In this document: positions 1-64,000 of the stretch, piece by piece | Layout: the number at the start of each line of letters is the position of its first letter | How positions within the stretch are numbered: position 1 is the first letter of the stretch | DNA from: Endomychus coccineus | Lineage: Eukaryota > Arthropoda > Insecta > Coleoptera > Endomychidae | Direction of reading: 5' to 3' | Assembly (NCBI GenBank): GCA_958510875.1 | Contig: OY294070.1 | Location: 9,610,001 to 9,674,000 of the forward strand | Length of the DNA: 64,000 bases | The notes under the pieces: generated by a model | Seen by the model: the letters and a program-made list of their open reading frames with translations, nothing else | What the model was told of the DNA's origin: nothing | The model's database searches: none | Translations under genes and position numbers: made by a program

Positions 1-1205
1 TTGGACAAATTAATACGCGATTTTTGGCTCTGGTCCGAAGCCGATTTGAGGTCGTGGGCCCAAGATAGAGCCCATTTAGTGTGTTTTTCAGCACATTGAA
101 AAATGGAGTATATGTCAAAGAGTTTTTGTGTTTTTCATATTCTGTTTTGGAGAAAAGATAGTATTTTTATTTCTCTTCTTTCGTTTTCTGGTATTTTTGA
201 GCGCCAAAATCGGCCATTTTGAAAAAACATTATTTTACGAATTTCAGACGAAATACCTACGTTATCGATCTAAACCTGAATTGATTCGAAAGATTTTATT
301 ACTCTGCACCTAATATCCAAAATTGAAGCATTTTGGTTCAAAGGCATTGTTTTGGCGCCATATTGAAAATTTTGAACCACCGAAAAATTAGAAATTTTTC
401 ACAAAATACAAATTCTTCGTGCTATTAGAGATTTTCATAACGAGTATTTCAAGTACAAGCAGATCGATTTGGGTCGAGTAGAAACGAAGCTATCTCAATA
501 AATGTGTTTGGGCCTCGAGAGGGCCCAATTTTGGGCCTATCGACAAAGTCTTGGAGCAAATTACAGAGAAATATATCGTTTATTCAGGTTTGAAACAGCG
601 TACGGAGATTCGTTCACAATTCCTGTAATTTGCTCCAAGATTTTGTCGATAGGCCCAAAATTGGGCCATCTACAGGCCCAAACACGTTTATTAGGATAGC
701 TTCATTCCTAGCGGACCTAAATCGATCTGCTTGGACTTAAAATACTCGTGATGAAAATCTCTAATAGAACGTAGAATTTGAATTCCGTTAAATATCTGTA
801 ACTTCAAAAAATTTGAATTTTTCGGTGGTCCAAAATTTTCAAAATGGCGCCAAAGTGATGTCTTTGTATCAAAATGCTTGAATTTTGGATATTAAGTGCA
901 GAATAATAAAATCTTCCGAATCAATTTAGTTTTAGATCGATAACGTAAGTATTTCGTTTGAAATCCGTAAAATAAGGATTTTCCAAAATGACCAATTTTG
1001 GCGCCAACAAATGAGGTAGGTCAAAATATCAGGAACCAAAAGAAGGGAAATAAAAATACTATTTTTCCACCAAAACAGAATATGAAAAAAACAAAAACTT
1101 TTTGACATATACTCCATTTTTCAATGTGCTAAAAACACACTAAATGGGCCCACAACCTCGAATCTGCATCGGACCAGAGCCAAAAATCGCGTATTAATTT
1201 GTCCA
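1..1205. repeat. Long foldback (inverted-repeat) element, about 1.2 kb
   Basis: The first bases of the window are the reverse complement of the bases ending at 1205, and the match continues inwards on both sides to a centre near 600 (for example 515-575 against 628-697). The two arms, each nearly 600 bp, leave only a short loop, so one strand could form a very long hairpin. The arms differ at scattered positions, so this is not an assembly mirror. No transposase frame is present. The left end may lie just outside the window, and no target duplication could be tested. It probably sits in an intron or the 3' flank of the LEM-domain gene. Confidence 0.85.
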
Positions 1206-1273
1206 ACAACTTTTGTCCAAATATTTTTCCACACAACCTATAATTTAGTCTCAAAACGCAAAAAATCTAAACA

Positions 1274-1342
1274 TGGCCATTTTTGGGTCCGAAATGGCCA
1301 TTTTGGACCCGAAAATGGCCATTATTGGGTCCAAAAAATTTT
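1274..1342. repeat. Short repeats around ATGGCCATT
   Basis: Three copies of a motif reading atggccatt followed or preceded by gggtcc / ggaccc lie within 70 bp in alternating orientation. This makes a small cluster of inverted and direct repeats immediately beyond the foldback element. Function unknown; it may be a degraded terminus of a neighbouring element. Confidence 0.5.
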
Positions 1343-1712
1343 CATAGTTTTTCGAACACAGGGTTAATCCTAATTTGCACTACAACGTCATGTGCAGCGT
1401 GTCAAAATACATAAGACTAGAGAAACATTAGACCTCGCGGAAATTCGGACAAAAATCGTCGATTTTCCTCCTTAAATGCCTGGACTACAGAGGCAATTAA
1501 TGGAAGTAACGCCATGTTTATTCACAAATTAATTACAGAATTGTTTATAAAGTTTGCCCAATTACAATTTAAACTGCTCTGAAGAGAGGTACAAAAAAAA
1601 ATTCTGCAAGCTTAGTTAATTATATAAAGAAATTATTCATACAAGGAACCAAATTAAATACACGGCACCCTCGAATGTGTGAAGTTAACTGATTCTACAT
1701 AAGAAGACTCAC

Positions 1713-2775
1713 CTGCTGTATTGCGCTCTCGGATAACTATTTGCCCCATTAGTATCATGCTCCTTGATGATGTCGTGTTGATTATCATAATCGTTATGAG
1801 GTTTTGAGGCCGATAACTGTGAAAGACGTCTTGTAAAATTACTCAAAAACGGTGTTTCTGGTTTTTCAATATTTTCGCTAGCTACAGAATAAGACGGTCT
1901 ATCGAATCCTAAAATATGACATACATAATGAAAAAATCCCTAAAGAGATCCGCTGCGGCACATACCTGAATTGTTGAGGCTCAATCGTGATCTGATTTGA
2001 TTCAAACGATCCGAAATGACATCGGCAGAGTTTACAGGAGATGAGAAAGCTGCCGGACTCCCAGGTGACGAAGGGAAATTCCTGTTATATGTATTATCGA
2101 GGGTAGGTCTCGGTGATGCCCTACTGCCGAAAGATGCGTTATAAGTTGTATGTAACGATGAATCCATGGACTTCAACGGCGACCCCGTTTTGTCATTCTG
2201 ATAAGATGAAGATTGATGAGTGTTAATTTCAGATTCCGAATCTGATCCTGTATCGAAATCGTCTTGTGCAGAACGAATAATTCTGTTAGTTCTTGAACTT
2301 GTTGAAAAAGATGTGCTGGCTCTTGTTTCTCTCTTCTTTGGTACCTGAAACAACCTCAAAATCAGTATTGTGATTATTAATAGTTACAGTTTTGTACATA
2401 CATCTTCCTCAATTGTAGTTTCAACAATCCTCGTGGTCTTCTTCAGAGCTTTGGGAGGTTGCATCGTAGGCGCTCCCATTGTAGCTCTGCGGTTCCTATT
2501 CCTAACTGTGGAGGCATCACTCTCACTGTCATCGCTGGAGTATTGACCCATTGATCTGTGAAATTAAGTTTTTTATAATCCCCAACTACTCTTTACTTTA
2601 TCACATGTTTTTACCTTCTTTGATCAGGTGTTATCTTATCCTTATTTTCAAGTATTAATTTGATTTTCTTCAGTAGTACTTTTCTGGTACTTGCAGTAAT
2701 GGGCACAACTGGGAACCCATATTCTTGTAGTTTACTTTGCAGCTCGGCATTACTCAATTTCTCAACGTCTACCAT
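1713..2775 (-). CDS. LEM-domain inner nuclear membrane protein, 5' coding exons (partial)
   Basis: Four coding exons join in phase on the minus strand: 2775-2615, 2555-2402, 2344-1966 and 1908-1713, all with GT-AG borders (about 296 codons). Residues 1-45 form a LEM domain (starts MVDVEKLSNAELQSKL, then an SGYPV-like turn reading YGFPVVP and a basic second helix). LEM domains bind the chromatin protein BAF, and members such as emerin, otefin, bocksbeutel and MAN1 act at the inner nuclear membrane. The rest is Ser/Thr-rich and low in complexity, as in the nucleoplasmic arm of these proteins; the last exon contains FLSNFTRRLSQLS. The membrane segment is not seen and must lie past the left edge. 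The ATG is the first base triplet after an acceptor; a noncoding exon ending at 2859 probably precedes it (intron 2776-2858). Which family member it is cannot be decided. Confidence 0.85.
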
Positions 2776-2858
2776 CTAAAAACGAATAAAGGTAGTTTAA
2801 AGAAATTTATAGGTTACATGATTCATCATCTAATAAATACAATCTTGCCTATTCTTAC

Positions 2859-2890
2859 CTTGCACAAACGTTCCTTCACGTCCTAGTTCC
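2859..2890 (-). other. Probable 5'-UTR exon end of the LEM gene
   Basis: On the minus strand an AAG/GTAAG donor ends at 2859 and pairs with a TTTTTAG acceptor directly before the LEM start codon at 2775. The 83-bp intron is of normal insect size. The upstream limit of this exon (the transcription start) is not visible; the right coordinate is only a guess. Confidence 0.4.
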
Positions 2891-3876
2891 TACAATCCCC
2901 AAATAAAATCGAGTAGCGATTTGGAAGATTCATAAACAGTTACGCTTCCTAAAGGCGGCAATTCTTGGCCTTGAATAAAAATGCCACTAGAAAGAGAACG
3001 TAATCCACAAACGAAAGGCTTATCGGCCCGATGATCGTAATGTAATAGTTTTGAGTAAATTCAATGTATTCGTTTATACTTCACATGCTATTGCAAGATC
3101 TAACATCACATCATATCAACCAACACGCCGTTTTCCATAAATAGAAATTACGTTATTGTATTTTTTTTGTTTCTAAGATGGCGATTTTATTTACCATAGA
3201 AGCAAGTAGTCACATAGAAGAAACCAAAACGTACACATGAGAATGCAGTTTAACGTTTCCTTGCATTCGAGATTCGGATGACTAATTTGTTCTTAAAATT
3301 CCTCATTTAAAGGAAGTGACCCATCATTACTCAATTATTGTTTATAGAGACAATTAGAAATTGAATGACATGTAACATATTATGAAATACGTTTGGTTCC
3401 CTCCATATTAATGTAAACTGGAAATATGAGAACATACAAGACCAAAAAATTAAAATGAAATAATAATTATATGTATATCTATTGAATTTTAAGCAACTTT
3501 AATTCAAAATTATGGCAAGAAGCACTCATAAATTGTGGAAACTGCCCTGTTCGAGAGAATCAATCAATTTAATGAACATTTTATGCATTTATAAAAAATA
3601 ACTATCAGTGTCACCACTCTTAGGATTTGACACTTGCACGCACGCTTTTTCGAAATGTATCAAACTATTTTCACGTTTTCATATTCCACATTGCACAGAA
3701 GAAAAATGATTCTCTATGGGCTTTGTCTGCGACAATGAGGTTCGATGAAGAAGGAAGCGCCGTACGTTGTTTCAAACCGGTATCGGTTTCGCCATAATGG
3801 TGCTGGCTATCTAATCAGTCAACAGTTCGTTTGTAATAAATTTTAAAGACTGTTTCAAATATTTGACAATTCTAAC
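2891..3876. other. Intergenic stretch, possible shared promoter region
   Basis: No coding exon or repeat was recognised. The segment separates the minus-strand LEM gene from the plus-strand THAP-like exon, so it may hold promoters for both. No TATA-type or other core promoter motif stands out. Confidence 0.3.
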
Positions 3877-3955
3877 ATGTCTTCATGTCCAGTGCGTAGT
3901 TGTTGCAGTCGACAAAGCTTAGCTAAAAAATCCACTGGAGTTACATATTTCATAG
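3877..3955 (+). CDS. Possible THAP zinc-finger protein, first coding exon
   Basis: An ATG at 3877 opens 26 codons plus one base before a strong GTGAGT donor at 3956. The peptide begins MSSCPVRSCCSRQS and runs to a KSTGVTYF segment. This matches the start of a THAP domain: Met, a Cys pair spaced C-x4-C, a basic stretch, then an aromatic residue next to the usual exon 1 splice position. THAP domains are C2CH zinc-dependent DNA-binding modules found in host transcription factors and in P-element-type transposases. The later exons, with the C-x2-H pair and the AVPTIF box, were not found in the following kilobases, so the gene may have a long intron, or this may be a lone fragment. Confidence 0.45.
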
Positions 3956-5652
3956 GTGAGTGTAAAGAGTGCAAACATAGAATAGTATTGGATAATAGCA
4001 TTTTGGTTTGGTATACTATTTGGAAAGTATGCAATGTGTACACATCTATTTTATTTATTTATTTTAATTTTAATTTTAAGATGTTGATAATAAACGCAAT
4101 GGTCTGCGACAAAGGGACGCTTGCCGTCACCCAGTAGGTTAAAATGTTAAAAATATCCATATATTCACAGGTTAGATTAACAAACCAAAGAACGGGCATT
4201 GCCGCATTGCACTTTGAAACGTCAATTCAATCTCCCACAGACTCTCACGGCCATCTTGGAATGAAAATTGGCGCCACCTTGGAAGAACTTAAAATATTAC
4301 TAGCTAATAATTAAATAACACCCAATCAAATAATTAAATTTTATTATATAATATCATTCTAACAATTTATCGCATAATATTCTGGAAGTTCGTAAATAAT
4401 TAGTTAAACGAAAATCTTCAATTCTAAGACTATTAGATATTTTCGAACATAATGAGTACCTACCTATAATAATTAATTTGTTTCCTTACATATTGATTGT
4501 AATCTGCAGGTAATGCATTAACGAAATTAGTTTTAATTATTTATATAATTATGTTACATACTTAATATCACAGTATTGGAAATAAGAAAAATTTAGATAG
4601 TTGACGGCAGAATAGAAAAGATGTATCTGTATTGGGGAAGCATTCGCTCATTTAGAATTAGAAATGATATCCAGAGGATTGATATTGATTTCATTAGGCA
4701 GATTCAGGAAAAAGAATTGTCGCCTTCATTATTTCATAAGACCCTTACTTAGAGTCTACTGTTCTTCCAAAAACAACTTTGTCCCGTTTATATTCATAAT
4801 AAGATTGAAGAAGTAATCCGTATGTCACCTTTTCTAGTTTGCCCTCGTGATAATGATATTGGAAGTGTCAAAATCATAGCCGATCCATCTGAACGCGAAG
4901 GGTAAGTCCATCAAGACTTCTCTAGAGAGAATGATGGCACCGCAATGTTACTTCTATGAAACTTGTCTCGGTTATAAATATTCACATGTCTTGTGCAGTA
5001 GATAAGCAACATAGTTTGCATTTTTACTCATCCTCGCTGTTGGTAGTTTGAATGAGAAATAAGCATGAATATATATAATTTTAATATTTAACAAGCTTGA
5101 GATCACCCTTTAAATTTACGCCAATACTCAAATATATTTGCTGACACTAGACGATAAAGTCCGTACATTATAGGATCATTACTAGACGATACACGATAAT
5201 GGTGGGCGCCATCTGTTGATGGTTTCTTGTGGCACTGCATAATGCATTTATACAAATTTCAAATTGCGAACATAGGAAGAACCACAGATAAATGAAGTGG
5301 AAGAATTATTATAATCCCAACAACCGTTTCATTATTTACCAAGATCAACATAAATGAAAATATTATCGACCGCCAAGACTGTTGATCGCTGATCATATTC
5401 TAAATCTGTCTAACAACTTTATCCAGTTACTCCTCCGTTTGCAGCAGCTTGTCGCATTGCGGAAAAGATGCTGAACAAATTGATAATATTAGTCATTTAA
5501 CAGATTCGCTTGGAAATTGTACACTTCACTCAAAAATTTGCTATAATAAACAAGTTTATCACGAATGCATTACTATACATCTAACCTAAGATGTCTATAA
5601 TGAGATGGATCATCGTCCATTGATTGAAAGGATTCTTTGTTTTCACGAATTG
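3956..5652. other. No recognisable gene
   Basis: AT-rich sequence without a supported coding exon. A stretch ending in a GTAAGT-type donor near 4892 could be an exon end, but no homology supports it. Confidence 0.3.
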
Positions 5653-5660
5653 GATATAAC

Positions 5661-5729
5661 CATCGACATATACATATGAACTAGCCGCGCTTATCATTGC
5701 CACGCGCAGTACATATGTATATGTCGATG
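5661..5729. mobile_element. 69-bp palindromic mini-element with 8-bp target duplication
   Basis: The terminal inverted repeat catcgacatatacatatg is present at both ends, leaving about 33 bp in the middle. Identical 8-bp direct repeats, gatataac, flank it at 5653-5660 and 5730-5737. An 8-bp duplication is typical of hAT-superfamily integration. No coding capacity; it would depend on a transposase made elsewhere. Confidence 0.75.
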
Positions 5730-5978
5730 GATATAACTCTGTTGATCTAAGTGGATTTTGTCAACACTCTATATAGAATAAAACTAAACCACTGTTGTAC
5801 TCTTGATGCTCTTGATAGAATGTACAGTACACTTGCACTTTATTAGTGCCTTCTAACAAAAGGACTGTACGGTTCAAGAAACTAGGTGACCGGTGCTCTG
5901 TTAGAAGAATGTCAAGAATGTCACATGCAGTAGCAACATAGCGTATACTATCTCTCTTGTTTGTTTCTACTGTTTTTC

Positions 5979-6578
5979 CACAGACCTAGTATCCTAAGGA
6001 GACAGAATTGTTTACATTTAAACACGATCAGAAATTGCCAAAATTTCGGGCCACTCAGACCGCTGTATGTTACAAGTATGGCCGTTTGGAATGTGCTGTT
6101 GCCGGATTAGCTGTTCTATGTGCCGGATTGAGATTTGTAATTATTATAAAAACGTCCATAGCATTATTCATTGGTTATATTAGAAGCAATACTGTTGAAA
6201 TGTCGTTTTCTCTGAAAAATATTTAATAATTTATGGTAACCTGAAATATAGAATCGAATTAGAGAATATTTAAATTTTTAAATATAGATTCCATTCCATT
6301 GCATCATTTGTTCAGAAAGCGACAACGCCGCGCATCTTTAATGAATGGGGACTTGGTTCTGTACTACGCAATTTGACAGCTTCCGTATTTCTCGTAGCTA
6401 TTTTGAAGCGGTGTTGCCCTACAAGTGGTACCAAGTTTTCAATCATAGTTACAGCGTTGCCAATAAGGAGTAATGATGACTCAACGACAAAAGAGATCCG
6501 TTGGTTTTCTTTGTCATACTTCATGTAATCATTGCGACAAGCCAAATGGAGTTTTATGATTGAGATGTTTAGTCTATG
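5979..6578 (+). mobile_element. hAT-type MITE, degraded copy (pair of the 40.3 kb copy)
   Basis: About 600 bp closely match the reverse complement of 40303-40922. The left terminus reads cacagacctagtatcctaag, where the partner has catagacctatcatcctaag. The right terminus is shortened to agtctatg. Flanking 8-mers (tgtttttc and gttttttc) resemble a decayed target duplication. The 72-codon open frame beginning near 6008 is shared with the partner but resembles no transposase and is probably fortuitous. Confidence 0.7.
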
Positions 6579-7174
6579 GTTTTTTCTAACCACGTACTCG
6601 ATATAATAAGCATGGTGAGTTTTTTAAAGTGATACAAGGGGATATCTCATACAATTTTGAAATTTTTTGTGTGATACTTAGGTGAAGTATTCAGGGCGAC
6701 ATATTTGAACATATTTTTGACATTTACCCCCTCTCTGTTTTGAGGGGTGTCGGTTAACTTTTAATTTTCAAATGAGATGATGTACTTTTTTATAAAACTC
6801 GAATCTACGTAAAAAACTAGGTATGGGTACAGAAAAAAAATTGATTTCCTTCTTTGGTTACGGAACTGTGATATGTAGCTGCAATCGCCATCACCTTGTC
6901 CGTTATGAAACCCTCAAAAGAAATAATCAAGGGGCCAAATCTGGAGACCTAGCAGGCGTTCGCCTCTCCGCAACGACTACAACCTAGGAGCTAGGCACAT
7001 AATCAACTGAACAAGAATTCTAAGTAATCTAAACTATTCATAAGTGAAGCATGAGCTCATCTCTTTATAGACATCTTATTCTATTCACAGACATTATTTA
7101 AGTCATTAAATGTTAAGAACCAAAGAAAATCTACTACTGATCCTACGAAGAGTTTAATTCACTTAATCTGTATC
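6579..7174. other. 3' flank of rapsyn, no feature recognised
   Basis: AT-rich sequence downstream of the rapsyn stop codon. No coding exon and no repeat shared with the rest of the window was recognised. Confidence 0.3.
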
Positions 7175-7180
7175 TTTATT
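7175..7180 (-). terminator. Candidate polyadenylation signal of rapsyn
   Basis: The minus strand reads AATAAA about 46 nt after the TAA stop codon at 7226-7228. This is the canonical cleavage and polyadenylation hexamer at a plausible distance for a short 3' UTR. Confidence 0.55.
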
Positions 7181-7225
7181 CGTAAATGCGTGATAATCAA
7201 AGTAACCTAGTAATGTGATTCACTA

Positions 7226-7409
7226 TTATACTGAGCTGGTTGCGTGTTGAGACGTACAATGACTGTCGGAAGAACATATTGAAAGTGGTACCGGGCTATA
7301 ATTATTTGGATAATCTATACAATTTAAATACAATCGTGAGCTTGTTCTATCACATTCTGGGCAAGATCGTTTCTTCTTTTTGTTCCTACGGAAGAGGTCG
7401 TAGGCGCAT
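7226..7409 (-). CDS. RAPSN: Rapsyn exon 10 (last): end of RING-H2, C terminus
   Basis: Completes the RING: begins by splitting an Arg codon, then CAYDLFRR, a KKKK run and CPEC. The remaining 38 residues form a tail unlike the vertebrate one, ending TSSV before TAA. TSSV fits a class I PDZ-ligand pattern (S/T-x-V at the C terminus). Confidence 0.95.
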
Positions 7410-10400
7410 CTGAAACAAAAGGAATATGGCTGAAAGCTCTTCATTTTATCACCATCCAAAATATGTACTCTTACAAAGAAATGTATGGATATGTTGGCAT
7501 CTTCAACCAACTGAGCATTGCTATTGTTAGATACACTTTGCTATTGCAACTCTAAATATATATATATACACTTTTTTAAAATTCAAACTTGGTCGGGGCT
7601 GCTGCGCGCTCCGACATCGCAGCAATCGCGCCAGGAAAAAAAGTCGGTTAACCGAAGTTACTACTCTCCATCGGTCGGTAAGTAGCTTCAGGTTCCTAAA
7701 TCGTGTGCTCTGAGTAGTCTTATTGCACCCAGAATCAAGATCTGCGTTCTTACACGCCGGAATGATCTTCAAGTTCGAACGCAGCGAAGACCGAATTCCG
7801 CCCAAAACGGAACTCGAAAAGGAGATCTTGATACTTTGTCCATTTTTCCTCCTCTTTCAAGACTATGTTCTTCTCTGCCGGAGCAGAGAATTCGATGACA
7901 TACGTTCCGACTGACGGTCGGAAACGGGTAATTCTAGTAGATCCGGCATTTTTCGTTTCCGACAACGGACTCAATATCTCCTGGTATGTAAGGTAGCACC
8001 GGCTCTAGGTCTATTCCGTGCCTTAGATGGTAATACAGCACCCGTAAGGCCGCATTATGGGGATGGGTGTACGCCGAGGCCGCTTTTGCCGAAAACGATG
8101 GCAGCAGGTGGAAAAGCGTCTCAGGCACCTTTCAACAGGCCCTGTAGCTAAGATCAGGAACCTGCACACCCATCACGTTGCCATCTTGGCAAGCTGCGGT
8201 AAATCTCTCGGTCTCGGAAGTAACCCCGGCTGACCGTAGACGAAGGTTACCCTGGTTGACAAAGCGAGCAATTCAATGTTTCGGTGGAAAACACCGTATA
8301 TCGGCTTGTCAACATGCCGCTTGAGCATAAGATCTACCTTCGCGGCATTTATCTAGGCTTTCAGTTGAGAAGGTTGCCCTCTGATTGGCCTTCTCGACTG
8401 ATGTGAAATTCTAGACCAAGTTATTTCGTAGCTTTTTGTGCTGCTTCAACGATAAATGCTCCCACTCTGGCCAATTCGTGATGAATTTTGACAAGGCACA
8501 GGAGGGGAACCTAACGCCTACGAGCTTTACAAGCTATACTCAGAACCACACTTCGATGCAGACCCTCCAGACCAAAAAGTTCTACTAATAGAGGAGACAA
8601 GTGGGATTCCACGAGTCGAGCTCGTGGCCTTTCTGTCTCTGACACGATTTCCACCACTCCCAGTAATTTCGTAAGAGAATTAGAGGTGGTATACATCACG
8701 CTTCTCGTGGTGTGCCACAAGGACAGATAACCCACGAGATAGAACCAATGTTATATTATAGGTATAGGACTTGTCGCCTCTATCTGTAGAACTCTTTGGC
8801 TCCAGACTAAGGAGTCCCCTACCTCTCCAAAGACGTGTGTGATAAATGCTGGAAACGGACGACTTAGGATGCAGACTGTGATGGATATGCATAATTTTCC
8901 GGGTGTCTTTGTCGAGTCTATCTATCTCATCGACCGTCCATTTCATCACTCCAAAAGATTGAAGCAGGACGGGAACGGCAAGCATATTTGTTGCAGACGC
9001 CTTGCTCTCACTCGAAAGTTCTGAAGACCAAATCTTTCGAACAAGGCTTCTGTACTTGCCCCGGAGAGCCACCTTTATCTGGGAAGCGTGATAATTAGGA
9101 CGCTGTTCAATTCCCAGGTGTCTCTCCAACATCAAGATGTTTAAAGATGCTTCTGTCGGCAAGCATATTCTCGTGAACTTCCGGAGATCGTCCTCTCCTT
9201 AAGAGAAACACTGCGCACTCGTCCAATCCTACGTTGAGAGCTTGATGGAGGTTTTTCTCCCTAGAGACATACAGTTTCAGATCATCCATGTAGAATGGGT
9301 GATCTGATGCCTCCGGTCGCTCGTTGGTCCGTCTTAAAGAAATGGAGAACGGCAGCAGTGAAATGTTGAACAAGAGGGGACCCAGAAGTTTCCTTGGAAA
9401 ACACCTCTCTTGAATGTTACCAATTAATTACAGTATCTGCGCTACAACCATTTTGCCAGACGTTGGCAGCAGACATATCAGAAACTTGCCGATAAATTAA
9501 AACACTAGTTGGGGATAATAATGTGAACCAAGAACTTATTATACAGATATCATATTCCATCATGACCCCATCAGTATGACACCATTTCTTACCTAGCATG
9601 CATAATGTGAGCACAAGGCAACGCTTCCAAAGAATCGCTCTCTAAACCATACGGAGATCCACAAACACCACACATCAAATCTAAATCGAGTTGTAATCTG
9701 GAAGCTATTCTCTCGTGATGAATTTTTTGGTCCTCGTCCCCAAGAGCTGCGTATATTCTTGATAATCGCAAACGTATAGTTCGTACCAGGAGCTGCAAAT
9801 GTCAATAATGATCAAACTGCTAACATTTAAGGATATGTCTTCGTATTTTTCTAGTTAGAACGTGAAAGACACGAACGATCGAGATACAGAAATTACGAAT
9901 TACTCTAGTTTCAAAAGCCGACAGGTCAAATGTTCGGAAATCAACAATAAATGAAAAGTGTGGCACTCGGGGACTGCCGCGGTAAAGCTATTGCATAGCA
10001 CTACGCCACTGGAAAAAGTTGGGCAGAAAAACATCCACTACCTCTTCAAAATCTTCACGAATTATGAGTAAAAAAGAGTATCATCTTGATCTCTATGAAG
10101 AGTATTCTGTGACAAGCATAGATAACTCTACTACCGGTAGTAGAGTTATCTATGGTGACAAGTGTCAGTTGACTTGTAAACACAATTTTATACGAAAGTT
10201 TTAACGTTCAGATCTCGATAGCGCTTCCGGCTCCGGGATTTTCAGGTGGCCTATCGAAATTAGAAGGTTCGAATTGTATAAAAACAATTGCATGAACGCC
10301 AGACGTCTTATGTAATTAGCTATGATCATAATAATTTTGACATATCCTCGAGGAGCTCGCTGCGCGTAAGTTAGAGTTCATACATTTTACCTCTATTTTG

Positions 10401-13400
10401 TTAATTTGGGGCCGTTTCGAACCCCGTGCGGCCGGCACCAGTTGTAATAAAGTATTTTGGGCTATGGGCCGCTATCTTTCACCCGCTTTCGGTGTATTTA
10501 AGTAGCTAGAAAATTCCCTTTCGTACGTCGCATGTCAGATGCTAGTAGGTGACAGCTGAGAATACCTCAAACTGTTTTAATTAAATTTTCCTATTTAATC
10601 GACATTTTGGGGCCCGAGACTATGCTATTTAGTTGGCCCCGTTCATAAACTAACGACATGGAGCGAAAACCGCATGCGAAAAGTCCTCGTTAAGACGTTC
10701 TATGTACCGTAAATTTGCACTTTTCTAACTCGCGAGCTACGCGCTTCTCACGTGAACGTCATTCGATTTATCGAAAATTAACCAATTCAAAACAGTTTTC
10801 GACCCACTTTGGGGCTATCACGACCTTTTAAAAGGTTCAAAGTTAACATTTCGACAATTTTAAGCTCGGCCGAGCTACATGGTAGGCGGAGTGGTGGGTC
10901 TCAGGATATTTCGTTACGGTATTTGTTTTTTGTCTTTTTAGATTTTCGTTACGGTATTTGTCTTTTGTTTTTTTTTTCTTGATTCGGTCGCCGCGCTCAA
11001 AGCCCGCGATAAAAGCTATATGCAATAGCTGTTTCAAGGTGTTACCAATTATTAATTGTATAAATATCATTTGGGCACTTGAAGGACAAGTTTTTTTCCA
11101 TAAAACGCACACAGCGTTTCTAAAAACACATCTATAAAGTCAAAATTTTAAGAAATAAAATGCCTTTGTCGGATTGTGATATTTATTTTTGGATTTGTCG
11201 GGTTTTGAAATTCATACACGTGATATTGTTTTAAAACTCGTTTTTCACTAGATGGATTTGTCGGATTTTGAAACCAGATGATTCATTTGCCGTTTACGAA
11301 TCTATTGAGACTATGATAAAGCGCTAACCTTGGCACCAACCGAACCGGCAACTTCCAAAAGTCGTGTATTAAATTCCAATGGCCGGCAATTGCATATTTT
11401 GTGCTGAAGGCGTAGAGCTTCTAGGCATCTAGCTGCTCCATCCATCGATTCCATCTGAATAACTCGATCTCCCATAGCAGCTGCAGACCCCATTGCAGTT
11501 TCGTACTGTCTGAAAGCTTTCTGGAAACAAGTTCTTAATGAACGGACGAAACATGTTCCGAAAATAATCTAGGCTTCATAAATGAAGCAATATTTGTATA
11601 TATCAAACATATCAACAACTACCGGGATGTCAAAAATTATCAAGGGTGGTTGTGGAATCTAAAACGTGTGTCTTACTTTACGTTTGAAATAATTGTGTCA
11701 TAATTAATTTGAAGTTTGTAAAAGTGCGAAATTTCGCAATTTTATACGAATATTGTAATACTCAGAAGTCTTTAGCGCTTTGGACTTCGGGATTTTCACG
11801 TGGCCTATCGAAATTAGAAGGTTCGAATTATCTAAAAACATAATTGCATGAACGCCAGACGTCCTATGTAATTAGCTACGAACGAAATCATTTTGACATA
11901 TGCCTCGAGGAGCTCGCTTTAGAGTTTATATATTTTACCTCGGTCTTGTTAATTTGGGGCCGTTTCTTGCCCCGTGCGACCGGCGCCAGTCGTAATAAAG
12001 TGTTTTTGGCTATGGGCCGCTAGCTTTTACCCACTTCGTGTATATTTTTGTCGCGAGAAAATTCCCTTTGATACGTCGCACGTTAGACGCGTGTAGCTGA
12101 GATCTGAGCTCAAACTGTTTTAATTAAATTTTCCTATTTAATGGACATTTATCGAAAAAAGAAGGGCGGTCGGGCACGGTCCGATACTGAATCTAACTAC
12201 ATGGAGCGAAAACGGCAGGCGAAAAGTCGTCGTAAAGCCGTATTAGGTACAACCAGTTTGCACTTTTCTAACTCGCGCGCTACGGGCTTCTCACGTGAAC
12301 GTCATTCGATTTACGGAAAATTAACTATTTCAAAACAGTTTTTGATCCGGATTGTGGCTATCACGACCTCTGAAAAGGTTCAAAGTACACATAATTATTT
12401 CATAATTTGTAGTTCATTATTGTTTTACAACTGAAATAAATAGGTATGAAATTTGTAGGTTATTGATGATGTCAGTATGACAGTGACATAATTATTTCAA
12501 ACGTATAGTAAGACACACGTTTTAGATTCCACAACCACCCTTGACCAAGATAATTTTTGATATCCCGGTATAACCATAAACAAATGGTTTCTTAACACTA
12601 TGATCTTGAAGTTGGGTTGTTTTAGCTGTGCTAAACAATAGACTGCCTGTATTTGTAAATACAAGTTCTTAAGCTACAAGGTGGTGTTGTCGACCATATA
12701 GATAATTGTGAACAGATTTAAAATGCGTTTTGCTATGAAGCGGTTTTGGTGGAACCAGATTTTAGACGACAATTCGATGCTTTGTAGGTGGGATAAATAC
12801 ATTTTTTCTACCCCCTATATAGAAAGTATGATTTAGCTCGCTCAGTTGAGGCAGGAAAATAATAATTTTCCTCCTTAGGTAGCAAAATAGGGGCTTCCAC
12901 CCTCTCCTCCTTCCTGGAGTCGCTTGTGCACCAGATGTCTTCTCTTTGGGTTACAAGAACCTTATAGGGAGTCCTGAACTCGAAGCGAGATTCTAACCTG
13001 CCCATAAGACCCCAGTTAGCCTCCTCAAACTGTGTTTTGATTATGTGGGTGTGTTTTCATCACTTTCCGTCCATTCGTAGCAGCCTTGGGCTGGACCAAA
13101 AATGCATAGCCACCGCAGTGGTGGCCTGGAGCTCCACAGGGATACTTCTGAAGGACAGTGCTTGCAGACGAGCAGCTCAGAATTATGAACCCACTGGCAC
13201 TTGATGGTTTGTGTGAATAAGTGCTCTTTCCAGCTCAGTTTCCAATCCAGTACTACGCCCAGATGTTTCACCGTGCTGGTAAATTGTAGCTCCTTATCGA
13301 AGAGCCTTTTAGGGGCAACACCTTGTATTTCTTGGTGTCCAGCATCATTTCGGTTTTCTCAGGATTAACTGAGTATATCTAAACCAGCGTTCAATTGTCC

Positions 13401-16400
13401 TGAGAGCCCTCTGAATTAGTTCTATCTGGACCGACAGGATTATTCCTTGGCCAGAACAGGATTTCATCAGCATATCCAATTACCGTGACCCCCACGTCAG
13501 TTAATTCCTTGAGATGTTCTTCCATATCCACATTTTGAATTAACTTCTAATGAAAAAAAAGCTATGTAACTTTATAATCGATATTTGCCTCAAAATTTGT
13601 GATTTTTGACGATTTTGGTTTGGGCCAACTTTGAAGTGATTTCAGTGTAGGAAACTTGGGACTAATTCAATGAAACTTTGTCTAGCACATTATTATTTAT
13701 AATCAAGACGCGAAAATCACTTTTCTCCATTTCAGATTGTGGCACCATCTGTTTCATGTTTCAGGGACTTTTCACCTTGGTTTCGTATTACTCTGAAGCA
13801 AAGTGCCATTTCCTCCCTTGCATTTTGATCAAACTACCCGCGGGAGAAAATTATGTACTTTGTTCCCTTGTTATACAAATAGCTATTATTTGTAGTTCTA
13901 AAATTCTAGTGTGGAGTAGGACATTCTTCCATCGTTGCTACAAACTAGTGCTGGAAAAATTTTGTTTGACGATTAAGTTTCTGGCTTAGAAATTAATTTT
14001 ATTAGAGTGTTACTTTGAGTCAAATGAGAATATTGTCTCAGTTTGTCTAGCCTTAGTTTAGATTCATTACATAAGTTAAAAAATTTTCACTAAACCCCTA
14101 CTGACAAAACAGAAATGAATATACTCACATTTATATCCAATTTTTTCCTGTAGATATCTCCCATTATACGAATACTCCGTGCATAAGTAGCTTGGTCTCC
14201 GGACACTAGAGCTAATCTTGTAGCTTCCTACAATAACAAAGACGTTTGGCAATTTTTCGTACGTATACATTTTGAAAATACAATAGAATGAGCCACTACG
14301 TGATGAAAATCTATTCTAAACTCTAAAAAATCAATGGTAGAAGCCATTACTTTATGGTAATTTATCATTATTATTAAATGAAAGAACAATTTCTTTGTTT
14401 TTATACCGAGACATTTGTCTCAGTCTTCCACGAAATTGTGCTTCCGCACATGTCGCTTCCTCCAGGTTAACTTTGATTCTCCATTTGGAGTAGCATTCTC
14501 CTAGTTCCTCAATAGCAACCTGGAATTCCGTATGGCTTGCCATGCACGGATGGGACGGGCCAAGATGCCGACATCGTCAGCATACTGTCTTAGTTCCGTA
14601 TATACAGTCTTCGGGATGTAATGGGTGAAAATTGTGAAGAGGCGTGGTGAAAGTAAGGATTCTTGTACTTCTCTCTGATGATGTGATGTCCTCAATCTTG
14701 ATCTTGAACTTCCTTCCCTTCAGGAGAGAGATAGAGAGAGAGCGATTTAAAGTCGAACCCATCTTTACCCTTTCTAGGTCCTTGCCAGCTTCCTTTTTCA
14801 GTGTCGACTAGTTTTCACCCAAGTGTAGGATTGCTGTATCATTGACAAAGCTGATTACTGATCCAGTGTTATTGAGGAAGAATATGTTGTTGACATATAT
14901 ATTAGATAATATTGGGCCGAGGATTTTACCATGTGGAATTCCAAATTCTGAGGTTTTATATTCGCTAATTGTATTCTTGATTCTAACACATTGCATTCTG
15001 TTTAGTAAGTAGTTCATTATAAGTTTATGAGCTTTACCTCTACAGCCAATATCTTCTAGTGCATTCAGAAGTTTTTTGTGACTAATTGAATCGAATGCTT
15101 TACAAAATGAATGCGCATAGCGCTTATTCCCAATCGTCTAAGGTGTTATATAGTCTATTTTTTAAGAGTCTTGGGTTGAAGTATTTTGTCTGAAAACGAA
15201 TTGATGTTCTGATATTATGTTATTGATGTTGTTATCACCTACAGCTTTTTTCTCTTAATTCTTGTATAGTTTTCTTGAAAATCGAACTTTTAATAGTTAT
15301 TTTATTTAAATGTACATTTTGTTCCTAGCAATAAAGTATTGTAATATGGTTGAGATCTAGTTTGTTTACGTACCGAGCAATAGTCTTGAGCGTCTCCTAG
15401 TTCTCCTTGCTTACGAAGGGACGATGACATCTGAAGCAAAGCAGCTCTGCAAATTAAAAATAAAAAATTCACCAAACGGTTATGCCTCTAAGGAATCTAC
15501 ATTGAATGAATGTAAAAATGTAAATTGAGGAAAAATGTATACACAAACCTGCTACATAAAATGTTATACGGGGATGGACCAAGTATAACTTGGTATTGTC
15601 GCCTGTGAGGTAAAATTCGAGGTGCGTGACCATGACTAGTTGTGGTTGAGGTGTTTGGAGGTGGAGTGCTTCCTCACACAGCAGCATCATTACTGAGTAT
15701 TTTTTTGATGAACATATCAATAAGCTTCTCATCAATTGAGAAAAAATGTGTGCCCAAGATAGGAGATTATGTAGAAAAACTAGATGTTTTCAAGTACAGT
15801 CCCTGTTTGGGTTATACTTGACCCATCCTCCGAAGTGATTGCAGCTTACCTGTGATGACGAGAATTTAAATCTCCCAATTGCAAAGATCTTGATAAATCG
15901 TAGGCTTTGGAGGCGTATTTGGCACTCGTATCGGCATCTTGTAGTCTGCTGAATAGTTCTGACAAGCTCACGTAAACCTGGAAGGTTGATTCAATAGAAT
16001 TTCTGTTACCACAAACTCGTTGAATCAAGATAATCTTAGGAAACTGTACTCAACCAATTGATATTTTTTCAAGTGCTTATGATTATGATGCATGATTTTT
16101 GTTGTATTTTCGTAATTGGATTAGGAAATTGTCTGTGTTTTGAGTAGTTAAACGTACAAAATGTTCAAAATATGGTATGCATAATTTATCATATTACAAG
16201 TGGTACGAGAACAGGGAATAATGGCGGCCACTTGAAGGAAAATGAAGATTTAGTTGGTCTATCACAAAAGCATAGCTTTTTTATGCAAATGTTGACCGAT
16301 ACTAATGTACAAGGTGGCTCAAATTTGAGTCAAATACTTTCGGAGAAACCGTTATTTCGTAAGATCATTATTATTTTTTTCTGACTTTATTGGAAATGAT

Positions 16401-19400
16401 ATCTGAAAAGAAATGACACTTTATTGTTGCCTCATTTTATGGTCTACAAGATGCTGCAATGAAATTGTAAATGTGATTTTTCATCTTTCAGAAACCATCA
16501 TCTTATTTTTTCCAGGTCTGTGACCTGGATTTTTTTATTCCATTTTTTTGGGCTCCCTTAAAGCTATCGCCCATGACAACCTTCGATTTCCAAACGCTTC
16601 GATGTCAAAAATGACATTTGATGGAGTTTTTTTAAATATTATCATACAACTCAGTTTCTCAGTGTCCTCTACCGGGTTAGTGCTCCCTCTTTAGTAGTTC
16701 ACGAGAATACTGGAGGCAATCCTCATATGATACCAGGGAATTCTGTATGGCTTATTGAAGGCATTAAGACCAAAAAAAACTAAAGGTGCTGGAAAAGTCG
16801 AGACAAAGGACCAAGGAGAAATAATTTCTTTGAACCTAGGGACACTCGCGACAGAATTCCAAACAAAAATAGTAGCAATTACAACATGTGCTTGAATTAT
16901 GAGAGAGAGCCTATGAAAATAGACAAATCACAATCATAGCGATCAACCTAGCAGTGCTAGTGCTCAAGGCACTGGAGTCATACAAAATCACCTCCCAATG
17001 TGTACTCGATTATGTAAAGAAGCCAAGGCCCTAGTAAAGAACCCCAATAAAGTAACACTCGCATGGAAGTCTGAAGAAATCAAACGCGAAGGGGCTGAAA
17101 CTGCCGTCGCACTCTATAATTACTTTTCATTAACTTTTAATATAAAATTTCATCAATATTATAAACTTTGACATTTATTTCACTGAAAAATGTCATTTAC
17201 ATCGAAGCGTTTAAAATCAAAAGTTGTGTTTGGCCATAGCTCAAAAGTAACAAAAATGGAATAAAAAATCCAGGTCCGTATTCAAAAATAAGTTGTTGAT
17301 GGTTTCTGAACGATGAAACATTGCATCTACGATTTGATAGCGTCATCTTGTAGAACATAAAAAGTGGCAAAAAATACAGGGTGTTCCATCTCAGACGAGC
17401 CACCCCGTATATTTCTTATCCCATAGTGAGTGGAAAGATCTCCCGAAACACGTCGAATGATTTTCTTTGGGGTACATCTTTTGACGTATATTTGAGGCTT
17501 GAACGAGCAACCCCCTAATAGGGGGCGCTTCAACTCCTCAAAATTGAATAGGGGAGAGGGATTGAGTAATACGTCATTTGAAAGGTATTGGAAGTCTCTT
17601 TACAACGGTGTATGAAAAACGTAAATTTGATGAACCGTTTTCGCCAAAAATTACTTTTGTTACTCGAATGCGCCGCCTTGAATATTTTGGTTATTTGTAC
17701 AATGTACGAGCTCATTCTCATTAAGCCTTTTTTACAAACTTAAACAATCTTCAAAAAATCACATTCGTAAAAAAATTGAATTGTGTTGTCATGCTTACAA
17801 TGAAAAAAATTAAATTTGCGTGTTTAAATCAAATGTTCAAATTGTCCTCCATTGCTTCCATACAATAATACATTCTCTCAAACTAATAAATAAAAAAACA
17901 GCAAAACATTTCCTTATGTTGCCTCCATTTTTTGTTCTTAGAAGGTGTTTATCTGGTTTTAAAGTTTCTTCGATCATTTCATGATTTTAATCAATCTGTT
18001 GAGTCACTACTTTGCTGATTTGTTTAAAATTTCAAAAAATATGGTGTACACATTGCAAGAACGTGTTGAGCTTGTTAGCCTTCATTACCAAAATCAAAAT
18101 TATGCCCGAGCGGCTGCAAGGATATTTAACGAAAACCATCCTGAACGTAGCGTTCGCCATAAGTACGTAATGGAATTGATTTCAAAATTTGTGGAGACGG
18201 GTTCAGTAATGGATAAAAAAAGGGCACCCATTGGAATTGTTAATGATGAAGGAGCAGCTGTGGCGGTATTGGGACATGTCCAATTTATGCCAAACACGCA
18301 ATCTGTCCGACAACTTTCTGCAGCTTCCGGTATCAGCCAATCTAACGTTTTCAGAATTTTACATAAACACAAGTTCCATCCGTACAAAATTAAATTAATT
18401 CAGGAATTAAATGATGATGATTGGGATCGAAGGCAAGAGTTTTGCGAAATTATGGTCGAGCGTATCAAAAATAACAACGTTTTCTTTTCTGATGAATGCA
18501 CTTTTTTACTTAATGGAGAGGTTAACCGGCATAACTGCAGAATTTGGAGCGATACAAATCCTCATGTATTTCGAGAAGCTCACACTCAACATCGGGAAAA
18601 GCTAAACGTTTGGGTAGGAATGTTGGGAGACCACCTAATTGGACCTTTGGACCTCTGTTTATTCCTGGTAATTTAAATGGCGAAATTTATCTTGAAATGT
18701 TGGAAAATGCGATTGATCCGTTAATAACTGAACAATTAGAAAACGATCCTCTACTACTTGAACAACAATTGCATTTCCAACAAGACGGAGCTCCTCCTCA
18801 CTACGCCGCACCAGTTCGCCAATACCTCAATTTGCAATACCCCGGTCGTTGTATTGGAAGAAGAGGTCCTATGGAGTGGCCTGCCCGATCTCCTGACCTG
18901 AACCCTCTGGACTTCTTCTTGTGGGGACATCTTAAGTTCACGATTTTTGTGACTCAGCTTGAAAATTTGGAAAAACTACGCCAACAAATTGTAAATGAGT
19001 GTCGTCAAATAACTCCAATTATGCTGAACCATGTTAGAGACGGTTTTCTGTCAAGATTGTATTATTGTATGGAAGTCAATGGAGGACAATTTGAACATTT
19101 GATTTAAACACGTAGATTTAATTTTTTTCATTGTAAGCATGACAACACAATTCAATTTTTTTACGAATGTGATTTTTTGAAGATTGTTTAAGTTTGTAAA
19201 AAGGCTCAATAAAAATGAGCTTGTACATTGTACAAATAACCAAAATATTCAAGGTGGCGCATTCGAGCAACAAAATTAATTTTTGGCGAAAACGGTTCAT
19301 CAAATTTACGATTTTCATACACCGTTGTGAAGAGGCTTCCAAGACCTTTCAAATGACGTATCACTCAACCCCTCTCCCCTATTCAATTTTGAGGGGTTGA

Positions 19401-22400
19401 ACGGCCCCCTATTAGGGGGTTGCTCGTTCAATCCTCAAATATACGTCAAAAGATGTCCCCCAAACAAAATCATTCGACGTGTTTCGGGAGATTCTTCCAC
19501 TCACTATGGGATAAGAAATATACGGGGTGGCTCGTCTGAGATGGAACACCCTGTATTAATGATTTTATAGAATTTCGTTTTCTTCCGAATATCTCCGTAT
19601 TTGACATTCTTTACAACACAATACGGCATTTTGTTGAGCATCAAATTGTGCAACTTCACGATAATTTAACCGACCCTGCATCTCTTACCGTTTGGGCCCT
19701 TCCGTATAGTCAATATTATCGTCTTCTGTCAAAGTTTCAAGAGGTTTTTCCACGTTTTTACTAGCTAATTGAACTGGGTCTACATCATTTTTATTTTTAA
19801 TGGATACGTATGACTGATAATAGATTGAAATTGGAACCTCATTGGACAAAGTCTGTTTTTTCTTACAATTCAACAAAATTGTGTAATTCAGGACCGTACA
19901 CCCGTACACCGTATCATCAAGCCCTCAACTTGCTTGGATTATAGTGTTCTGTGGTGAAGATTAAATGAATGATGATTGATGATACTATCTAATCATTATA
20001 ATACCGAGAAATATTTGTTTTAACGTACTCTCACCTGAAGCTCCAAAGCTGGGTCGTGGATCGCTTGCGCTATTCGGTGAGCATGTTGAAAACTATCCAG
20101 GGCCTTATTAAATCCAGCTAATTCCAAGTAAACTGATCCTACTGTCAGATGTACGTGTCCGGCAGTAGCACATTGTTCGCATTCATTATACAATGAGTGT
20201 CTAGCGTACGCCAAAGCCCTGAAATTGTTTCATAAATATTGGGTTTTATCGCTTATTGCACATTACATTGCCGGCAGGGGCAACTTCATATAACTGAAAT
20301 GTATTCACATACTAGATGCAGAGAAATACAGCTCATACAGATTCCTATTGTGGTAACTATATTGATCGTGTATAACTCTACTAACAAAGCAAAAGTCAAT
20401 AGTCAATCTAATCCACGAAGGAAGAGAAGGTTTCTTTAGATCTCTAGATCTATCAGTGACACCATAGCAAGATAGTTCCGGGTAGCTGTTTCGCCTTCTT
20501 GGGCTCATCAGCAGAATGAGTGAAGCTGTAGTGTCAATCAGTCAATCAAAGCGGCGGCGGACAAGTTTAGTGCCCTTGGAGAATACAAGGGCAAGGTGAA
20601 AAGTCTTTAACTAGAATGCATTAAAATTTTCAGACTGATATGTCATTCAGTTCCGTTTTGACACCCATCGAAAGCAAGCAACCTCAAGATTTTCGTAAAC
20701 ATGGAAAAAAAAGTTCGCGCCTCGATGGGCTCCATTTTGGGCATTTCCGTACAACGCTACAGTACATACCGAAACTAACTACACGAACTAGTTCTCGGGA
20801 AAAGGTTTGTCTTACCTTCGGAAATAACGAAAATCGAGCACTGCCCAATTGAGTTAAAATAATAATAATTACAATAAGCTTGTATAGAAGTTAGAAACAA
20901 TTTAATAACATTAAAATTAAAAGGTACCGAAAAGTTAAAAACATAATTGTAATAGTGTTAAATTTAAGGTAGGAGATAAGGTACATATGACAAATAATCC
21001 TAAAAATAAATTAGAACGGCTCTACAAGGGTCCTCTTACAGTTTTAGAGGAAATATCCCAAAATTAAGAGATATAGAATTACATTTTCTGAATTATGAAG
21101 ATAACAATGAAACTTTGGTGTCTAGTCCAGTGTGTTTACCAATTACACAACTTTGGTCCCGTCAGAGCCTTATATTTTTGTAAATATAAACTTCGGAAAG
21201 GATTGTAGATCATTGATGAACACAATGTGATTCGATGCTCCGCTATAGATCAACAATTCACGCATATTCATCTAAAGTTCAATCGTTTTAAATTGAGGAG
21301 TGTAGGTATGAGTATTACTATGGTTGGCAATTACTCTGACTGTACTCATTTAATGACTGCTTCCTGGTTCTTACAATATTTCAATAGATTTTGATTTTAA
21401 TAAGCGATTTTGAATTTTGTAAAATTAGTGGAGTAAATCTGACAAATGGTTGGCGAAAATCTTACGATGCTTAGCGACTCGGTGGAAAATGTTTGTTGTG
21501 GTACCAACAACAACGCCCTGAAATTTCTATTTCCCAAAGCGGGTGCAACTCCTTTTTTTTGGCCAAAAAGTTTTTTTTTGACATTTTTGAGGGTAGTTTA
21601 GCAACAAAAAATTAATATCTCCGGTTGTATTATGATTTTGGAAACCAAAGTAGAACCTTTTTATTGTCAATGTCCAAGGAACTTCCAGTCCGAATTTCAA
21701 GTTGATCCGACCTCCCCCCTCCCCGTAATAAATATATATATACTCATACATACAAGGAATCTTGCGTAACGGCTAACTCGGTCATTTTTCAATCGAGTTG
21801 GCTGAAATTCGGATTAAAAATAGGTATTATGGTCTCAAAACTACTCTCTAAATTTGAAGTGAAAATATTGGATGGTTTTTCAGAAATTAAATTTAAGTCA
21901 ATTTTTTAGTTATTTTCCAAATTAAGATATCTCATGTCATTTACATCCGATCGGGATCTGCTTTGCGAGCAAATGTAGGTATTCGCATATAGTTTTATGT
22001 CATGGAACTTATTTTTTAATTATTTTCTTTCCGGTCTATGTTGGCCATTTTGACTAATTTGAGATACATGGAATGACGTTCACGTGAGGAGCGCGTAACT
22101 GGCGAGTTAAAAAAGTGCAAACTGGTTGTACCTAATTCGGCTTTACGACGTCTTTTCGCGTGCCGTTTTCGCTCCATGTAGTAGATAAGGTATCGGAACG
22201 TGCCCGACGGCCCTTCTTTTTTCGATAAATGTCCATTAAATAGAAAACTTTAATTAAAATAGAAACAGTACTCTCAGGTCTCAGCTACGAGCGTCTAACG
22301 TGCGACGTACCAAAGGGAATTTTCTAGCTACTAAAATATACCCGAAGCGGGTAAAAGTTAGCGGCCCACAGCCGAAAATACTCTATTACAACTGGCGCCG

Positions 22401-25400
22401 CCCGCACGGGGCACGAAACGACCTCAACATAACAAGACCGAGGTAAAATGTATAAACTCTAACTGACGCGTTGCGAGCTTCTCGAGGGAAACGTCAAAAT
22501 GATTACGTTCGTAGCTAATTACATAGGACGTCTGGCGTTCATGCAATTGTGTTTTTATACAATTTGAACCTTCTAATTTCGATAGGCCACGTGGAAATTC
22601 CGGAGCCTAAAGCACTATCAAATTCTGAGTCTCACAATATTCGTATAAAATTGCGAAATTTCGCACTGTTAGAAACTTCAAATTAATAAATTTGACACAA
22701 GTTTTGGGGATATTAATACCGAAAATAAATGGCCAGTATAGGCCGGGAAAAAAGTAAATAAAAAATGAGTTTCATGACATAAATATATATGCAAATACCT
22801 ACATTTTCCCGCAAAGCAGATCCAGATCGGATGTAAATGACATGAGATATCTTAATTTGAAAAATAACTAAAAAATTGACTTGATGTTGAATTTCTGAAA
22901 AACTATCCAATATTTTCATTTTGAATTTTATAGGGTAGTTTTAAGACCATAATTCCTATCTTCAGCCCAAATTTCAGCCAAATCGGTTGAAAAATGACCG
23001 ATTTAGCCGTTACGCAAGATTCCTTGCATATATGAGTATATATAAATATACATATATCTATTACGGGGAGGGGGGAGGTCGGATCAACTTGAAATTTGGA
23101 CTGGAATTTCCTTGGACATTGATAATGAAAGGGTTCTACTTTGGTTTCTTAATTTTCAATACAACCAGAGATATAAATTTTTTTTTGCTAAACCACCCTT
23201 AAAAATGTCAAAAAACCCCTTTTTGGCCAAAAAAAGGAGGTTGCACCCACTTTGGGAAATACAAATTTCAGGGGGTTTTTATTGGTACCCTAACAAACAC
23301 TTTCCACCGGGTCGCTAAGCATCGTAAAATTTTCGCCAACCTTGCCTTTTTTCTCACCAGATTTACTCCACTAAATAGCACATTGTCAGTCGAAATGTCA
23401 TACCTCCTTTCATTGAAACCACTGGCTTGATGGATTAAGTTTCGGTGCTTTTAGGTTCATACTAATAACCATGAATTTATGTGTTTCTATGATGATTGAG
23501 TGAGTCTCTTTGATAATCAGTAGAAGTTAATTTTGATTTTGTTAGTCGGTTCCTAGATGCATCAGTTTCAAATAAATTAGTCCATTTCGTTCTGTTTTGG
23601 GCTTTTTCAACAATGATTCTAGATTCAATTGTTGATCCATATATTTGTCTTAATGCATTGTGAGGAAATTCAATTGTATCGAGAGCTTTATTCAATATAG
23701 TAATTCAGTCCTTGTAGATTCATTTCATTTGGATTACACGTGATTTATGATGCACTTATTTGTTGTAAAGTTCAAGAATAGCCGCTAGTTTTGTAAACAG
23801 TCCTTACCTTTCTAATCCGCCTAATCTCTGATGTGCTCTGGCTAAATTTAAGTAAGATTCGGCTCTCATGTTTGGATTGTCTAGTTCTTCCGATATAAAT
23901 AGTTGACGATGAGCGTATTCTAAAGCGTCTCTGGAACAATACAAGGTTTACATTGAATTTTTAGAATTATTTAGGAATTATGCTGTACGCTTTTATAATT
24001 AATTCACTCATAGTATTATACAGGTTGATTCATAAGTGAGAGAATTAGAAACAAATGAATCAATATATGACTATACTCATTTACCTCATGTTGGCTTTTG
24101 ACAGATAACAATGATAAGATCTTTCTAGTTCAGATCGATCCGTAAGATCCCAAACTTATAGTTCCAGACAGCTGTTTCGCTCTGCTCGTTGAGCTCATCA
24201 GTGGAACGAGTAAGTTTGCAACGTTACTGAAAGATCTCTGCTGAAGTTAGTCATAACCAGTCTAACGCATGGTGAAAGGATCAAAAGTATCTCACGCCAT
24301 CTATGAATAGATGTTTCAGTGAGAAATCAAACAATGTACCACATTGACTGATAGATTTCTCGAACTTTACTAAAGTTACGGGGAATGTGAGACTATTTTA
24401 CTGCACCAGATGGCGACACCAAACCAAATCAATTTAAGATCGATCTGAACTAGAAAGAATGTACCATTTTTATCTGTACATGTCATCACGAGATAAATGA
24501 GTATAATCTTACATTAATTTGTTTCTAATTCTGTTATATTGGTTTGTTTTGGTGACGCCATCTGGTGCAGTCAAGTAATCTCACATTCCAGGTGTCTGGA
24601 ACTATGAGTTTGTGAAGTTACTGATCCATCTGGACTAGAAGAACCTTATCATTGATTCATAAGTAATAGCCCAAATTCTAACTGTACATTCAGAACACAA
24701 AAATAATAATATTTCACTCAACAAAAATGGATCTTAGTCTGCTCCACACTCAGATACAATTGAAAAAATGAAATACATTTTTGTTAATAAATCAGCCATT
24801 TTTATAGATATAGTCATGAAATTGGGTTAGGGTTTTCTATGTGACGGCAAAAAAGAATGGTGTTATTAAATTAGAGTGTAGTAGTGAGTAGTGAACTCAT
24901 GTACCTGCAAAATGATGTGAAATATCAACACATTGGATGATAAATAAATGGCTTTGCAAAAAATTTTTTTCTCATGTCTGAAATATACTTAAATAATGAC
25001 CGAGCTGTATATCACAACCCATAAATAGTCGAAGAATTATAGCCAAAATGATCGAATTTTTTACTGGCAACCTGTATCGAGATGCGGTTTTCGCCATTTG
25101 CTTCAGAAACACAATAGAAAAAATGTTACATATTTGTTTTACCAGGAAAAGCTTGGTTGCATTTGTGCATACAAAAAATGCATCTAAATCATGCAATTTG
25201 CTGATCTGTGTAAATATTATATTATCGCTCATCAAATATTGATTAAAATTGGCCAGAATTTGTTACTCGGGGGTTTTTGGGGTCGCTGATTAGGAATTTG
25301 ATGTTTTCATAATGCCAAGCTGCACCCTGGGGCAGATTTCAGGGACTTGGGGTGGGGGATTTGCAATATAAAGCGGAAATCCTCAAATTTTCTCAATCAT

Positions 25401-28400
25401 TCGGTATTTTATGACAATTTTGGGATTTTTAAACCCAAACTAAATGATGTTCGTTAACTCAAGTGCCCGGGGCAAAGTGGGGCAATGTGGGGCACTTGAG
25501 ACTATTATCGAATTTCGACCATCAAACCTAAAAACCTTGTTCTCTGGGGTTTTGTGGTCGCTCAACACGAATTCAAGGTGCATTTTCAGCTCAGACGCTC
25601 CTGGGGTAGAGTGTCCTCTGGGGCAACGGGGGCATCTGGGGCAGTAAACCAATTTCAACTGTTGAACATCAAAACTTCGTTACCCATGGGTTTTCGTGGT
25701 CGCTCAACACGAATTCAAGGTGCATTTTCAGCTCAGACGCTCCTGGGGCAGAGTGTCCTTTGGGGCAACGGGGGCATCTGGGGCTGTAAATCAATTTCAA
25801 CTGTCGAACATCAAAACTTCGTTACCCATGGGTTTTTGTGGTCGCTCAACACGAATTCAAGGTGCATTTTCAGCTCAGACGCTCCTGGGGCAGAGTGTCC
25901 TCTGGGGCAACGGGGGCATCTGGGGCTGTAAACCAATTTCAACTGTCGAACATCAAAACTTCGTTACCCATGGGTTTTTGTGGTCGCTCAACACGAATTC
26001 AAGGTGCATTTTCAGCTCAGACGCTCCTTGGGCAGAGTGTCCTCTGGGGCAACGTGGGGCATCTGGGGCAGTAAACCAATTTCACAAAAACCCCTGGGTA
26101 ACGAAGTTTTGATGTTTGACAGTTGAAATTGACTAACTGCCCTAGATGCCCCACGTTGCCCCAGAGGACACTCTGCCCCAGGAGCATCTGAGCTGAAAAT
26201 GAACCTTGAATTCGTAATCAGCGACCCCAAATACCCCCGAGTAACAAATTCTGGCCAATTTTGATCAATATTTGATGAGCGACAATATAATATTTACACA
26301 GATCAGCAAATTGCATGATTTAGATGCATTTTTTGTATGCACAAATGCAGCCAAGCTTTTCCTGATAAAACAAATATGTAAAATTTTTTTCTATTGTGTT
26401 TCTGAAGCAAATGGCGAAAACCGCATCTCGATACAGGTTGCCAGTAAAAAATTCGATCATTTGGCCTTTTTACGGCTATATTTCCTCGACTAAAAGTGTG
26501 CAGTCATCTGACTTAAGAAATCATTCCTGGCACACTTGTAGTAGATTTTTGTACCTATAAAACGAGGCCATACATGACATATGAGAAACCATGGGGAATA
26601 AAATTTAATTGACTTTAGATCGCCAACAAATCCCTTGAGAAAAATTTCACCTAACATTTAAATCTTTGGGCGTGGTAGCCCAGTTTCGAGTTGTATTTTC
26701 GACATCCATCTTCAGTTTTTCAGAATTATAGTATCTTATTGAATGTATATACGTTTGACTACGGAAGATGGGAACAAGGGTTTCCAATTTAATCTTCATT
26801 GAATTCTTAGTCACGATGTCTTTTTAGAGAGGTAGAAGATATCAATTCATTCTTCTACAAAATGATTGGATAGTTTGAATGATTTCAAAACTTACCCCCC
26901 GCCCGAATAAATTAATTTGCTTTTTGTGGTCAGGCTATTGGTTTTAGGCAAAATTGTCAAGACACAAGAAATGTTTAACATTGTACCTACTTGGCACAAA
27001 AGAATTTTTTTTGTCAGACTATTTTGTCTCGTCTTTGAGATATGACTTCTACTATGTCGGGTACTGTGTAGTGGTTTTCTAATACATATTCATATATTTT
27101 ACACATTAATGTGTTAAAATTTCAATTATTCGTGTTTCGTTCGTTGTTGAGACGTAGACATTTTTAATTGAAATTAATGCGATAAAGACCCTCAGTGCTC
27201 AGTACGATTAGTTTAAAAGATCCCGCGCTTTAATTGATGGAATTAGTTTTCAAACGTCTTCTGATTATGGTCAAGGTACCGAAACGTACCTAATGACGAA
27301 AATATAGTTGACGTATGTGTTAATGCTGTTTGAGTCCACTGCTCTTTAATTAAATCTTAGAGGAAGTTCTTAAACAAAACAATTGGCTTCAGCTCGGAAT
27401 TTGATTGATCCATTTATGAATGAAAATAGTACTCGCCTGCCAATTAATGAGATCAAGAGTCGAAAGGAAGTATTAACGTTCTCATACATATTGTAATATA
27501 ATGAATCAATGTTATTTGCCTGATGTATGTAATGGCTCTTTCGTTTGGAGCGGAATATATGCCTACAAAATGAACAGAACTGAAATGAATTGAATTATCC
27601 TGTCACTGCGAATGTAAATTGTGAAAGACTGATTGTGCAACATCCAGAGTATGGTCTAATTTCAGAATGGAACTCCAGCAGATAATGAACAGTCGATAGT
27701 TACGATAGATTATCGCATCCACTTCTCTATCAATGTATTCTAGTTCTCTTCAGATGCCCGCCGAGAGGAAATTAAACCCTAGGAAATTTGAACCGACAGT
27801 AAAGTGTCTTGAGATAAGATTGCACGTTAGAAGCGAACTAATGAACGACTTGCTTCACTTACTAATAAATTTAGAGCTCCCTAGTTCCACACAATATATT
27901 GTTCAATCATAAATCTATAGGGTTTCATCAATGCGCTAAGGGTCTAAGGGAATACGGCATATTTGGTATTGCTTGTAGTTTGTTTAATGAGGTCGTGGAG
28001 ATTTCGATAAAAGCACTGCATTTAGAACAAATATTCTCATTAAACAAAATGCTATTTGGAAATGTGAATAGGTATACTAGGATAACTAGGGTGACTTAAG
28101 ATGTTTTTTGTACTAAAACTAATCAATCATTGATTTATTACTTACTTCCACTATACAGGTACGTAGTATACGGGAAGTATTGAAATTGGGAGAAACAAGT
28201 TTTCCGGACTTTCGTGGATATTATAGTTTTGAGCATTTCTGAATCTTTCTAGACTATTTTTGACATGATGTGTGTGTGTGTTTGCACGTGCATGTGTGCA
28301 TGCGTGCGCCCGCGTCCTAGCCAACTGTGGAGACGATTACGCCGTTCTTATTGGTCCCTTTAAAGTGGTGAAAAAAAAGGAAGTGTATTGTTTTGGGCAC

Positions 28401-31400
28401 GGTAGTCGCATTTCGAGTATTATTTTTGGTATCCATCTTCAGCTTCTCAAATGGAGTTATAGTATTTGATTTAACCGTAATGGCAACATACGCATGAATT
28501 TGAATTGGGATCGAAGAAAATCTTATCTGGATTACTGACATAGTTGCATTTGCAGTTCGGTACACGACACTTAGGCATTCTAATATAAAATGATACAAAA
28601 TATTAATGATAAATTTTCTCACCCAGATCTACATATCGTAAACAAAACTGATGAAACCTTCCGAATGAACGATAAAACAAACCATTCATAACACTAAATG
28701 CTACACGTCTAATGGAAGCAAAATGGTTGTCTGAGACACTAAGTACCTGAACAACACGCCATTTTATTGTCACAGTTATCACTTCACACAATCTCTTTTT
28801 TATATACTTCGACTACACGTGAGTAAAACCTACCCAGCCTGCTGAGTCTTTGGCCTCCATACCATCGAGTCGTATGCTATCATGGGTTCGATGACCCTGG
28901 TGTATAGCCATGTGCTCATCTTTGGTTGTAACCCCCAGATTTGTCCACACATTTTTTTGCATAGGCTAAGGGCTATCGTGGTCTTTTGGATTGTTTTCTG
29001 TAGGTGTTGAATCCATGACAGCTTGTGATTAATAATAAATCCCAAGTATTTTGCTTCTTCTACAATTGGAATTCCTACCCCATTCAGAACTGGTGACTTT
29101 AGTCCTCTCACTACTTTGTTTCAGGTAGAGACAACTGTAGTGGTTTTGGGAGATTTTACGGTAAGTTCCTCCTAATGGTATCACTTGTTAATCAGATGGA
29201 GTTCTCTCCTGAATAGAATACAAGAGCTTCAGCTTATGTTTGGCAGTTGAATCCCAATCATGCGAACAGTACTCCAGGAGAGGTCGAATCTGTGCTTTGT
29301 AGATTATGAGGTGCTGCTGGGATGTAAAGTAGCTCTTGGCGCACTGGATACAAAATAAATTTTTATGAGAGGGTGCTGTTGATGGATCCCGAGCATGGAT
29401 ATGGAAGACTTCGTAGGAATAGTTGTACCTGACATAATCATATTAGGAATTCTGGGATCTGAATTCTTGGAGAAGATGCAAGCTTGAGTTTTGATTTCGT
29501 TAAACTATACTAGATTACCAGATCCCCATTTCAAAATCGTTGCCAGATCTTCATTACTTGTTTCAACCTGTCTCTCTCTCGCACGTCTGGCTTCATTGGA
29601 TGGTATAGGGATAGGGGCTCTAGATGGGAAAGTGGTATGAAGTGTACCATCATCTGCAAAGCTGTGGACAGGACAGATGGTCACTACCAACAGATCGTTG
29701 ATATGGAAGCAAAGTTGATGCCAAGCAAACACCACCTGGAGTGATCTATCCCGGAGAAAACTCGATAGTAAGCGACAAAGTTGAGGCGGCCAACCATATG
29801 ACGGAAAATTCCCAAGAAGTCCTTGGTGTCAGACTTTCTCAAATGATTTGGACATGCCCAATGCTACAACTAATGTAACATGTATCGCGTAGGCAAGCAG
29901 GTTTCCTGTTGTTCTCTGCTGCCGGTCATTCACGATTTTGGAACTCTCTAGGTATTGGATGAGCTCAATGTTGATTGCTTTCTCCATCACTTTAGAGATC
30001 ACAGAAGCAATGGGTCTATAATTATTACAAGGGTTTTCCTTATTTTTTTTTGGAATTGGTTGAACTCAAATAGAAAATTAGTTCTTTATTCTGTAAGTAG
30101 AATAGATTCACCGACTGACGACTGAGGAAACACATACTGCATTGGAAGACTTGCACAAACTGACTGCAATATGTAAATATCATGTTGAAGGTACACCTCA
30201 TGCGGTTCAGTCAGCCCGACTCGATCATATGTTTTAGATGCCAACAAGCCAAGATACCGGCCTTCCATTCGAGTAGGCTATGGATTAAATTATATTAATG
30301 GGTTGATTGTTGTTGCATTCTTATGAGATGAGGATTGGGCTGGGTTGGTACAATTGACCACCTCAAAAAAATTGCTGTTTGTATTTGGTTGAATTGTTGA
30401 AGAGATTACCATATGCTTCAGCACTTTCAAATTTCAAATATCGATTACAAATTCGATTAAAAGAAATATTATTATTGTAGCTCAACTTATCGTAATACAT
30501 TGTGGAAAGTTGCCGAGGAACTTTACAATATTCACGATCTTCACTTGTGGGAAATGTCGGTAATAATTTCGCATAAATATTTCAACTCCACTGTAGTGCA
30601 TGCAATGTAGACGTGTTCGCTTTCTAGATGTAGTATCGATCCAAGCTTGGCATGTAATGTGAATTTAGAGCGAAAAAAGTACCATTACCACCCTGATATC
30701 AGACTCAATGCACCGGAGCTACATTAAAACTTAATTTCATAAAGTTCCCAACCGCTAGAACTTTCGTAACGAACGTTATAACTTGCCGAATTTCTCCTTT
30801 TTCAACATTAAAATATGCGAGAATGTTTGATAATTAGATCCGCTGGATTTGGTAGAGAGGTGAAACGAAAACGTCAAATATCGTGAGATTTACTTCAAAA
30901 CTTGCAATTCATCTACCGGAGCTACGTCGTGTGTATTCAGCGATAATTGAAATAAAACAAGCAGAAGGAAATTATGATCCTATTCAGAGAAGAGTTACGA
31001 TTACATTTCAAGACTGTTGATTCGCGATGGAAGTAAATCGCGAGGTGAATGGAAATTAAAGTATTATCTCTTAGGCTCAAAATTCGCAATATAGGTTAAA
31101 CTGTACTGAGTATTTTTGCCTTCCATCTTCAGTTCTGATTACGAATAAGATAAGATGAATAAATTAAAAAAAAACTGGTAGAAGCCGTTACTCTATTGTA
31201 ATTTATTATTATGATTAACGAACAATTACTTTGTTTATCAAACAGATACAGAATTATGAAGTAAATAATAAACAATTCAAGAATAAATAGGAACTAAAGT
31301 ACAATAGGGCTAATGAGATTATAATTGAGAGTAAGGAATCCCGAAAAAATTCAGTGTTGATTAAAAACAATTTGTGCATTAGGTTAATTATTATTTAACA

Positions 31401-33760
31401 TTCTAAAGATTATTAGAAGAGTGTTTTGAAGGCAAAGGAAAAGATCACTTTGATATGGGTCTAACTGATCACTTAAGATATTGGTATAGCAGTTTTTGAC
31501 ACTTCTATAATTCTCTATTGATTCTAATGTACTTAAATGTTGAATGCTTAGACTATCGAAATTACAATTACAAACGAAGTTGGTGCCAAGGTATATCCAT
31601 GTGAATCAACAATTTCAATAGCGATTCTTCATATATTTGTACATTATTGTCAGTTTTTACTGCCTCACTCTTCAACTTCTTGACTAAATTTTCGATTCTT
31701 GAGTAATATGTTTCGAGTTGATAATTGATAGCGTGATTCTACCCATTAGCTGCATTGTTGATGCATTATCGTCTGCTGTGACAATTCCACAATTCAATTG
31801 GGTGAAAAGAGTTTTAAATAATGATAAATACATCAGGCCTTTTTGATCAAGAGTAAATATTATGTGCTATTTTAGATATTTGGTAAAAACGGCAATTCTG
31901 TCATACCTATCTACAATTCCCAGTCCGGGTAAAGCTGGTAATAAAAAAGTAGTCATTACCCTGCACTTACTAATACTAAGCTCCAGATGATTGATCACAT
32001 GCCAAGTAGTTAGTGCATTATGCTTTAGTGAGATACAACATAAAGAATGCTTTACTGCCGAGTAAATTTTAAATCGTCTGGGTAAAAAAGAAAATTACAG
32101 ATAAATAAAGAAGAAATGTCATTGAAATACTTAAAAGAAAGTATAAACTTACTTATCGAATTTCAAAATACCAATAAGAAAAAAGGGAAAAAATAATAAT
32201 CTAATAATCTAAAGAGAAAAGGAATAGATTTATGCAATAAATTTTATTTCAAAGAATTGACTGTATATCGAAAACGAAGTGATTTAGAGAAAACTTTTAT
32301 ATGAAAGACCCCTATTATTTTTAGAAGTTCTATCGTTTGTCGAAGTTATGAACGAAAAACTGAAACACCCTTTATAGTCAATTATTCTTTTTGTAAGTCC
32401 AGTAGCGTCGATTTAAGTTTACTGTTGAGGAAACCTTCTGAACCAATTTTGAACGCAGGGGGTATATACTTATACATAGATCTGGGAAAAGCATCTGGCA
32501 ACACTGGTGACAGTTGGCTGCTTGGTTTTGAGTTGAGCGCATGTTAGGCATTGTTTTGAAATTTAAACGGTATGGTTTTGACAGTATGTCGAAATATTTT
32601 GAGTATTATGAATATTTTGAGAGCGATTTGCCGTTCTAATATCAATCTTACCTTAAAAAATGAAACGTGTGGCACTCGGGGACTGCCGCGGTAAAGCTAT
32701 TGCATAGCACTACGCCACTGGAAAAAGTTGGGCAGAAAAACATCCACTACCCCTTCAAAATCTTCACGAATTATGAGTAAAAAAGAGTATCATCTTGAGA
32801 AGAGTATTCTGTGAAAGTTTTAACGTTCAGATCTCGATAGCGCTTCCGGCTCCGGGATTTTCACGTGGCCTATCGAAATTAGAAGGTTCGAATTGTATAA
32901 AAACACAATTGCATGAACGCCAGACGACTTATGTAAATAGCTACGAACGTAATCATTTTGACATATCCTCGAGGAGCTCGCTGCGCGTAAGTTAGAGTTT
33001 ATACATTTTACCTCTATTTTGTTAATTTGGGGCCGTTTCGAACCCCGTGCGGCCGGCGCCAGTTGTTTACCCGCTTTCGGTATCTTTAAGCAGCTAGAAA
33101 ATTTCCTTTCGTACGTCGCACGTCAGATGCTAGTAGGTGACAGCTGAGAATACCTCAAACTGTTTTAGTTAAATTTTCCTATTTAATCGACATTTTGGGG
33201 CCCGAAACTATGCTATTTAGTTGGCCCCGTTCATAAACTAACGACATGGAGCGAAAACCGCATGCGAAAAGTCCTCGTTAAGACGTTCTATGTACCGTAA
33301 ATTTGAACTTTTCTAACTCGCGAGCTACGCGCTTCTCACGTGAACGTCATTCGATTTATCGAAAATTAACCAATTCAAAACAGTTTTCGACCCAGTTTGG
33401 GGCTATCACGACCTTTTAAAAGGTTCAAAGTTAACATTTCGACAATTTTAAGCTCGGTCGAGCTGCATGGTAGGCGGAGTGGTGGGTGTCAGGATATTTC
33501 GATACGGTATTTGTTCTTTGTTTTTTCAGATTTTCGTTACGGTATTTGTCTTTTGTTTTTTTTTCTTGATTCGGTCGCCGGGCTCAAAGCCCGCGATAAA
33601 AGCTATATGCAATAGCTTAAAAATAATTTTAAATGTTGACATGATCTGAATGCTGACTTAATTTGCAACATGCGGTATAAGCTTCCATAATCGATGCCTC
33701 GACAACCGACTATACGGTTTCGATACTTACATCAAATTATTAGTGATCAGAATGACAGTG

Positions 33761-33803
<43 letters not shown>

Positions 33804-36800
33804 CCGTCTCCTGAACACACTACATTTTGTAACGACAACTTGACGTCTTCTATCAGCTTGTTCCATGATTCAAATATAACCTGAATGTGATATTAATGGG
33901 ATCGTCGTTCTTGTGGAGAGCAAACAAAAGCGTCTGATGTTTCGTGAATATTCTTTTGTGTTCGCAAAGTAGGCCTTTGTAATTATGTATAGGAGTTTTT
34001 GTGTGTTGCTCTTGTACTTGCTTCTCTCGCTTTCATTATATTTGAGAGAAACTCTGCGGTTTCGTTCTTTTATTGTGTTGCGGTTTTTTCGTACAACAAT
34101 TCGGATCTTAACTTGAAATTCATTTGTTCTGCTATGATTTTGTCCCTTGCACAGCGACCTATTTTTGCAAATGGGGGACGTCGAGATAATAGAAGCAATA
34201 TAATTTTCAATTGAAACATAATTCTTCGCCTAGTACTGTTAAGGGAGAACAAATTCTCCATTCTAACTACTGGATACATGGAGTTCATCAGTATTAGATC
34301 ATTCAAGTAAATAAGTATTACGCCACGATATTTCTGCGAATTCCTATGAGGGAGTAAACCGCTGCAAACTCTTTCTGAATTGTTGAAGCTTTTAGTGTAA
34401 AAGTGTCTGTACTAATATATTCTTAACGTGTTATTACAACCATCATATTAGGCTTACTTCAATGAATATTGACTTATATCTACATCAAAAGATGGCTGCT
34501 CCATCATATAGAAAAAAAAGTAATTTGATTATTGCTATAATAAAATTTGTATTCACTGAAACCACTAACGTGACTGTAGTTTCGACAACTAGCGTTATAC
34601 GATAGTATAGATTAGATTAGATTTGTATGGGGCTTATGGGCTTATGGGCTAGGAACCTCATCACCGCGACATTTGCAGATCTATTGTGCAGATGCCTAAC
34701 ACTAAGCTCCAAGACGCAGAGCACTCCTGGTAGAGCTATGCGACACTGAGGAGATACAGGACTAGAAACGGAGATTGTGCTAAATCTCTTCAAGGCTTAA
34801 TCATCAACCTGGTCCTGAGTGGGAGTTGAGTAGGTGACTGTTTGTCCATCTCGGGCACCCGGAGATCATTCTGGAGTAGGAACTGATCCCGCCTACATCT
34901 GGAGCCAAGTGAACACCCTAGAGTGTGAACCGCTCCCTTAGGACGAAGTTTAAATAATATATCAGGAAGTTGGTGTTAACCTCTTCAGGAATCATTCACC
35001 TCGGGGAGAATGGTGAACACTCGGGGGAACCGCCCCTCTGGTAGATAGGTGAACACTGGTGGGTGAGAACCGCTTCACTAGGTGACACGTTAGTCGTGAA
35101 CCTGGAGAGCATGGTGAACACGTTTGTGAGGGCAATGGGCTTCAGACTAAGCATTAAGGAACCTGAAGGGGCACATCTTACAAAATTGAGTAGTTAGGTT
35201 TATAGAGCTTCTCATAGAACGGTATCTCCAATCAAAACTTTTGCAAAAATAAAAATTTTTCACAAAATGAACGAAGAAGCCAAAACTTTTGCATTATTCA
35301 GTGGCTTATAAAATAGGATGGGAACCCTGTAACTAAGCCACTGGACAATATTGACTGATATTTCTGTTAAATAGTGGATTTCTATTTTAGTACTTGGGCC
35401 AAAGTTGCTCGAAGTTGCTGAACCGATTTTGAGGGATGCCTCTGTATAGAACATCAGTGGAGATAATTTTCTCTGATGGGCTCGTTTTGTGCTTGGAATG
35501 AGTTCAATTATCCCCAATACCTTCCCTTTTCATCTAAAGAGATCACATCGGCAGCAGTCGGGCCTTGTTACCCAGAAGGTAGTGATAAAACGCTTCTCCA
35601 GGAAGGTAGATCCTACAATCCCTAATATGATGATGTCAGGTACAACTATTTCTATGAAGTCTTCCATATCCATGCTCGGAATCACTACCATCAGCATCCT
35701 CTCGTGGGACGATCATGTGAGGTCCATTGCGAAAACCGCTTCACAACAGCTACTTTACATCCCAGCAGCTCCTCATAATCTACAAAGCACAGATGGAGTA
35801 CTGTTCACATATTTAGAGTTCAGCTTTCAAAAATACGCTGAACCTCTCGGATTGTATCCAGATGAGAGCTTTTTGTTTGATTGATGATGCGTTGAAAGAT
35901 GGGTGATCTCTCCCTTTTCTATAGTTATTTCCATGGTCGGTGTTCATCAGAAATCTCGTCTGTTGTTCCACCACGAGAGATTCCAGATAGGCGGACCTAC
36001 CAAACTTCATTTTTCTATCGAACAGCGAAGATGTAAAGCTCTTCACCTAGTGATGTCTTTTCCTATGGGTATAACCTCCAAACCTTAAAGAAAATTGTTA
36101 TGTTAGAGTTCCCTGTCTACTTCCGCTTTCGTTACTAGAATCCATAGGCCAGACCTCAGATCCTCCATATAATGGGATGGTTGTGGTTTTTCTTTCCCTG
36201 TCGTTGAGAACCTAACCCTTGTTAGGCCTTTGCAGTAGCACAGTATGTGCACTGAGGTCTCCTCGTCTTCTTGGCAGAACCTTCATAGGTTTGTATATGC
36301 CAGTGTGATGTTGTTCATGTGTTTGTTCAGTCTACAATACCCTGTCAGGAGCTCAATCATGATTCTAGTTGATCTTATATTCTGGCTTAGTAGATACTCC
36401 GTGAATTTTGGCGATGGTTCTTTAATGAACTCTTTGCCTTTTCCGCCATTCTTGCTTTCTCAACCAAGTACTGTTATATGATTTGCGCAGCGCCTTCGCT
36501 ACACCACAGAAGGGTTTTAGACCAATTAGAGCCCTACGTGCTCTTTCTCGGGTCTGTGAATCAGCCTCTTCGTTGTCTTTGAAGCCTGTGTGGTCTGAAA
36601 ACCAGGCTAAAAAGGGTCTGTTTTGACTGCCCAACTCTTGTAGGGTTTTCAAGCAGTCCCAGACGATTTTGGAATTGACCTGCGAGGAATTCAATACTTT
36701 CATAGCCGATAGTATAACTATGTTTAATAAACATTGTTATGACAAAAAAAAAGAATATTGTAAGCTTATCTAATTTAGGATTTATGGAAGATAAATCTCT

Positions 36801-39800
36801 CATGGGGATATTACATACTTGATACCCCTTTCCCATCTAGATCCCCTATGTCATTCATTGAAGCCAGAGGAGCTGGAGACCTGGCAACAATTTCGAAATG
36901 GATATCTAATGAAGTTTAATGCAACCAAAACTCAAGGTTGTATTTTCTTCAGGAAGGCGGATCTCCAAATCCCAAATATGATGATGCCATGTACAACTAT
37001 ACATATGGAATCTTCGATATCCATGTAGCACCTTGTCATGGCATTGAGAAAACCGCTTCAAATAGACTTGGTTTACAACTCCGTGTCAAGAGCTACTTTA
37101 CATCGTAGGAAGGTGGGAGATAGCTCCATTTTATATAGATATTTCCATGGTCGTTGTTCATCAGAAATCTCGCCTGTTCCACCACGAGAGATTCAAGATA
37201 GGTAAACTAGACGAGCTCAAACTAGTCACCACTTCATTGCCGAACTTCTTCGTTGTTAATTTTTACATCGAGCGATTGTGGTCTCTGCTTAAGTCTGTAA
37301 CCTCCAAACTTTCAAGAATCATCAGCATCATCAATTACGCGTTCGGATCTTCAGCCCCTATTATGCACTTAGATCTCTGAATTGGCAATTGTGCCAATTG
37401 TGCGCCCTGCATTCAGCAGTCTTGTGGCCCACCAGAAACTTAGAAGTTCCTCTGGGAGCAGTTATGCTACGCCAAAGTATCGTTGCCTGCGGTGTGTTTC
37501 AGCTGAGCATTCCAACAGGATGTGAGAGGCAGTTTCTACCACCTCTTCGTATCTCCCACATATCAGGTCATCTGCGATGCCAATAACATGTAGGTCTTTG
37601 TTGAGACGACAGTGACCCGTGAGGATTCCGATCATCTCTTCAATGTCTTCGGCTTAAAGAGAAGAGTTTCCTTGAGAACCTCGGCACATGCTCTTTGATG
37701 AAGATCTTGGGCTGCCTCATGCGTGGTGATTTTCGCCATAAATCAGATTACTCCTTCAGCTGACCTCAAAGGGCGAGACCCCCACTCAGTTTGAGAAAGC
37801 GACCATTGGCTCTGGCCCAACTGAGGCGCTAAACGACCTTCCTCCGCTTGTCAGGGGTTCATCCATTTCATTTCCCTTCAACTCCACTGTGCCCTGGGAC
37901 CCAGACGAGTTGAACTTTGTTTGTCTTGGCTAGTTCAGCCAGGGCGTCTCTGCATTCTTTGACAATCCTTGATGAATCGCTAGGGGACTTGGGAGCTCCC
38001 AGGGCCGATCGACTGCCCGCAGATGTATATGCGCCTATTTACATAGTTTCTTCGCAAGTTTTCCAAGGTGCTGGTCAATATTGCGTAGATCTCCGCCTGC
38101 AAAACCGTGCAGTACACGCCAAGGGCTACTGCTTTAGTGACCCTTGGCCTTTTCAGTTACGCTCCCGCTCCAGAACGCTGACTTACCTTGGACCCGTCTA
38201 TAAACTATACGAGCCCACATGGTGGCAGTAGGGCGAGAGTTTCGTTGCTCCAATCTCCTCTATAAGGGATGAGGATTTTGTGAGAAGTGACACAGATAGC
38301 AGATACCATGCTATCTTGCCAGATGTCTAGTGTGGGGCATTTAGAGGTTGCCTCATTCAAAATCACGAGAGTAGTATTTTTCCGGCAATGAGCACCATTC
38401 AAGACACCTACGCATGCAAGCCAATACTCTAAGGGGCGTTGAGTTCCTCGTTCCTGGCAATCGCACGACTGCGGCATAGGTGACCAAGGGACTACTCATG
38501 GCCATGTAGATCCGGATCCAGATTTGGAGGCTCTCCCGCAAACCCAGAAGGATGCAGAGGCATTCTCCACTCGATATTTGAGGTGTTCGCATCAGGTTAA
38601 TTTGGAGTCTGGGATTACTTCCAGAAACTTTACCGACCCCTCAGGTTACTGGTACCTGCCAGAAGAAAAAACTTTCGGCTGTTTGCCCAGCTTACGTTTC
38701 CTGGAAAACAGTATGATTTTCGTCTCTTCAGGTTTGGCCCTGAGCCCCTCAGTGCTGCACAAACGGGTCACCGAGAAAGGTGATTTGCAGCTCGCACAGT
38801 ATCCCTAAGGTGACGCCAACCAAGTCATCGGTGTAGGTTTGGGCGACCAACCTTGCCTTTTCCAACTCCCCCAAGAGTCCATCAACCACGAGGCACCACA
38901 GAAGCGGAGATCCTCCTTGTGGACAGCCTCTGGTAGCGGTGGTTTGTACAACGCATCCGTTATGGTGAGCCTTCATCGCATGCCTCGATAGCATGACTTC
39001 AATCCTTTCAAGAATAGTTCCAATGCATAAATGCTCTAAGAACATTCCACCACTGGCTCATACATGTTGTGGCATTATTAAAACAACTAACTGACAAAAT
39101 GATGAATACGAGTAATGTTACATGAAGATGCAAGTGAAGTGAAGGCATACCTTGAAATAAAACATACCAGATAAGTTATTTATTCGAAACTATTTTGTGA
39201 AACGGATTTTCTCCATTATGTATGTGACATTTTTCCAATACATCTCACATGCAGACTATGAAATTTTGGGATTGCACGTAATAATATTCATATAATATAT
39301 CTGCTTAGTATTCCAAGGAAGGAATTTCATACGTGAATATTGAATCTGCATGTACGCTAAACTTATCGTTTAAGTTTAAGGAATTCTGAAGTAGAAGAAT
39401 GCCGCAATATTCGGTGTGATTCATGGAAGACTGAAAGTCGGAATGGAGGCGAAACTCTTCGGATACTACGTAAGCTTTATTGGAAGATTGGGTGGAATTT
39501 CATGGGGATTTTATGTATGATAAGGATATTATTCAGTGTCGAGTGAGATTGATTTGAGATGTAAACAGATAAATTTACCCTTGTTACGTGAACAGTGCAT
39601 CATTATGTGGACTATCCCTTATTATCTGAATCAAATGTATTCTCAAAATCTAGAGACGTTTGAATGCTGGAAATAAAACATTCCAAATCAAAATTCTTGA
39701 TCTAAGGAAGGATTTGTAGTTATAATGATTCAATCTATTTAATATTATATAAAGCTAGTTTCCTTCACTCACTGACGAGGCACTGTAATACTTAGTGTCT

Positions 39801-42800
39801 TGCATTTTTGAATAGAGGTAGATTACCTCTTAGAATGGTGCGTCTACCAGACGATTTTTCAAAATTCGTTGGCTATGAAGCTGAAAGAAGCTTTTTTTAA
39901 TACTCAGACTACACGAGAGGGAAAACCTATAATGTTTAAAGAACATCGTGTGAGCCAGTGGTGGAATGTTGGGGGACTAGATAGACATTTGAATTTTTCT
40001 TGAAGCTTTGGGAATTATAGCTATAGACAAAGACCTCACTAGGTAAAGCGTCCCCAACTTCGCTGTTCGATAGAAAAATGTAGTCTGGTAGATAGAAAAT
40101 CGGCAGGTCTCGAGCTTGATAATGCAGGGGTGACTAGTTTGAGCTCGTCTAGTCCGCCTATCTGGAATATCTCGTGGTTGAACAACAGATGAGATTTCTG
40201 ATCGACACAGACCATGGAAATATCTATAGAAAATGGATCTTATGAGATCCCATAGAACAAGTTCCATCAGTTACATGAACCTCTTGAAATGTTCGCATTA
40301 ATCATAGACCTATCATCCTAAGGAGACGAAACATCTCATTCATAAAACTCCATTTGACTTGTCGCAATGATTACATGAAGTATGACAAGGAAAATAAAGG
40401 ACCTCTTTGTCGTCGAGTCATAATAACTCCTTATTGGCAACGTTGTAACTATGATTGAAAACTTGGTACCACTTGTAAGGCAACACCGCTTCGAAATAGC
40501 TACGAGAAATACGGAAGCTGTCAAATTGCGTAGTTCCGAACAAAGTCCCCATTCATAAAAGGTGCGCGGCGTTGTCACCTTCTGAACAAATGATGCAATG
40601 GAATGGAATAGTTCTATAATTAAAAATTTTAATATTCTATAATTCGATTGTATATTCCAAGTTACCATAAATTATGGAATATTTTTCAGAGAAAACCACA
40701 TTTCAACAGTATTGCTTCTAATATAACCAATAAATAATGCTATGGACGTTTTTATAATAATTACAAATATCAATCTGGCACACATAACAACTAATCCGGC
40801 AACAGCACATTCCATACGGCCGTACTTGTAATATACAGCGGTCTGAGTGGCCCGAAATTTTGGCAATGTCTGATCGTGTTTAAATGTAAACAATTCTGTC
40901 TCCTTAGGATAATAGGTCTATGGCATTAATACACTTTCATGGATGAGAAATTCGATTCTATCATTAGTTTTCACCTGGGACGATAAGGCAACATGTCGCA
41001 GCGTGTTCCGAAACCCTAAATTTTGGCCATCCTCCTATAAATGCAATATAAAATCACTTTCAACATGATTATTGCACCAGAAATTGGTATCCACAACCTT
41101 CTGAGATCCCAAAGAACAAGTTCCATCAGTCACATGAACGTTTTGAAATGCTCGCATTTTCTCAAGTTTAATAAGGGGTAAGTATGGAAAAATAGTGAAT
41201 TTGATCGATCTCATCGATTTTGATATAAAGGCGTCATGATAAACTTTCATGGGTGAGAAATTCGATTCTATCATTAGCCTTTACCTTAGACGCAGCGTTC
41301 CGAAACCCAGAATTTCGGGCATCCCTTAGATAAATGCAATATAAAATTACTTTCAAGATGATTCATGCAACCAAAATCGGTATCCACAACGTTCTGATAT
41401 CCCATAGAACAAGTTCCATCATTTACATGAATCCCTCTTGACATGTTTCATAATGGCTAAATATGGAAAAATAGTGAATTTGGTCGATCTCATCGATTTT
41501 GATATACCTAACGGCGTCATAATACACTTCACGGATAAGAAATACCCACTGCGAAGCTGTGGATGGGACATGGGGCTACTTCCAACACATCGTAGATATG
41601 GAAGAGAAACACAGCTGGTGCCAAGACAGATCCCAGTGAGATACCAGCGCAGATCATGTGTTATGTAGGAAAGCAGGTGCCCTGTTGATATCTGCTGACG
41701 TAAGCCATTTTGCCGATCTTTCACGATTTTGGACCTCTCTAGGTATTGGTTGATTGCTTTCTTCACCACTTTAGAGATCGCAGATAGTGAAATGAGTATA
41801 ATTATTAGGTAGGATCTTCTTTCCTTTTTCTGGTATTGGTTGGACTTTAGCTGTCTTTCAGCTGGAAGGAAACACAACAACTGTATGAAAAAGTAAACAA
41901 CTTGCAGAAAACTGGTGTTAATTCAGGCGCACATTCCTTGAGAACGACAGGTGGAATTCCGTTTGGCCCCATAGACTTTTTGGTATTGAGATCAAGCAAA
42001 ATGAGACTAATTGTACGCTGACGAAAGACAATTTATGGGTATCGATGGTACCAATATTAGGAGGGCCCTTCCCTTGTGGTTACAAAGTGGAATTTGCTGC
42101 AAACATTCCAGCAGAAAAGGTTGGCTTTTCTTGTGGTGAAATTTCTACCAATTGCTTTGGCGAAATCCAAAACCATTCGGACATTCGATAAGCTTTGATC
42201 TTATTCTGGCGTTATATTGAAAAATCTGCTTAAAGGGTACGTGCCAGATTTGCAAGCCTCGACATCTCTGATGTAAAGAAGTTTAATAACACCTACCTGC
42301 AACGTCTTTGTGAATCAAATAATAGCTGGAAGGGCTAACTAGGCATGAGGATTCTATTATACCTAAACCGGACGGTGGACACACCACTGACCCTGATATA
42401 ACCCTTGTTTTACATTTGTTTTTGCTCTATTCATGGGTGTATATTCTTCGTGCTATTGATTAGGGAAGTACATTCAGCTCTTACGTTAGGACAATAATAG
42501 CTAGCTAAGTGAATTGACTAATATGAATAGGTATACCCTTTGAAATAATATTCCGATCACGTAGAAACGGTTTCTTTCGAGGTCCATTTATTACGAAAAA
42601 CTAAGAACACCCGATATCGATTTGCACCGTTTCACTCGAAGGGTTATCAAGTAACGAGTTCGCCTTGCCGTATTTCAAGTAGCATTTCAATTTCAGAATG
42701 AAAACGGGCCTATCCTATTTCAGTATACAGATCGACTGAGTCCGTAAAGTGGAAAAATATGTTCTAAGCTAACTTCAATCGACTGCGATCTTCGGATAAA

Positions 42801-45800
42801 TCAGGGATTTCTTTTCTTCGATGAATTTTCGGCAGTATACGAATTTTATATTACGTACTTGACTTTGTAATTTGTACCCTCGTTGCACGTTTCTTCCAGC
42901 TGATGGGGTCCTCAGATCTAATTTGTCTGCCGCAAGGAACGTGAATTAGCATTTGCTGCGTCTTAGTGGGATGACGAATGACCTACGAGGGAAATGACAA
43001 ATATTCCCGGTCTCACTACGATTGACTTCTAATTAAATTTTATTTTTCAATATAGTGCCATAAAGAAAATTAGAAATAAATGAATATATGAATATACTCC
43101 TTTACCTCATTTAGGTTTTTGCCAAATAACAATGATAGGGTCTTTTTTGTCCAGATCGATCAGCAACGTCACATACTAGAGGTATATACAGTCCTCCAAT
43201 GTGTGAAGGAAAACAATCGAAGAGCCATCGAAGATGAGCAGATCCACATATTGACAGACAGTCAGGCTGCACTTAAGGCAATGAGAAGTCAGGAAGTGAC
43301 ATCCAGTCTGGTATGGATATGCAAAAAAATTAAAACACTGGCATAGCGAAACCGCGTTAAACTGATCTGGGTGCCGGGACATTAGGGAACGACAACCAAT
43401 GAAAAAGCCGACGAAGTCGGAGGACGCTTCAGATCCTAAACAGACCACCGGGGTACCAAAACGTACATCACGAAGGTCCGTAAAAGACTGAATCATGGAA
43501 CAGCACAAAGAATACTGGAAAAATCTCAGGAAACGAACATGGGAAGAAATACATCAAAGCCCCGTGTAACAAAAGAACGACGGACCTATTAGTACTAGAT
43601 AGGGAGAAATTAAAGGCCTTAACAGGGCTCATGACTGGCCATGTGCCAGTGAAAGGGCACCTGAACAAAATGGGACAGTACAATGGCGACCTGACATGCA
43701 GACTTTGCGGTAAGGATACAGAAACAGTGACACACATACTGTGTAAATGGGAAGCACTGGATCGCAAAAGTCAGTCAATTTTCGGAAAAGCCTAACGGCG
43801 AACCAGAATTATACAGTTACCACCCAGGAAAGGATTTGTACAAACTCGTATCAGGTACAAAAATACTCGAGTGGATACCGTAAGGAAACAAAACAAAGGC
43901 GAGATACAATGGACCAGCAGGCCTAAGTGTCACCGGAGGCAATAGCCAGACAAGCCTACAAAGGGGCTGAAGTTTTTAGTGAGTATGCTTGGAATGGTGA
44001 CTCTCATAGTAGACCATAAGACCCAAAAGCTTATAACCTCCCCATACAGGGTTTTCTTCACCTCCACAAAAAAAAAGTCACAAACTTATAGTTCCAGACA
44101 GCTGTTCCGTTCTTCTCATAGAGTTGATCAGTGGAACTGAACTATCTCTGTTAAAGGTGGACATAACCGGGCACAACATGGTAAAAAGACCAAAAGTAGA
44201 TATCCCACTAAGGAATCAAACAATGTACCACATTAACTGATATATTTCTCGAACGTTACAAAAGTTATGGGGAATGTGAGACTACTTGAATTCGTTTGGT
44301 TTGGTATCGCCAAAGAGGCCAAATTCCTTGGACTGGAGGCTAGCTACGAAAATAGCAAGGCCAAATAGAATTAGGTGGAGCTATAAATAAATTCCAAACA
44401 CACAAATCTCCTGGAGAGTATCGGGTATATCCCATCACACTCCAAAAGGGGCAGGCAATTCTAGTTCCATTTCTATGTAGAATATTTAAGGCTTGTATCG
44501 CTATTCGACTTATACTTACTGAGTGGCATTTATATACCCAAGGTGGGTAGACTTAAAGACACGACGCCAAAGTCATAACGACCAATTAGTCTAGTGTCCT
44601 CCCAGCTTAAAATACTGGAAAGACTAATAGACAGATTCATAACAGAAGAGGTTTTATCAACAAACGCCAATACGCTTATCAGCCAGGTAAATCAACAGGT
44701 TTGGCACTAGGTGATCTTAACGGGCTACTAACAATCCCTCGAGGATAAAGAGATAGCTATTAAGACGTTTGTCCACATCAAGGGTGCCTTCAACAATGCA
44801 TCAACAAAGCCAATTACAAGGCTCTAGACAGAAAAGGGGTTCTCATTCCTTCTGCGTCAGTGGATAAACGCTAGTCAGGAAAAAATGATAATCATATCAT
44901 CAATCGGCGCAACCACAGTCACAGTTAAAGCTGGTAGGGGATGTCCGCAAGGAGCAGTGTTATCACCCCTCTAGTGGATGAACTATTGATAAGGCTAGCA
45001 TCCAAAGCCATTTACTGCTTAGGGTATGCCAACGACCTTGCGAGTATCGAGATAGGAAAATTCGCATGAACAGTATCGGAGCTCACACAAACGGCTCTAA
45101 ACATGATAAACAAGTGGTGCCAACAGGAGGAACTTGCCGTAAAACCACTATAGTTGTCTTTACCAGAAAGAAAGTACTGAGAGGACTAAAGTTCTCTAAT
45201 AATACAAATATAACCAGGGAGAATTATTAAGCATTTCAATAGGATATCGTATTTCTTATATTTATTAATTTCTAGATATTCTAGCAAATTCAATTTATTC
45301 TGAATGTGTAAAATCTTGAAATTATCATTAAAGTTTTGGTTTTCTATAAATAAATGTTCCTGTATACTCCGAAAGATATTCAATTGCAAATGTTGAATCT
45401 GTTGCCATTCAGGAACATGAGGAATATATTGTGGATATGATTTATATATTTTTGGTATTGAGAATTCCATGCTGTTTTGCAAAATTAAAGACCACCGCTA
45501 AGGAGCATGCCCAAATATAACATATAAAACAAAGGGCTGGTAATGTTGGCCCATTTTTAATGGCGTTTTGAAATATAATCAAGTGAAGTGATTGTTATTA
45601 CTTCAGGTGTGCTGGATCCAACGATGATGATTGCAAATGATGGAATGTTTATTGAACCCACTCATTTATATTCTCCAAACTTACATTCGAATTCCTAAGA
45701 TTGGTTATAAGGTTTTTAATTTCGCTTGCTTACCTATATTTTCCCCAGTCGATATAAGCCTGATAGAGGTATCCCAATAAAGTGAATTTATCATCTCTTT

Positions 45801-48800
45801 TCTTAATTACTTTTAAAGCAGATTTCCATTTTCTTACAGCCTGTTGTTGTTTGTGTTGATTGTACAGTTTCACTCCTTGTTCCACCTGGAACAATTGAAG
45901 AAACAACTCAGTTAATCCAATTTCAGTACATGCTTTTCAAGTTATCCTACGTTCACTTAGTTCAATATATGTGAAATTTGGGCTTAGGTTGCTTCTTTCG
46001 ACTCTAATAGGTTGACAATGTTCCAATTGGTCAATAAGTGACTTTTCAAATATCGCGACAATAGAAATTCACTAGAGACCCGCAGTTGGTAGCACTGTAT
46101 TGCAGTGGCGGCTCGTGAATTTTTGAGAGAGGAGGCTGGACATAAAACGTTTTTGTAAAAATATACTCTATTCACAGCCTTTTTTGCACAGCGACCGTAC
46201 CAGCTACTTCAGTGACAAAATTAATTGTTACCCAGCAAGAACCAACGTGGAGGTATAGAGTTTCTCTTGCCAAAACATTTTTTTGTTCGTTTTTTGTCTT
46301 TTATTTTTTTTGGATTTTTAATATTTTTCCTTTTTTTTGGAATTTTTCATATTTTGTTTTTTTTTATTAATTTTAATAACTTTTTTTATATATTAACGGA
46401 ATTCTAAGGTCTTTAGTTTGCGAAAAATAATCAATAATATTATCAAAAAATGTATCATTTAGTTTTAAGTGTCTTACCAAATCTTTTTCAATAGATATTA
46501 AACTAACATTGTATAAACGATTTTGGCCCATTGTATTGGTAAGTTTTAATTCGTTTGAGAGTAGAAAATGATCTCTCCACCGATGCCGACGTGACAGAAA
46601 TGGTGACTGTCAAATAAAGTAGTTTATAAAACTGAGGTTTTTTATCATATCGGCGTGACTGTCATACTGGCCTAAAATATCTTTATCCGAGTATATAACG
46701 CATAATTCATTGTGCCGTGCTATTTTATCAAAAAATTTATATTTTAGAACTAAGTTATCTTAAAGTGTATTGGGGAACTTTTTTGAAAAAGATTCGAAAA
46801 ATCTTCTATTCGTCAAGTCAAAAAACTTCAATTCATGTAAATCGGAAAATCGAATCTCAATTTGACCTTTAATAGTATCTAAAATTTCATGAAAAAGTTG
46901 TTTATAATGTAGTTTCTTGTCTACCGAATTATATGTTTTCCTCCTTTTCGCGGGAGGAGCCTCATCAGTTGAAAAATTTTCAAATAAAATATTAAAATGA
47001 AACTCTGTATTACGGAAACTTGAAATTTTTCCAATGAGATGTTTCAAACGATCTCTTGAATATATTATATCAGTGAATTTATGTTGTAAAATTTGAAAAA
47101 TAAGATCAGTTTGTTCAAATATTAATTTAAAATTGTCAAGAAAAAACAAAAATTCTTCATTCTCTAAATAAGATTTTAAACCAACAGCAGCATTTAATGA
47201 AACCTGATCTGTTGAAAAGTCATCACTGTTTAATACAAAATCAAATGTTTCAATTAATTTGTCTTTATTTTTATGGATGGTAAATACTGCACGTGATGTA
47301 AAATTCCATCGAGTTGGAGCATTACAGGGAAATCAATGATTTTTTTTTAAACTTCGTCTTGTCAATACTACTATTAGTATTAACAACGATCGATTTTGAT
47401 AGTTACCTGACATTACTAATCCTTTCAAATCCGGTAAAGGCCGTTTAATTAAAAGAAACACTTTTATCATATGTTAATTCACTAAATGGATTTTCTAAAA
47501 GGCAGCAACTAAGTCACTAACACTCATTTTAAATTTACAACAGACAACAATCTAACCTTACTTCACGTGACGTGACAACACATAAACAAGCACTGACTGA
47601 CCTACTCAGCAGTTGGCAGAACGCACGTCTCGTATTTCATAGATTGCTAGCGGCTGCCGCAGGCTAGCCTCCAGAGGGTGTTGCCATTTCAACTGATTTA
47701 CCCAGTTGGCGTTCGGACTGGTCGGAAAAACGGCAACTGCGTTGAACAACACATGCTCAGCGTTTGAGATATATAGAGAGTCTAGCCTGAGGGCACTGTT
47801 GCCAGATTAAAAATAACTACTGAGAACGGGGAATTAATTGTAAAATTTTAAAAATTATCAGTGAAACAGGAAATAAAATGGAGAATGATCATTAAGATAA
47901 ATTGGTGAGGAGGCTGAGCCTCCTTAGCCTCCTTCGAGGAGCCGCCACTGCTGTATTGGGTAAACGCTGTTCACGTCATGGCTCAAGATCAGCCATTCTT
48001 GTGAGGTTGAGCAACAAACAAATAGACGTAGGGGAGGTCAGAGTGAATTGTAACAGAGATTAAATGTAACAAGCCTCATAACACTAGTGAGAAGAATTTT
48101 AAATTTATCGCCTAAATGACACAATAAAAAGACCTTCAACGTGGCCATCCTTTTGTCGTTTCCTCCACATACTTCACATAAGCTTTAACCATTAGATAGA
48201 GGTGTTTATAAACCGCTGAAGGTATATATAAAAGATTTCATGGATGCTTGAATGAAAAGCCACCCTGGACTAACGATGACCATATACGATTTGCTTGCTA
48301 TTGTTCTCCAAGCTATTCCATTGGCAATAACACCAATAACATTAAGGGAGGATTCAAAGTGTCTGGTGTTCTTCCATTCAACCGTGGCGTTTTGGGAGAC
48401 TATGAGTATGCTCCAGCGTCTGACACATATAGGCCAATGCCACCCAATAATGAGCAGCAGTTAGCGTATGAAGAAAATGAGTCAGTTCCTTCTGTTCCAA
48501 CAGAATATGTGTCTTTCACACAGAAGGTGCCTCTTTCACCTATATCGAAGATAACGCGGCAGTTATTTAAGAAAATTGGTTCTAAAAATAACCAACAATG
48601 ACGTCATTTCTTTCTTAACGCGAACAGCGTTTATCCGATATATCGTTAAAGGTTGCTTGTCCTAGGGTACGTACCTTCCGCTTAGCTATTCTATGGTGTA
48701 TTCTAGCCCTGCAAGCTCTGAAACAGCCCCAAGTGAATATAGGCTGTCTTGGTGTTCTCACTTCTGTATATGTGTCTCTGTGTAAACTTGAGTATGAACT

Positions 48801-48915
48801 TTTCCAAGGCCAGCTACTGTCCAGACCGTCCAAGGGATGCCTGGAACCGTCTGGTGAAGATAGTAGTCGAGTTGCGGAGAGCTGATGACTGACACCACCA
48901 CCACCACCACCAGCA
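7226..48915 (-). CDS. RAPSN: Rapsyn, acetylcholine-receptor-clustering scaffold (10 exons, start codon missing)
   Basis: Exons on the minus strand are 48915-48675, 45885-45734, 23930-23808, 20218-20035, 15977-15850, 15446-15374, 14227-14129, 11520-11329, 9792-9593 and 7409-7226. All have GT-AG borders and join in phase to 524 codons plus TAA. The product is a TPR superhelix (from about residue 81 to 430) followed by a RING-H2 finger with all eight ligands: C-x2-C-x15-C-x-H-x2-H-x2-C-x14-C-x2-C from about residue 438. Human rapsyn has the same order ([8 protein letters not shown]-like first TPR, SYLNLAR motif, C-terminal CGLCGE RING) in 412 residues; this protein has about 80 extra residues at its N terminus. 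Rapsyn links nicotinic receptors to the cytoskeleton at postsynaptic membranes, and its RING has E3 ligase activity in mouse. The first exon found has no in-frame ATG, so the start and any myristoylation signal lie upstream. Introns are unusually large and full of transposons. Confidence 0.95.
7545..9420 (-). mobile_element. Degenerate LINE with restriction-like endonuclease (R2-like group)
   Basis: In minus-strand order I see reverse transcriptase pieces near 9400-9100 (LGPLLFNISLLPFS, then FYMDDLKLYVSREKNLHQA in place of the catalytic A/YADD box). A connector follows at 9162-8680 (FGVMKWTVDEIDRLDKDTRK and a SLHPKSSVSSIYHTRLWRGR-type motif), and then a C-terminal segment at 8128-7750 with VIEFSAPAEKN and KWTKYQDLL, like the PD-(D/E)xK region after the RT in site-specific LINEs. 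Frames shift repeatedly and stops interrupt, so it is dead. It lies in rapsyn intron 9, in the same orientation as the gene. Confidence 0.75.
9593..9792 (-). CDS. RAPSN: Rapsyn exon 9: last helices and start of RING-H2
   Basis: The acceptor TTTGCAG precedes LLVRTIRLRLSRIYAALGDE. The exon then carries the first RING ligands in CGVC and the central LEALPCAHIMHA, which parallels LQALPCSHIFHL of vertebrate rapsyn. The donor is AG/GTAAGA. The exon is 200 bp and ends in phase 2, matching exon 10. Confidence 0.95.
9958..11030 (+). repeat. Dispersed repeat, copy A (shared module)
   Basis: It starts gtgtggcactcggggactgc and ends agctatatgcaatagct. A near-identical copy lies at 32667-33617 with exactly the same ends. 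Near the two ends the sequence agctattgcata is inverted, suggesting short terminal inverted repeats. The central part from about 10206 to 10830 is the module also found at 11760-12370 and, reversed, at 22085-22640. Copy A carries an extra palindromic insertion (10117-10154). No transposase frame; class unknown. Confidence 0.7.
10117..10154. mobile_element. 38-bp perfect palindrome with 8-bp target duplication
   Basis: The insertion is a perfect 38-bp palindrome (half-site catagataactctactac) flanked by the direct repeat gtgacaag at 10109-10116 and 10155-10162. The sister repeat near 32811 lacks the palindrome. This behaves like an extremely small foldback insertion of hAT type, whose 8-bp duplication is diagnostic. 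Confidence 0.75.
11329..11520 (-). CDS. RAPSN: Rapsyn exon 8: TPR repeats
   Basis: Exactly 64 codons beginning KAFRQYETAMGSAAAMGD and ending VAGSVGAK before a GTTAGC donor. It corresponds to the RYDSAMSIMTEIGNR region of vertebrate rapsyn. The Cys-containing KICNCRPLEFNTRLLE stretch lies here. Confidence 0.93.
11622..12568. mobile_element. TA-flanked element with about 75-bp inverted repeats carrying the module
   Basis: It opens ccgggatgtcaaaaattatc and closes with the reverse complement, each end next to a TA dinucleotide (11620-11621, 12569-12570), as in Tc1/mariner-type elements. The arms match for about 75-80 bp (the right arm has a 5-7 bp insertion). The interior holds the module shared with 10.2, 22.3 and 32.9 kb. 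A 97-codon frame from 12141 begins MDIYRKKKGGRARSDTE; it is basic and resembles the start of a protein, but I do not recognise it. Confidence 0.75.
12800..13545 (-). mobile_element. Jockey-like LINE fragment (end of reverse transcriptase)
   Basis: On the minus strand the RT tail can be read: a YADE box near 13490, NPEKTEM, then KHLGVVLDWKLSWKEHL at about 13271-13215. This is the conserved NPxKT and K-LGV-LD-L-W block after the RT palm in jockey/R1-type LINEs. Frames are broken and the 3' part is scrambled. It is in rapsyn intron 8, same sense as the gene. Confidence 0.7.
14129..14227 (-). CDS. RAPSN: Rapsyn exon 7: TPR repeat
   Basis: 33 codons, EATRLALVSGDQATYARSIR then IMGDIYRKKLDIN, between a CTACAG-like acceptor (ttgtag) and GTGAGT donor. 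It reads as the two helices of one TPR and joins exons 6 and 8 without phase change. Confidence 0.9.
14334..14790 (-). mobile_element. Jockey-like LINE fragment (reverse transcriptase palm)
   Basis: The minus strand reads SPRLFTIFTHYIPKTVYTEL followed by RQYADDVGILAR, the catalytic YADD box, then AIEELGECYSKWRIKVNLEE, spread over three frames. The 14334-14410 end resembles a lone piece at 31178-31245, probably the element's 3' end. Confidence 0.75.
14800..15330 (-). mobile_element. Second LINE fragment (reverse transcriptase)
   Basis: The minus-strand frame 15017-14808 reads YLLNRMQCVRIKNTISEYKT, FGIPHGKILGPILSNIYVN and SVISFVNDTAILHLGEN, i.e. the GxPQG and (A/V)DD blocks of a non-LTR RT with PQG to PHG and ADD to VND changes. 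The catalytic motif is damaged. Lies between rapsyn exons 6 and 7. Confidence 0.75.
15374..15446 (-). CDS. RAPSN: Rapsyn exon 6: TPR repeat (short exon)
   Basis: A 73-bp exon reading AALLQMSSSLRKQGELGDAQ and DYCS, with a TTTGCAG acceptor and GTACGT donor. It was found by continuity of the TPR pattern and by phase; it is too short to show as a long open frame. Confidence 0.88.
15850..15977 (-). CDS. RAPSN: Rapsyn exon 5: TPR repeat
   Basis: The 128-bp exon encodes VYVSLSELFSRLQDADTSAK and ASKAYDLSRSLQLGDLNSRH. It corresponds to the [20 protein letters not shown] region in the vertebrate protein. AG/GTAAGC donor; phase matches exons 4 and 6. Confidence 0.92.
16420..17376. mobile_element. Inverted-repeat element next to the intact-ended mariner
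   Basis: The segment 16420-16650 matches the reverse complement of about 17130-17374 (shared strings such as ctacaagatg, cagaaaccatca, acctggattttttattcca and cgcttcgatgt). Between the arms, 16830-17110 (plus) reads as a decayed LINE RNase H-like piece (LGTLATEFQTKIVAITT). The right arm runs directly into the TA before the mariner at 17377. Confidence 0.55.
17377..19553 (+). mobile_element. Full-length Tc1/mariner-like transposon with about 500-bp TIRs
   Basis: Both ends read cagggtgttccatctcagac in inverted orientation and abut TA target dinucleotides (17375-17376, 19554-19555). The inverted repeats extend about 500 bp (17377-17877 and 19058-19553), far longer than classical mariner ends. 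The right repeat overlaps the last 16 or so codons of the transposase. The element is 2177 bp and lies in rapsyn intron 4. Confidence 0.92.
18041..19107 (+). pseudogene. Mariner-type transposase (DUF4817/DDE_3 type), one frameshift
   Basis: The start is ATG at 18041 (MVYTLQERVELVSLHYQNQN), followed by a helix-turn-helix region (RQLSAASGISQSNVFRIL) and a DDE_3-type catalytic core. The likely triad Asp residues are in FFSDECTF, HFQQDGAPPHY and WPARSPDLNPLDFF, the last two separated by 36 residues. The C terminus is GGQFEHLI. The frame breaks once, at 18639-18654, where the 8-mer ttggacct is repeated in tandem. Total length is 1067 nt; without the extra 8 nt it would be 353 codons including the stop. 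No other stop or shift is seen, so inactivation is recent. Confidence 0.9.
20035..20218 (-). CDS. RAPSN: Rapsyn exon 4: TPR repeats
   Basis: The 184-bp exon encodes ALAYARHSLYNECEQC, AGHVHLTVGSVYLELAGF and KALDSFQHAHRIAQAI, paralleling the GLSVFQKALESFEKALRYA helices of vertebrate rapsyn. TTTCAG acceptor and CAG/GTGAGA donor. Confidence 0.94.
20476..20517 (-). ncRNA. Degenerate hammerhead ribozyme relic
   Basis: The minus strand has CTGATGA (20511-20505), a 3-bp stem II GCC/GGC with a CAAGAA loop, then GAA (20492-20490). Core residues are intact and stem I can form about five pairs (including one G-U). The stem III and cleavage-site side reads ACAGCTACC instead of ACAGCTGTC, so the 15.1-16.1 pair is lost. 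It is probably inactive or weak. It lies about 290 nt upstream of rapsyn exon 4, gene sense. Confidence 0.6.
20585..20780 (+). mobile_element. Mariner 5'-end fragment
   Basis: The stretch from acaagggcaaggtgaaaagt through gacacccatcgaaagcaagc to the start of a transposase frame matches the segment at 51805-51985, the 5' part of another mariner remnant. Only the end and the first codons survive. Confidence 0.65.
20958..21185 (+). mobile_element. Gypsy-type LTR retrotransposon remnant (integrase C terminus)
   Basis: The plus strand reads FKVGDKVHMTNNPKNKLER and LYKGPLTVLEEI: the small barrel (GPY/F-like module) at the end of Gypsy integrases. A frameshift follows, then a tail with VCLPITQLW. 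No LTR was identified. Confidence 0.6.
21424..23375. mobile_element. 1.95 kb element with about 0.6 kb inverted repeats enclosing the shared module
   Basis: The left arm 21424-22060 pairs with the right arm 22720-23375 (outer strings attagtggagtaaatctg; inner strings ccggtctatgttggccattt). Between the arms, 22085-22640 is the reverse complement of the module in the 10.2, 11.8 and 32.9 kb repeats, including a decayed MDIYRKKKGRRARSDT start. No transposase seen. It occupies rapsyn intron 3. Confidence 0.8.
23808..23930 (-). CDS. RAPSN: Rapsyn exon 3: TPR repeat with SYLNLAR motif
   Basis: The 123-bp exon encodes DALEYAHRQLFISEELDNP and AESYLNLARAHQRLGGLER. The SYLNLAR string is identical to vertebrate rapsyn. 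Its acceptor (TTCCAG) lies about 240 nt downstream, in gene sense, of the hammerhead ribozyme motif in intron 2. Confidence 0.95.
24035..24665. mobile_element. Inverted dimer of a hammerhead-bearing repeat
   Basis: The string agaattagaaacaaat opens the left arm at 24035, and its reverse complement ends the matching arm at 24531; both arms continue with tatactcattta and ctttctagttcagatcgatc. A further partial copy in plus orientation follows to 24665 (gacgccatctggtgcag, gtgtctggaactatgagttt). The left unit holds a full hammerhead motif on its minus strand. The layout suggests two head-to-head copies of a small ribozyme-containing retroelement. Confidence 0.7.
24151..24218 (-). ncRNA. Hammerhead self-cleaving ribozyme (type I), complete
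   Basis: Read on the minus strand: outer stem I CAAACTTA (24218-24211) pairs with TAAGTTTG (24158-24151). An internal loop CTC/TA follows, then inner stem I GTTCCA/TGGAAC (24207-24202 with 24166-24161). The core is CTGATGA (24201-24195); stem II is GCTC/GAGC (24194-24191 with 24182-24179) with an 8-nt loop, then GAA (24178-24176). Stem III is the palindrome ACAGCTGT (24175-24168), and C17 is at 24167. All conserved residues are present. Predicted cleavage falls between 24167 and 24166. The loopless stem III suggests cleavage mainly as a dimer, as known for hammerheads in Penelope-like and other small retroelements. Confidence 0.9.
25026..26494. mobile_element. Inverted-repeat element with internal minisatellite
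   Basis: The left arm 25026-25300 matches the reverse complement of 26215-26494 (shared strings gatcgaattttttactggca, cagatcagcaaattgcatga, ctggccaatttt). Between them lies a tandem array. Part of one repeat unit is also present in inverted orientation at 26085-26215, next to the right arm. No transposase is seen. It lies in rapsyn intron 2. Confidence 0.85.
25545..26090 (+). repeat. 142-bp minisatellite array, about four units
   Basis: Units starting near 25554, 25696, 25838 and 25980 repeat with a 142-bp period and very high identity (shared strings ggtcgctcaacacgaattca and gctcagacgctcctggggca). Because 142 is not a multiple of 3, successive units change frame, yet reading frames stay open across several units. 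I take these frames as a by-product of base composition, not as a protein. Confidence 0.9.
26495..28267. other. Intronic stretch with no feature recognised
   Basis: Part of rapsyn intron 2. No exon or transposon coding remnant was recognised. A short motif near 26675-26730 (ggtagcccagtttcgag, catccatcttcag) recurs near 28395-28450 and suggests old dispersed repeats. Confidence 0.3.
28268..28318. repeat. Alternating purine-pyrimidine tract
   Basis: A TG run followed by tgcacgtgcatgtgtgcatg and gcgcccgcg gives about 45 bp of nearly unbroken purine-pyrimidine alternation, a sequence type able to adopt Z-DNA. No coding role. Confidence 0.6.
28800..29180 (-). mobile_element. LINE fragment (after the RT palm)
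   Basis: The minus-strand frame 29111-28830 reads RGLKSPVLNGVGIPIVEEAK, YLGFIINHKLSWIQHLQKTI, then MSTWLYTRVIEPMIAYDSMVW. This is the thumb region typical of RNase H-bearing I-group LINEs; the RT fragment at 44.3-45.18 kb (plus) may be the same family. Truncated on both sides. Confidence 0.75.
29185..30070 (-). mobile_element. Jockey-like LINE fragment, family B (reverse transcriptase)
   Basis: The minus strand shows NNYRPIASVISKVMEKAIN (about 30030-29975), then CFHINDLLVVTICPVHSFAD with FADDGTL as catalytic box (about 29710-29640), NEDLATILKWGSGNLV, and a thumb with YKAQIRPLLEYCSHDW. Several frameshifts and stops. Other pieces of the same family lie at 35.5, 36.9, 40.1 and 41.6 kb. Confidence 0.78.
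30071..32666. other. Intronic stretch with few recognisable features
   Basis: No exon recognised. 31178-31245 resembles the 3' end of the LINE at 14334-14410 (shared aagccattact / aagccgttact and a following ttactttgttt-like string), so it is probably a lone LINE tail. The rest is AT-rich and unassigned. Confidence 0.3.
32667..33617 (+). repeat. Dispersed repeat, copy D (shared module)
   Basis: Near-identical to 9958-11030 over its length, with the same start (gtgtggcactcggggactgc) and end (agctatatgcaatagct), but lacking the palindromic insertion and about 35 bp of the central part. Same orientation, 22.7 kb away, in rapsyn intron 2. The unrelated flanks show that the shared limits are real element ends. 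Confidence 0.75.
33767..33800. repeat. (AG)n microsatellite
   Basis: A long uninterrupted dinucleotide run; a likely polymorphic marker in rapsyn intron 2. Confidence 0.9.
33801..35479. other. Unassigned intronic sequence, part probably LINE 5' region
   Basis: No exon recognised. The part 34620-35160 is richer in G+C than its surroundings and contains degenerate repeats around gtgaacact and gaaccgc. It immediately precedes a plus-strand LINE fragment, so it could be that element's 5' portion. Confidence 0.3.
35480..36095 (+). mobile_element. Jockey-like LINE fragment, family B (thumb and C terminus)
   Basis: The plus strand reads NMMMSGTTISMKSSISMLGI then ILSWDDHVRSIAKTASQQL and a C-terminal tail near HHERFQIGGPTKLHFSIEQ. 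Homologous to the 29.2-30.1 kb fragment. Several frameshifts. Confidence 0.7.
36100..36710 (-). mobile_element. LINE fragment with RNase H
   Basis: The minus-strand frame 36703-36422 reads VNSKIVWDCLKTLQELGSQN and AWFSDHTGFKDNEEAD, corresponding to the WVPGHxGxxGNExAD box of LINE RNase H domains, here with WVPGH changed to WFSDH, so the catalytic His is retained but its context is decayed. Frames degrade to the left. Confidence 0.7.
36815..37375 (+). mobile_element. Jockey-like LINE fragment, family B (second plus copy)
   Basis: The plus strand reads EELETWQQFRNGYLMKFNAT, KTQGCIFFRKADLQIPNMMM and ESSISM, the segment directly after the FADD box, then a C-terminal tail RLFHHERFKIG. Diverged from the 35.5 kb copy; frames broken. 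Confidence 0.7.
37390..39055 (-). mobile_element. LOA-like LINE, 5'-truncated (RT, RNase H, C-terminal Cys motif)
   Basis: In minus-strand order: RT block VVQTTATRGCPQGGSPLLWC and VAQTYTDDLVGV (TYTDD in place of AYADD) at 39045-38749; a connector with SPLVTYAAVV; an RNase H-like stretch containing GSQGTVELKGNE near 37870; and a C-terminal LTGHCRLNKDLHVIGIADD and ICGRYEEVVETASHILLEC near 37610-37500. The order RT, RNase H, CCHC-like tail fits the LOA/R1/I group. Multiple frameshifts. It lies in rapsyn intron 2 in gene sense. Confidence 0.78.
39056..39974. other. No recognisable feature
   Basis: AT-rich intronic sequence between LINE fragments; no exon or repeat recognised. Confidence 0.3.
39975..40290 (-). 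mobile_element. Jockey-like LINE fragment, family B (C terminus)
   Basis: The minus strand reads SIFYRYFHGLCRSEISSVV then TRRAQTSHPCIIKLETCRF and FFYRTAKLGTLYLVRSLS, the conserved tail of the family B ORF2. One open frame of 96 codons; truncated upstream. Confidence 0.75.
40303..40922 (-). mobile_element. 620-bp hAT-type MITE with perfect 8-bp target duplication
   Basis: The termini catagacctatcatcctaag and, inverted, catagacctattatcctaag form about 25-bp inverted repeats. The direct repeat gcattaat flanks the element exactly (40295-40302 and 40923-40930). It inserted into a unit of the neighbouring tandem repeat. A second, inverted and degraded copy is at 5979-6578. No transposase frame. 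Confidence 0.88.
40931..41520. repeat. Tandem repeat, period about 311 bp, roughly two units
   Basis: Strings such as gagaaattcgattctatcat, atgcaatataaaat, atcccatagaacaagttcca and aaaatagtgaattt recur about 311 bp apart, with a third partial unit left of the MITE at 40232-40302 (the array is interrupted by the 40303-40922 MITE). No coding content. Confidence 0.7.
41419..41990 (-). mobile_element. Jockey-like LINE fragment, family B (RT fingers)
   Basis: The minus strand shows GPNGIPPVVLKECAPEL near 41975-41920, QLKSNQYQKKERRSYLIIIL, AISKVVKKAINQYLERSKIV and RQNGLRQQISTGHLLSYIT, the first RT blocks (GPDGIPP, V-P-K, NYRPI, RQ-GFR). Frames broken; followed by a piece with the palm region at 41640-41560. 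Confidence 0.7.
41991..43084. other. No recognisable feature
   Basis: Intronic sequence without a supported exon or element; possibly more decayed LINE near 42060-42370. Confidence 0.3.
43174..44076 (+). mobile_element. 5'-truncated LINE insertion with poly(A) and 6-bp TSD
   Basis: The insert ends in nine A residues and is bounded by gtcaca at 43168-43173 and 44077-44082. It encodes an RNase H domain (DEQIHILTDSQAALKAMRS, SSLVWICKKIKTL, KLIWVPGH) and a Cys-His tail (TGHVPVKGHLNKMGQYNGD, CRLCGKDTETVTHILC). Stops and shifts occur, but it is among the better preserved LINEs here. Target-primed insertion explains all of its borders. Confidence 0.85.
44081..44148 (-). ncRNA. Inactivated hammerhead ribozyme relic
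   Basis: Same layout as 24151-24218: outer stem strand CAAACTTA/TAAGTTTG side at 44081-44088, inner stem I GTTCCA/TGGAAC intact, stem III ACAGCTGT and C17 intact. The core has CTGATCA instead of CTGATGA (G8 to C) and GGA instead of GAA (A13 to G). G8 and A13 are essential in characterised hammerheads, so no cleavage is expected. Confidence 0.75.
44321..45180 (+). mobile_element. LINE fragment (reverse transcriptase)
   Basis: The plus strand reads HKSPGEYRVYPITLQKGQ (KSPGxDGI-like), a QYAYQPGKSTGLAL block, GRGCPQGAVLSP-like GCPQGAVLSP at about 44940, and YCLGYANDLASIEIG (YADD changed to YAND), then a thumb start near NKWCQQEELAVKP. Related to the 28.8-29.2 kb family. Catalytic Asp lost; frames broken. 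Confidence 0.75.
45181..45733. other. No recognised feature besides an orphan frame
   Basis: A 98-codon minus-strand frame (45482-45186) is rich in Ile, Leu, Lys and Asn and resembles nothing I know. Rapsyn exon 2 follows at 45734. Confidence 0.25.
45734..45885 (-). CDS. RAPSN: Rapsyn exon 2: first TPR
   Basis: The exon begins VEQGVKLYNQHKQQQAVRKW and ends LLGYLYQAYIDWGKY before AG/GTAAGC. It parallels [20 protein letters not shown] and the LGCLVTAHSEMGRYKE segment of vertebrate rapsyn. It is separated from exon 3 by a 21.8 kb intron. Confidence 0.94.
46103..47950 (-). mobile_element. hAT transposon remnant, 1848 bp, with perfect 8-bp TSD
   Basis: Both ends begin cagtggcggctc in inverted orientation; the right end continues with a local inverted repeat around gaggaggctgagcctcc. 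The 8-mer ctgtattg flanks it at 46095-46102 and 47951-47958. The minus-strand interior encodes a ZMYM/hAT-type transposase relic, including the 129-codon frame 47149-46760 (LKHLIGKISSF, PPAKRRKTYN) and a decayed dimerisation region near 46560-46410. It inserted between rapsyn exons 1 and 2. Confidence 0.88.
48194..48601 (+). pseudogene. Pogo/jerky-type transposase, C-terminal remnant
   Basis: The plus strand reads FKPLKV-like YKPLKVYIKDFMDA, then SHPGLTMTIYDLLAIV, and after a frameshift GGFKVSGVLPFNRGVLGDYE, YAPASDTYRPMP and a Ser/Pro tail ending NNQQ. This matches the end of DDE_1 (pogo) transposases, where a GF..TGIxPFxR motif is followed by D-F-APS. The catalytic residues lie upstream and are absent. 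Confidence 0.7.
48675..48915 (-). CDS. RAPSN: Rapsyn exon 1 (first located): N-terminal extension
   Basis: The exon is open from a TTTCAG acceptor at 48916 to an AAG/GTACGT donor. It starts with a run of Gly codons from a (GGT)n tract, then LSATRLLSSPDG and FTWGCFRACRARIHHRIAKR directly before VEQGVKLY of exon 2. The Cys/Arg-rich segment is absent from human rapsyn. No ATG occurs in this frame, so an upstream coding exon is needed; the frame is supported by the phase match and the two strong splice sites. Confidence 0.75.
48891..48912. repeat. (CCA)n microsatellite inside rapsyn exon
   Basis: A perfect trinucleotide run on the plus strand, read as GGT (Gly) codons on the minus strand at the start of the first located rapsyn exon. 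It is liable to length variation in the protein. Confidence 0.8.
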
Positions 48916-51789
48916 CTGAAACAGAAGAGAGTCTATATTATTCTCCATGAAATATCTATGGTTTGGACTTTTACGTAGTGTAAAATCATTTTATCTTTCG
49001 AAAATTGGAGATTTAAACTCAAATTTGCCCATAACTTGTAACACTTAACTTACAAATAATGCTGACCAATTGTTTTACTACACATGGCATTCTCAAAGCC
49101 AGGACTTGTCAACTAAAGCTAAACATAAAATTATATCCTCAAATTAGAAATCATCATAAAAATTAAGAAACCTCACAAAGATACTTGTGCCCAATGCAAT
49201 AGGCTTCAAATGCTTATCAAAAATTAGAAAGGTGCAGTCGTCGAAGAATTCAAAAATAAATTGCAAGATCACTAGGTGTAGGCTATGATAAGACAATGTC
49301 TGCGAAAGAGAAGACCCGCTATTGCTTCTACAAACGACAGCTCTGGGTGTTCAATTTCATCATGCGAGAATTAAACTTGAAGCAGTGTTTTTGTTTCATG
49401 TGGCATGAGGCCATCGGAGGGCGAGGAGCAAATCAGATAGCCTCATGTATTTACTAACATTTTAAGAGTACTTCTTTGGATAAGATCTCAAAAATCAATT
49501 AACACTCGGATACATGGCACGTACTTATACTGTTTTCTTTGCTGATGCAATTGAAGCCATCACTATCCGGGTCACACTCATTGGAATGTGACTCGTATCA
49601 TTTAGTCATCAAGAAAAAAAAAAGGATCCTATTCCTATAGAAAATCCTCGAGATTGGGTGCAGTTGCAGTCATGTGGAGTTCTCATTCCTTCCATGTGAC
49701 TGAATTGGCCCGAATGACTTTACTTTTCAGCACTTCTAAGGTAATATTTCAGCCAAAAACTGATATGAGTGGCATCTTGGAGAGATATCAAATGGTTAAG
49801 GTATACTCAGGAAATAAACACAGTAGAATATAAGACTTCTTTATATGAGGGTTAATCGTTTAAAAAGATATCGTTTATGGGAAAAAGAGGTTTGCAACAG
49901 ATACCTGTTATTCCTTTATCTTTATCTTTATCAGTTCCAATAGCAGATGAAAAGAAAAAAAATCTCCTGTAAATGCTTTCCTATGTTGATGCAGCTTTCC
50001 ATCCATTTTACAAAAATCTATTTGCAAAGTCCACGGTAGCTATTGACGCAATAATAAGTGATGAGAGTGCAAGTGAACAAACAATAATAATGTTATTATC
50101 TTTAATATTTTTGACGCTTTAAACCTCGTTTTTATTGTAAAAGGGTACAAGTCCTTTTTTCTGATTAAATGAAATATGTAAAATGGTATATGTTAGATTT
50201 TTTTTCTGCCTGAAGCATGTTGAAGAAATTTGGATAGCACAGCCCGGATGAAGTGTTTTTGAACTATTGATTATCATAATAATTAAAAAAATTGTTTAAA
50301 AATTCCTAGTGAATAAATTTTGTACTTATACCCTTTCCCCCGCCGGACAGCCAATTGTCTACACAATTAATAACAATTAATTATAAAACATACTTACTAT
50401 CGCAAAAATTCCTGAGAATGCAGACTTTCCCAAGACATTTCTATCCTTAATTGTCTATTAACTATTAGTTTTAAATATCACGAAACTATTTCATACAACG
50501 AATAACCCAATATATTTCGAATGTTCGTTTTTTTATTTCATATATTAATTTTTTATTAACATTCATTTTCGTTGATATAATTTCCATGAAACTTTATATA
50601 TTTTAATGTGAATATTAATATATTGAGTACATCCCCGCTTTCGCGAATTAATTTTTGTGAATCCATATCCGTATTATTTTATATATTTTCAACAATTTAT
50701 AAATATTATTTTTTTATATGTATATTTTAATATGTTTTATTATTTAATTAATTGATTAAATGTATATTTAATTGAATTAAATTAGTTGGTGCTTCATTCT
50801 TTATAGAAATAATTATCCAACTTTTATTATATCTTAAATTAAATTGGTCAATTTAACTAATGTGAGCTTTTGAAAGATTCGAATATAATTCACTATTTAA
50901 TTAATGTTAATTGGTTATAGTTATATGATTTGGAAGTAGGCCAGTTCACTTGGTTTTTGGTTAGAGTTAATTAAAGATTATTTAATAGCTAGTTGAAACA
51001 CAGACGTTGCAGCACCGAACGAATTTGAATTATAAAAATATAAAAAATACAATTATTTACACATATTCGATAAACAGAAACAGCTAACACACCCCTCTTA
51101 TATTGTACAGCAGCATCCCTATGCTTGATCTGTAATCAAATGGTCGAGAATTCTCGTTGCAAGCCGGGTAGGTTCGGGCTCGCCGGGATAACATGAAAAG
51201 AACAACTTTCCGAGTTCCCCTAGACGTTAGCGATGGAAGTTTTAAATCCGCAACAAGTAAGAAAACCGTGTTTCTTACTTTGGTTTGCTGAAACTCTCGA
51301 GTGCAGGGATGAACTTGAAGTCCAATTGATTCGCAATAGAAAAAGTAATTATTCGAAAATACATTGGGGAAATGTTCAATTACTTGTTCTATGGATGAAT
51401 TTGCGTTTTATTTTTGTTTTATTGAATGAGTAATTCGATTCGAAGTTACTTTTTAACTTAGTTTTCAATCGCTATATTTGAATTACTCGACGATCCAGGG
51501 TTTGTCGATGGAATGAAATTTAATGGTGACCGAATTGCACGATGGTATAGGAAAGTGCCCAGGTAGTATTACTAAGAAAAAACTTATTAAGTAAATCAAA
51601 TATGCACAAATATACATCACGGATCAAATTATTTTTACACTTGAAACAAGTTAGTTTGATTTATTGTAATTTGACATGCATTTTACTTAATCATAACGTG
51701 AAATCATATTATTTTTATAAGTTTCAATCAACTTTTCCAATTTTACACATCGATAAACATTGTACATTTGTTCACCATGTCGGAGCTGT
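48916..51789. other. Upstream region of rapsyn exon 1, very AT-rich in part
   Basis: No coding exon recognised. 50100-51000 is extremely AT-rich with many TTAAT/ATTAA strings. The missing rapsyn start exon and promoter could lie here or farther right; no confident donor plus ATG combination was found. Confidence 0.3.
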
Positions 51790-51796
51790 TCATTTT

Positions 51797-52695
51797 TATA
51801 TACGAGGGCAAGGTGAAAAGTTCCTGAAAAATAAAACAGATGGCGCCACAACCGAAAATCCCATGTGACATTTGTGATGTACCATCTTTAAATAGAACGC
51901 CTTAAACTTTTCACTGATATGTCATTCAGTTCTCTTTCGACACCCATCGAAAGCAAGCAACCTTGAAGATTTTTTTAAACATGGAAAAAATATGAATTTC
52001 GCGTCTTAATTAAACATTATTTCTTGCAAAGGAAAAAACGTTAGGCAAACCAAAGCATCGCTCCTCGAGTGGTTTACAGATTTCTGGTAGTATGAGGTAG
52101 TACAAAGGACGTCGAACATCTTGGCCGTCCGATTGAGGTTTCAACGCCAGAAATCGTCGACAAAATCCATGGGCATCTCAATCGAACGACACCAAAGAAC
52201 AGTCGAAAGAGTGAACTTGTCCTGGCGAATCGAACCCGAAAAAGGCCAAAGTGGGTTTATAGGCCAACAAAGTCATAGTCACAGTTTTTTGAAATGCACA
52301 CGGTATCGTCCATATCGATTACCTTGAAAAGGGCTAAACGATTAACGGCGTATATCATGCAGAGCTGTTGAATCGACTCGACGCCGATTTGAAGCGAAAA
52401 CGGTCGCATTTGGCAAAGAAAAATGCTCTTCCCCCAAGAAAAATTGCCAAAAATGTGCCACACATTGGTTCATTATCTACCATATTCTCCAGATTTGGCC
52501 CCCTGTGATTTTTATCTATTCTCAAACTTGGAGAAATGGCTCTGCGGAAACAGATTTGTCTGCAACGATGAGGTCATCGCTGAAACAAACGTTTATCTGT
52601 CGTTCTAGCCAGAATGGAGGATTCGGCCCATATATTTGGAGGAAATGTTGCAGATTCAGTGATATAAGTGTCAGGAATCGTCCAGATTATGTTAG
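51797..52695 (+). mobile_element. Mariner (mos-type) remnant with decayed transposase
   Basis: It opens cgagggcaaggtgaaaagtt and carries a mos-type transposase in pieces: GRPIEVSTPEIVDKIHGHL, a KRLTAYIMQ-like segment, then HYLPYSPDLAPCDFYLFSNL with the third Asp in SPDLAPCDFYLF and RFVCNDEVIAE. The second catalytic Asp block (HDNARPH) is destroyed by rearrangement. Dead. Confidence 0.78.
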
Positions 52696-52729
52696 CAAAA
52701 TCCTGCAAATCATGCATCATTCTTCCCTT

Positions 52730-53170
52730 CCTGATCCAGATAAGAAATTTCTGATCCCCCATTGTTCACGAAGCCCCCGACTATATAGTTTCTGCAAGAC
52801 CATTTCGTTGAAAAACTCTAAACCCTAAAAGTTGATCCATGCAATTTGATCGTCAGCTTCGACGCCGAATCACTCTTTACCAATGTTCCCATTCCAGACA
52901 CCCTTTCCATAATTTCTCAACCATTAGCAAAACATAATTTTGACACTAAGCATCAAATCCTTTTCGAAAATACTAAAACCCTAGCCCGAATCCCAAACTT
53001 CTATCAGCGAAAAATTCTCGAAGGGATAGAAATACTGGAACATCAAAATAATGTAATCAGGGGCTTCAAACTTTCCAGTCTTAGGGCCAAGGGCAAAAAC
53101 AGTTTTAATTTTCCTGCCAGTGTCTATATACTTGCTACATTGGCTAGTTCAATTAATATTGTGTACTAAC
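52730..53170 (+). mobile_element. Penelope-like retroelement remnant
   Basis: The plus strand reads VDPCNLIVSFDAESLFTNVP, the hallmark RT block of Penelope-like elements (SFDV-SLFTNVP), followed after a large deletion by IPNFYQRKILEGIEILEHQN and RGFKLSS, which resembles the stretch at the end of the GIY-YIG endonuclease. Penelope-like elements often carry hammerhead ribozymes in their terminal repeats, which is relevant to the motifs at 24 and 44 kb, although no direct link is visible here. Confidence 0.72.
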
Positions 53171-53673
53171 TGTACTTTATTGTTAAGACCGCGACACTTG
53201 ACGACACCTGGTGATCACCCGCGGAAATAGGTAGTACCACTGTAGTACCCTTTATCGCAGTTAGTGCTAGTAGTATTTTGGGAAGCGCAGTAGCAATTAA
53301 GCATTCGCGAATAATCTCGTTGTTTCGAGAAAGTTCTGGTGTATTCCACTTACTTCTAGATGGTGGTAATTGGAGTATAAGTAGGCTAGCGGCGCTACCG
53401 CGAGTCGGTCTCCTAGGGAAGGTGAAGGAAGCGAAATCCTTTTGATATTGACATTGAAACCATAGCCCCGGAACTTCAAACGGAAATTATTGATTTACAG
53501 TGTAGTAATATAATTAATATGCTGATATGTTTATGTGTTTATATGTTAGAATGTTTATAATGTTTGTGGGATTCATTACAATTATTTGTTAGTTATTATG
53601 CTTAAGTTGAATTTTCTGAGTATTATGCTTGTCATTAAGCTTTATCTCCCAAGCGGGCCGTAGTTTCTAAACG

Positions 53674-54427
53674 CCTTTCTAAACCCGTCCTCGAAAATTT
53701 CACTTCGCACATGAACACACAACGGCAGGGTCAGGTGCCAGAACGGAGTTAACCGCCGGAATAAAGGCAATGAACTAGTTTAATGCATTTTGACAAAGGG
53801 TTCCTGGTAATCTGGTAATCATTCAACAAGATATTTATCGAATTGTGATAATCTTCTTTGCCCTTCTAATTCAAAATAAAATATGTAGGTATATTTTCAA
53901 GCCGTTCCTGCATCTATTTTTTGCTGTTTGAAGATGTTGGGACCAACACAATGGGGTTGAATTAGTTAGTTGGTTTAAAGCATGGGTATAATGTGAACGA
54001 TCCTATACAGGGTGTAAATAAATAACTGCGAAAAAATTCAGGGAGTGATTCCTTTCTAAACCCGTCCTCGAAAATTTCACTTCGCACATGAACACACAAC
54101 GGCAGGGTCAGGTGCCAGAACGGAGTTAACCGCCGGAATAAAGGCAATGAACTAGTTTAATGCATTTTGACAAAGGGTTCCTGGTAATCTGGTAATCATT
54201 CAACAAGATATTTATCGAATTGTGATAATCTTCTTTGCCCTTCTAATTCAAAATAAAATATGTAGGTATATTTTCAAGCCGTTCCTGCATCTATTTTTTG
54301 CTGTTTGAAGATGTTGGGACCAACACAATGGGGTTGAATTAGTTAGTTGGTTTAAAGCATGGGTATAATGTGAACGATCCTATACAGGGTGTAAATAAAT
54401 AACTGCGAAAAAATTCAGGGAGTGATT
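53674..54427. repeat. Two 377-bp tandem copies
   Basis: The unit 53674-54050 is repeated at 54051-54427 with essentially no differences. The junction falls 43 bp inside the left end of the mariner-type element, so the first unit carries a detached piece of its terminus (cagggtgtaaataaataact). A recent unequal exchange or replication slip is the simplest origin. Confidence 0.92.
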
Positions 54428-56733
54428 CCTTGTTGAAAAATAAGGTGGGTCTTTCATTTGACCCCCTAATGTTAAGATACAGCCCTTCAAATGGGGCGCC
54501 AAAAAAGTAGTTTTTTATTTTTATCTTCCAAATCCAGAAAGTTACAAAATAAAATTGGGCACACATTATTTGCTATTAAGAAGGCATCCAATAACTGAGT
54601 TGTTGGTTTTCCACTATGTTTGTAAGGGGTAGAAATAACCACCCCTAAACTTGTTTTCCACTTAACTTTTTCTCTTATGTGTATATTGCCAATTAAAGAT
54701 TTATTTTAGGTAGCTTGTTTCATTCTGAACAAAAAAGGTCTCTTGTAATTTTTTCGAAAAATTGAAGATTTCTGAGAAAAAAAATAATTCACTTACAAGT
54801 GTACATGGCACGATTCTCATAGTGTGGAATTTTAATTAAATTTTGATTTACCTAGTAGGCGGCTGTCATGTTGACATATTTTGTTAAGACAACTAAATTA
54901 TTTTTAGTATGTGCAATAATAAGTTAAAATCATTGTTAATTGTCTTACACTGTTATCATTTTGAGGCCCTTTTGTAAAGAATTTCAGTAAAATGGAAGTG
55001 TACACAAAAGCAGAATTGACAGATATGCTATTTAATGGAACTCAAACTGCACTTAAAATAATGTAGCAATTAAATATTATTCTTGAATTAAAAACTAATA
55101 GAGATCATATGAGATGTTCGAAATGACCCCCTTCAGCCATTACATACGCGTCTAGACGGCGACGCATTGATCCTCGTATCCGGTGGAACATTTCTGGGGT
55201 ATCTTGAATAACCCTACATGAAACAATTATGCGATTTGGTAGATCTTCCAGGTTTCGAACAGGAGTCTTGTATACCAAAGTTTTTAAATTCCCCCAAATG
55301 GAAAAATCCGAAGGATTTAAGTCCGGGGATCGAGGTGGCCAAAACTGAGGCCCATCTCGACCTATCCAGCGATTTGGATAGACTTCATTCAGAACCTCAC
55401 GTGCTCTTACACTAAAATGGGCAGGACCCCATCAAGTAATAGTGGCAAGTCTTCTCTCAGAAATAAACTGTATGAATTCCCATCTAATTTAGACGGCAGA
55501 AAATGTGGGCCAACTAACTGATTCCCAATATGGCCTAACCACACATTTAAAGAAAATTGTTCTTGGTGGTGAGCTTCTATTATAGCGTGATGGTTTTCTT
55601 CGGCCCATATGTGGTTATTATGATAATTAATAATCGCCTCTCTAGAAAACTTAGCCTCATCTGTAAATAACCTTCTTCAGGAATGCACAGTTTTGTCTAA
55701 TCACTTCCAGCATCCAAGTGGGAAATACTAGACGATTCGGAAAATCCCGCGGTAATAGAGCCTGGACTCGTTTTATGTGATAAGGATATAAGAGCTGTTC
55801 CTTTAAGATGTCATATACCGTCATATGGTTAACATGTAACAGCAAACCAATCTTCCTGATACTAATGTCAGGTTGCTCGTCGACTAAATTAAGTACTGCT
55901 TCCTCTAATACTGGTGTTCTAACTTCGCGTTGGCGACCAAAATCATGTTTCATCGTTTTGAAGGTACCCTTTTCTCGTAGTCGTTGACGAAGCCGTGCAA
56001 ATAGACTGTGATGAGGAGCGACGCGATGGGGATACATTTCTGAATATCTTCTTGACGCTTCTAAGGAATTTCCATTAGATAGCCCATGAACGAAATGCAT
56101 ATCTGTCAATTCTTCATTTGTGTACACTTCCATTTTACTGAAATTCTTTACAAAAGGGCCTCAAAATGATAACAGTGTAAGACAATTAACAATGATTTTA
56201 ACTTATTATTGCACATACTGAAAATAATTTAGTTGTCTTAACGAAATATGTCAACATGACAGCTGCCTACTAGGTAAATCAAAGTTTAATTAAAATTCCA
56301 CACTATGAGAATCGTGCCATGTACTTGTAAGTAAATTTTTTTTTATCAGAAATCTTCAATTTTTCGAAAAAAATACAGGAGACCTTTTTTGTTCAGAATG
56401 AAACAAGCTACCTAAAATAAATTTTTAATTGGCAATATACACATAAGAGAAAAAGTTAAGTGAAAAACAAGTTTTAGGTGTGCTTATTTCTACCCCTTAC
56501 AAACAGTGGAAAACCAGCAACTCAGTTATTGGATGCCTTCTTAATAGTAAATAATGTGTGCTTGATTTGCTTTTTGGATTTAGAAGATAAAAATAAAAAA
56601 CTACTTTTTTGGCGCCCCATTTAAAGGGCTGTATCTTAACATGAGGGGGTCAAATGATTTTTTTCATATGGAAGACACCTTATTTTTCAACAAGGAATCA
56701 CCCCGTGCATTTTTTCGCAATTATTTAGGGAAG
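54385..56733 (-). mobile_element. Second long-TIR mariner-like transposon
   Basis: The left arm from 54385 (cagggtgtaaataaataact, after TA) to about 55037 pairs with about 56100-56733; the right terminus is eroded (tttagggaag then TA). The arms (about 630 bp) include the first 10-15 codons of the transposase, so the left arm carries an inverted copy of the start, MEVYTKAELTDM. About 2.35 kb in total, upstream of rapsyn. Confidence 0.85.
55105..56133 (-). pseudogene. Mariner-type transposase (DUF4817/DDE_3), disrupted
   Basis: The start MEVYTNEELTDMHFVHGLSN (ATG at 56133) leads into RRYSEMYPHRVAPHHSLFAR and a helix-turn-helix segment ISIRKIGLLLHVNHMTVYDI. The frame shifts by one base near 55668 (before LFTDEAKFS, the first Asp), and again near 55440, where residues around the second Asp (QQDGAPAHF) are lost with a deletion. 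The end has WPPRSPDLNPSDFSIWG with the third Asp, and stops after GGHFEHLI at 55105. At least two lesions; inactive. Confidence 0.82.
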
Positions 56734-57798
56734 TAAAATGTACTTCAACATAAAATTAGATTGTTGAATAAATATATTATCTTCGTCGGAAAATCACAGT
56801 AAATTCTCTGGATTGGAGGCAACATGACAAGACTAGAACACCCAAGAGATCCGATAGTCAATTTGAATTAACGACGTTAGTTTGCATAGACATGAGGGGA
56901 TGATTAACCGGTAACGTCCCCCATCACAAACACATGGTGTTTATCTAGGTTTCTATCGTAGGATGGGTCGGTCGAATGGCAAACATGCGGACTCTAATGC
57001 AGTCACATGTAGTTGTGTTAGATAGAATAGTACTTGTTAGAGAATACCCTACAGACACGGTTTCCAAGTGGGACGAACACACCCCCGTTCTGACCCCAAT
57101 AATGTCAGTAGACCAATACAAAAACAGTGCACGAAAATAACGACCACTTCGGTAATATTCGACGAACTACGTTTACATCCCTTATAAAGGCTTGTGTGAT
57201 ATCTTAATACATCCGCAATGCATTTTTTGCTACCCTTAACCCAATGGCGCTCAATGCTTATTTCTAGTTACTTTATAAAATTCACATAGATAATGTGAAA
57301 CAGTATTTCAAACAAGATGGTCCAAATTAAACTTTAGGATACATTGTCTGTATGAAGAAAACAGAATAGAGTATACGCTCCTCGCCGAAAGAAAGAACTG
57401 ACGTCATAGTTGCAGCTATCTTTGTCAAAGCAGGAGTATTTCATTTTAACAGTTGGTAACACTTTCCAGCGTTGTGGGGTACATCAGTCGAGCTTATTCA
57501 ACTGACTTGATAGTTCGTATATTTTTCCAGTTCAACCAATTCCAAAACAGCTGTGATCAATTGATCACGTGACTTCTCTCACTTTTGTAAGCAAAATAGG
57601 TTTCGGAGACTTCTGCGTGTCAAATGTATGATTGTAGGAATAGAAAATGCATTAAAAATGATTTAGAAAAAGCTATTGAAAGACGATAAATTATAATGTA
57701 TTTCACAACTGTTTTATAGTGACACCTGAATTATGTAGTCATCTTCCTCATGATATCTACGCTGACCTTTATCGGCATGTAGACATTGTAAACTATGT
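56734..57798. other. No recognisable feature
   Basis: Between the mariner and the hAT element no exon or repeat was recognised. Confidence 0.3.
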
Positions 57799-57806
57799 AT
57801 TCCAAC

Positions 57807-58793
57807 CAGAGGCGTAGCGAGGATTGTGCGCGCCCGGGGGCAGTTATCATAATTGCGCTCCCCCACTCAAGTCACAGCCCTTTGATTCTTAACAATATTT
57901 ATTTTCGTATATAACATTGCCAAATGTATTTAATGAAAGAAACAAGGGAACATATTTTTTAATAGTTTAATGTACCTCTCTTTTAAACTCACATATATTC
58001 ATTGAACAATAAATCTAGATATGTATTTTACGCGCTTTCATTGATGCGAACATATCTATTATGCGTGATGCATCAATCGATTCGAGAGTCTGTTTCTTTA
58101 TACTCAACAGACAATCTGTGTTGCTCCATTAATGGCCGCAGATAAGTTAATATTAACTTTAACTTGCTGAAGGACCGCTCACAACTTGCAATAGATACGG
58201 AGACAGTTAGCAGGATCTGTAACGCAACTCTTAAATTCGGAAAAACATCTTTACCGCACTGTATAAGAAATCGAAGTAGTTCGATGGGGGTAACGATGAC
58301 ATTTTCCCGTGAACGTAGTAACATTTTGCAGTCAACGATGGCGTTATACAAGCCAGTGCCGTCAACGTCAGTAGCGTAAAATTCTCCTAAACTTTCACAC
58401 TGTTTTTCCACACAATCGAAATCTGAACCACTCATCAACTCTGCAACTTTAAAGAGGAAGCCAAACTTCTTGTTCAGATCACGAAGACGCTGAAAACGAT
58501 TGTCGAACTCAACCTGGAGCCTATCAACAGCGTTTGCCAAACCGCAACGTTGTTCCTCCTCTGCTGAAAGGCCTGCATCTTCAGCTAACTCTCCGTCTCC
58601 AGGCATTCGGCGACGTCTTCTTCTTCTCCTTTTGATGTTGATTCTCCATCGGTCACATTTTTGTTTGGCGTCTGCAATCGCGGCAGTACACAAATCGTCT
58701 CGAATGTGTGCCAAGTCGTGTTGAAGAGAGTCGAGGTCGTTGGCAACTTTAGACATTTCCACATTTGGCGCCACCCCCCTCGCTTCGCCACTG
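57807..58793 (-). mobile_element. 987-bp hAT element with perfect 8-bp TSD
   Basis: The left end cagaggcgtagcgagg and the right end, inverted, cagtggcgaagcgagg are hAT-type (CAGNGGCG) termini, both leading into GGCGC-containing sequence. The 8-mer attccaac flanks it at 57799-57806 and 58794-58801. It carries an uninterrupted frame for only the C-terminal part of a transposase. Confidence 0.93.
58073..58756 (-). CDS. hAT transposase C-terminal protein (227 codons, intact frame)
   Basis: The first ATG in the frame is at 58756 (MSKVANDLDSLQHDLAHIRD); the frame runs open to a stop at 58073. It has an Arg-rich stretch (KRRRRRRRRM) at about residues 43-52, a coiled-coil-like middle (RLQVEFDNRFQRLRDLNKKF), then the hAT dimerisation domain VSIASCERSFSKLKLILTYL. 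The DDE catalytic core and BED finger are absent. As a stand-alone product it could at most dimerise with a full transposase; it may equally be a by-product of internal deletion. The final 8 residues differ from the usual LSIE-like end. Confidence 0.7.
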   Translation of the reverse strand: MSKVANDLDSLQHDLAHIRDDLCTAAIADAKQKCDRWRINIKRRRRRRRRMPGDGELAEDAGLSAEEEQRCGLANAVDRLQVEFDNRFQRLRDLNKKFGFLFKVAELMSGSDFDCVEKQCESLGEFYATDVDGTGLYNAIVDCKMLLRSRENVIVTPIELLRFLIQCGKDVFPNLRVALQILLTVSVSIASCERSFSKLKLILTYLRPLMEQHRLSVEYKETDSRID

Positions 58794-59074
58794 ATTCCAA
58801 CAATATAATTGATATATTCCTTAACTATTTACATTATTTACTAATTTAGCGCCTTCTTCTTAATATCTACATTGACCTTTATCGGCATGTACATATTGTC
58901 AACTATGAACTCCAATAGTGGAATTTATATACTCTTAGATATTTGCATTAAGATTAAATGACTGTATAAGCATGTAGAATTGTCAACGGCGGTGTTGTTC
59001 TATTCTTACTTGTGTGTAAATAAAAGCTAGTCATTTGTAACATCCCTATTGTTCAAGAGAAAAGAAACTTAATT

Positions 59075-59670
59075 CCTGCAGACAGAAAAACCAGACATAC
59101 TGGCCTTAACTGAGACGCAGGTCAATCCATCCACTAACACGACCTATATGCTCTGCCCTGGCTACGAGCTTCACATTCGTTTCAGATTCAAATGAGGTAT
59201 CTCTCTCTATTCCAAAAATGATCTCTCATGCCACAGAGAGGAGAATCTAGAACCACAAGACTTCAATATAATGTGGTTCAAGCTTGATAATCACACACAT
59301 ACAAAATTTCTCTGTTGTCTTTATCATGAAATGAATCAGCTCATGGTGAACTCTTTGAATTTTTCTTTGAAACTTGACCTTATTCAGCATAAATATCCAG
59401 AAACTGAAATTATCATTATAGAGGATTTCAACGTTCACAACGCCGCTTGGCTCAAGGTCTGATACAAGACGGATGACGCAGGGCTCTAGGCTGAGGCCTT
59501 CGCCATTACCTATGGTCTCGAGCAGTCAATTAATGAACCAACACGGATCCCTGATAACAACTATCATTATGCCTATACGCTTGGCTTATTCCTCACTAAC
59601 AATCCAGATCCCTTATGTAAAAGTCTACCTTTGGCTAACTCTTCGAACATTATAGGATTCCCTTTCGTGT
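59075..59670 (+). mobile_element. LINE fragment (AP-type endonuclease)
   Basis: The plus strand reads PDILALTETQVNPSTNTTYM and PGYELHIRFRF, then EPQDFNIMWFKLD, YPETEIIIIEDFNVHNAAWL (the GDFNxH box with Gly changed to Glu), and AEAFAITYGLEQSINEPTRI with a decayed SDH box near 59640. This is the N-terminal endonuclease of a jockey-type ORF2. Confidence 0.78.
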
Positions 59671-60860
59671 AGTCAAAGAATAACTTAAAAAAAATCAAAG
59701 TATAGAAAAAACCTTGTATACAGGTGAACTTGTCTTGTATTGTGTATTCAGTTGATTTAACGGGCGTGACAGATTTAACAAATTGTTCTTGTCCTTAACT
59801 GTCATTCTAAAAGTAACAAATATTTCTCAAAAGCACCGAGGAGATCAATTATTGTAACACTGCAAAGAAAAACTACACGAGAAATGACAGTGATTTCATG
59901 AATTAATGACTTACTTACATCGTAATAAATAGCCACGCTCCAAAAAATTTGGAAGGAAATGAATAAAATTATTGAAAAGCAGGCCGGGAGGCGTGGATTG
60001 AACGAGTCGGCATTTTAGAAGATTGGTTAAGTCACATCTAGTGGGCGTGACCAAAATCTAAGCAAGCTAATCTATGAATTAGGGTTTGTTGTAACGTAAT
60101 TCATCAAATGTTTTTCCTAAACTCTAATTTAATACAACCTGAAGATTAATTGGCGTATGAAACTAATTGACGACAAGGAAACTCGATACACTTCGTAAAA
60201 AGTGTAGCATTTAAAAGTCTACACTGAAACACACGTGTTTAAGATAAAGATAGAACGAATAAGATACATGTTATGAAGTAGGGATGGACTCTCTCGTGCA
60301 ATTTTCAGTTTCAAACTTTGTGTCATCCCAGTTGGTGCCGTCATAAAAATATCCGGGGCGAATAATTAACAATAATTGGATTTTCATGTTTATTTTGTAT
60401 GTACGTTATTGAATGTGAAAAGACAGTGGAAAAAATTATTGTGACACAAATGTTAACAAAGTGTAGTGGTTGGTGAATGGTGGAGTAGTTTTTTTGTTTA
60501 GCGATTTTACTACTATTTTCAATAATAACGCTAGTCCAATTGAATATGCGTGTCGCATTTCCACTGCAGTGAAGTCATCATTCGATAAAACATCCTTTTG
60601 GTAACGAAGAGTTTTCTCTTCTATCATTTCTTGAAACACGTCATTTTGCATGCCTTTTCAACAATATTTGGGTCCTAACACAGCCGACTCTATACGAGCC
60701 TCAACCGTACTCCTATGCCGTATGAACGACTGCTGCTCTAATACTAAGTCCATCTTTTCGAAATTGTATTAATACGATTTTTCGCATTTTGTACTGTAAT
60801 GCCTGCATTAGAAACCTCAAAATCGTACAGTAATGAGACATTTTACAGCATAGCAACCAG
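59671..60860. other. No recognisable feature
   Basis: No supported exon or element; a 71-codon minus frame (60651-60436) is unassigned. Confidence 0.3.
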
Positions 60861-61580
60861 CAGTGGCGGACAGGGTGGGCACAAGGAAAAACTTACCTAT
60901 TTTTTGTATATAAAATTCATTTTCCATTTTTCATGCTCGAAAAAACGTCTATAACTTTGTTGTCAAAATCCGGGATAGACTGGACGAACTTGTTTTCTAT
61001 TGATAGGACCGCCAATGCGATCAGTCGATCTTCTGACATTGTGCATCTCAGAAAAGTTTTAATGCGTTTGAGGGTGGAAAAACATCTTTCACATTCTGCT
61101 GTCAACACGGGCGTTGTACAAATAATATTCAGTTTGTCTGTTGTCTGTTATGAACACTAAAGTGGCTAAATACCACCTACGTCATACATGTCATAGCGCT
61201 CATAAATTGCAGAAAGTTCACTTTTTAATATGACACTGTCCAACACAGGATAAGATTTCACAGTTTCATCAGAATATTTTTGTGGAAATGCATGTGTATA
61301 AGTTTTAAAATTTAGAGAATCAAATAATTTTGCTGCACACTTAAGTGATCCCCAAAATCAAATCGGTCGCTAATTTGGGATAAAATAGTGTCACATACTT
61401 CCTTTGCAATAACATCTCTGTTATCTCCAGCTGTCGTTTTTTGTCTTTCCCTAGCAGGTTCTTCATTATTGCGTTCTTGATTGTCATTGTCAGTAGAATT
61501 CGAATAATTTGCTTTCGGCGTTGCCCTAGGCCTGCTGGACCCTTGTATCAAGGGGGGCACAATGGACCCAATCAAGCGGT
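60861..61580 (-). mobile_element. hAT transposon fragment
   Basis: A hAT-like terminus, cagtggcggacagggtgggc, starts at 60861. The minus strand encodes a transposase tail: AKLFDSLNFK and the dimerisation domain AECERCFSTLKRIKTFLRCT, ALAVLSIENKFVQSIPDF (61108-60917). A low-complexity N-terminal piece (QERNNEEPARERQKTTAGD) lies at 61575-61312 in another frame. No matching right end with the same TSD was found. Confidence 0.7.
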
Positions 61581-62170
61581 CTAAGTACTATGGACTTGTC
61601 CTCCCCGTCTTGATTGATTTATTGACTATAAAAATTCACAAGAAGATAGACCTGTCAAAATAGGCAGATTCACAGCTTTCATAAAAAGTGTTTCTAAACG
61701 AAATACAACGCAAAGAAAACAATCGAGGTGAGAAGACAATCGGAGCACTTTTAGCTTTGATGCGACTGCATTTATATAATTAATTAATCTGAAATATGAC
61801 GTAACAAATATTGTGAAACAATATAAACATTAGATACAATTTTGAGGTAATCCACGGTTTTTTCAATTTGAAAACAAGAAACCTCAGAATAGCGTTGAAT
61901 TAATCACCAATAAATTTTCATTCAGAACTACTTCAGAATTTTGAAGCTTTCTCATATTGAAAAATTCCGCATAGGTACATCCAGTTCACTCAATATCAAA
62001 TACATAAGGTAAATTGCCTTTTGCAGTTGAGCACTGTCAATCCCACGCATTTTAGTCTGATTAGATAATATTTCAACATGTGACCAGTAGAGAAATTCCG
62101 AGCAATTCAAATGTTTCAATAAACCACTTTGCTTCACTAATAGTAACTGAATCCATACCATCTTCGACAT
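61581..62170. other. No recognisable feature
   Basis: AT-rich sequence between transposon fragments; overlapping minus-strand frames at 61952-62318 resemble no known family. Confidence 0.25.
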
Positions 62171-62497
62171 TTGAATGCGGAATATCCAGATCGCTGGATA
62201 GGTAGAGGACACGATGCACCAGTGAACTGGCCGGCCCGCTCCCCTGATTTGACGCCCTGCGACTTCTTTCTATGGGGCGCTTTGAAGTCGAAAGTTTATG
62301 CAGCTCCAGTAAACACACGAGAGGAATTATTGCAACGAATTAATCATGAAGCGGATTTATTGAAGAATGATCCTGAAGTACTAGCCAGAGTTCAATCCAA
62401 TTTCTTGAAACGAATTAATTCAGGAAAATGGGCAACATTTCGAACAATTGATGCCTTAGCGATTTCCCAAAAAGTTTTGTTGTTTCTTTTAATTTAG
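62171..62497 (+). pseudogene. Mariner-type transposase, C-terminal fragment
   Basis: A 108-codon open frame starts within a conserved block (LNAEYPDRWIGRGHDAPVNW) and continues WPARSPDLTPCDFFLWGALK with the third catalytic Asp, then YAAPVNTREELLQRINHEAD. It lacks the DNA-binding half and the first two Asp residues. Same broad DUF4817/DDE_3 family as the 18 kb and 55 kb copies but clearly a separate lineage. Confidence 0.82.
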
Positions 62498-63476
62498 CAT
62501 TTGTTTTTCCTAAATAATCACATCGTTTCCCCATTTCTATTGTTTTTATTATTCGTGTTTTACCGAGATATTAACCATTTCAGTGTTAGTGAAATTTTGA
62601 GCCATAATTTTATAAAATTTTTACGGAAAGCAAAGTAAAAACTGACAGTTTTGAGAATAAATTCTTCAAATGCCAAAATGACATTAGAAAAGCCAAGGCA
62701 ACTAAGGTATTTTAATCAAGTAAAATTAGTAAGCCAAAATTGCAGAGACTCGAAAATTAATTTTTTCAAGCTAATCCGTTGATTTTATCAAAATTTTCTA
62801 AGAGTAAGAAAAGTTTTCAAATCAGATAAGCTATCTACGTAAAAATATAGAGTGAATTACATCGACCACAAAAAAGTTCTGGACACTTTTCCCGTTACAT
62901 CCTCAAGTTTGAGCCATTTATATAGTCTCTAAGGCTCTGTGCTCCACTCTCAAAATGGCCATTATTGACAGTAACTCACCTGTTGAATATTGTAAAAGTT
63001 CTTCATCACGTTCTCAAGTTATACCGAAAAAACAAAATTATTTTTGCAATTTTGAAGCCCCCTACCGGCTAAACAAGACACTTGAGGCAAAAGTAAAAAG
63101 GCTCATCAACTTTTTTTCGAATCAAAGAATCTTCGGCTTTATTTTTGCCACGCAGTTCGAGGACATCCTGTATATTATAAGATATTCTATTACGTGTAAA
63201 TAACAAATTATTTTTAATAATCCTATTATGGTGATTATTTTTAGTTAAAATTCAAAGTATATTTGATATTTTACTTTTCATTCTTTTTAGAAAAAGAAGG
63301 GGCGCAAAGAGTTTATATGCGTGGGGGGAGGGGGGCGGTAAGTAGCTACGCTACTGGCTACATCCTTGAATCCAGGTAACATAATCAGTTTTATTTTCAC
63401 CGATGAAGACTGCATAGCAATGGAAATGCGTATTCTACTATTCTAATTTATAATTTTCTGCATAAGTGAAGTGTAA
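62498..63476. other. Flank with possible hAT terminus
   Basis: No exon recognised. The G-rich tract at 63322-63338 followed by agtagctacgctactg resembles an inverted hAT end (cagtagcgtagct on the minus strand), but no partner with an equal flanking 8-mer was found. Confidence 0.35.
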
Positions 63477-63533
63477 ATTAACGTGAACATCCTAGAACTA
63501 TTGAAACAATATGAAACGTATGTGAAGAATGAA

Positions 63534-64000
63534 ATGGCCGATAAATATAAAACTGCCCGATCTCAATACAACATGGTAGCTTTTCAAGGATGCTTCAACT
63601 ATTATCAACATAACACCAACGTCAAACAGGAGCGCAAAGAATTTCCACGAAACACGTACCTGAACATGGAATCTAGTCAAAAAAACAGTTGCAACCCACA
63701 TAACGTGAATAATTGCGAATTGAAAGTATCGAACTTTTCGAACAACAATGACACGAAACCGAAGAATTTCTCCAATGAACAGAAGAGCTCTCGCACTGAA
63801 CAGTTCAGTAATAATAATAATAATAATAATAAGGCCAGTTTCTACGAAGATTCCTCACAATTTATGTATAATCGTAGCAATGAAGCACAGATGAGCGATC
63901 CTTTTTATTACCGTGACAGGTTTTTCGAGCAGAAACATCAAAATGCGTACATTCCTCAAATTTTCACCAACAAGGACATTTCGACCGGTGAAACCAACGC
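63534..64000 (+). CDS. Asn-rich protein, 5' coding part (runs off the window)
   Basis: An ATG at 63534 (gaaATGgcc context) opens a frame that stays open to the last base, at least 155 codons; the frame itself is open from 63477. It begins MADKYKTARSQYNMVAFQGC and contains NYYQHNTNVKQERKEFP, a run of seven AAT (Asn) codons at 63810-63830, and a Tyr/Phe/Gln-rich part (DSSQFMYNRS, DPFYYRDRFFEQKHQNAYIP). No catalytic domain or membrane segment is seen. Such Asn/Gln/Ser-rich N termini are common in insect transcription factors with the DNA-binding domain farther on, but that is only a guess. An open frame of this length in AT-rich DNA, and its even composition, argue that it is a real exon. Confidence 0.7.
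   Translation, partial: MADKYKTARSQYNMVAFQGCFNYYQHNTNVKQERKEFPRNTYLNMESSQKNSCNPHNVNNCELKVSNFSNNNDTKPKNFSNEQKSSRTEQFSNNNNNNNKASFYEDSSQFMYNRSNEAQMSDPFYYRDRFFEQKHQNAYIPQIFTNKDISTGETN

Follow-up and report, generated by a model that had tools for sequence, protein, structure and literature searches.

A hammerhead ribozyme in a rapsyn intron of the beetle Endomychus coccineus belongs to a dispersed family of probable non-LTR retrozymes

Introduction

One intron of the rapsyn gene of Endomychus coccineus contains a hammerhead ribozyme motif, oriented in the sense of the gene. Does this motif act on the transcript that carries it, or is it part of a mobile sequence? We analyzed the stretch of 64,000 nucleotides that holds the locus (hereafter the window) and searched the genome of the same beetle (906 Mb, 129 contigs).

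Metazoan non-LTR retrozymes are described as units of 170–400 nt with a type I hammerhead and low GC content, present in tandem copies and coexisting with Penelope-like elements; their target duplications exceed 4 bp, and insects are named as carriers (PMC7229834). In that account, Cervera and de la Pena (2020) consider Penelope-like elements a strong candidate for retrozyme mobilisation because of the shared type I hammerheads, the tandem copies and the coexistence (PMC7229834). The route by which retrozymes return to animal genomes is the question addressed by the insertion ends mapped here.

Results

Hammerhead motif

The motif and its predicted cleavage site were located as follows.

24151–24218, minus strand: type I hammerhead ribozyme, with a stem I of 8 + 6 bp, a stem II of 4 bp and a palindromic mini stem III (core letters, Rfam, fold and descriptor)
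24166–24167, minus strand: predicted cleavage site between C17 (24167) and 24166, placed relative to the conserved core

Read from 24218 to 24151, the core runs CTGATGA...GAAA, and the conserved CUGANGA...GAAA...UH letters and three stems are all present. In stem I, 8 + 6 bp flank the internal loop CTC/TA; the 4 bp of stem II (GCTC/GAGC) close a loop of 8 nt, and stem III consists of the palindrome ACAGCTGT. Every element named in the initial annotation (CTGATGA, GAA, C17, the 4-bp stem II, the 6 + 8 bp stem I with CTC/TA, and the self-complementary stem III) was recovered on the minus strand. The hammerhead fold has a predicted energy of -21.8 kcal/mol (z -2.5), and 2 of 200 shuffled sequences folded equally well.

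The covariance-model search that the annotation had proposed as a check gave a significant match that is nevertheless below the family threshold. The best family in Rfam cmscan was Hammerhead_HH9, which we take to be the group of amniote intronic hammerheads (C10orf118/RECK), with 38.1 bits and an E value of 4.3e-8 for 601 bases or 4.6e-6 for the 64-kb window. This score lies under the gathering score of 52, so that a default Rfam search of the region lists nothing. The HH9 cut-off is set for one vertebrate-type family and is no defining trait of the hammerhead class.

The score below the cut-off might point to a chance resemblance. Against this stand the E value for the window and the full descriptor (all core letters and stems), which was found at a single place in the window and at 1 place in 200 dinucleotide shuffles; moreover, the motif has a family of copies with pairing stems, described below. 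A chance resemblance therefore retains a negligible probability and is refuted at the sequence level, at which the hammerhead at 24218–24151 is real.

Rapsyn gene

Three rapsyn exons are supported by the Pfam and protein matches of the joined exons and by phase and splice letters.

45734–45885, minus strand: rapsyn exon upstream of the hammerhead-holding intron
23808–23930, minus strand: rapsyn exon downstream of that intron
20035–20218, minus strand: next rapsyn exon

The three (45885–45734, 23930–23808 and 20218–20035) are in phase and have AG/GT splice letters. Further exons on the minus strand reach down to 7.3 kb, and one exon, in the interval from about 15.87 to 14.23 kb, could not be located. 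Exon ends were set by eye throughout, those of the three above being then checked for phase and splice letters. The joined protein, which misses that one exon, scored 91.2 bits against Pfam Rapsyn_N and 29.1 bits against a RING finger, and the best of 146 proteins was a beetle protein with 85% identity across the whole query. Whole-frame Pfam and PDB scans of 18500–28499 found no family and only TPR chains (E 0.48–0.79), rapsyn being missed until its exons were joined. The hammerhead lies in a 21.8-kb intron in gene sense; the next exon begins at 23930, 236 nt beyond the predicted cleavage site. Both the assignment to rapsyn and the gene-sense position about 240 nt before the acceptor, as initially annotated, are thus confirmed.

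The same intron contains a 1.5-kb fold-back repeat (25026–26492) whose arms are 93–97% alike and which holds tandem copies of about 142 bp; an Rfam MIR5070 match at 26033–26175 (67.9 bits, gathering score 100) falls within it.

Structure of the insertion

The hammerhead is embedded in a composite insertion with the following parts.

24038–24651, minus strand: whole composite insertion of the putative retrozyme, 614 bp, an upstream inverted partial unit and then a complete direct unit (inverted repeats I1–I5, direct repeat D2, self-BLAST and like architecture elsewhere in the genome)
24041–24437, minus strand: one full unit of 397 bp in direct orientation, read in the same sense as rapsyn; its GC content is 37.5%, no frame stays free of stops for more than 42 codons, and it served as genome query
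24438–24532, plus strand: inverted arm part 1, unit positions 298–397, 80% identity to 24140–24041
24534–24589, plus strand: inverted arm part 2, unit positions 1–56, 88% identity
24589–24654, plus strand: inverted arm part 3, unit positions 264–329, the hammerhead 3′ half and the start of the tail; 83% identity, pairing with 24174–24145 in the predicted fold
24025–24037: right copy of the target-site duplication TTGATTCATAAGT, a 13-bp direct repeat
24652–24664: left copy of the target-site duplication TTGATTCATAAGT

Within the inverted arm, a single base separates the aligned piece that ends at unit position 397 from the one that starts at position 1, which is the junction that a tandem or circular template would give. 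Neither a stop-free frame above 42 codons nor any reverse transcriptase or GIY-YIG sequence was found in the 397-nt unit.

Dispersed family of units

The hammerhead belongs to a repeat that has other copies in the window, a point that the initial annotation overlooked. An older copy lies in the same intron.

44078–44287, minus strand: older copy of the 397-nt unit, first half, with a mutated hammerhead core; 69.7% identity over 251 columns, no Rfam hammerhead match
43064–43177, minus strand: older copy, second half; 79.7% identity over 118 columns

A 900-bp insertion (43178–44077), with a T-run at one end and LINE-like by eye, splits this copy. All three of the three insertions in the window are in gene sense, which is too few to show a bias.

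Searching the genome with the 397-nt unit gave 4181 first-look candidates. The best-matching 40 of these were scored and all matched, in 84 pieces; apart from the query, they showed 79–86% identity over the main piece. The 35-letter core pattern with at most 2 mismatches occurred at 729 places in the genome, compared with 0 for the reversed pattern, and 61 places, including the rapsyn copy, carry it exactly. In the 30 loci that were fetched, 11 of 40 hammerhead copies keep the core letters, and the rapsyn copy is one of them.

The stems were defined on one copy, and their pairing across the family was compared with slid controls. Outer stem I paired in 270 of 311 cells (slid, 119–156 of 307–313), inner stem I in 208 of 232 (slid, 15–114 of 232) and stem II in 128 of 152 (slid, 45–72 of 151–152). 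Between copies, conservation was 0.839 over the whole length of the hammerhead versus 0.816 for the rest of the unit, with blocks ranging from 0.67 to 0.92; the most conserved 20-nt block, positions 261–280 (0.922), lies inside the hammerhead.

Among the 30 loci, units are arranged both head to tail, with junctions of 397 to 1 (for example, L012, L023, L027 and L029), and head to head, and inverted arms recur. A crude test found exact direct repeats of at least 10 bp at the ends of 3 of the 30 loci (13 bp at rapsyn, 11 bp at L022 and 10 bp at L015) and none of that length at the other 27.

The genome pattern CTGATGA-N10-GAAAC was tried as a hammerhead count and rejected. It is mostly one repeated motif, apparently coding sequence in the six loci viewed, and so says nothing on hammerheads; Rfam found no hammerhead in the five of eight such loci that were scanned.

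Second family, RZ2

The next rapsyn intron holds a member of a related family.

20441–20536, minus strand: related hammerhead repeat family, here named RZ2, with a mutated stem III (stem pairing; Rfam HH9 14.6 bits, not significant)

RZ2 gave 283 candidates in the genome, of which 40 were scored and yielded 42 matches, spanning only about 96 bp around the hammerhead. Its outer stem I differs from that of the 397-nt unit family, yet still pairs (68 of 80 cells; slid, 12–34 of 80), as does inner stem I (41 of 45; slid, 7–33 of 44–45). The two families have in common a stretch after the cut, ACTGATCGATC, that was equalled in 0 of 5000 shuffles. An RZ2-like hammerhead repeat (75%, E 1e-8) also occurs about 1.1 kb from a Penelope-like copy at L062:3445-3525 (minus strand).

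Penelope-like element and insertion ends

The window contains a relic of a candidate mobiliser, as a separate insertion.

52822–53166, plus strand: decayed Penelope-like reverse transcriptase piece with the motif FDAESLFTNV

We take this piece to be Penelope-like by its motif; a Pfam scan of 50000–54999 called only a mariner transposase and did not call the relic. The genome has an abundant element with FDVESLFTNV and YVDDTF, presumably a Penelope-like reverse transcriptase, for which the search gave 16988 candidates, 150 of which were scored. A hammerhead-like motif is also present in this element, CTGAAGA...GGCGAAACGTC, and it differs from that of the unit. At L039:3310-5140, a retrozyme copy adjoins a broken Penelope-like copy in both orientations, with reverse transcriptase and GIY-YIG pieces recognized by eye.

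The 3′ ends of both elements fall into two clusters, which take 55 of 74 unit ends and 27 of 29 Penelope-like ends. For the unit, 74 pieces of at least 41 nt, taken from the best-matching 40 of 4181 candidates and not independent within one insertion, ended at unit positions 315–340 in 18 cases, at 385–397 in 37 and elsewhere in 19. Counted from the cut, these clusters lie at +44 to +69 (18 of 74, of which 11 fall at +55 to +59) and at +114 to +126 (37 of 74). The Penelope-like ends, counted after removal of duplicate loci, of the reference and of three pieces that stop short of the cut, lie at +52 to +61 after that element's own cut in 14 of 29 cases and at +87 to +97 in 13. The proximal site therefore coincides, at about 57 nt after the cut in the unit and about 56 nt in the Penelope-like element, whereas the distal site differs (about 126 versus about 89).

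An upstream inverted piece was present in 16 of the 30 unit loci. Its outer end is fixed, at unit 315–337 in 12 of the 16, while its inner junction varies. Of 7 long stretches of the Penelope-like element (L060–L066), 5 likewise carry its 3′ region both forward and inverted. A tail sequence common to the two elements was not significant, since 241 of 5000 shuffles were as good.

The similarity of the insertion architecture and of the proximal 3′ end raises the question of whether the unit is simply the pseudo-LTR of an autonomous Penelope-like element, with no separate retrozyme. A Penelope-like coding piece does adjoin one unit copy (L037/L039). However, the abundant Penelope-like element has a different hammerhead-like motif of its own, and the unit found no significant match in 20 Penelope-like loci or in 7 longer, partly overlapping stretches (best E 0.25). 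Furthermore, at the 397-to-1 junctions one unit passes into the next without intervening coding sequence, and the longest stop-free frame is the short one given above. We therefore consider the pseudo-LTR explanation improbable.

A LINE, or some other reverse transcriptase, could also have moved the retrozyme, and twin priming would then account for the inverted arms. LINE twin priming also produces 5′ inversions, and the distal end of the unit is unlike that of the Penelope-like element, with tail sequences not demonstrably shared. In contrast, a fixed outer end combined with a variable inner junction implies that synthesis starts, on either side, at a set position within the RNA. Starts of this kind have been reported for a Penelope-like enzyme, which extends the two strands of the target (PMC11167929). 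Mobilisation by a LINE or other enzyme is thus unlikely, although clearly less so than the pseudo-LTR explanation. We favor Penelope-type mobilisation as the likeliest reading, in which we infer the enzyme and observe the insertion architecture directly.

Folding of the rapsyn copy

When the unit was folded alone, the hammerhead was predicted to form, with stem I pairing at 0.98–0.99. Adding 24538–24654 lowered stem I to 0.00, its 3′ strand now pairing with 24589–24612; the advantage of this masked fold over the best hammerhead-retaining fold is only 7.4 kcal/mol. When the 11 copies with an intact core were folded alone, 5 gave an inner stem I of at least 0.8, the rapsyn copy folding best of all, and 6 stayed at or below 0.11 even without an arm. 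Two of the well-folding copies, the rapsyn copy and L016, have an arm that covers the 3′ half of the hammerhead, and both lost stem I. Three well-folding copies without such an arm (L013, L023 and L034) keep it; the arm of L034 misses the hammerhead. In gene-sense insertions, the inverted arm is transcribed before the hammerhead.

These predictions suggest that the upstream arm pairs with the hammerhead 3′ half and probably holds the ribozyme inactive at equilibrium. Given the margin of 7.4 kcal/mol, the ribozyme could form first during transcription, and some co-transcriptional cleavage may occur.

Discussion

Rapsyn insertion as a probable passenger

The initial annotation regarded the motif as a special intronic ribozyme that might affect splicing. 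This is not borne out, as the hammerhead is one of hundreds of dispersed copies and the inverted arm is predicted to remove its stem I. On the corresponding explanation, the hammerhead has been domesticated: it would cleave the rapsyn pre-mRNA and modulate its splicing, a role that has been proposed for the intronic hammerheads of amniotes. The core is intact, in gene sense and 236 nt before the exon; the rapsyn copy is among only 11 of 40 that retain the core letters and folds best of these, and the most conserved block of the unit lies inside the hammerhead. Intronic hammerheads are also known in human C10orf118 and RECK, as described in PMC3088659. Nevertheless, 61 places in the genome carry the core pattern exactly, conservation over the whole hammerhead (0.839) is hardly above that of the rest (0.816), and the arm is predicted to mask the ribozyme. 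We consider domestication very unlikely. Because of the predicted masking, a passenger is expected rather than a regulator of rapsyn, and the insertion most likely represents a tolerated, passive passenger in rapsyn pre-mRNA.

Taken as a whole, the locus is in our judgment probably a copy of a non-LTR retrozyme with a unit of about 397 nt, copied in the Penelope manner and carried passively by rapsyn under the mask of its inverted arm. As part of this joint reading, and with the same probability, the hammerhead would be the processing ribozyme of a small, non-autonomous retrozyme of the metazoan non-LTR type.

Model of mobilisation

In the mechanism that we propose, unit RNAs would be released from multimeric transcripts by the ribozyme and then circularised; this step is known in other animals and is transferred to the beetle here. 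The abundant Penelope-like reverse transcriptase would copy the unit RNA from internal starts about 57 and 126 nt past the cut. Priming on both target strands would account for the head-to-tail units and the head-to-head arms, and also for the defined outer ends and the duplicated target.

A more general proposal, to which we give slightly less than even weight, is that animal retrozyme circles are re-inserted by Penelope-like enzymes that start internally about 57 nt past the cut and prime on both target strands, and that the resulting arm can mask the new copy. Since it would start internally, such an enzyme would need no free RNA 3′ end. If this is true, the head-to-head arm could mask the ribozyme of the new copy, and some insertions inside genes would be born silenced. 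A self-masking arm would be a simple way for a gene to tolerate the insertion of a self-cleaving sequence into an intron. The fixed 3′ ends and two-sided insertions make the proposal of Penelope mobilisation testable, both with genomic ends and with purified enzyme.

Comparison with known systems

The beetle family resembles the metazoan non-LTR retrozymes, so far as these are characterized in PMC7229834, in its type I hammerhead, one per unit, in its 397-nt non-coding dispersed unit without LTR at 37.5% GC, in its multiple and tandem copies, in its target duplication (13 bp here) and in the presence of Penelope-like elements. It differs in that most insertions are single or partly doubled and have head-to-head inverted arms. 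Two fixed 3′ ends are mapped here, and neither the beetle host nor the family sequence appeared in the literature examined.

For the Penelope-like element PAc of the green anole, two internal starts with a tail between them are reported, with a cut 26 nt into the ORF and starts at 111–118, and its enzyme extends both target strands (PMC11167929). Subtracting the cut position from these starts gives +85 to +92, which is near the distal end of the beetle Penelope-like element. PAc, as presented there, thus shares with the beetle unit the two internal 3′ end sites with a tail between them, a hammerhead shortly upstream and the extension of both strands, whereas the beetle unit is non-coding, has a long two-part stem I and ends distally at +126, not near +89.

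The amniote intronic hammerheads of C10orf118 and RECK are the best Rfam match and have the same core, identical stem II pairs, an intronic location and gene sense; in the description of PMC3088659 they are single conserved loci, in contrast to the rapsyn hammerhead, which is a copy of a repeat. The pDo500 hammerheads of cave crickets are likewise insect repeats, but are presented as a satellite family (PMC2808323), while the beetle family consists of dispersed insertions with inverted arms.

Insect retrozymes and hammerheads of Penelope-like elements are already known. A search of open-licence papers found no beetle retrozyme family, no rapsyn-intron copy and no mapping of retrozyme ends tied to Penelope-type priming; no paper there paired a hammerhead with rapsyn, and no beetle-retrozyme title was among the matches listed. 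Within that literature, the beetle family, the rapsyn copy and the end-mapping appear to be new.

Other features of the window

A long, near-perfect palindromic hairpin at 5654–5736 gave weak matches to miRNA families under their gathering scores. Two direct repeats of 127 bp with 100% identity lie at 53674–53800 and 54051–54177. The mariner-type transposase match (PF01359, Pfam scan of 50000–54999) covers 52188–52418, and related pieces were found at 51800–52006 and 20583–20722. A repeat is common to the region upstream of this match and the rapsyn intron sequence that adjoins the RZ2 copy.
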